Virus record (IMG/VR): IMGVR_UViG_3300013131_000209
Span: 1-27,160 of that record
Origin: a virus
DNA: 27,160 nt
Reading direction: 5' to 3' (one strand)
This document shows, in pieces, positions 1 to 27,160 of the stretch. The notes under the pieces are model-generated. The model did not search any database. It was given only the letters and a program-made list of their open reading frames with translations, and was not told where the DNA came from. Numbering within the stretch: position 1 is the first letter of the stretch; every line of letters starts with the position of its first letter. A program made the translations under genes and the position numbers.

Positions 1-147
1 GACTCTCTAGAGCTTCGACGCTACATCGATTCGAACGAGCCTGGCGTCGAGATGAAGTCCTGGATGGACTGCCCTTCCTGCCTCGAGCACTCGGAAGTGA
101 GGCTGCCAATTGGCGCCGCCTTCTTTTGGCCTGACTCCGAACGATAA
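1..147 (+). CDS. Baseplate hub subunit, gp26-like (C-terminal 48 codons only)
   Basis: An open frame enters from the left edge and stops at 145-147. The visible tail has a CPSC pair followed by LPIGAAFFWPDS. A Cys-x-x-Cys stretch followed by a hydrophobic strand and FFWP near the C-terminus is what I remember of the T4-type gp26 baseplate family (T4_baseplate), but the match is from memory. In T4 the order is 25-26-51-27-28-29, and here the next gene is gp51-like and a tape measure follows, which fits. The product would act in assembly of the central baseplate hub. The start and most of the protein lie outside the window. The last 38 bases overlap the next gene in another frame. Confidence 0.55.
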   Translation, partial: DSLELRRYIDSNEPGVEMKSWMDCPSCLEHSEVRLPIGAAFFWPDSER

Positions 148-379
148 AGAAGTCTTTCTCGAGATCATCTTTCTCCTGATGTACTACATGGGCTTCTCAT
201 ATGAAGAGGCCTATGACCTGCCCTTGTGGCAGCGCGAGTGGTTCATCAATCGTATCAATAAGGAGATCAAGGCCTCGCAGGGACAGTCGCGCAGTCCTGA
301 TGCGAATAACGCCGAGGCGCGGGCCATGATGGGTCGCGCGCGCGCACAAGTTCCCTCGAAGCTGAGAAGGTTCACATAG
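110..379 (+). CDS. Small tail/baseplate assembly protein, gp51-like
   Basis: This 89-residue protein starts with TTG at 110. No ATG is available in the frame before the conserved part, and GAGG at 99-102 lies 7 bases upstream, so TTG is the best start. The core FLLMYYMGFSYEEAYDLP followed by WQREWFI is a pattern I associate with small proteins next to the baseplate hub genes of T4-like phages (gp51, a hub assembly factor). T4 gp51 itself is much longer (about 250 residues), so this would be a minimal version. The C-terminal third is polar and Ala/Arg-rich. Its position after the gp26-like gene and before the tape measure supports a tail assembly role. The exact function is inferred. Confidence 0.55.
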   Translation: MAPPSFGLTPNDKEVFLEIIFLLMYYMGFSYEEAYDLPLWQREWFINRINKEIKASQGQSRSPDANNAEARAMMGRARAQVPSKLRRFT

Positions 380-390
380 TCAGTTCCTTG

Positions 391-399
391 AATATTTAG
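391..399 (+). promoter_or_regulatory. Candidate late-promoter box AATATTTAG
   Basis: AATATTTAG lies just before the ATG at 405, and no Shine-Dalgarno sequence is visible. The 8-mer ATATTTAG occurs four times on the + strand (also 1133, 6301, 26582) and I found none on the other strand. All four copies are near starts of virion-type genes. If it acts as a -10-like late box, the transcript would begin almost at the ATG and be leaderless. The reverse complement contains CTAAATA, which resembles T4-type late promoters, so orientation is uncertain. Confidence 0.3.
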
Positions 400-404
400 C
401 TCGT

Positions 405-848
405 ATGGCAAATTTCAAAGAGACTGTGTTGTTGAGATCTTACATTCGGGCGCGCCTAACAGAGGACGTATACACAGGCGGAAAGTTTATGCCTGATCGC
501 GCCATAGCCTCTGTCGATCGATACCTAGGAGGCGACCTACCGGCCCTAGGTGTTTCTCCAGAAATTGCCGAGGAAGTGACCTTGGATGACCTCCGGTCCA
601 CATTTGGAGAGGAGGGTTGGGACGTCGACTCGGAGCTCCAGAGAGCGGTAGAAGATCGAGATAAAAATGCAGCCCGCCGACGTGTCAAAGAGATTCTCAA
701 CACAGGCTTCATTTCTCCGACGAGCTCGCTGGGAAAGAAGGGCTTTAAGTCGATCGACGACGCACTCCTGCCTGGCGATGAAGACAGGCTGATTCAGGTG
801 ATTCTCGACGACCTCTTCGATAGCGATGGCGTGATCACGATATACTAA
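405..848 (+). CDS. Unknown 147-residue protein with CTS-like N-terminus
   Basis: I do not recognise a family. The protein is acidic and soluble, with no signal peptide or membrane segment. Residues 8-20 (VLLRSYIRARLTE) form a basic amphipathic helix ending in L-T-E. The same pattern, hydrophobic-Ile/Val-Arg-x-x-hydrophobic-basic-x-(I/L)-x-x-E, opens three other small proteins in this window (861, 15126, 16295). In T4 the prohead protease gp21 cuts after (L/I)-x-E, and internal proteins carry a short N-terminal capsid-targeting peptide ending this way. By analogy this may be a packaged or prohead-processed protein. It starts right after an ATATTTAG box and has no obvious Shine-Dalgarno sequence. 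It lies in the tail gene block between gp51-like and tape-measure genes. Confidence 0.7.
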   Translation: MANFKETVLLRSYIRARLTEDVYTGGKFMPDRAIASVDRYLGGDLPALGVSPEIAEEVTLDDLRSTFGEEGWDVDSELQRAVEDRDKNAARRRVKEILNTGFISPTSSLGKKGFKSIDDALLPGDEDRLIQVILDDLFDSDGVITIY

Positions 849-860
849 TAGGAGCGCGCA

Positions 861-1112
861 ATGTCAGAAAGCAAAAACAGCGTATTCATAAGAGCATGCG
901 CAAAGTACATCCTGGGCGAGTCGACAGGAGTAAAGCTCAAAGGCAGTCCGGAGACCCTCGAGTCCTTTCAGCGGGTCCTGATCGCCAGCCGTGATTTGTA
1001 CAGTGCACTCCAGCAGAAGAGGTCTCTAGAGGAGATTAGGGACTTGCTCGCAAAGAAGAAGAGGGCAGCTGAGGGCTTTAGGAGCGCGACCGGCCTGACG
1101 TGGCGCCTATAA
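861..1112 (+). CDS. Unknown 83-residue helical protein with CTS-like N-terminus
   Basis: I do not recognise the family. The ATG at 861 has a good ribosome-binding site (AGGAG, 851-855). Residues 8-20 (VFIRACAKYILGE) share the N-terminal pattern of the 405 gene and end in L-G-E. The rest (SPETLESFQRVLIASRDLYSA, then a Lys/Arg-rich helix) is predicted by eye to be all-helical and basic at the C-terminus. The gene sits 12 bases after the previous one and 64 bases before the tape measure, so it may be a tail chaperone, a minor tail protein or a prohead-targeted protein. Nothing in the sequence decides between these. Confidence 0.65.
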   Translation: MSESKNSVFIRACAKYILGESTGVKLKGSPETLESFQRVLIASRDLYSALQQKRSLEEIRDLLAKKKRAAEGFRSATGLTWRL

Positions 1113-1131
1113 TCGAAAATTTCCCGCCGTC

Positions 1132-1140
1132 AATATTTAG
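1132..1140 (+). promoter_or_regulatory. Candidate late-promoter box AATATTTAG before tape measure
   Basis: Second copy of AATATTTAG, in the 64-base gap before the tape measure gene. If it marks a -10-like box, the leader would be about 30 bases and would include GAGACGG before the ATG at 1177. This is the best-placed copy for a conventional promoter. Confidence 0.35.
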
Positions 1141-1176
1141 CCTTATACGCCCCGCGGCCAAATAAAGAGACGGTAG

Positions 1177-4100
1177 ATGGCTGACTCCAAAACACAGGAA
1201 CTGCAGAACCAGTCTGATCTCCAGGCCCAGATCAACAAGATCCTGGAGAGTCGGAATGCAATTCTTGCGGCGCAGCAAAAAGCGCTATCGACCCAAGTTC
1301 AAATGGCCGTCGACATGTGCAAGGCTCTTAAATGCGAAGAGCTCGACCTGGTCGAGGCGCGCCTGAAGACAACGCGCGATGCGATGTCTGCTGCTGCGAC
1401 CGAGGCAGGCAAGCTCAAGGGCGAGCTCGGCGACGTCGCTGCAGCGGGCCAGAACGCAGGTTCTCAAGGATCTAGCGCCCTTGACAAACTTAATGACAGT
1501 TTCGACGCGAGCAATCTAACTCTGGCAGGCTTTGGGGCAGGCATCTTGCAATTTGGCGGCATCTTCATGCAGACGTTCAAGAACGTCATCAGCATGGCAG
1601 GAGGGCTGCTAGCGTCCCTAGGAAAATTAGGATTTGCAATAATAACCCTTCCCTTTAAACTCTTGGGAGGACTCTTTGATCTTGCGCAGAGCAGTGGCGG
1701 CGGCGGACCATCGCCAATTGCGCAGGCCCTTGAAAAGATAAGGGGCGAACTTGGAGGCCTGAATACCGCAGTAGGCAAGGCGGCTGTGTCAGCACTGCCC
1801 CAGTTTAGAAAACAGCTAAAGGATATGGCTGGCACAGGACTTCGGGTTGCCAAGGTCTTTGGTCAAGGTCGTGAAGGTCTCGCCAAGGCGATGGAGTATA
1901 ACGTCGAGCTCATCAAGGCTTTGGGCCCCGCCGCAGAGCACTTTACAGGTGTCTTGAAGAAGAGTGCTGTCGAGCTCGCCATGTATCGAAAGGGCTTGGG
2001 AATATCTGCCGAATCCCAGGCACAGATCATGAAGCTTGCTGAGGCGACAGGCAAGGATCCTGCTGCTGCCATGCATGATTTTGCCACCGTGGCCATCAAC
2101 ATGGGCGAGGCATTTGGAATCAGCGCTGCTGTAATTGGTAAAGATATGGCTGAGATGAAGGCCGACTTTGCGAACTTTGGAACTCTCAGCGTCCGCGAGC
2201 TCAGCCAGGCTGCAGTTTATGCGCACAAGCTTGGAATCGAAGTAAAGGCCCTACAAGGCGTCATTGGAGCCTTTGACGACTTTGAGACGGCGGCCCAGAA
2301 TGCTGCGAAGCTGTCGCAGGCCTTTGGAATGAATGTCGACGCGATGAAAATGTTGAACGCAGCAAACCCTGCTGAGCGCTTGTCGATGTTGCAGCAGGCG
2401 TTCAAAGAGACCGGAAAGTCAATCGAGTCAATGTCAAGGCAGGAGATCAAGCTCCTTGCAGCACAATCAGGACTCACCGAAGAGCAGTCATTAGCTGCGT
2501 TCAGTCAGAAGGGCCTCTCACAGTCATACGATCAAATAACGAAGGCCGGTGCGAAGGCTGAGAAGAAGCAGCTCACACAGGCTGAGGCAATGTCGAAGCT
2601 GGCCGATTCGATCGAGCGCGTCTTTGGTGGTGGCGGAGGGTCGAAATTTCAGGGTTTCTTCGACGCCTTCTCTAAAGGGTTCCAGGATGGAATACTGAGG
2701 TCCAAGGAGCTCCGTGGTCTCTTTAGGGACATTCGAAAGTCTCTCAGGACAGTATTCCTCGCCGGTCGGTCTGTTGGAAAGATGTTCGCGGAGCTTTTCC
2801 CAGGCTTCCAGCAGATGGTCGCCGGCCTTCGTGATGTGTTCAATCCAAAGCGTTTTCGCGAAATGATGGACAAGGTCAAGGACATTTTTAAGCAATTCTT
2901 CCTAGACCTTAGAACTGATCCAAAGGCCGGCGTCGAAAAATTCGTCGAGAGAATGAAGGAGGCCTTTAAGAGTCTCTTCCAGGGTCAGGGCTCTGGAGTC
3001 AACACTTTCATGGAGGGCGGTAAGACATTCCTTAAGACCATAGGCGCCATCTTCATGGCGATTCTACCGATGGTTCTCGACGGCTTGATCAAGGCTGTCA
3101 ACGCAATCGCAGACTTTATTGCGGCACCTCCTGGAATTCCAGGAGCAGTGAGTGCTCTAGGCGATCAACTTTTGGATGCGCTGATCCGAGTCTTCGATGT
3201 GCTTAAGGACAGGCTCTGGCCTCCTGTCAAGAGAATGTTCATGGCGCTGTGGGAAAAGATTGGACCGTGGGTTGAGAAAACTGTCGAGGTGATATTTTAT
3301 GCATCTCTTTTCAAAGCGTTCGCTCGAGGTGCTGTAGGAGCTCTGGGAGGAGCTGCCGTTGGAGTGCTTAAGAATGTTCTTCTCAAGACCTTCACGACAA
3401 CCATGGTGCAGACAGGCGAGGCCGCGGCGGCCTCAACAGGCGCTGGAGCTGCTGCACAGACCGCGACATCTTTCATGCCATCGATTGGACAGTTCTTGGT
3501 CGCCGTTGGAGCGGTTCTTCTTGTTTTTGCAGGCGTGGTTGCAATCTATAAAATTGCAGGCCTGACTCCTCTGGACGCTCTAGGGTTAGGAATCATTATG
3601 GTGTCGCTTGCGACGTCAACCCTAATGATATCAGCGGCAGTGAAGATGATACCACCTGGGGCTGCGGCTGATGCTTCTGGACTGGCCACTGTCCTTGCGA
3701 TCATGACAGCTTCTTCTATTGTTGTTATGGGTGTGATGGCAATATTGTCTATGATCGACACACCAAACCTAGGCCAGATCGCAGCATTTACTGCCGTCAT
3801 TCTAACTTTGACCCTTGCTACACTTCCAATAATCTTAGCTGCCACAATTATTGGTGCAATGAAGCAGAACGTAGCGCAGGCGGTCGAGGGAATGGGCATT
3901 ATTGGCGTGTTTATGGTTGCAGTGGGCGTTGTAGGCGTTGTCGTCTCATCACTCCTTTCCCTATTCTCTAATCCTACTGGGATTGCAGCTCTGATGGAAG
4001 GAATTTCATCTTTGATATGGGCGACCTTAGGAATGCTGCCGGCAGCATTCGCCCTAGGCATGGTCATGACTTCAGGGATAGGAGCTATTGGTCTTGCACC

Positions 4101-6060
4101 AATTCTTTTGGGGTTTGCACTGATCGCAGGTCTTGCAACTGGACTTGTCGGCACGCTTCTCCCTGCTGTCACAATGCTTGCTAATATTCGAATCGCCGAT
4201 CCTGAGTCATTCAAGGCTGTGACAGGAGCGCTCGTCGATATCATGCAGGCAGTCAATGGATTCGTGGGTGCGCTTTCAGGTCTTGCATATATGATGAGAC
4301 CGACCTTCGCGCAGATGTTCGATGGCGATGCATTCCAGGGAAATATCAACGCGATGAAGGGGCTCGTTGATACGATTCTCAAATCAGGAGTCACCGATAT
4401 TATTGACAAGCTGGCAACATTCGCACAAACTGCAAATATAAAGCAGGGCACAGGAGAGGCAATATCAGCAATCGCGGCGGTGCTAGGAGCTGTTGGTACC
4501 CTTCTGAAGGCATTCTCCCCTGACGGCGAGGTGTTTTCCAAGCTGGCAGAAGAGGCCGGTCCGGAGTGGTATGAGATGATTTCTCCCATGGGTCTGGTTA
4601 GCACAATTGGCCGCGCAAATAATATTAGCACGATCATGGATGGTATGAAAGAGATGCAAAATGGCGCGCTGGGACAGCTCCAGGCTGTCCTACCCTCCGT
4701 CGCTACAGGAATCCAAAGCCTACTATCCAGCATTGGCACAATTCCTGCCGGAATCAAGGACGTGGGACCATTTATTTCTGGATTTGCTTCAGTTCTCACT
4801 GCCGTCGCTGCGATCATGAAGGCGATGTCACCCTCCGACAAGGCATTCGAGGCGGTGACCGAGGCGGCTGACACTTACGGGGAAGATGCAACCGCGGTGA
4901 TGAACTCTGCTTTTGCAGGAATGCGGGGAATTTCCACAGGAATTGTCGATCTATTGACGGACATTAAGGATCCCCTTGTCAGCATGATGCAGGGAATGAT
5001 GGAGGCTCTACAGCCTATCATAACTGCTGCGGCCTCAGTCGACCCTCAGGTAATATCAGGGCTCGGGCAGATTCTGTCAGGGGTCATGGGCGCTGTGAGT
5101 AGCATTATGGACACCTTTATCTCGATGATGGATGTTGCGAACGAACGCGCCGGAGCCTATGAAGACGCGTTCGCACAAGAAAGCGCGTTCGACTCCATAC
5201 TCACAAACATAACGGGACTCTTCGCCACCATGGGTCCATCTTTCCTCTCGCTGGTCGAGCCCATGCGAACCATGGTCAACGCAGTCATTGCGATCGCACA
5301 GGGGATAACAAATACGCGGGGACTCAAGGCGAGAATCGAGGCCGTCACCGCGGCTCTGGCGGCGGTGGGTCAGATGTCACAGATCTTCGGACCCAGCGGT
5401 CCCTTCTATGGCGCACCTCCGCCTAATTCGACGGTGCCAGTTAGTCTAATCACTGGCATGGTTACCATGATGGGCGAAGTTGCACGTCAAATCTTGGTGC
5501 GAGGAGGACCACTGCAGCGTGTCGTTGACGCTTTTGATGCGATTGTCGTGAAAAATCCGCGCAGTCTCAAGTCCAAGGCCGAGGCTCTCACAGGCGTCTT
5601 CGCAGGGATCCAGGCACTCAGCACTGCCATGACGACGATGAACGCAACAGGCACGCAGGGCATAGGGGCTCTAGCAGCAGAATTCAATCGACGCTTGGGT
5701 GACACAGAGACAATAACGACAGCACTCGAAAGCATGGTCGATATTCTCAACGTGGTCCCCAGAAACATGGAAAACGTTTCTTCTCGTGTTCAGGCGATGG
5801 TTCAGGCGTACACAGCCCTCCACACGGCACTTAGCACACCTCTCGGTGATGCGAACATCGCCGCGATCGTTCGGCTCAACGATTCTCTAGACGGCCAGCG
5901 TAATCTCACAGTCAGGCACGAATCGCTGCCGCCCATCAACCTTACTGTCACAGTCCACGTCGACTCCGAGGCCGTTGGCGAGGCGATTCTGAATAACGAG
6001 AGAGATATTCGGACCACAGCAGGTAGAAGATTCGCCATTACAGGACCCAATCCTGCGTAA
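1177..6060 (+). CDS. Tail tape measure protein (1627 residues)
   Basis: This is the longest gene in the window. It has the tape-measure hallmarks: a coiled-coil, Gln/Ala-rich N-terminus (residues 1-100), a long helical body with short hydrophobic patches near 118-175, and a strongly hydrophobic stretch at about 769-1003 made of several Gly/Ala-rich membrane-like helices. A second helical half follows, ending in a beta-like tail (residues 1570-1627). It sets tail length during assembly and its hydrophobic part is thought to help DNA cross the host membrane. At about 0.15 nm per residue it predicts a tail near 240 nm, far longer than T4 (gp29 is about 590 residues). It is the functional counterpart of gp29, but the size resembles other long-tailed myoviruses. 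The start has GAGACGG upstream. Confidence 0.9.
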   Translation: MADSKTQELQNQSDLQAQINKILESRNAILAAQQKALSTQVQMAVDMCKALKCEELDLVEARLKTTRDAMSAAATEAGKLKGELGDVAAAGQNAGSQGSSALDKLNDSFDASNLTLAGFGAGILQFGGIFMQTFKNVISMAGGLLASLGKLGFAIITLPFKLLGGLFDLAQSSGGGGPSPIAQALEKIRGELGGLNTAVGKAAVSALPQFRKQLKDMAGTGLRVAKVFGQGREGLAKAMEYNVELIKALGPAAEHFTGVLKKSAVELAMYRKGLGISAESQAQIMKLAEATGKDPAAAMHDFATVAINMGEAFGISAAVIGKDMAEMKADFANFGTLSVRELSQAAVYAHKLGIEVKALQGVIGAFDDFETAAQNAAKLSQAFGMNVDAMKMLNAANPAERLSMLQQAFKETGKSIESMSRQEIKLLAAQSGLTEEQSLAAFSQKGLSQSYDQITKAGAKAEKKQLTQAEAMSKLADSIERVFGGGGGSKFQGFFDAFSKGFQDGILRSKELRGLFRDIRKSLRTVFLAGRSVGKMFAELFPGFQQMVAGLRDVFNPKRFREMMDKVKDIFKQFFLDLRTDPKAGVEKFVERMKEAFKSLFQGQGSGVNTFMEGGKTFLKTIGAIFMAILPMVLDGLIKAVNAIADFIAAPPGIPGAVSALGDQLLDALIRVFDVLKDRLWPPVKRMFMALWEKIGPWVEKTVEVIFYASLFKAFARGAVGALGGAAVGVLKNVLLKTFTTTMVQTGEAAAASTGAGAAAQTATSFMPSIGQFLVAVGAVLLVFAGVVAIYKIAGLTPLDALGLGIIMVSLATSTLMISAAVKMIPPGAAADASGLATVLAIMTASSIVVMGVMAILSMIDTPNLGQIAAFTAVILTLTLATLPIILAATIIGAMKQNVAQAVEGMGIIGVFMVAVGVVGVVVSSLLSLFSNPTGIAALMEGISSLIWATLGMLPAAFALGMVMTSGIGAIGLAPILLGFALIAGLATGLVGTLLPAVTMLANIRIADPESFKAVTGALVDIMQAVNGFVGALSGLAYMMRPTFAQMFDGDAFQGNINAMKGLVDTILKSGVTDIIDKLATFAQTANIKQGTGEAISAIAAVLGAVGTLLKAFSPDGEVFSKLAEEAGPEWYEMISPMGLVSTIGRANNISTIMDGMKEMQNGALGQLQAVLPSVATGIQSLLSSIGTIPAGIKDVGPFISGFASVLTAVAAIMKAMSPSDKAFEAVTEAADTYGEDATAVMNSAFAGMRGISTGIVDLLTDIKDPLVSMMQGMMEALQPIITAAASVDPQVISGLGQILSGVMGAVSSIMDTFISMMDVANERAGAYEDAFAQESAFDSILTNITGLFATMGPSFLSLVEPMRTMVNAVIAIAQGITNTRGLKARIEAVTAALAAVGQMSQIFGPSGPFYGAPPPNSTVPVSLITGMVTMMGEVARQILVRGGPLQRVVDAFDAIVVKNPRSLKSKAEALTGVFAGIQALSTAMTTMNATGTQGIGALAAEFNRRLGDTETITTALESMVDILNVVPRNMENVSSRVQAMVQAYTALHTALSTPLGDANIAAIVRLNDSLDGQRNLTVRHESLPPINLTVTVHVDSEAVGEAILNNERDIRTTAGRRFAITGPNPA

Positions 6061-6069
6061 TATAGACCT

Positions 6070-6372
6070 ATGAAGAAAAACGACACAGGCGCTCAAGATA
6101 AAGATTTCAAGGGGCCCGTTCCCTCTGAAAGCAAACGAGATACTCATGAAGGAATTCCTATAGATGAGTCATCAAAGTTTTTAATGAACGCGTTCGAAAA
6201 ATCACTCGAGAAGCTGGAGCCGGGTGACCGTGAGGCGGTGATGGACCACCACAGCAAGCTCATGAAGAGCATGACAATCTTGAGCGAAAAAATGAATGAG
6301 ATATTTAGCTCTGAGGAAGGGCGCCGTCTCTTCCAGCAAGAGCTGCAGAATCGCGGTGGGTCTAAAAAATGA
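6070..6372 (+). CDS. Unknown 100-residue acidic helical protein, coupled to downstream gene
   Basis: I do not recognise it. The first 35 residues are polar and likely disordered. Residues 36-95 form long charged helices with regular Leu/Met spacing (FEKSLEKL, LMKSMTILSEKMNEIF), suggesting a small coiled-coil. It begins 9 bases after the tape-measure stop with no clear ribosome-binding site, preceded by TAATATAG. It ends in ATGA, overlapping the next start by four bases, so the two are probably translationally coupled. By position it may be a chaperone or connector between tape measure and baseplate. This is inference only. Confidence 0.65.
   Translation: MKKNDTGAQDKDFKGPVPSESKRDTHEGIPIDESSKFLMNAFEKSLEKLEPGDREAVMDHHSKLMKSMTILSEKMNEIFSSEEGRRLFQQELQNRGGSKK
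6301..6308 (+). promoter_or_regulatory. ATATTTAG box inside the 3' end of the preceding gene
   Basis: Third copy of ATATTTAG, continuing as ATATTTAGCTC exactly as at 392-402. It lies 61 bases upstream of the large baseplate-like gene at 6369. It could be an internal promoter for that gene, but it is coding sequence too and may be chance. Confidence 0.2.
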
Positions 6373-9300
6373 CTGACAAAAGAGGCAATCAGACCAACTA
6401 TGACCTGGGGCTAAATGACTCAGGCGAGCTATCGTCTGTGGGTGATCTTTTTAACCCAGGCCATCCAGATTCTGGAAATGAGCCCCGAGACCAGAGTGGT
6501 GCCGTTAGATTCGATCAGGGACAAGACATTCCTCGTGCCGCGAAGGTGACTTTAGGAAACTATCTCAGCAATGCGACCAAGGGAAATGTAGGTAATTCTC
6601 GCCCTAATACATTTCAAGTATCTCCTGACAGCAGCGATGTGGGCCTAGGAATTGATACCAACCTTTCATCCAAAAGGGCTGGACTGCTGACACGAGTCGA
6701 CATCAAGAACAATGGCGTGACCATGGGAACTTATCTCGATCATGTCAAGGGCCACGTCGACGCAGCCAAGGCAGCCAGAAAGTTCGAGTCTACAAAAAAC
6801 TCTGATTACGGTCGAGACTCGAGCAATCCATTTGTAAGTCCCGACGTCGGTATAAAGAACTATTCAGATCCTGCTACACGTTCTCGTGGACAAGACGGAA
6901 ATAGCATTCTTTTGAACGTCGACCCGCAGGGGACTGTGAGCTTTGCTGAGCCTGGAAATCCTCAAATTGGACCGCTGAGAGACGATGCGCCTGTTGTTCA
7001 AAAGAAGATCTCCGAGGTTCTCCGGCAAAATCGCTTCAATCCTATCGAAAAAGCTTTCGTTCAAAATCGCACATGGACTGGACCTGGCACAACACTACAG
7101 CGCCAGTTGGGCACATATGTCAAGGACTCACAGTCGATAGAGATAAAGCAGGGACTTCTGGAGCAGGTGGGACTTAAGCTCATGATTAGGGCTACAGGAC
7201 ACAGCGTTCCTGGACAAGATTTGCTAAATGACACAAATAGCCTTCAAGAAACGAACAACTACGCGCCTCTTATCCCTAGTGCGCCACAGCTAACAGGCCT
7301 ACCACTTATACCTGTTGTCAATCTCATGGCAGGTAATGTTGATGTGTCTCAGGGCTTGGCCGGTGTGGGAGTAACGCCAGAATCAGCTCGGGCTGAGTAT
7401 ATCGATAAGGTAGACTTTGAGCCTGCTCCTGGATCAACTAGCTCTACGTGGAATGAGACCTTCGACGGACGAAGCTATGGTGTGCTTAATTCTCACATTG
7501 AGCCCTTCAGCGGCGGATTACCAGTTGGCACATTTACAACAACCTTAGCTGGAATCGTGTTGATAGTAGGAGCGTCATTTTTAATCACGGCGCTTCCCCT
7601 AATTCTGAATAGAGACATGGCTACTGTAGATCACTTTGACCCTACAGGGTCCAGCATGCTGAATATTATTCCTGCCAATTTGACGATGGGTCGACACACT
7701 GAGATTAGAACCAACGGAGGCACAGGAGAGTATGCACCATATAATCGGTTGCAAGAATTCATATTTGAGCTCCTGGGAATACCAAGAACAAATCACCGTT
7801 GGGAGCAATGTCTCCTTCAGGGGATTGGAGCATTCTTTGGAGTAGGGATTAGAGAAGATTTTTCAATCGACGGAGAGCTCCTGGGAGAAAACATCTATTA
7901 CTTGTTGACGGCACCCGGATATTACGCAGTCGTGATACGAAATGCGATAAGGGACGTCGAACAGATCGTTAAGGCCATAGAAAGCTTTGCAGAAGCAGGA
8001 TCTGCAGGCAATATTGTTGCAATAGTGTCAGGGATCTTTAGTCTCATCGACTCGATCACGTCATCAGCCCTTTATCGCTTTTTTATGACGATGACTGCGC
8101 TGGGAAATCAGGTCTTGAACGCATCAATTCATACCTTTGATATATCGTTGAGGGTAAATGAGGAAGACCGCGAGTACTCTGGCCCAGGCAGAGGCCACTC
8201 CGGCGAAGTCCCGGTCGGCGCCCTCAGCTGGCGTCACTCTGCGGCACTTAGCTTTCATCTCATACCAGGTTCTTTAGGCAGTCAGGTTGCTGGATTTATC
8301 GATATGGGGTATAATGGTACGCCTAGAGGACCTGGATCAAGAGTCAACCAGTTTGATCTTACGCTGCTGGGGCCCCGCCGTGTGTCGCCAGGCGGGCTTC
8401 GCAGCATCCCCGCCGAGCAGGTCCCCGCGCGCGACGCAAGGCTAACAGCTGGTGACGTTAAGACGATCGAGAGTCTGCTAGATGCTGAGCACGTGCCGTT
8501 TTATTTTCACGACCTTCGTACGAATGAGATAATCTCATTTCACGCATTTTTGTCTGATCTATCAGACGGGTTCTCTGTGAACTACACCAACACGACGGGG
8601 TATGGTCGCGCTGATGAGGTCATGATATACAATAACACGAAGAGGACGATCGGGTTTACTTTTCATGTGGTCGCAACTTCTGAAAAAGATTTTGATATTA
8701 TGTACTGGAACATAAACAGGCTGATCACAATGCTGTATCCACAATATTCTGCCGGTCGTCAAATGACGACAAGCAATATTGACTTCATTCAGCCCTTTTC
8801 TCAAATACAGACAGCGTCGCCTATGATTAGATTGAGAATAGGAGATATTGTCAAAGGAAATTATTCCAGGTTTGCGCTAGCGAGACTTTTTGGGTTTGGA
8901 ACAACTAGAATGGATATCAATCGAGAGATCGCACGTCGACAAGCTGCTGTGGATAATGGGAATAATGGGAATGCCAGAATTAGTGCTGAAAACGAGGCGA
9001 TCGAAGCGCGCAATGCAGCGCGCCTCAGGTCCGCGGCTGAGACAAGAGTAAACACGTGGACTGAGGCACGCCAGGCGAGGCCTATAAATGAAAGATATGT
9101 CGTAGGCGATGAGGTGAATATTCGCCCTGTAACGATTTTGGCGGGCATTGACAACGTCGAGTTTAGAGATTCAAGAGGTGGAGCCATGGCAGTTCTGGGC
9201 AGCGTCGCCGGCGTCCCTACAAGGACGCGTAAGCCAGACGCACCTGCTGCTTACTTGAGCATTCCAAGAACTTTAAGCTCGGTCAGGACTCCAGCAGATC

Positions 9301-9968
9301 TGAGAGTAAAGATTATCTCGCTTTCTGGCCAGCCTAATTTTCCATCGCCCCCTCCGTCTGATAACCCTCCGTTCGGATATCATTATGCTCCTGCCACATC
9401 TCCCAGCGAGAGACATGTCATTGCTTTTGTCGAGATACAGAACATGACGTTCAATCTTCCTGAGGGTCCGGCAGGTATGGAGGTACTAGGAAATTATAGG
9501 TACATGTACATCAACCTAGATTTCATTACAAGATTCGACAATACATACGTAGTAGCACAACTTGAGAATGAGCCAGTTCCTGAAGATCAGCTCAGGCTGT
9601 TGAGCTCGAGCCTAGAGCCTACGAGAGAACTCAACAATACACGTATTGCAAATAGCACCGTCTTCCGCGAATTTTTTGAACCCGCAACAAATCCGATCGT
9701 TCGCTCCTTCGAGAGCACAAAGGGTAAAGGCCTTGCAGGATTTATCACCGATCTAAAGATGGACTGGGGGGAGTCGACTTGGGAGATCGACAGAGGACGT
9801 CAGGCACCCAAGAGTATGAAGCTTTCTATTTCATTCTCACCAATACACGATATACCCATGGGCCTCGACTCAGACGGCGCGATGCGCAGCGTCGCGTATA
9901 ACGTCGGCGAATTGTCACATTATATTGGATCTGATCCATATGCAACCGATCCAACTCCGGAGGGTTGA
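6369..9968 (+). CDS. Large baseplate/tube-initiator-like virion protein (1199 residues)
   Basis: Residues 1-200 are polar, Asn/Asp/Gly-rich and repetitive in feel (FNPGH, FVSPD). Around 387-412 there is one long hydrophobic segment (AGIVLIVGASFLITALPLIL) that would span a membrane. From about 709 the pattern VPFYFHDLRTNEIISFHAF with the following FTFHVVATSEKDFD is one I recognise from structural proteins of T4-like marine phages. The last 60 residues (FSPIHDIPMGLDSDG) also match such proteins. It is probably part of the baseplate or the tube-start layer, the place held by gp48/gp54 in T4 after the tape measure, though it is about three times their size. The start overlaps the previous stop (ATGA). 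The exact homolog is not settled. Confidence 0.7.
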   Translation: MTDKRGNQTNYDLGLNDSGELSSVGDLFNPGHPDSGNEPRDQSGAVRFDQGQDIPRAAKVTLGNYLSNATKGNVGNSRPNTFQVSPDSSDVGLGIDTNLSSKRAGLLTRVDIKNNGVTMGTYLDHVKGHVDAAKAARKFESTKNSDYGRDSSNPFVSPDVGIKNYSDPATRSRGQDGNSILLNVDPQGTVSFAEPGNPQIGPLRDDAPVVQKKISEVLRQNRFNPIEKAFVQNRTWTGPGTTLQRQLGTYVKDSQSIEIKQGLLEQVGLKLMIRATGHSVPGQDLLNDTNSLQETNNYAPLIPSAPQLTGLPLIPVVNLMAGNVDVSQGLAGVGVTPESARAEYIDKVDFEPAPGSTSSTWNETFDGRSYGVLNSHIEPFSGGLPVGTFTTTLAGIVLIVGASFLITALPLILNRDMATVDHFDPTGSSMLNIIPANLTMGRHTEIRTNGGTGEYAPYNRLQEFIFELLGIPRTNHRWEQCLLQGIGAFFGVGIREDFSIDGELLGENIYYLLTAPGYYAVVIRNAIRDVEQIVKAIESFAEAGSAGNIVAIVSGIFSLIDSITSSALYRFFMTMTALGNQVLNASIHTFDISLRVNEEDREYSGPGRGHSGEVPVGALSWRHSAALSFHLIPGSLGSQVAGFIDMGYNGTPRGPGSRVNQFDLTLLGPRRVSPGGLRSIPAEQVPARDARLTAGDVKTIESLLDAEHVPFYFHDLRTNEIISFHAFLSDLSDGFSVNYTNTTGYGRADEVMIYNNTKRTIGFTFHVVATSEKDFDIMYWNINRLITMLYPQYSAGRQMTTSNIDFIQPFSQIQTASPMIRLRIGDIVKGNYSRFALARLFGFGTTRMDINREIARRQAAVDNGNNGNARISAENEAIEARNAARLRSAAETRVNTWTEARQARPINERYVVGDEVNIRPVTILAGIDNVEFRDSRGGAMAVLGSVAGVPTRTRKPDAPAAYLSIPRTLSSVRTPADLRVKIISLSGQPNFPSPPPSDNPPFGYHYAPATSPSERHVIAFVEIQNMTFNLPEGPAGMEVLGNYRYMYINLDFITRFDNTYVVAQLENEPVPEDQLRLLSSSLEPTRELNNTRIANSTVFREFFEPATNPIVRSFESTKGKGLAGFITDLKMDWGESTWEIDRGRQAPKSMKLSISFSPIHDIPMGLDSDGAMRSVAYNVGELSHYIGSDPYATDPTPEG

Positions 9969-10026
9969 TAAGTGATACATCACAACAAGTTAGAAAAACG
10001 ACAAACATCACGCCTGCAAGCATCTC

Positions 10027-10317
10027 ATGTCACAAAGATATAGTAATACTCCTAAAATCGCTGCCGGAAGTCAATATGGCACTGCCACGGCTCACAATGG
10101 CATTCGTCGAGCTGTACAACAGGGGCAAATTAGTACGAGAGAGTACGTGCTCAATGAGGGCGAGCGCCTCGACACGATCGCGGGCCGTGTGTATGGAAAC
10201 GCTCGCCTGTGGTGGATTATTGCCGCAGCTTCCGGAATCGGGTGGCCCCTGCAGGTGCCTCCTGGGACGCAGCTTTTGATACCAACTGACTTGAAGCAGA
10301 CGGCGCAGTATGCCTGA
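10027..10317 (+). CDS. LysM-like baseplate protein (gp53 / gpX type)
   Basis: This is a 96-residue protein. Residues 38-88 contain a LysM-type fold signature: GERLDTIAGRVYGNARLWW, then an IAAASGI turn and PPGTQLLIP at the end. Short LysM-like proteins placed between tape measure and hub are common in contractile tails (P2 gpX; the C-terminal domain of T4 gp53), where they join wedge or hub parts rather than cut cell wall. The ATG at 10027 is chosen because the frame before it lacks another good start. No convincing Shine-Dalgarno sequence is seen. Its last 8 bases overlap the next gene (ATGCCTGA), so translation is probably coupled. Confidence 0.8.
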   Translation: MSQRYSNTPKIAAGSQYGTATAHNGIRRAVQQGQISTREYVLNEGERLDTIAGRVYGNARLWWIIAAASGIGWPLQVPPGTQLLIPTDLKQTAQYA

Positions 10318-13300
10318 GGGAATTAGCACTAGACTCGAAGAGATTGTGACCGCCCTAGGGCGCTATTATGGTGCTACATCTCGAAGCGACTTCGTGTCGA
10401 TGCTGCTTCTCCGAGAGAGAGATTTGCCCACTGATATGTTTACAGTGCCGGATTCAACGCCAGCACGGGTGGCCGCCCAGGCACTGCTCGACGTGACTGA
10501 GGGCGGCTTCACAACTCCTGAGCTGATCAGGCGCCTCAACGAATATGTGGGATCGGCGACAGACACCAATGACATACCTGGCCTAATAAAAATTTGCTAT
10601 GAACCAGAGTTGCTGGCAGATCTTGACAATCGCGCTCGGGCTGTCCTACGCACCGGCACCGCACCCTCTGTCGATACACCCGGCGACACGAATGTGCAAC
10701 AGGGCTTCAAGAGGCGTGGCGACTCGGACAACCAAGCCTTTTCGATCAAGCACACGGGCGGATTCTCAAGCGCCAGCGAAGCTGAGACGATCGTTTCTAT
10801 CAATGGGACAGGAACGTCCCCAGGTACCAGCGCGCACGTCGATTGCTCGATTATTCAGGTTTTTGCGAATAGATTAGCCCCTGCTTCAAGAGACATGGGC
10901 GCGCTGACACTATTTATGAATGCGATTCCTACGCTGGAAATAAGTCGCGCCGTTCCATTTATCGACGTGGTTCTAGTTCAGGAGGGCGATCATTTTACGA
11001 ATAATCGACTCACCAGTCTGTCTCTAGGACAGTTTCTACTTGGGAACCAGACGATTCCAGATGGAACGATGCAGCGCACGATTCTGGGTGCGAACGATGC
11101 ACAGGTCGTTTCTGAGAATGCTAGAGATCCAGAGTTCGAGAGGACTGAGCGCGCCGCCGATGGAACAGAGACCACAACTCGATCGCCTATCGCGACTGCA
11201 GGAATGGAGCTCTTTACATCGCCCCAGACCCTAGTGAATGCTGATGAGGACTACCAAGAGCTCGACGCATTTTCTGCGAGTCGCGAGGCCCAACTCGTGA
11301 GACAATCACCTGTCATTGACAAGTTTCGCCCCTTGATGTCGCTCAAGTCTCTATCTTTCAACGTTGTCGGTACCGGCGGTATGATGTCATATAAGACAGG
11401 AAAAATGAGCGTCGTCCTCCATGATCGATCGCGACTCGCTGAAATTTCTGCGCTTGTTCGCCCGGCCAGGTTTGGCACGACACATTTGCTCATAGAGTAT
11501 GGGTGGTCACACCCAGATTCACCGGCACAGTCAGGGTTTGCAGCGCTCAATAGAGACAATCTCTTTGGTTCTCTAATCGGTGCCCTCAGGGTAAAAGAGA
11601 AGTATCAGATAGTGAACTCGAGTTTCGATTTTGACGATTCAGGTCAGGTCAATATCGAGCTGCAGCTCTCAATGCTGGCGAATAGATCACTGCAGCGCGC
11701 GCAGATTGGACTGGGAATCGACAATGTTCCAGCATTTCAGCAGGTGCAGCACCTCACGAATCTAATACAGGAGCTGCGCAGTAGAATTCCTTCCGCAACG
11801 GCACAGGCGGTCTTTGGAGAGTCTGATGTGCTGGGATCTCTAACAAATCCTAGCGGCGCAGTTACACCATTGAGCGCTGATGTCGTGCGACAAATTAGAA
11901 ACCTGACAGCTCTGCGCACCACAGGCGCTAGTCCTGATTTGCGCGCGCTCGGACAGGCACTATCTGATCTCATGGGATCTTCTGGAGGTCGCGCAGGGCG
12001 CCTGAGGTCTGAGATGCGAACGGCGATAACACAGCGCATCAACAACCTCTCAAGAACGTCAGATCCGTTTCTCGTTCCTGGAGTTCCAAATGGCAGGCAC
12101 GAGAATACTGCCAACGTAACAGGCGCGGACTTTGTCTCGCTGGGAAAAATATTCACGTCCTTCGCGCTCCAACCAGCTGCAGCCTCCGGACACTACAAGG
12201 ACGTCCAGATCATCTTCTATAACTTCAACGAAAAGGCATCCTACATGGCGAATAGAAATATCGCCACGTTCCCGATTAAAAAGAGCGACTTCGAGGCTGT
12301 TCTCAGGCGCGAGCTCGACCAACTCATCAACATGCCTGTAGAGTCTTTCATCAACTTTGTGGGTACGTACTTCATATCAGACCCTGCTGCGAAAGCATAT
12401 GGGTTCAATAGCGCCTATGGAGAACTGCCGACCGACGAAAGTGAAGACTCACTGCGGCAACTAAACAATCGATATAAAGACGACGAGGCTGCGCTCTTCA
12501 ATCTGCAGCAGAGTGTTTTGCAGCATGCCTATGGCACGGAAGACGCTGATCTCGAATTCAAGCACCCGACCGTCTCTGTCGTGCTCGAGTCTGTTCCTGT
12601 TCGAGCAGGCGGCACGCCTGACCAGACGATACTTCGAATTCACGTCTTCGACTCTCAGGCGACGTCACATGCGACGCTCCAGGGCTTTCTGGAATCGGCG
12701 TCATCCCGGACTTTAGGTCTCTTGAACACGACAGCGCTCGCAGTCCAGCAAACGCTTGGTAGAACCACACAAGAGAATACCGTTGCCCGCCGCGACTATG
12801 ACAATGCAATAAGCACCGCCATCGCGGCAGGTCTAATCGAGCAGTATCCTGCTGCCCCATCAGGAGGCGCAGCAGGCACCACGCCTGACAGCAGAACGCG
12901 CCAGAGATATGTCCTCAGAGGGGGATTTGGTCGGCTCAAAAACTTTATCATGAGAACCGTCCCAAGCGTGCGCTATGGGGAGGGGTCATCCGGCATTCTC
13001 TCTGCCAAAGTTACTTCGATGAATGACTCAGCTCTCTCCACTGTGAATATGCTCAGACAGGGCAGGTCACCTGAGAATCCCATAGGGACTCGCGAGCAGG
13101 GAGTGCCACTCCAGGTTTCGCCTGTCGAGTGCACTCTGGAGACGATTGGCTGCCCCCTATGGAGTTTTGGACAGCAGATCTTTCTCGATATGGGCACAGG
13201 GACAACGATCGACGCGATCTATGGCGTGACAGGCGTCGATCACACGATCGAGCAGGGCAATTTCAAGTCGACTGTCAAGCTGACGCCCATGAACTCATAT

Positions 13301-13861
13301 GCGAGATACACGTCTCTCGTCACCAATCTCGAAAACGCTCTCGTCGCAATCAACGGAAATATTACTGGGGACCCTATCAATATTCCTGAGCCTGGTCGCA
13401 TCGTGCCTGCCCGGCGGCGCACAGGCCGCGGAGCCGCATCAGGCGGTGGCGGGTCAGGTGGCGGGTCAGGTGGCACCGCGGTGAGCGGCTCAGAGGGCGC
13501 CCCGCGGGCCCGCACAGTCGGCGGCGACCGTGCCGAGGCGCTTGTCAGAGGCTCGCTATATGCACTTGGCGGATCCGCACCGAATTATTGGCCGGGAGCC
13601 GCTGCAGCTCGAGAAGAGGGCGAGCGAGAATCAGCTGCCATATCAGCTGCCATACTGCGAGGAAATGAGATAAATGAAGAGCTGCGGACGATCGAGAGAG
13701 ATATTGCCAGATATCGCGAGAATATCCGTAGGGCCGAGGCCGAGGGCCATGGTCCATACTACGCGTCGAACGTGCGGAGGGTTCGCGGGGAGAACGAGCC
13801 GCAAATTCGCGACGCCGAGGAGCGCCGCCGCCGCCTCGAAAACGAAAGAGCCCGGCTCTAG
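10310..13861 (+). CDS. Large baseplate hub-like protein (1183 residues)
   Basis: This appears modular. Residues 1-90 form a separate small helical domain (see findings). Residues about 340-470 include LHDRSRLAEI and LLIEYGWSHPD, a pattern I associate with hub-like structural proteins of large myoviruses. Residues about 890-1020 hold a hub-type region with GVDHTIEQGNFKSTVKL, the 'measured field' style seen in gpD/gp27-like hubs. A Gly-Ser linker near 1044-1056 is followed by a charged, Arg/Glu-rich coiled coil to the end, which contains a short duplicated SAAI unit. It lies directly after the LysM-like gene, the place of the hub in P2-like and T4-like tails. No lysozyme or peptidase motif was recognised. 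Hub function is inferred from position and pattern. Confidence 0.65.
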   Translation: MPEGISTRLEEIVTALGRYYGATSRSDFVSMLLLRERDLPTDMFTVPDSTPARVAAQALLDVTEGGFTTPELIRRLNEYVGSATDTNDIPGLIKICYEPELLADLDNRARAVLRTGTAPSVDTPGDTNVQQGFKRRGDSDNQAFSIKHTGGFSSASEAETIVSINGTGTSPGTSAHVDCSIIQVFANRLAPASRDMGALTLFMNAIPTLEISRAVPFIDVVLVQEGDHFTNNRLTSLSLGQFLLGNQTIPDGTMQRTILGANDAQVVSENARDPEFERTERAADGTETTTRSPIATAGMELFTSPQTLVNADEDYQELDAFSASREAQLVRQSPVIDKFRPLMSLKSLSFNVVGTGGMMSYKTGKMSVVLHDRSRLAEISALVRPARFGTTHLLIEYGWSHPDSPAQSGFAALNRDNLFGSLIGALRVKEKYQIVNSSFDFDDSGQVNIELQLSMLANRSLQRAQIGLGIDNVPAFQQVQHLTNLIQELRSRIPSATAQAVFGESDVLGSLTNPSGAVTPLSADVVRQIRNLTALRTTGASPDLRALGQALSDLMGSSGGRAGRLRSEMRTAITQRINNLSRTSDPFLVPGVPNGRHENTANVTGADFVSLGKIFTSFALQPAAASGHYKDVQIIFYNFNEKASYMANRNIATFPIKKSDFEAVLRRELDQLINMPVESFINFVGTYFISDPAAKAYGFNSAYGELPTDESEDSLRQLNNRYKDDEAALFNLQQSVLQHAYGTEDADLEFKHPTVSVVLESVPVRAGGTPDQTILRIHVFDSQATSHATLQGFLESASSRTLGLLNTTALAVQQTLGRTTQENTVARRDYDNAISTAIAAGLIEQYPAAPSGGAAGTTPDSRTRQRYVLRGGFGRLKNFIMRTVPSVRYGEGSSGILSAKVTSMNDSALSTVNMLRQGRSPENPIGTREQGVPLQVSPVECTLETIGCPLWSFGQQIFLDMGTGTTIDAIYGVTGVDHTIEQGNFKSTVKLTPMNSYARYTSLVTNLENALVAINGNITGDPINIPEPGRIVPARRRTGRGAASGGGGSGGGSGGTAVSGSEGAPRARTVGGDRAEALVRGSLYALGGSAPNYWPGAAAAREEGERESAAISAAILRGNEINEELRTIERDIARYRENIRRAEAEGHGPYYASNVRRVRGENEPQIRDAEERRRRLENERARL
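13445..13474 (+). repeat. Tandem 12-bp repeat coding a Gly-Ser linker
   Basis: GGTGGCGGGTCA occurs twice in tandem plus a half copy. It encodes a flexible GGGSGGGSGG linker between the hub-like body and the coiled-coil tail of the 1183-residue protein. Such simple repeats change length easily by slippage. Confidence 0.8.
13630..13653 (+). repeat. Perfect 12-bp tandem duplication in the coiled-coil tail
   Basis: ATCAGCTGCCAT is repeated twice head to tail with no mismatch, encoding SAAISAAI. It looks like a recent in-frame duplication in the C-terminal helix of the hub-like gene. Confidence 0.8.
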
Positions 13862-13886
13862 AGCCCGGCTCGGCTGACACCGGTGT
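13847..13886 (+). terminator. Paired palindromes at gene end, possible weak terminator
   Basis: Two consecutive copies of AGAGCCCGGCTC(T/G) (13847-13859 and 13860-13872), each nearly self-complementary, overlap the stop codon. A perfect 10-base palindrome ACACCGGTGT (13877-13886) follows, then AAATTTTTATT. The mix of GC-rich palindromes followed by a T-run fits transcription termination between the tail block and the polymerase block. However, no single clean hairpin with an adjacent T-run can be drawn, so confidence is low. Confidence 0.3.
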
Positions 13887-13917
13887 AAATTTTTATTGAG
13901 TGATCTAAAATCATCTC

Positions 13918-15129
13918 ATGAGAGTCTGCCTCGACGCCACCTCTTTAGGCACGCAAAGTTCTCTGGTCATAAATTTCGATGGGAGCTGCGAGTGGATTGA
14001 CAATCCTGCGGGCTGCGCTGTATCCTTGGGGCCAAGGTCGACCGTGTCGATCGGGTCTCTAGCTCTAATGCACGGTATGTCACCTGATTCTGTACAGCTC
14101 TCTGATCCTGCGCACCAGCGCTCTTTCGAAGTCCTAGGAATTCAGGACCTCGAGATTCCGTGGGCGATGGTCCTCGGGCGCCGAAAGTTTACTGCCCGAC
14201 TCAAGCAGGTCGTTCGGGCAATCCAGGATGTCACTGGAGACCCAGAGCTCGTGCGGTATGTGGAAACATATGGACAGGGAAATGAATTCTTGAAGACCCT
14301 CCAGAGGCCCCGGATCGACCTTGAGCGGATGAGACAGCACCGGTCAGATCTCACAGGGGGCGTCTCGCCCCTCACGGCTCTGGCATCGTTCTCTCCCGAC
14401 GAGACCGGCCTCGCTCCTGAGATCGAGTATGACCGGGTCTCGACGGCGACCGGCCGGCTCAAGGTCGCAAGAGGGCCCTCTGTGCTCACGCTCCAGAAGG
14501 AGTGTCGCGACATTATCGCCTCTCGCCGAGGGGGCTCGGTCTGGGAGGTCGACTTCGTCTCTCTCGAGCCTCGGGTCGCCCTCAACATTATGGGAGTCGA
14601 GCCGCCTCGCGATATCTATGAGGGTGTCCGCGAGCGCATGAACATGTCAGGCGTGACCCGCTCCGCCATCAAGCAGGCGGTCATCAGCGCCCTGTATGGT
14701 TCATCATCCTCGGCCCTCGCCGAGGCGCTCGGGGGGCGCCGGGAGGCGCAGGGGCTCATCCGCGAGGTCAAGGAGTACTTCAAGGTTGCCGACTTGGTCG
14801 CGCGGCTCCGGTCTGAAATGGATCATGCAGGCGGGCGGCTGCACAACTATTATGGCCGGCCGCTCCTCGACGCAAAGGGGGATGACCCCGACTCGAAGCT
14901 GATCAGCCACTATCTCCAGTCGACTGCCGTCGACGTCGCACTGCTCGGATTTAAAGACCTCTCCACCAGGCTCTCAGCGTCAGGAGTCCAGCCTATTTAT
15001 GTCATTCACGATGCTGTCCTCTTCGACGTTCCTGCCGGCCGAGAGGTCCAGCTACAAGAAGAGTGCTCCCGCGGCGTGGACTTAGAGATCGGTCGCTTCG
15101 AGCTAGGACTTAAGAGGGTGTCGCAATGA
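13918..15129 (+). CDS. Family A DNA polymerase, polymerase domain only (403 residues)
   Basis: All three catalytic motifs are present. Motif A is DFVSLEPR at 212-219. Motif B (O-helix) is R248-x3-K252-x7-Y260-G261. Motif C is IHDA at 363-366 with the metal-binding Asp365. Upstream TATGRL around residue 177 matches the primer-strand motif before LQ, and YYGRPL near 311 matches the GR motif. The protein is about the size of the polymerase part of E. coli Pol I alone. The first 150 residues show no 3'-5' exonuclease DxE motif. The Glu after the motif C Asp is Ala, and the residue matching Phe762 of Pol I is Ile256. It presumably copies the phage genome with the nearby SSB and helicase; a separate exonuclease may be elsewhere. 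Start ATG follows an AT-rich 50-base gap. Confidence 0.88.
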   Translation: MRVCLDATSLGTQSSLVINFDGSCEWIDNPAGCAVSLGPRSTVSIGSLALMHGMSPDSVQLSDPAHQRSFEVLGIQDLEIPWAMVLGRRKFTARLKQVVRAIQDVTGDPELVRYVETYGQGNEFLKTLQRPRIDLERMRQHRSDLTGGVSPLTALASFSPDETGLAPEIEYDRVSTATGRLKVARGPSVLTLQKECRDIIASRRGGSVWEVDFVSLEPRVALNIMGVEPPRDIYEGVRERMNMSGVTRSAIKQAVISALYGSSSSALAEALGGRREAQGLIREVKEYFKVADLVARLRSEMDHAGGRLHNYYGRPLLDAKGDDPDSKLISHYLQSTAVDVALLGFKDLSTRLSASGVQPIYVIHDAVLFDVPAGREVQLQEECSRGVDLEIGRFELGLKRVSQ

Positions 15130-15659
15130 GAGATGTCAATTCATTTATCAGAGATCAGGTTCGAAAAATTCTCCTCGAAGAGAATGGGGGCACTTCCGAG
15201 TCGCCAGAACAAAAGAAAAAAGAGCCCCCGCAGCAGGGACCCAGGGTCCTTCGTGGTCGAGTTGGCAAGGGAAACTTTAGCAAAGCTACAAGGCTGGCTG
15301 GCTCTCTCGCTGAAGAAAATCCTGCGGAGCTCGTGACTAAGTTGGGACTTAAGGGCGCCTCAGGCAGGACTGACATCGAGAAGGTGCGCAGTATCATCGA
15401 TCAAGCGAGACAGGGAGCCTCGGTCATGCGCTCTGCCTATGTCAAGACCGAGATCGTGAAGGATGAATCCGGCACCGAGCTCGTTCGAATTGGGCACAGC
15501 TCTGAAATTAGTCCGCGTGACGCCGCACAGTACATATTCCTCACTTTCATCGCTGCGGAGAAGGAAGGCCTGCTGGGTGGCATCCAGGGCAAGATCGTTC
15601 CTGGTCTCGTCACACTAAGCGGAAAAGAGGAAGTCGCTGTACTCCTTCAGAAGAATTAA
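15126..15659 (+). CDS. Unknown 177-residue protein with CTS-like N-terminus
   Basis: I do not recognise it. It starts inside the polymerase stop (ATGA), so translation is probably coupled. Residues 6-18 (SFIRDQVRKILLE) share the pattern of the 405, 861 and 16295 proteins and end in L-L-E, followed by a disordered Glu/Lys/Pro-rich stretch (19-42). The rest is a compact alpha/beta region (about 55-177) with SPRDAAQYIFLTFIAAEKEG near the end. Co-translation with polymerase hints at replication, while the N-terminus hints at a prohead-delivered protein. The two ideas are not exclusive, and the sequence does not decide. Confidence 0.75.
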   Translation: MRDVNSFIRDQVRKILLEENGGTSESPEQKKKEPPQQGPRVLRGRVGKGNFSKATRLAGSLAEENPAELVTKLGLKGASGRTDIEKVRSIIDQARQGASVMRSAYVKTEIVKDESGTELVRIGHSSEISPRDAAQYIFLTFIAAEKEGLLGGIQGKIVPGLVTLSGKEEVAVLLQKN

Positions 15660-15687
15660 TTCTGCGCTCGAATGAACAAGTCTTAGG

Positions 15688-15706
15688 ATCGCAGTAATAT
15701 TGCGAT
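15688..15706 (+). promoter_or_regulatory. Inverted repeat abutting the start codon of the HD gene
   Basis: ATCGCA and TGCGAT (15688-15693 and 15701-15706) form a perfect 6-bp stem with loop GTAATAT. The 3' arm ends exactly at the ATG of 15707, and no Shine-Dalgarno sequence is seen. In RNA this could be a translational operator. In DNA the loop TAATAT could be a promoter box. Both are inference. Confidence 0.35.
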
Positions 15707-16276
15707 ATGAGAACAACGATCGAGCCTGAAAAAATTGAGAGCAACTGGAACACTTTCGAATCTCTGTGCAAGAGATTCAACGATGAAAACCTCAATCATC
15801 TGCTGGAGACTCTGGGGCAGCGCCTGGCCGAGTGCCCCTACGCTCCGCGGACTGAGCAGCCTGGGTGCTACACCGGCGGTCTGATCGACCTGACCCTCAA
15901 GGTCACCTCGAGCATGCGCAAGCTCAATGACATGCTCGATGACAAGCTCCCGACGGCCTCGGTCCTCAAGGTGGGCCTGCTCCACGATCTGGGCAAGGTG
16001 GGAGACTTGGATGCCACTCATTTCCTTGAGCAGGACTCCGACTGGCACCGGGAGAAGCTGGGCCAGCTCTACAAGTACAACGAGTCGATGGCGAAGATGG
16101 GGTACTCACACCGGACGCTCTGGCTCCTCCAGCACTTTGGAGTCGCTCTGACGCGCGAAGAGTGGGAGGCGATCTACATTGGCGGCGGTCTCCATCTCGA
16201 AGAGAATCGATTCTATGTGGGTTCTAAGAGCCCGCTGACCAGGATTTTGGCCGCCGCGAAGACCCTGGTTCTCTGA
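15707..16276 (+). CDS. Degenerate HD-domain phosphohydrolase-like protein (189 residues)
   Basis: LLHDLGKVGD at residues 91-100 (His93-Asp94) is the HD-superfamily signature, within a helical protein of the right size for a phage HD nucleotidohydrolase. A later SHRTLWLLQHFG region gives further His residues. The usual first His, expected in the helix after GG near residue 62, appears to be Asp (GGLIDLTLKV). The usual final Asp near the C-terminus is replaced (ILAAAKTL). So the metal site may be altered or the enzyme inactive. Known relatives hydrolyse nucleotides or nucleotide second messengers; the substrate is unknown here. It lies between DNA-replication genes, which would fit nucleotide-pool control. 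Confidence 0.7.
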   Translation: MRTTIEPEKIESNWNTFESLCKRFNDENLNHLLETLGQRLAECPYAPRTEQPGCYTGGLIDLTLKVTSSMRKLNDMLDDKLPTASVLKVGLLHDLGKVGDLDATHFLEQDSDWHREKLGQLYKYNESMAKMGYSHRTLWLLQHFGVALTREEWEAIYIGGGLHLEENRFYVGSKSPLTRILAAAKTLVL

Positions 16277-16280
16277 TCCT

Positions 16281-16294
16281 GCCTATTTATAGGC
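16281..16294 (+). promoter_or_regulatory. Inverted repeat with TATTTATA directly before a start codon
   Basis: GCCTAT-TT-ATAGGC is a perfect 6-bp inverted repeat whose last base touches the ATG at 16295. It contains TATTTATA, whose reverse complement is the exact T4 late-promoter box TATAAATA. It may be a promoter or a protein-binding site. As an RNA hairpin its 2-base loop is too tight unless the stem opens. Confidence 0.35.
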
Positions 16295-16573
16295 ATGAGG
16301 GAAGAGAGACTTCGGCAGCTGGTGCGACTGATAATCGAGTCTGAGCCTGAAGATCATGAAGATGAAGACCTGCTACTCGAGCCTGATCGCCTCACCGGCG
16401 CAGATGCCGAGGAAGGCTCAGGCGCTGCCGCAGCTGGTGGTGGACCTGCGATGCCCCTGGGCGCCGGGCCCTCGTATCCAGGTCCGGAGCGCCGGAGCGC
16501 AAAAACCGCTCGCCGCGAGACTGCGAGAGCAGTTGGTCGCGCATTTGGCGGAGCCTCCCCAGCAAGAAAATGA
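16295..16573 (+). CDS. Small acidic-then-basic protein with CTS-like N-terminus (92 residues)
   Basis: I do not recognise a family. Residues 5-15 (RLRQLVRLIIE) match the shared N-terminal pattern and end in I-I-E. An acidic, disordered stretch follows (16-40), then a Gly/Ala/Pro linker, and finally a basic Arg-rich tail (62-92). The pattern of cleavable helix, low-complexity acid region and basic tail resembles small internal head proteins of T4-like phages, which are packaged with DNA. It is likely to be real because it fills the only gap between two genes and has an ATG next to a promoter-like palindrome, but its low-complexity composition leaves some doubt. Confidence 0.6.
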   Translation: MREERLRQLVRLIIESEPEDHEDEDLLLEPDRLTGADAEEGSGAAAAGGGPAMPLGAGPSYPGPERRSAKTARRETARAVGRAFGGASPARK

Positions 16574-16594
16574 CCGACGGCCCCTCGGGGTCGC

Positions 16595-16623
16595 TTGAAC
16601 AATTGAGCACTAAGGATTACACT
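16595..16623 (+). promoter_or_regulatory. Possible sigma70-type promoter before the SSB gene
   Basis: TTGAAC (16595-16600), a 17-base spacer and TACACT (16618-16623) give 4/6 matches to each consensus hexamer. Transcription would start near 16630, leaving a leader of about 48 bases before the SSB ATG. A host-type promoter here suits a protein needed early and in large amounts. Confidence 0.3.
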
Positions 16624-16627
16624 TTAC

Positions 16628-16651
16628 TGTCAACTGAACAGGCATTTGACA
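16628..16651 (+). promoter_or_regulatory. SSB leader inverted repeat
   Basis: TGTCAA and TTGACA form a 6-bp stem with a 12-base loop. An unstructured A/C-rich stretch and the ribosome-binding site TTGAGG (16665-16670) follow before the ATG at 16678. T4 gene 32 mRNA has a folded leader followed by an unstructured region where its own protein binds and stops translation; this layout is similar. If transcription begins at 16630, the stem would lose its first bases, so this site and the proposed promoter partly conflict. Confidence 0.25.
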
Positions 16652-16677
16652 CAACCACTAACAATTGAGGTATTGAT

Positions 16678-17526
16678 ATGGCGATCGATTTTGAAGCAAT
16701 TCGCAAGAAGTTGAACAAGCTCTCCGGTAACAGCTCGAAGCGTGATGTCCTCTGGCGTCCACAGGAAGGCGAGGAGGCGACTGTACGTCTGCTCTCATTC
16801 CCGAACAACGACGGCCAGCCCTTCAAGGAGCTCTGGTTCTACTACAACGTGGGTAACAGCCCCGGCCTCCTGGCGCCCTACCAGTTCAGCCGCCCCGATC
16901 CCATCCAGGAGCTCATCAACAAGCTCCGCGACGATGGCACCAAGGAGTCCTATGAGCTCGCCAAGAAGCTCTACCCGAAGATGCGCGCCTACGCCGCCGT
17001 CGTCGTTCGTGGCGAGGAGGACAAGGGGGTCCGTCTCTGGTCCTTCGGCAAGCAGGTGTATCAGGCTCTCCTGAACGTCATGCTCGATGAGGACTACGGC
17101 GACATCACCGACCCGAAGACGGGCCGCGATGTCAAGGTCACCTGCTCGAAGGCGAACGGCAAGACCTACGCCTCGACGGATGTCATGCCTCGAGGCAAGG
17201 CCTCTCCCCTCTCTGATAGTCCTGATCGGGCGAAGCAGTGGCTCTCCAACGTTCCCGACGTCGGCGATCTCTACACCGAGAAGTCGTACCAGGAGCTCGA
17301 AAAGATCGTCAACGACTGGCTCAACGGCGACTCTGACTCGACCCCTGCGACCTCGAACATGGGCACCACCCGTGGCGAATCGAAGGTCGCGGCTGTTCCT
17401 GCAGCCTCTACGGCGAGTGATGGTGACAGCGATGATGAGGAGTCTTCGAAGCCGGCAGCGAAGGGCAAGGCCGGTCCCAAGTACAAGAACATCGACGACG
17501 CATTCGCTGACCTCGAAGATGTGTGA
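16678..17526 (+). CDS. 32: Single-stranded DNA-binding protein, gp32-like
   Basis: This 282-residue protein matches the gp32 plan. A basic N-terminus (MAIDFEAIRKKLNKL) would drive cooperative binding. The OB-type core spans about 25-200 (DVLWRPQEGEEATVRLL, ELWFYY, RAYAAVVVRGEEDKGVRLWSFGKQVYQAL). A long acidic, disordered C-tail ends DDAFADLEDV and would recruit partner proteins. It coats ssDNA and would load UvsX, polymerase and helicase. T4 gp32 holds zinc through one His and three Cys. Here the corresponding region (NSPGLLAPYQFSRP) has no Cys, and the only Cys is near residue 158, so the zinc site is absent. It is separated from uvsX by a strong terminator, suggesting its own transcription unit. 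Confidence 0.88.
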   Translation: MAIDFEAIRKKLNKLSGNSSKRDVLWRPQEGEEATVRLLSFPNNDGQPFKELWFYYNVGNSPGLLAPYQFSRPDPIQELINKLRDDGTKESYELAKKLYPKMRAYAAVVVRGEEDKGVRLWSFGKQVYQALLNVMLDEDYGDITDPKTGRDVKVTCSKANGKTYASTDVMPRGKASPLSDSPDRAKQWLSNVPDVGDLYTEKSYQELEKIVNDWLNGDSDSTPATSNMGTTRGESKVAAVPAASTASDGDSDDEESSKPAAKGKAGPKYKNIDDAFADLEDV

Positions 17527-17576
17527 TTGCTGAACAACCTGCGATCACAGATTAGTTTCGAACTGTAGCTGCGCCG

Positions 17577-17616
17577 ATATGCGGCAGGGGCTTGTACCCT
17601 GCCGCATATTCTTTTT
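17577..17616 (+). terminator. Strong rho-independent terminator after SSB
   Basis: A perfect 13-bp stem (17577-17589 with 17597-17609) carries a 7-base loop (GCTTGTA) and is followed directly by TTCTTTTT. This is the clearest terminator in the window. It sits 50 bases after the SSB stop and just before uvsX, so uvsX is read either by readthrough or from a promoter between 17617 and 17631, where only GGTATACAAT is seen. Confidence 0.93.
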
Positions 17617-17631
17617 GAGAGGGTATACAAT

Positions 17632-18375
17632 ATGGCAAAGAAGACCGCGAAAGAAGCACAGGAAGTAAAAGAAGCTCCGGCTCCTAAGGTGATTAAGGAG
17701 GTGCCGCAGCATGATGATTTCACCGACGATCTCATCAAGTCTCTCAACAAGTCGCATGGGACCCGGGTCGCCTACAACCTGGCGCTCGATGACTCCCCCA
17801 CCCACGTGAAGCGCTGGATCAGCACCGGATCCCGCCAGCTCGACTACATTATCTCCAATCGCCGCGGCGGTGGACTCCCAGAAGGCCGCATCGTGGAGAT
17901 CTTCGGCCCTCCCTCGATCGGTAAGTCGCACATCGCCATCCAGATCGCCCGCTCCACCCAGAAGATGGGCGGCATCGTGGTCTACATCGACACGGAGAAC
18001 GCCACCTCGGTCGAGAACCTGGGCCTGCTCGGGGTCGATGTCAAGAAGCGGTTCGTCTATGTCGACACCCACTGCACGGAGGAGGTCCTCTCCATCGCTG
18101 AGGAGACCATCCTGAAGGCGAAGGCAATGAACAAAGACGTGCCGGTCACCATCATCTGGGACTCGGTGGCTGCGAGCTCCCCCAAGGCAGAGCTTACTGG
18201 AGACTATGACAAGGACTCGATCGGTCTACAGGCCCGCGCGATCTCCAAAGGCATGCGCAAGATCACCGGTGTCATCGCCAACGAGAACGTGCTGCTAGTG
18301 TGCCTGAACCAGACTCGTATGAAGATCGGCTGCGTCGGTCCTGACACCGAAGTTTCTGTAAGAAAAGTGTCATGA
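17632..18375 (+). CDS. uvsX: UvsX/RecA recombinase N-part fused to a 14-residue N-intein
   Basis: Residues 1-233 are the N-terminal half of a phage recombinase: Walker A GPPSIGKS at 92-99, catalytic Glu122 in YIDTENATS, Walker B Asp177 in TIIWDS, and CLNQTRMKIG at 224-233 leading into DNA-binding loop 2. The recombinase then breaks off. Cys234 starts CVGPDTEVSVRKVS, an intein block A, followed by a TGA stop. The missing half is encoded at 19664-20212 behind the rest of an intein. Protein trans-splicing would join Gly233 to Thr145 of that product and give a 415-residue UvsX (T4 UvsX is 391). The gene works in strand exchange and recombination-driven replication together with SSB. The start has GAGAGGG upstream. 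Confidence 0.93.
   Translation: MAKKTAKEAQEVKEAPAPKVIKEVPQHDDFTDDLIKSLNKSHGTRVAYNLALDDSPTHVKRWISTGSRQLDYIISNRRGGGLPEGRIVEIFGPPSIGKSHIAIQIARSTQKMGGIVVYIDTENATSVENLGLLGVDVKKRFVYVDTHCTEEVLSIAEETILKAKAMNKDVPVTIIWDSVAASSPKAELTGDYDKDSIGLQARAISKGMRKITGVIANENVLLVCLNQTRMKIGCVGPDTEVSVRKVS
18331..18372 (+). other. N-intein fragment (14 residues)
   Basis: CVGPDTEVSVRKVS begins with the Cys that would start the N-to-S acyl shift and carries the G-x-DT element of intein block A. Usual split inteins have an N-part near 100 residues. A 14-residue N-part puts this in the small class of 'atypically split' inteins (AceL-TerL and the Vida Lake UvsX intein are the ones I know of). It needs the long C-part at 19232 to be active. 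Confidence 0.85.
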
Positions 18376-19258
18376 AGTTTTCAATCAACCTCTGACAAAG
18401 TATATTTATTGTCGAGGTTGATTGAAATGCCACCTGGGATATATCCGAGAAAAGGTCACTCCGAAGCTACAAAACTGAAGATCGCCGCCGGAAATACTGG
18501 CAAGGTCTTTTCGAGCGAAAGAAAAGAAGCAATATCGAAAGCGAACAAAAAGAAATTAGCTCCAGACGTTGTCGATCGTGCTGAAAAACTGATTTCAGAA
18601 AAGTGCTGTTCTTTCGACGCCGCCATCAAGCATCTAGGTCTTAAACCCACGAAGGCGTTGAGACAGGCTTTGATCGATCAGGGAGTCGATGTGTGCGACG
18701 ATCTCAAGTTCTTCAATTGGAGCATTGACTACTCAACGGGCAAGAAACTTCTTTCGTATTTGAAACTGAACGTTCATTGGTGTGAGATACAAGAAAGAAC
18801 GGGCCTCACACAAAAGCAAATACACGGAGCAAGGATCAAGCTTGAGAAAGCTCACAATTTTGTCTACTCACCCGAAAGGAAAAAGCCAGGCGGGTATGCC
18901 AAGTCGAAGATAGAGCTTCAGGTGCAAGCGATGCTAGATGAGCTAGGTGTAGAATACGAGTCTGAGTTTCCGCATGACGCCTTCTTCTATGACTTTCGAG
19001 TAAAGCGTACGTCGCTTCTCATAGAAGTGAATGGTGACTATTGGCATGCCAATCCCGTCGTGTATCCTGACAAGGAAGCTCTAAATGAAACACAGAGAAA
19101 GATGGTCAGAAGAGATCATTACAAGAGAAGAGTCGCCAAAGATCACGGATATTATGTTTTGTATCTTTGGGAATCTGATTTGAAAAGCCAGCCAGAAGCA
19201 GTTAGAATTACTCTAGAGAGGTACATCAAAAATGCATTCGAAAAAGCAGAAGCTCTCA
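18373..19258 (+). mobile_element. Homing endonuclease cassette that splits the uvsX intein
   Basis: Removing these 886 bases joins TCA (18370-18372) to AGC (19259) and gives one uninterrupted frame ...RKVS-SFFSEAGFD... through the intein into UvsX. The same TCA stands at 19256-19258, so insertion is flanked by a 3-base identity. The cassette holds a hairpin leader and a homing endonuclease gene, and no intron core fits (54 bases before the gene, none after). Hand counts in sample stretches give about 40-45% GC in the endonuclease gene, against about 60% in the uvsX part at 17941-18000, supporting separate origin. Confidence 0.75.
18379..18427 (+). promoter_or_regulatory. Hairpin hiding the endonuclease RBS, with promoter-like loop
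   Basis: 18379-18392 pairs perfectly with 18414-18427 (14 bp). After one bulged T (18393), 18394-18398 pairs with 18409-18413 (5 bp). The loop is AGTATATTTA. The 3' arm contains the ribosome-binding GAGG (18414-18417) and reaches the A of the ATG at 18427. Long transcripts through uvsX would therefore hide the start. A transcript begun from the TATATTTA box in the loop would start near 18413, lack the 5' arm and be translated. T4 I-TevI is controlled by just this hairpin/late-promoter design. Confidence 0.75.
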
Positions 19259-19272
19259 AGCTTCTTCAGTGA
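18427..19272 (+). CDS. Free-standing homing endonuclease, Vsr-like (EDxHD type) with NUMOD3-like repeats
   Basis: This 281-residue protein uses ATG 18427, with GAGG 9 bases upstream; the in-frame TTG at 18409 has no ribosome-binding site and lies in the hairpin. Residues 10-45 carry two NUMOD3-like DNA-binding repeats (HSEATKLKIAAGNTGK, then FSSERKEAISKANKK). Residues about 100-150 look like helix-turn-helix modules. The C-terminal nuclease domain has Glu163, Asp189 in FYDFRV, EVNGDYWHANP (His207), a RRDHYKRR helix (Asp230) and YVLYLWESDL, the order seen in very-short-patch-repair-like homing endonucleases. It would cut uvsX intein alleles lacking the cassette and copy itself in. Its last 41 bases overlap the C-intein gene in another frame. 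Confidence 0.88.
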   Translation: MPPGIYPRKGHSEATKLKIAAGNTGKVFSSERKEAISKANKKKLAPDVVDRAEKLISEKCCSFDAAIKHLGLKPTKALRQALIDQGVDVCDDLKFFNWSIDYSTGKKLLSYLKLNVHWCEIQERTGLTQKQIHGARIKLEKAHNFVYSPERKKPGGYAKSKIELQVQAMLDELGVEYESEFPHDAFFYDFRVKRTSLLIEVNGDYWHANPVVYPDKEALNETQRKMVRRDHYKRRVAKDHGYYVLYLWESDLKSQPEAVRITLERYIKNAFEKAEALKLLQ

Positions 19273-19663
19273 AGCCGGATTCGATTACAAGTCGATGGAG
19301 GTAGGCAGGTTCTACCCCTTGAATGAAAATTGGGAAATTCTAACGCGCGATTCTAGCGGCCGAGACGCTTGGTGTAGAGTGACTCACCTGGTCAGAAAAG
19401 AAGCAACCGTGCCAATCGTTGTCCAGTACATGGACACGCAACTCTTCGTAAGCCCAGAGCACAAGTTTTTTGCGAGAGTAAGCGGTGTAGATGGCTGGAT
19501 CGAGGCAATAGACTTGATCGAAGAGCGCAACGTTCTTCTCCTACACCAGACACACGGTTGGATTCCAGCCTATATGTCTGCTGGCTCTGAAGAGATCGAA
19601 ATTCTCGATATGACTGTCGAGGGTGCCGAGAGCTACTATAGCAATGGTGTTCTTTCCCACAAC
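19232..19663 (+). other. C-intein fragment (about 135-144 residues)
   Basis: This holds every intein splicing block except block A: block B with SPEH, the W-x-x-A-x-DL turn, and blocks F and G ending His-Asn. Together with the 14-residue N-part it makes a mini-intein of about 150 residues. Base composition in samples is near 48-50% GC, lower than the UvsX parts on either side, as expected for an intein that entered from outside. Confidence 0.88.
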
Positions 19664-20212
19664 ACCATGTACGGCGACCCAACGACTACGCCCGGGGGAA
19701 GTGCCATACCTTTTCATGCTTCGGTCCGCATCAAGCTGGGCGCTGGACAGCAGATCCTCAACAAGGACAAGGAGGTCATCGGCATCCACGTCTCGGCGAA
19801 GACGGTGAAGAACAAGGTCTCGGCGCCCTTCAGGTCCTGCGAGTTCGAGATTCACTTCGGTGTGGGCATCAAGGAGCATGAACAGCTCTTCGATCTCCTG
19901 CGCACGCATGGCGCCGAGTCAGTCAACGGTCTCCGCCTCGAGGTCGCTGGCACTGGGTCCTGGAAGACCTTCACGGTGATGCGCGAAGACACTGGAGAGG
20001 TCATTGTGGACAAGAAGTTCTACAAGGCCGAGTTCGATAAGCTCCTCGCCGACCCAGAGCTCTCAGAGTTCCTGGACGATCTGATCGCCGCAGCAATGAC
20101 GAAGAAGCGCAGCACCGAGGGACCGAATGTCGACGCAGAATCCTACGAAGAAGTCAGGGCTCTCTCGATGGAAATGGATGATCTAGGAATGGGCATCTCT
20201 CCGGAGGAGTGA
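19232..20212 (+). CDS. uvsX: C-intein fused to the UvsX/RecA C-part
   Basis: Residues 1-144 are the large intein part and 145-326 the C-terminal recombinase half (TMYGDPTTTPGG, then IPFHASVRIKLG). Start ATG 19232 has AGAGAGG 10 bases upstream and lies inside the endonuclease gene. Residues 1-9 come from the cassette and do not belong to the ancestral intein. Intein block B is SPEHKFFA (His near residue 73), followed by GWIEAIDL. Block F/G is EILDMTVEG through YSNGVLSHN, with His143, Asn144 and Thr145 as the +1 nucleophile. No endonuclease domain is inside the intein. The recombinase tail ends in an acidic stretch (MEMDDLGMGISPEE). Without splicing with the 17632 product neither half can be a working recombinase. 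Confidence 0.93.
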   Translation: MHSKKQKLSSFFSEAGFDYKSMEVGRFYPLNENWEILTRDSSGRDAWCRVTHLVRKEATVPIVVQYMDTQLFVSPEHKFFARVSGVDGWIEAIDLIEERNVLLLHQTHGWIPAYMSAGSEEIEILDMTVEGAESYYSNGVLSHNTMYGDPTTTPGGSAIPFHASVRIKLGAGQQILNKDKEVIGIHVSAKTVKNKVSAPFRSCEFEIHFGVGIKEHEQLFDLLRTHGAESVNGLRLEVAGTGSWKTFTVMREDTGEVIVDKKFYKAEFDKLLADPELSEFLDDLIAAAMTKKRSTEGPNVDAESYEEVRALSMEMDDLGMGISPEE

Positions 20213-21159
20213 TGGACCGCCCTATTCTCCTGGTCGACTCCTACAATCTCTTCATGCGCTCGTTTATCGCAAATCCTGCGATGAGCAGTCAGGGCCAGCA
20301 GATTGGAGGTTTCATAGGATTCCTAACGAGCCTCAAGCTCCTCGCCGAGAGGCTGCGCCCAAAGCGGGTTGTGGTCGTCTGGGAGGGAGGAGGGGCGACC
20401 AGGAGAAGGGCGATCTACAAGGACTACAAGTCTGGTAGGAAGCCACCTAAGCTCAATCGCTACTACGAGGACGACATTCCGGAGACTCCTGAGAACCAGG
20501 ACAACCAGATTCGCCTCGTTATTGAGTCCCTCAAGAATGTGCCGGTGCAACAGATTTATGTTCCCGACTGCGAGGCCGACGATGCCATCGGATACATCAG
20601 CAGGTACCTCTTCTCAGAGGAGCGCATCGTGATCGTGTCTTCCGACAAGGACCTGTACCAGCTCATCGATGATCGGGTGACCCAGTGGTCTCCAGGACAG
20701 AAGCGATTTATCACGACTGCAGACGTCAAGGAGAAGTTCGGCGTCTTCCCATGTAACATGAGCCTTGTGCGCAGCTTTATTGGAGATCCGTCTGACAATA
20801 TTCCTGGGATCGAGGGCGCCGGGTTCAAGACCATGGTCAAGCGCTTTCCATCTCTGGCTGAAAGCGCATCTCTGACCATCCAGGACATTCTAGATTCAGC
20901 AGAAAAAAGCGAATCTCAAAAGGTAAAGCTAATTCAGAACATCCGTGAACAGAGTGATATAGTCAGAAGGAACTGGAAGCTCATGCATCTCGACATTTCG
21001 AATCTCTCTGCTGACCAAGTTGGCAAGATTCGAGGCGCAGTAGAATCGTATGAGCCTAAGAAGAATAAGCTCGCGCTTATGAGAGTCTTAATGAGGGAAG
21101 GCGTCCAGAATTTTGATGTGGACGCATTTTTTATGTCCCTTTCGACGACAGCACACTGA
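20212..21159 (+). CDS. 5'-3' exonuclease / flap nuclease, FEN (RNase H) family
   Basis: This 315-residue protein keeps the acidic metal-binding set of the Pol I N-terminal/T4 RNase H/T5 D15 family: Asp9 (LLVDSYNLF), Glu121-Asp123-Asp124 (CEADDAIGYI), Asp145 and Asp147 (SSDKDLYQL), and Asp192 and Asp195 in GDPSDNIPGIEG, which leads into the helix-hairpin-helix. ATG 20212 is preferred to the GTG at 20209: the ATG overlaps the uvsX stop (TGATG) and GGAGGAG lies five bases before. It would remove RNA primers and trim flaps. Together with the stand-alone polymerase domain at 13918 it supplies, as a separate protein, the nuclease that is fused in bacterial Pol I. Confidence 0.9.
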   Translation: MDRPILLVDSYNLFMRSFIANPAMSSQGQQIGGFIGFLTSLKLLAERLRPKRVVVVWEGGGATRRRAIYKDYKSGRKPPKLNRYYEDDIPETPENQDNQIRLVIESLKNVPVQQIYVPDCEADDAIGYISRYLFSEERIVIVSSDKDLYQLIDDRVTQWSPGQKRFITTADVKEKFGVFPCNMSLVRSFIGDPSDNIPGIEGAGFKTMVKRFPSLAESASLTIQDILDSAEKSESQKVKLIQNIREQSDIVRRNWKLMHLDISNLSADQVGKIRGAVESYEPKKNKLALMRVLMREGVQNFDVDAFFMSLSTTAH

Positions 21160-21168
21160 GGATTCGTA

Positions 21169-22566
21169 ATGGAAGACAACGAAGACAAGATCGAACTGAC
21201 ACTGAGCGGCTCTTTCGGAAAGTATGGGAAGCAGTTTCAGGAGGGCATCTTCCATGGCCTCCTGACTGACCACATGTGGGCGGCCCAGATGATGGAGGTG
21301 ATGCGGCCTGAGTTCTTCGACGTGAAGTACCTCGAGTTCCTGTGCCAGAAATACTTCCAGTATTTCAACAAGTACAAGTGCTTTCCCTCGATGGGCCTCC
21401 TGATCCCAATCATCAAGGAGGACCTGGCGGCGACCAACGACTCGATCCTCCTGGACCAGATCGTCGAGTACCTGCATCGCCTGAAGACGTCTCCCAACAT
21501 GGGCGACCTGCAGTATATTAAGGACAAATCTCTCGATTTCTGTAAGCGACAGGCTTTCAAGGAGGCGCTTGAGAAGGCAGTCGACCTAATCTCCACCGAC
21601 AAGTTCGAATCCGTCGTCGGCCTGATGAAGGATGCTGTCGCGGTGGGTCTCCCCAGTTCCGTGGGCCATGACTTCTTCGAGGACGCCGAGGCCCGCTTCG
21701 TCAGGTCCCGTCGGCAGTGCTGTCCCACCGGCCTCGAGCGCCTGGATGCTAAGGATATCCTGCAAGGCGGCCTCGGTCGTGGCGAGATTGGTGTCATTAC
21801 GGCCAACACCGGCGTCGGCAAGTCTCACTTCCTAGTGGCTCTAGGCGCCAACGCAATGCGAGTTGGCAAGAATGTGGTTCACTACACCTTCGAGCTCACA
21901 GAGACGGCAGTCGGCATTCGGTACGATTCGAACCTCTGCGATGTGCCCTCGAACGAGGTACCTGACAGCAAAGAGCTCATCATGAAAAAGTATGACAAGA
22001 TGGAGCTCGGGCGGCTGATAATTAAGGAGTACCCAACCGGTTCGGCTTCGGTGCACACCATTCGAAATCACCTAGAGAAGGTTATGATGAAGGGTTTCAT
22101 TCCGAGCCTTGTAATTATCGATTACGCCGACGTGATGAGGTCCACCAGACAGTTCGACTCTCTCAGACATGAGCTCAAGCTCATCTACGAGGAGCTCAGA
22201 AATCTGAGCATGGACATGAACATCCCGATCTGGACCGCCTCACAGTCGAATCGCTCAGGCTCCACAGCCGACGTTGTTGGCCTCGAGAATATGTCTGAGG
22301 CCTATGGCAAGGCGATGGTCGCCGACGTCGTCCTGTCGCTCTCCCGCAAGCCGATGGAAAAAGACAAGGGCACAGGACGCATCTTCGTCGCCAAGAATCG
22401 CGCAGGTCGAGATGGTGTACTCTTTCCAGTGCACATCGACACCGCGCGTTCTAAGTTTGACATCCTAGACCCATCCGAAATGTCTCTCACTGAGGCTATT
22501 TCGCAGGATGAGTCTGCCATGAAGGACCTCCTCAAACAGAAGTGGAAAGAGGTCAGTGGGAATTGA
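21169..22566 (+). CDS. 41: Replicative DNA helicase, gp41/DnaB family
   Basis: This 465-residue protein has a helical N-domain (1-150) and a RecA-like hexameric helicase domain: Walker A ANTGVGKS at 212-219, the Glu in YTFELTE, Walker [10 protein letters not shown] with Asp318, [11 protein letters not shown] (motif 3) and KNRAGRDG near 405 with arginine-finger character. It unwinds the fork ahead of the polymerase in the 5'-3' direction. The ATG at 21169 is preceded by TGAGGAT. The end overlaps a possible but poorer GTG start for nrdB. It matches T4 gp41 in size (475 residues). No intein is present, although gp41 genes are a known split-intein site. Confidence 0.93.
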
Positions 22567-22576
22567 AAAGGAGCCT

Positions 22577-23548
22577 ATGATGGAAGAACCGCTTTTGAAG
22601 CCGAATCCGGATCGCTTTGTTATCTATCCCATCGTGCACTCAGACATCTGGTCTGAGTTCAAGCGCCAGGAGGCCTCATTCTGGACTGCTGAGGAGATCG
22701 ACCTCACAGAGGATCGTCGCGACTGGGATCGGTTGAAGGAGGATGAGAAGCACTTCATCAAGCACATTCTCGCGTTCTTTGCCGCCTCTGATGGCATCGT
22801 GAACGAGAACCTGTGCTACCGGTTCGCCAATGAGGTCCAGTACCCCGAGGCCCGAGCGGCTTATACTTTCCAGGCGGCGATGGAGACGATTCACAGCGAG
22901 ACTTACTCCCTGCTGATCGACACTTACGTCACCGACCAGGCCGAGAAGACGAGGCTTCTTCGTGCTATCGAGACGATTCCGGCCGTTAAGCGAAAAGCTG
23001 ACTGGGCCCTCAAGTGGATGAACAACGACGCCCCATTCGTCCAGAGGCTGCTTGCCTTCGCATGTGTGGAAGGCATCTTCTTCAGTGGCTCCTTCTGCGC
23101 CATCTTCTGGCTCAAGCACCGGGCCCTGGGCTTGAAGGGCCTCACCTTCTCGAACGAGCTCATCTCCCTCGATGAGAACGCTCACACGGACTTCGCCATC
23201 AAGCTCTACCGCAATCACATCGTTGAAAAGCCGGCTCAGTCGGTGGTGCATGAGATTGTCGCCGATGCCGTCCGCATTGAGAAAGAGTTCGTCTGTGAAG
23301 CGCTGCCAGTCAGCCTTATTGGAATGAACTCCGAGGCGATGTCATCTTATATTGAATTTGTGGCAGATCGTCTCTTGACCGACCTGGGGTGCTCGAAGCT
23401 CTTTGGAGCGAAAAATCCATTCCCCTGGATGGAGATGCTGGGGCTCGAGGGTAAGACCAATTTCTTCGAACGTCGGGTTAGCGAATATGCGAAGGCAGGC
23501 GTGAAGAGCGCTGCCCCTCAAACACTCACATGGGATGGAGACTTCTGA
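22577..23548 (+). CDS. nrdB: Ribonucleotide reductase small subunit, class I NrdB
   Basis: Start is the ATG pair at 22577/22580, placed behind AAAGGAG (22567-22573); the GTG at 22556 lies inside the helicase gene. Di-iron ligands are all present: Asp42 (EIDLTED), Glu103 and His106 in METIHSETY, Glu165 (CVEGIFFSG), and Glu200 and His203. The radical Tyr is Tyr110. The iron ligand region reads SLDENAH where most relatives have SRDEGLH, a variation that keeps both ligands. The C-terminus TWDGDF is the tail that docks in the large subunit. The spacing of [16 protein letters not shown] is like eukaryote-type R2 proteins. It makes dNTPs together with NrdA, whose gene overlaps by TGATG. Confidence 0.95.
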
Positions 23549-25914
23549 TGAGACAAGGCGTCGTTAAGAGCAATGGTCGCAAGGAAGAGATCAAGTTCGA
23601 CAAGATCACGCAGCGGATCAAGCGACAGTGCAAGGACCTCGACGGCGATTACGTCGTTCCCACCGAGGTGACCCGACGGGTGGCTGAGTCTGTCGTCGAC
23701 GGCATCACCACCGCGGAGATCGACACCCTGATCTCACAGGAGGCGGCCCGGATGGTGACCATCCACCCGGACTACTCCCGGCTGGCAGCCCGGATCCTCG
23801 TCACCCGCTGGCAGAAGACCATCCCCTCCAGCTTCTGTGATAACGTCGGTCGGCTCTACGACAACGTCGATCCAGTCACCGGGCGTCACTCGCCCCTCGT
23901 CTCGTCCGAGCTGGTCGAATTTGCCAGCAATCCCAAGCTGTCCGAGCACATCGACCGCGCGATCGTCCACGAGAGGGACAAGAACTTCGACTACTTCGGC
24001 CTCACCACCCTGGCCAAGGGCTACCTGAAGTCGATCGACGGCCAGCCGGCCGAGACCCCGCAGTTCATGTGGATGCGGGTGGCCCTGGGCATCCACGGCG
24101 ACGACCTCGAGTCGGTGCTCCAGTGCTACGAGGGATTGAGCACCGGTCGCTACATCCACGCCACTCCCACCTTATTTAACGCCGGCACTCCTCGGCCGCA
24201 GATGGCGAGCTGCTTTCTCCAGAGCCTCGCCGAGGACTCCATCGACGGCATCTTCAGCACCTACAAGCAGACCGCCCACATCTCCAAGTGGGCCGGTGGC
24301 ATCGGACTCCACATCCACAACCTCCGGGCCAAGGGCAGCCTCATCTCGGGCACTGGCGGCGAGTCCGAGGGTGTGGTGCCTATGATCAAGGTCCTCAATG
24401 AGATCGCCCGCTACGTGAACCAGGGTGGCAAGCGCAAGGGCGCCTTCGCAGTCTACCTCGAGCCCTGGCACTCCGATGTCGAAGAGTTCCTCGACATGAA
24501 GAAGAATCACGGTAAGGAAGAGCTCCGCGCGCGCGACCTATTCTATGCTCTCTGGATTCCAGACCTCTTCATGCAGAGGGTGCAGGAGGATGGCATGTGG
24601 TCGCTGATGTGCCCTCATGCCTCACCAGGACTTTCGGACGTCTGGGGTGAGGAGTTCAACACCCTATACACGAAGTATGAATCTGAGGGCCGGTACGTGC
24701 GGCAGGTGAAGGCTCGGGACCTCTGGATCAAGGTGGTCACGGCACAGATCGAGACCGGCGTCCCCTACATCCTCTACAAGGACTCGGCCAACCGCAAGTC
24801 CAACCAGCAGAACCTGGGCACGATCAAGTCCTCCAACCTGTGCACCGAGATCATCGAGTACAGCTCACCGGAGGAGACGGCCGTCTGTAACCTGGCCTCC
24901 ATCGCCCTCTCCAGTTTCATCCACGAGGGCGCCTTCGACTTCGACGCCCTCCGCAAGACCGCGAGCGAGGTGACGAGGAACCTAAACCGGGTCATCGACA
25001 GGAACTTCTATCCTGTCGAGGAGGCCCACGTCTCCAACATGCGCCACCGCCCCATCGGCATCGGGGTCCAAGCCCTGGCCGATGCGTACGCAATGATGGG
25101 CATGGACTTCGACTCGCCTGAGGCCGTCGAGCTCAACAAGCGCATCTTCGCCACCATCTACTACGGGGCCCTGGAGGCCTCCTGCGACCTCGCGAAGCAG
25201 GATGGGCCTTATACCACATACGACGGAAGTCCGGCCTCCAAGGGCCAGCTCCAGTTCGACCTGTGGGGCGTCCAGCCGCATGAGAGCCTGGACTGGGAGC
25301 GCTTGAAGAAGAAGATCGCCCGGCACGGTCTCCGCAACTCCCTCCTCCTGGCCCCGATGCCAACGGCCTCCACCTCGCAGATCCTCGGCAACAACGAGTG
25401 CTTCGAGCCCTTCACTTCGAATCTCTACGTCCGCCGGGTCCTCTCGGGCGAGTTCGTGGTCGTCAACAAACACCTCGTCAACGACCTGATCAAGCTCGGG
25501 CTCTGGGGTGAGGACATGAAGAACGAGATCGTGCGCCATGGTGGCTCCATCCAGGGAATCGACGATATTCCGTCTGTGGTGCGGAGCCGGTACAAGACGG
25601 TCTGGGAGATGTCGATGCGTCCCATCATTGACCAGGCCGCCGACCGCGGCGCCTACATCTGCCAGTCCCAGTCCATGAACCTCTTCATCGCCTCCCCCAA
25701 CGTGGGCGCCGTCAATTCCATGCACTTCTACGCGTGGCAGAAGGGCCTGAAGACCGGCATGTACTACCTCCGCTCAAAGCCGGCCTCGGCTGCGAAAGCC
25801 ATCACTGTGGAGGAGAAGCGGGTCGAGGCTCCAGTCCCAGATGTGGACCAGGACCAGGCTGCCCTAGTGTGTTCTCTGGAAAATCCAGAGGCTTGTGAAA
25901 TGTGTGGTTCTTGA
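23548..25914 (+). CDS. nrdA: Ribonucleotide reductase large subunit, class Ia NrdA
   Basis: Start ATG 23548 overlaps the nrdB stop and has GGAG upstream; the in-frame ATG at 23530 would lie inside nrdB. The 788-residue product has an N-terminal ATP-cone (VVKSNGRKEEIKFDKI, residues 5-90), active-site Cys222 (ASCFLQ) and Cys447 (AVCNLAS) as the redox pair, the radical chain in SSNLCTEI (Asn430, Cys432, Glu434), PMPTASTSQILGNNE near 610 and the C-terminal shuttle pair CEMCGS (Cys783, Cys786). It reduces ribonucleoside diphosphates. The ATP-cone, possibly still functional, suggests dATP feedback control. It is co-transcribed with nrdB and no intein is found at the usual RNR sites. Confidence 0.96.
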   Translation: MRQGVVKSNGRKEEIKFDKITQRIKRQCKDLDGDYVVPTEVTRRVAESVVDGITTAEIDTLISQEAARMVTIHPDYSRLAARILVTRWQKTIPSSFCDNVGRLYDNVDPVTGRHSPLVSSELVEFASNPKLSEHIDRAIVHERDKNFDYFGLTTLAKGYLKSIDGQPAETPQFMWMRVALGIHGDDLESVLQCYEGLSTGRYIHATPTLFNAGTPRPQMASCFLQSLAEDSIDGIFSTYKQTAHISKWAGGIGLHIHNLRAKGSLISGTGGESEGVVPMIKVLNEIARYVNQGGKRKGAFAVYLEPWHSDVEEFLDMKKNHGKEELRARDLFYALWIPDLFMQRVQEDGMWSLMCPHASPGLSDVWGEEFNTLYTKYESEGRYVRQVKARDLWIKVVTAQIETGVPYILYKDSANRKSNQQNLGTIKSSNLCTEIIEYSSPEETAVCNLASIALSSFIHEGAFDFDALRKTASEVTRNLNRVIDRNFYPVEEAHVSNMRHRPIGIGVQALADAYAMMGMDFDSPEAVELNKRIFATIYYGALEASCDLAKQDGPYTTYDGSPASKGQLQFDLWGVQPHESLDWERLKKKIARHGLRNSLLLAPMPTASTSQILGNNECFEPFTSNLYVRRVLSGEFVVVNKHLVNDLIKLGLWGEDMKNEIVRHGGSIQGIDDIPSVVRSRYKTVWEMSMRPIIDQAADRGAYICQSQSMNLFIASPNVGAVNSMHFYAWQKGLKTGMYYLRSKPASAAKAITVEEKRVEAPVPDVDQDQAALVCSLENPEACEMCGS

Positions 25915-25928
25915 AAGGAGACTCGTGA

Positions 25929-26531
25929 ATGAAGTGGACAACCAAGGTATCCCCCCTGCTCAAGGAGTTCGAGCTCAGAAAGAGCCCCATTATTGTTCGA
26001 GTGAACAAGTTCGATGAGGAGTCTGCGCTCAAGTTTGACCAGGAGATCGCACAGGCACACAACACCGGACAGAAGGTGATTCCGGTGGTCATTGACTCCT
26101 ATGGAGGGCAGGTCTACTCTCTCATGGCGATGATCTCGTCTATAAAAAATGCTGAGCTTCCTGTGGCCACGATCGTCGAGGGCAAGGCAATGTCCTGTGG
26201 AGCCATCCTCACCACCTTTGGAACTGAGGGCATGCGGTTCATGGATCCCAACGCATCGATCATGATCCATGATGTATCCTCAGGCGACTTCGGCAAGATC
26301 GAGGAGCTCAAGTCCTCTGTAGGTGAGGCCGATCGGCTGAACGATATCGTCTACAAGATGATGGCCCGAAACTGTGGCAAGAAGGAAGACTACTTCCTGA
26401 AAATTGTCGACCAGAAGAAGCATGCCGACTGGTTCATGGGTGCGGAAGAGGCCTTGAAGCACAACATCGTAAACCAGCTGCGAGTGCCTAAGTTCAATAT
26501 TGACGTTTCAGTTTCGATCGAATTTGAGTGA
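25929..26531 (+). CDS. clpP: ClpP-family serine protease
   Basis: This 200-residue protein has the ClpP triad: Ser89 in KAMSCGA, His114 in IMIHDVS (25 residues later, the spacing of E. coli Ser97/His122) and Asp167 in HADWFMGAEEAL. IDSYGGQV matches the oxyanion-loop Gly pair. No ClpX-like gene is nearby, so it may work with the host ATPase or alone. It could be a virion-processing protease, since it is followed by a virion gene and four proteins here carry (L/I)-x-E sites, but T4-type cutting is by an unrelated family and this is a guess. AAGGAG before the ATG and a 14-base gap put it in the nrd operon. Confidence 0.88.
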   Translation: MKWTTKVSPLLKEFELRKSPIIVRVNKFDEESALKFDQEIAQAHNTGQKVIPVVIDSYGGQVYSLMAMISSIKNAELPVATIVEGKAMSCGAILTTFGTEGMRFMDPNASIMIHDVSSGDFGKIEELKSSVGEADRLNDIVYKMMARNCGKKEDYFLKIVDQKKHADWFMGAEEALKHNIVNQLRVPKFNIDVSVSIEFE

Positions 26532-26580
26532 TCGAGGTCCTGTGCCTTGAGCTCTCGTTTATTCCTCCTTGAGGGAGTGT

Positions 26581-26589
26581 AATATTTAG
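26581..26589 (+). promoter_or_regulatory. Candidate late-promoter box AATATTTAG before the fibre-like gene
   Basis: Fourth copy of AATATTTAG, in the 77-base gap after clpP and 28 bases before the GTG start of a virion gene. This is where transcription would have to change from nucleotide-metabolism genes to late genes, which is a good place for a late promoter. The gap also has CTCTCG (26552-26557) and CGAGAG (26591-26596), which could pair around the box. Confidence 0.35.
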
Positions 26590-26608
26590 GCGAGAGATTT
26601 AGGATATT

Positions 26609-27160
26609 GTGACAGCGGTCAGGATACTGGAACCATCAGGTTCGAATGGTTCCATACAGTTTGCCGTCGATGGAGACTTCAGCTCCAGCGATAATCTCGT
26701 ATTTATCACTGGCAGTGAGCGCCTGGGGATCGGGACCCCTGCTCCTGCAGCCAAGCTCCACGTCTCAGGAGGGACGATATTTGGAGGAGTCGCAGCAGAT
26801 CTGCACCAGTTTACTGGCAGTGCCCAATTCTCATCTGGGCTCTCAGGATCTCTCACGCGGCTTGTCGATGGCCGTTCGTATCTGGTCGCCGGTGCCAATG
26901 TCACGATCGTCTCTGAGTCAAATGGACAGATTACGATATCATCGACTGGTGGGGGTGGTAGCAATTCTACTTGCGGCGTCTATTGGGAATCGAGCGCGCC
27001 TGGTGTCATATCGACGACAGGCTCTGTTGCCCTAGGGGGTGGCGCAGCGCCATCACAGCTCTGGGTCAATGGAATCAACCTCACCCCCATTAGCGGGGCG
27101 CTGGTGGTCCCAGGCTCGACGCTGACAGACAGCATTCTCTTGAACCTGAGCGGTGCGCTC
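26609..27160 (+). CDS. Tail-fibre-like virion protein (N-terminal 184 codons, runs off the window)
   Basis: The frame is open from GTG 26609 to the end of the window. ERLGIGTPAPAAKLHVSG (residues 39-56) is the short beta-helical fibre motif common in phage tail fibres. LTRLVDGRSYLVAGANV with the following QITIS is a repeat type frequent in fibres and decoration proteins of marine phages. It is rich in Gly, Ser and Thr and has a Gly4 linker near residue 116. Its C-terminus, where a trimerisation or self-cleaving domain might be, is not in the window. TTTAGGA lies 5 bases before the GTG. Another reading frame (26646-27035) is a shadow of this one. Confidence 0.75.
   Translation, partial: MTAVRILEPSGSNGSIQFAVDGDFSSSDNLVFITGSERLGIGTPAPAAKLHVSGGTIFGGVAADLHQFTGSAQFSSGLSGSLTRLVDGRSYLVAGANVTIVSESNGQITISSTGGGGSNSTCGVYWESSAPGVISTTGSVALGGGAAPSQLWVNGINLTPISGALVVPGSTLTDSILLNLSGAL

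What the first reader, a model, noticed from the sequence alone, without database searches (positions are those of the whole stretch)
17632..20212. Fractured uvsX: atypically split intein with a 14-residue N-part
Seen: one recombinase in two genes; the first ends CVGPDTEVSVRKVS-stop, the second begins with intein blocks B, F and G ending SHN before Thr-MYGDP. Known: 'fractured genes' in phage metagenomes, described by Dassa and co-workers, carry split inteins flanking a free-standing endonuclease; a few inteins split very early exist. Inference: trans-splicing restores a 415-residue UvsX. A 14-residue N-part would be among the shortest natural ones.
Basis: partly seen in the sequence, partly recalled or inferred. 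Interest (0 to 1): 0.92.

Follow-up and report, generated by a model that had tools for sequence, protein, structure and literature searches.

The report
Split phage recombinase with early-split intein
In this phage the recombinase gene uvsX is broken in two by a mobile DNA-cutting gene, and each half carries part of a self-splicing protein (an intein whose first part is only 14 residues long) that should join the halves back together; the arrangement is of a known kind, but this intein part is one residue shorter than any characterised natural one and the DNA-cutting gene appears to be held silent by an RNA hairpin.

Summary
Confirmed. uvsX is split into 17632-18375 (233-residue N-extein + 14-residue IntN CVGPDTEVSVRKVS) and 19232-20212 (144-residue IntC + 182-residue C-extein); splicing would give 415 residues. 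The stop is not an assembly error: a second contig has the same cassette, and 15 distinct IntN of 13-18 residues end there with TGA, TAG or TAA. A continuous relative (L108) shows nothing is missing at the break; its model has the intein fold. Intein-free relatives have Val at +1 (72/72); all 21 distinct inteins at this site have Thr. The cassette is younger than the gene around it (synonymous divergence 0-0.15 against 0.58), and equally similar uvsX genes are empty or carry a distant intein, so it moves. Between the halves lies an intact EDxHD-family endonuclease gene. New here: a 19-bp hairpin over its Shine-Dalgarno sequence, conserved in four relatives, with the promoter-like motif ATATTTA in the loop, as in T4's I-TevI and Aeh1's mobE. 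It is a new member of a known kind (fractured genes, atypically split inteins). Fourteen is one below the shortest characterised natural IntN (15), but usual in this family, and 13 also occurs. Splicing itself is untested.

The parts
17632..18330 (+). UvsX N-extein (233 aa, Walker A GPPSIGKS), ending ...TRMKIG
   Evidence: tblastn to about 80 uvsX loci at 77-93% identity
18331..18372 (+). IntN, 14 residues CVGPDTEVSVRKVS (intein block A), Cys1 nucleophile
   Evidence: lines up with the first 14 residues of the continuous intein L108
18373..18375 (+). TGA stop ending the N-half; relatives use TGA/TAG/TAA here
18379..18427 (+). RNA hairpin: 14-bp perfect stem (18379-18392 with 18414-18427) plus 5-bp inner stem (18394-18398 with 18409-18413); hides the Shine-Dalgarno GAGG
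   Evidence: z -7.1, 0 of 500 shuffles; compensatory pairs in relatives
18402..18408 (+). ATATTTA in the hairpin loop: candidate phage (late) promoter -10 element
   Evidence: motif enriched on the sense strand of intergenic spacers in the window and in related phage G001
18414..18417 (+). GAGG Shine-Dalgarno for the endonuclease, 9 nt before ATG 18427, inside the hairpin's 3' arm
18427..19272 (+). free-standing homing endonuclease, 281 aa: NUMOD3-like N-end, EDxHD/Vsr-like nuclease at the C-end
   Evidence: (3r3p E 1.9e-10); dN/dS 0.09 against L113
19215..19221 (+). AGAGAGG, Shine-Dalgarno-like, for the second half (10 nt before ATG 19232), inside the endonuclease gene
   Evidence: direct reading
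19232..19663 (+). IntC, 144 residues MHSKKQK...VLSHN (blocks B, F, G)
19664..20212 (+). UvsX C-extein (182 aa) starting at Thr+1: TMYGDPTTTPGG

Best explanation
The uvsX gene of a T4-like phage was invaded by a mobile cassette made of a split mini-intein and an EDxHD homing endonuclease gene. The gene is now read as two separate proteins. UvsX-N ends in a 14-residue IntN; UvsX-C is preceded by a 144-residue IntC. The two intein parts associate into one HINT domain, split in the turn after the second strand (position S1). Class 1 splicing then follows: Cys1 attack, transfer to Thr+1, cyclisation of the terminal Asn, and ligation of ...TRMKIG to TMYGDP..., giving a 415-residue UvsX that differs from intein-free alleles by Val to Thr at the joint. 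The endonuclease cuts intein-free uvsX in co-infecting phages and so spreads the cassette. Its own translation is blocked on read-through transcripts by a hairpin over its Shine-Dalgarno sequence, and is probably released by a promoter in the hairpin loop that makes transcripts lacking the 5' arm. Shown here by computation: anatomy, homology, fold of a continuous relative, conservation, lateral movement, hairpin. Inferred: splicing, DNA cutting, promoter activity and timing.
For: Anatomy. Halves match complementary parts of one UvsX profile. A continuous relative, L108, has the two parts in one chain with nothing missing at the break (CVSPETMVTVRKSD-AKKQKISKFF... against CVGPDTEVSVRKVS / MHSKKQKLSSFF...). 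The L108 model has pLDDT 95.8 and matches inteins, including VidaL 6vgv (Z 17.5, 132 residues, 2.1 A) and split NrdJ-1 and PolB1; the break falls between strands 7-11 and 15-19. SPxH of block B, Asp of block F and SHN of block G are kept. +1 residue: Val in 72/72 empty loci, Thr in 21/21 distinct inteins. 15 distinct split versions with 13-18 residue IntN and three kinds of stop codon. The split persists where the endonuclease is gone or decayed (L087, L083, L128, L135, L103), so the halves appear to be kept for splicing. Movement: against L113, uvsX-N dS 0.58, endonuclease 0.147, first 84 IntC codons 0; L087 has uvsX-N 95% identical but IntC 58%, and L005 has uvsX-N 95% and is empty. Endonuclease: 3r3p and Vsr by profile and fold, invariant catalytic-type residues, purifying selection. 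Hairpin: z -7.1; also in L113, L101, L099, L098; pairs beat every slid register, 4 pairs with changes on both sides. Loop motif ATATTTA: in spacers 4 sense against 0.08 expected in the window, 7 sense and 1 antisense against 0.20 in G001.
Against: No splicing, cleavage or expression data exist here. The fused window intein could not be folded (its parts are separate in the DNA), so the model is of a 56%-identical relative. The hairpin rests on five sequences, and shuffles of columns do not reach significance for covariation (59/500). L099's hairpin loop lacks ATATTTA, and in the AT-rich phage G003 the motif is not clearly enriched.
Confidence: 0.92

Rival explanations
1. The two UvsX pieces work as an unspliced two-subunit recombinase, as the fragmented NrdA of phage Aeh1 is thought to do, and the intein pieces are dead leftovers.
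For: Free-standing endonuclease genes embedded in a fragmented gene without splicing are known (Aeh1 mobE; background PMC2988022; function of the Aeh1 fragments from my own knowledge).
Against: All intein blocks and catalytic residues are kept at 25-69% overall identity among relatives; every intein allele has Thr+1 where every empty allele has Val; a dead 144-residue leader in front of the C-part would be expected to decay.
Confidence: 0.05
2. The stop at 18373 is a sequencing or assembly error and the gene is one continuous intein with a nested endonuclease.
For: Continuous inteins at the same site exist (L108, L084, L085, L089, L094, L152). The endonuclease happens to be in the N-half's frame in the window.
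Against: The same TGA in an independent contig; different stop codons and different frames in relatives; hairpin, Shine-Dalgarno and start codon lie between; the second half overlaps the endonuclease in another frame.
Confidence: 0.01
3. Stop-codon read-through or frameshift, not trans-splicing, joins N-half, endonuclease and C-half.
For: The endonuclease is in frame with the N-half in the window, L113 and L098.
Against: TGA, TAA and TAG are all used, and the endonuclease is in another frame in L099 and L101; it has its own Shine-Dalgarno sequence and start; some relatives have no endonuclease at all.
Confidence: 0.01
4. Concerning the hairpin only: it is not a translational switch but a transcription terminator or a DNA recognition feature of the endonuclease.
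For: Strong stem between two genes; T4 endonucleases also bind operator sites near their promoters (PMC2988022).
Against: No U-run after the stem; the 3' arm covers the Shine-Dalgarno sequence and reaches the start codon in the window and its relatives; termination would also cut off the essential second half of uvsX; the arms change with compensation at two stem pairs in L099.
Confidence: 0.2

Closest known systems
[quoted passage not shown] 2009, cited in PMC7090010 and PMC13014065; paper itself not held)
   Same: Phage-type replication gene in two pieces, each with an intein part, a free-standing Vsr/EDxHD-like endonuclease between them; metagenomic phage.
   Different: As I recall, the 2009 cases are split at the canonical endonuclease site (long IntN); here the split is after 14 residues and in uvsX.
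VidaL split intein (16-aa IntN; PDB 6vgv; PMC13014065)
   Same: Cys-dependent, split at S1 after strand 2; same fold. From memory, a VidaL UvsX-2 intein was also reported in the same work, which would be a direct relative; not checkable here.
   Different: Only 20% identical to L108 over aligned residues; IntN two residues longer.
PolB16 OarG split intein (15-aa IntN, PMC10189870)
   Same: Atypical split at S1; very short IntN usable as a synthetic peptide.
   Different: Ser1/Ser+1 intein in a PolB gene from a sheep gut metagenome; here Cys1/Thr+1 in uvsX, and one residue shorter.
I-Bth0305I / EDxHD homing endonucleases and Vsr (PDB 3r3p, 1cw0)
   Same: Nuclease domain by profile (E 1.9e-10) and fold (TM 0.86 on the target) with E-D-x-H-D-type residues.
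   Different: Free-standing between intein halves, not in a group I intron; helical, NUMOD3-like N-part.
Hairpin-controlled T4 endonucleases I-TevI, SegB and Aeh1 MobE (PMC2988022)
   Same: Hairpin hides the Shine-Dalgarno sequence; promoter-like element placed so that late transcripts would lack the 5' arm.
   Different: Promoter motif is ATATTTA-like, not TATAAATA, and is not mapped; the host element is a split intein.

Membership tests
Atypically (S1) split class 1 intein | Two separately encoded parts, very short IntN (published natural range 15-37 aa), long IntC | tested here: met
   IntN 14, IntC 144; one residue below the published lower bound of 15 (PMC13014065)
Atypically (S1) split class 1 intein | Catalytic residues: Cys1, block B His, block F Asp, penultimate His, terminal Asn, nucleophile at +1 | tested here: met
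   Cys at 18331-18333; SPEH...ILDM; SHN; T+1; kept across 16 sequences (terminal Asn lacking only in L103, whose contig ends there). Block B has Ser for the usual Thr
Atypically (S1) split class 1 intein | HINT fold, split in the turn after the second strand | tested here: met
   AlphaFold2 model of continuous homologue L108, pLDDT 95.8; Z 14-18 to inteins; residues 12-14 are the turn. Not modelled on the window's own pair
Atypically (S1) split class 1 intein | Trans-splicing activity | not testable with these tools
   needs expression
Fractured-gene arrangement | Endonuclease gene between the two intein-bearing halves of one gene | tested here: met
   ORF 18427-19272
Fractured-gene arrangement | Mobile: cassette found at one site in some alleles and absent from close relatives, with its own history | tested here: met
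   dS 0-0.15 in cassette against 0.58 in uvsX; empty alleles at 95% uvsX identity. Cleavage itself not tested
EDxHD homing endonucleases | Vsr/PD-(D/E)xK-like nuclease domain with E-D-x-H-D residues | tested here: met
   3r3p E 1.9e-10, Vsr 2.6e-7; fold TM 0.86 on 3r3p; invariant E163, D189, E200, H207, D230
EDxHD homing endonucleases | Site-specific cleavage of the intein-free allele | not testable with these tools
   target site unknown
T4-type hairpin control of endonuclease translation | Stable hairpin over the Shine-Dalgarno sequence | tested here: met
   equivalent hairpins in four relatives
T4-type hairpin control of endonuclease translation | Late promoter whose transcript lacks the 5' arm | tested here: inconclusive
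   ATATTTA in the loop, enriched before genes in the window and G001; absent from L099's loop; no transcript data

The most novel reading that the evidence does not exclude
The hairpin with its loop promoter is a timing switch for the whole fractured gene: early transcripts make both UvsX halves (hence spliced UvsX) but no endonuclease, while late transcripts starting in the loop make the endonuclease and only the IntC-UvsX-C half, so that new UvsX formation stops or becomes limited by the N-half when the endonuclease is on. A natural split intein would then sit inside a T4-style early/late gene switch.
Probability: 0.35. Interest if true: 0.65.

Novelty: new member of a known kind. Interest (0 to 1): 0.5.

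Why it matters
A 13- to 14-residue natural IntN is easy to make by peptide synthesis and adds a Cys1/Thr+1 family, with continuous, split and endonuclease-less members of one site, to a toolbox where the shortest characterised natural IntN has 15 residues. The family also lets one see how inteins break and perhaps re-fuse: both states occur inside one well-supported clade, and at least five changes are needed on the tree. The endonuclease hairpin joins two known themes, fractured genes and T4-type endonuclease timing, that I did not find joined in the papers I could search.

Tried and rejected
Single-sequence phmmer of IntC against the PDB gave only chance hits; the 16-row profile was needed. 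The search for related loci with IntC alone found only the L001 contig; a DNA pattern for K[IV]GCVxP[DE]T found the family (about a dozen of the 40 hits are unrelated proteins with chance matches, e.g. L086, L088, L091, L092). No relative in GTDB genome contigs. No phage record in GenBank covers the second half well (0 of 70 records at 80% coverage). Assembly error, read-through and nested endonuclease were considered and rejected (see rivals). The canonical T4 late motif TATAAATA is not found before genes on the sense strand here. Dassa 2009 is not held, so comparison with it rests on citations and memory. A script with too narrow a pattern was replaced. Rfam at curated thresholds found nothing in the window or six loci.

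Full report
What is there. The window is a virus record of 27,160 bases from a T4-like phage: gp32-like SSB, UvsX, 5'-3' exonuclease, DnaB-like helicase, both ribonucleotide reductase subunits and ClpP all on the + strand. uvsX is in two ORFs. The first, 17632-18375, ends ...TRMKIG-CVGPDTEVSVRKVS-stop. The second, 19232-20212, starts MHSKKQK and ends its intein part in SHN before TMYGDP. The two halves match complementary parts of the same UvsX profile (phrog_97 1-228 and 357-467). Splicing would give 233 + 182 = 415 residues.

The break is real. An independent contig (L113/L003) has the same 14 residues and stop. Loci fetched with a degenerate pattern for the junction and with the intein profile gave 15 distinct split inteins at exactly this uvsX site. 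Their IntN are 13 residues (2), 14 (7), 15 (3), 16 (2) and 18 (1), closed by TGA, TAG or TAA. Six distinct continuous inteins occupy the same site. The nearest, L108, carries the two parts in one chain, so that the window's parts add up to a complete mini-intein.

It looks able to splice. Cys1, block-B SPxH, block-F Asp, and terminal SHN are kept. In 72 of 72 intein-free loci the residue after KIG is Val; in 21 of 21 distinct inteins it is Thr, the nucleophile that splicing needs. The AlphaFold2 model of L108 (pLDDT 95.8) has the intein fold, with Z 14-18 to solved inteins, among them VidaL 6vgv (Z 17.5 over 132 residues, 2.1 A) and the split NrdJ-1 and PolB1 inteins. The break falls in the turn between strands 7-11 and 15-19, the S1 position that PMC13014065 describes for VidaL and PolB16. 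Trans-splicing itself is inferred.

How short is 14? Papers that I could read give 15 residues as the shortest characterised natural IntN (PolB16 OarG, PMC10189870) and 15-37 as the natural range (PMC13014065). An artificially split intein with 11 exists (PMC13014065). So 14 is below the published natural minimum by one, but it is the usual length in this family, and L119 and L120 have 13.

The gene between. ORF 18427-19272 (281 aa) is a free-standing endonuclease: I-Bth0305I 3r3p at E 1.9e-10 and Vsr at 2.6e-7 by profile, the same two by fold, a weak NUMOD3 match (E 0.21; 3.4e-4 in a relative), and invariant E163, D189, E200, H207 and D230. Against L113 its dN/dS is 0.09. Elsewhere it has decayed or gone while both halves of the intein stay open: gaps of 29 nt in L087, 190 in L128, 201 in L083 and 378 in L135; in L103 IntC starts a few nucleotides after the stop.

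It moves. Between the window and L113 synonymous divergence is 0.58 in uvsX-N, 0.147 in the endonuclease and 0 in the first 84 IntC codons. L087 is as close in uvsX (95% aa) but its IntC is only 58% identical, and L005, also 95%, has no intein. Split and continuous states are mixed on the intein tree: at least 5 changes, 2 of them forced by well-supported branches, and both states lie within the window's own clade.

The hairpin. From 18379 to 18427 a 14-bp perfect stem plus a 5-bp inner stem covers the endonuclease's Shine-Dalgarno GAGG (18414-18417) and touches its ATG. Its energy beats all 500 shuffles (z -7.1). L113, L101, L099 and L098 have the equivalent hairpin (z -4.2, -6.4, -5.0, -2.7). 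The given pairing holds in 84% of cells against 28-51% in slid registers, with changes on both sides at 4 pairs; the column-shuffle control is not significant with five sequences (59/500). The loop holds ATATTTA. This heptamer occurs 5 times in the window against 0.94 expected, all on the + strand, 4 of them in spacers before genes (0.08 expected). It is also enriched in the sense direction in spacers of related phages G001 (7 sense, 1 antisense, 0.20 expected) and G002 (3 and 0, 0.18), but not in AT-rich G003. T4 I-TevI, I-TevII, I-TevIII, SegB and Aeh1 MobE are controlled by just such hairpins, with a late promoter placed so that late transcripts lack the 5' arm (PMC2988022). I infer the same here: UvsX halves early, endonuclease late. 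The second half has its own Shine-Dalgarno-like AGAGAGG at 19215-19221, so it need not depend on translation of the endonuclease.

Verdict. It is a new, well-made member of a known kind. What is added is that the short split is the family's rule, that the cassette is demonstrably mobile, that nothing is missing at the break, and that the endonuclease sits behind a T4-style hairpin.

Noticed in passing
L010 1179-4818 (same in L011, L012, L095, L107, L115, L122): uvsX interrupted three times within about 12 codons: split intein a (18-aa IntN, own endonuclease) at KIG|T, a second split intein at GDPT|T (IntN CVDLDTEIEVEFDESSMFNKKYFNKNFK, IntC starting MKIKTT), then an intervening element with another EDxHD-type endonuclease at TTPGG|. 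The middle extein between the two inteins would be only 7 residues (TMYGDPT).
   Followed up: partly
L004 1424-1870, L061 2871-3243; also L021 1600-1880, L026: Group I intron core in uvsX after TTPGG (Rfam RF00028, E 1.1e-7 in L004 and 3.5e-6 in L061, below the curated threshold of 50 bits), followed by an EDxHD-type endonuclease ORF. The window's uvsX is empty at this site.
   Followed up: partly
L085 (continuous intein, then TMYGDPS|CVSPDTKIKVRRRNV*): A continuous intein at site a is followed 7 residues later by another intein whose IntN again ends after about 14 residues.
   Followed up: no
L149-L151, L154, L156-L160, L162, L167, L170, L173: Related inteins at a helicase-like site (..SHN|SWxLxxxG..), several with an endonuclease-like ORF directly upstream, probably the gp41-type fractured genes.
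   Followed up: no
window 392, 1133, 26582 and 18402: ATATTTA(G) in spacers before genes: candidate promoter motif of this phage group in place of T4's TATAAATA; ATACTTAG is similarly enriched in G001.
   Followed up: partly
window 13918-15129: 403-aa ORF matching only the C-terminal part of family A / phage DNA polymerase profiles (Pfam DNA_pol_A 111-353, phrog_17 969-1199); no polymerase N-part recognised upstream.
   Followed up: no
window 6369-9968 and 10310-13861: Two ORFs of 1199 and 1183 aa without any Pfam or PHROG match, next to a tape-measure-like ORF (1177-6060).
   Followed up: no

Follow-up and report, generated by a model that had tools for sequence, protein, structure and literature searches.

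A hairpin that buries the ribosome-binding site (RBS) of a homing-endonuclease-type gene, lodged between the two halves of a split intein in a phage uvsX gene, bears in its loop a box corresponding to the promoter-like motif of the phage's own lineage. We consider it likely that these features constitute a two-state switch resembling that of the T4 endonuclease I-TevI, in which the hairpin silences the endonuclease on read-through RNA and a promoter within the loop gives an RNA with an open endonuclease start. Reviews describe this type of switch for T4-type phages (PMC2988022, PMC3014915), and one of them attributes an RBS hairpin combined with a late promoter to T4 I-TevI, I-TevII, I-TevIII and segB and to Aeh1 mobE (PMC2988022). 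The present analysis adds a different nuclease fold, a split-intein gene, another promoter box, and repeated occurrence within one genome. The literature consulted, mostly exclusive of subscription papers, showed no description of a hairpin/promoter switch for EDxHD endonucleases or split inteins.

The split uvsX locus and its hairpin

The window, by which we mean the whole stretch of 27,160 nucleotides analysed, is a separate 27-kb virus record. On its + strand, an ORF at 17632..18375 encodes the N-terminal part of the RecA-like protein UvsX (Pfam RecA, E 6.5e-40) followed by an intein N fragment of about 14 residues (18331-18372), and is closed by a stop codon at 18373-18375. Beyond the hairpin lie a 281-residue homing-endonuclease-type gene of Vsr-like/EDxHD fold (18427..19272, +; assigned by family profile and as PHROGs homing endonuclease) and an ORF at 19232..20212 (+), of uncertain start codon and overlapping the endonuclease end, that encodes the intein C fragment (to 19663, SHN/T) and the C-terminal part of UvsX. 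The split intein has both Cys1 and the terminal HN/T, and its C fragment resembles inteins such as gp41-1 and DnaX. Other phages possess uvsX intact, without insertion; the same split, with the intein N part closed by a stop, occurs in L004, L139, L188 and L045. We therefore classify the locus from its sequence as a fractured gene, with intein halves in separate frames around a free-standing endonuclease and with predicted trans-splicing. Dassa et al. in 2009 reportedly described fractured genes of this kind, in which a free-standing endonuclease separates two host-gene halves that bear split-intein parts; the window shares this arrangement, its intein N fragment being short, at about 14 residues.

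The profile of the endonuclease family (A1) matches 3r3p, the structure of I-Bth0305I (E 1.6e-8), and Vsr (E 3.5e-4), and its alignment has invariant D, E, GDYWH, D and W. By profile, 3r3p, annotated as "mobile intron protein", is the closest solved structure to the nuclease domain, and by homology of this domain the protein is classed as EDxHD/I-Bth0305I-like, with putative cleavage and homing activities. Comparison of the uvsX region with isolated phages by blastn yielded no near relative, and all endonuclease matches in isolated phages were below 60% identity.

The hairpin (18379-18427, +) was read directly, confirming the elements listed in an earlier note on this DNA: a stem of 14 + 5 bp interrupted by a single bulge, a 3' arm that takes in GAGG and the first letter of the ATG, and a loop containing TATATTTA. 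The 14-bp 5' arm (TTTCAATCAACCTC, 18379..18392) contains CCTC at 18389-18392, which pairs with the Shine-Dalgarno (SD) sequence. It is followed by the bulged T18393 and by an inner 5-bp stem (GACAA, 18394..18398, with TTGTC, 18409..18413) enclosing a 10-nt loop (AGTATATTTA, 18399..18408), the 3' end of which is formed by the promoter-like box (18401..18408). The 3' arm (GAGGTTGATTGAAA, 18414..18427) includes the SD GAGG at 18414-18417 and ends on the A of the endonuclease start codon (18427-18429). An in-frame TTG within the hairpin (18409-18411), without a preceding SD, could lengthen the endonuclease by six residues.

That this structure hides the endonuclease start, as had been proposed, is borne out by computed folds. 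The minimum free energy of 18360-18450 is -30.6 kcal/mol, compared with -15.4 +/- 3.0 for 200 dinucleotide shuffles, none of which was as good (z -5.0). In long RNA, opening the endonuclease RBS (-15..+3) costs 20.3 kcal/mol and the SD has an unpaired probability of at most 0.002; of 355 control gene starts in the same loci, about 99% are less strongly hidden. Opening costs above 10 kcal/mol occur at 4 of 20 window genes and at 50 of 158 genes of G001, a 147-kb relative; since closed starts are common in GC-rich phages, it is strength and box together that are distinctive, rather than closure by itself.

In the proposed switch, RNA read through from uvsX would fold at 18379-18427, burying the SD and touching the start codon, and little endonuclease would be translated from it. 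RNA polymerase with a phage sigma factor would start near 18414 (predicted start 18413..18415, +), about 6 nt past the loop box, which is the T4-type spacing from box to transcription start. RNA from the endonuclease's own promoter would lack the 5' arm and leave the SD free; when window RNAs were modelled as starting 4-7 nt past the box, the cost of opening the RBS fell from 20.6 to 2.4 kcal/mol, so that the geometry fits the suggested transcript without the 5' arm, given the predicted promoter. Endonuclease synthesis would then depend wholly on the gene's own promoter and probably fall late, uvsX with the split intein being possibly expressed earlier.

It is unlikely that the locus operates instead by translational coupling, with ribosomes that end the uvsX-intein frame (18373-18375) opening the hairpin and endonuclease output tracking uvsX in the absence of an own promoter. 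Its appeal lies in the position of the uvsX-intein stop codon, 4 nt upstream of the 5' arm and in L004 apparently inside the arm, and in related endonucleases of Aes508, AS-gz and CP21 that overlap the upstream frame, suggesting coupling there. When a ribosome is held at the uvsX stop codon and covers the RNA to 18385-18388, however, a hairpin of at least 14.8 kcal/mol remains with the SD paired and hidden, which speaks against simple coupling; the distance from stop to arm, moreover, varies among homologues, and coupling explains neither the strand-biased motif in the loop nor the recurrence of such hairpins at other nucleases.

Conservation of the hairpin and the motif in its loop

The viral collection contains five close sequences, comprising the window, L003 (97%), L004 (59%), L188 (49%) and L139 (52%, truncated). 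Hairpin and box are both retained in L139 and L004; L188 retains a stem of 15 bp, altered on both sides at two pairs relative to the window, and lacks the exact box, and L003 has one stem pair broken by a C.A mismatch. Pairing of the outer stem over these homologues (n=5) amounts to 92.8%, two pairs being changed on both sides. The paired percentage was reached by 11 of 500 shuffles and the covariation score by 39 of 500, and slid versions of the arms pair at 23-56%. Covariation of the arms, put forward in the earlier note as a check, thus gives weak support at n = 5: pairing is kept overall and two changes are compensated, and at single pairs change is uncompensated, as in L003.

In L045, where no endonuclease accompanies the split intein, the hairpin is absent and the RBS is open; its two uvsX intein parts (850-1100) lie about 30 nt apart. 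As an exception, L064 and its relatives carry an endonuclease in the same intein with the RBS open, and in L006-L009 the structures around the start are all weaker. A DNA pattern derived from the window's arms retrieved 21 loci, two of them with an endonuclease homologue (L139 and L137, the latter from the same contig as L004).

The loop box fits the motif ATAYTTA, the distribution of which was analysed in the window and in contigs related to it, recruited via uvsX. The window has 10 copies of TATTTA on its + strand and none on the - strand, and five of the ten are intergenic, though 95% of the sequence is coding. Such boxes are found at 393..398 (AATATTTAG, 12 nt upstream of ATG 405), at 1134..1139 (43 nt upstream of the tape-measure gene at 1177), at 16284..16289 (CCTATTTATAGG, 11 nt upstream of ATG 16295) and at 26583..26588 (26 nt upstream of the gene at 26609), all on the + strand. 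When no motif was preset, the best 6-mers upstream of genes in G001 were TACTTA and ATACTT, with TATTTA and ATATTT near. The full ATAYTTA is distributed between the strands at 34:3 in G001, 7:0 in G004 and 5:0 in the window; it is intergenic in 30 of 37 instances in G001 and in all seven in G004. Copies stand before genes for tail sheath and tail tube (G001) and for the tape measure (window). After removal of the endonuclease region, TATTTA ranked first of 1216 6-mers in the window and G004 combined (6 versus 0.9 expected; 0 on the opposite strand). A more distant relative, G002, has TATTTA upstream of genes without strand bias (5 versus 5). Five of seven lineage records searched encode one sigma-70-type factor each (PHROG sigma), the two without it being fragments of 31-34 kb.

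These statistics identify the loop box as a promoter-like motif proper to the lineage, and the notion of a promoter box in the loop stands to that extent. The box is unlike T4's TATAAATA, which was rejected as a promoter motif of this lineage on counts too few: on the gene strand it occurs once in the window (not before a codirectional gene), never in G004 and once in G001. From motif placement and the genes near other boxes, we infer that the box acts as a late promoter and that uvsX is early; the uvsX leader (17527-17631) is devoid of ATAYTTA, and transcription from the TATTTA farther upstream at 16284 could read through. Separately, some ATAYTTA boxes end about 5 nt before a start codon (window 392-405, L245 about 10197-10209, L239 about 18870, L243 about 1913), so that some RNAs of the lineage may be leaderless.

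Endonuclease starts in related and unrelated nucleases

From 49 loci we compiled 39 non-redundant endonuclease starts, having excluded L005, L017, L020 and L042 (truncated or cut) beforehand; one start-picking rule was applied to all genes, and assigns doubtful internal starts to some. Opening costs of at least 12 kcal/mol were found at 13 of these 39 starts and at 26 of 355 control starts (Fisher 1.6e-5; Mann-Whitney 2e-6). Eight endonucleases of isolated phages (Aes508, CP21, Goe9, ME3, PTm1, AS-gz, F379 and KP13-7) were not strongly closed (1.3-6.7 kcal/mol), which indicates that the switch is not universal; the SRB7757 endonuclease has costs of 15-21 kcal/mol at two candidate starts. Strong hairpins with boxes (23-24 kcal/mol) precede endonucleases of the same superfamily at L031 3503, L032 1200 and L034 3500, and in L031 and L032 the endonuclease directly follows the stop of a uvsX-like gene, outside any intein. 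The arrangement proposed for an endonuclease in a split intein thus also exists outside such genes. At L135 1726-1777 and L138 8970-9021, hairpins carry AAGGAGG in their 3' arm and enclose TGTGGTATAAT, of host -10 type; the genes that follow do not have the look of endonucleases.

The hairpin might alternatively impose constant low translation, the loop box being an incidental AT-rich sequence at which nothing starts. The high background of hidden starts in GC-rich phages, the shortness of the motif and the L188 hairpin without an exact box agree with this reading, which we nonetheless judge very unlikely in view of how boxes are distributed. Among starts closed at 8 kcal/mol or more, a box was present at 14 of 21 endonucleases as opposed to 7 of 100 controls (p 1.1e-8), the box set (TAYTTA, TAAATA or TATAAT within 45 nt) having been picked after seeing the data. 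In 20 of 21 box-bearing nuclease hairpins the box ends 15-22 nt before the start codon, and the box type varies between phages in step with the upstream motif. RNAs modelled as starting 4-7 nt past the box freed the RBS in all 21 (0.7-5.7 kcal/mol, versus 6.5-24.4 in long RNA), a result that follows partly from geometry.

The distribution within single genomes bears on the same question. In G009, a 152-kb contig reached through L010 and chosen, like G013 and G014, because its endonuclease hairpins already showed boxes, Pfam recognises three GIY-YIG, three HNH (one weak) and two Vsr-like nuclease genes, and PHROGs adds one HNH. With nuclease genes left out, the top upstream 7-mer is TATTTAT (7 versus 0.8), and TATTTA ranks 7 of 2371 (10 versus 3.1). 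A box lies within 45 nt of the start in 7 of the 8 Pfam nucleases and in 17 of 145 other genes (p 7e-6), and closure (10 kcal/mol or more) together with a box characterises 5/8 and 5/145, respectively (p 2e-5). One of the latter five is the extra HNH gene, hence for the nine recognised nucleases the counts become 8/9 with a box and 6/9 closed with a box. Omission of L010 leaves 4/7 Pfam nucleases closed with a box, and a stricter count, demanding that the box be enclosed by the RBS pairing, gives 5/8 versus 7/145 (p 6e-5). Hairpin and box are both missing from one HNH gene. Outside the nucleases, a terminase gene and two genes of a PHROG of unknown function are among those closed with a box. 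The terminase large-subunit frame (L279 13834-17934, 1367 residues), with its hairpin and box, could accommodate an intein. L275 2272-2826 and L276 9511-10152 share phrog_5104/phrog_23051 and the same hairpin and box, and genes of this kind are possibly a further family of mobile endonucleases.

The stems in G009 vary from gene to gene while the SD side is kept, as expected for sequestration of the RBS in RNA. A role of the inverted repeat as a DNA or processing signal, whether an operator for the endonuclease or another regulator, a terminator or an RNase III site, is the least probable reading and scarcely to be entertained: compensating changes would preserve DNA symmetry too, and according to a review (PMC2988022) T4 intron endonucleases act, or may act, as repressors of the promoters from which they are made, but this leaves the variable G009 stems unexplained, no U-run follows the stem, and a homing-site-like operator of I-TevI type over the box and promoter found no support, its 13/20 matches being equalled by 20 of 200 shuffles.

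In G013, the two genes closed with TATAATA are both nucleases (2 of 3, versus 0 of 126 other genes), and a further one was recognised by hand; the motif has weak support elsewhere in G013, and the agreement with the upstream motif weakens when nuclease genes are removed (TATAAT rank 268; ATAATAT 8 versus 1.7 expected). TAAATA leads the upstream motifs of the 10-kb contig G014 (5 versus 0.6 without the nuclease), and the loop of the endonuclease hairpin there holds TATAAATA. Upstream motif signals were too weak for comparison with the loop in G008, G010, G011, G012, G016 and G018. Because the hairpins of G009 and G014 each use a local box, it seems that the loop sequence differs between phages and tracks the promoter of the resident one.

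Relation to known switches and wider significance

In common with I-TevI, I-TevII, I-TevIII, segB and mobE, the window would have a mobile endonuclease whose RBS is buried on read-through RNA and is freed on RNA that starts from its own promoter, without the 5' arm. Those systems involve GIY-YIG or HNH nucleases, a TATAAATA box, and an intron or free-standing setting, whereas the window has an EDxHD/Vsr-like nuclease between split-intein halves, an ATAYTTA box and no operator found. The likeness to I-TevI drawn in the earlier note therefore extends to the sequence-level predictions that were tested, and not to the operator. For the T4 lysozyme gene e, as related in a review (PMC3014915), a hairpin forms on the long early RNA and late promoters just upstream yield open RNA; this gene is not mobile, and the window differs in having the box within the loop.

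A further comparison is provided by Kayvirus vB_SauM-515A1, for which one report (PMC7698491) describes an own early promoter of ksaI, located in a group I intron in lysK. The ksaI RBS (L300 7502, - strand) is closed at 15.9 kcal/mol in a hairpin containing TTGACA-N17-TATACT, a sigma-70-like promoter recognised by eye; the promoter is early and of host type, unlike that predicted in the window. Of five endonucleases folded from this phage, ksaI alone is closed and the other four are open. I-MsaII, for which the same source reports a late promoter upstream (PMC7698491), showed neither a box nor a strong hairpin within 90 nt of its annotated start. The ksaI case hints that the general rule is expression from the own promoter only, with timing set by that promoter.

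We lean, by a modest margin of confidence, toward the view that placing a promoter within an RBS-hiding hairpin is a general means, arrived at by convergence, of insulating the mobile endonucleases of phages, extending to at least three unrelated folds within one phage, with gene-specific stems and with a loop box that is whatever the resident sigma factor reads (ATAYTTA, TATAAATA, perhaps TATAATATA, or host sigma-70 as at ksaI). The recurrence of the arrangement points to strong, repeated selection for silence of mobile endonucleases on read-through RNA. If this view is correct, such hairpins could reveal new families of mobile endonucleases and, through the box in the loop, the promoter motifs of phages that have never been cultured.
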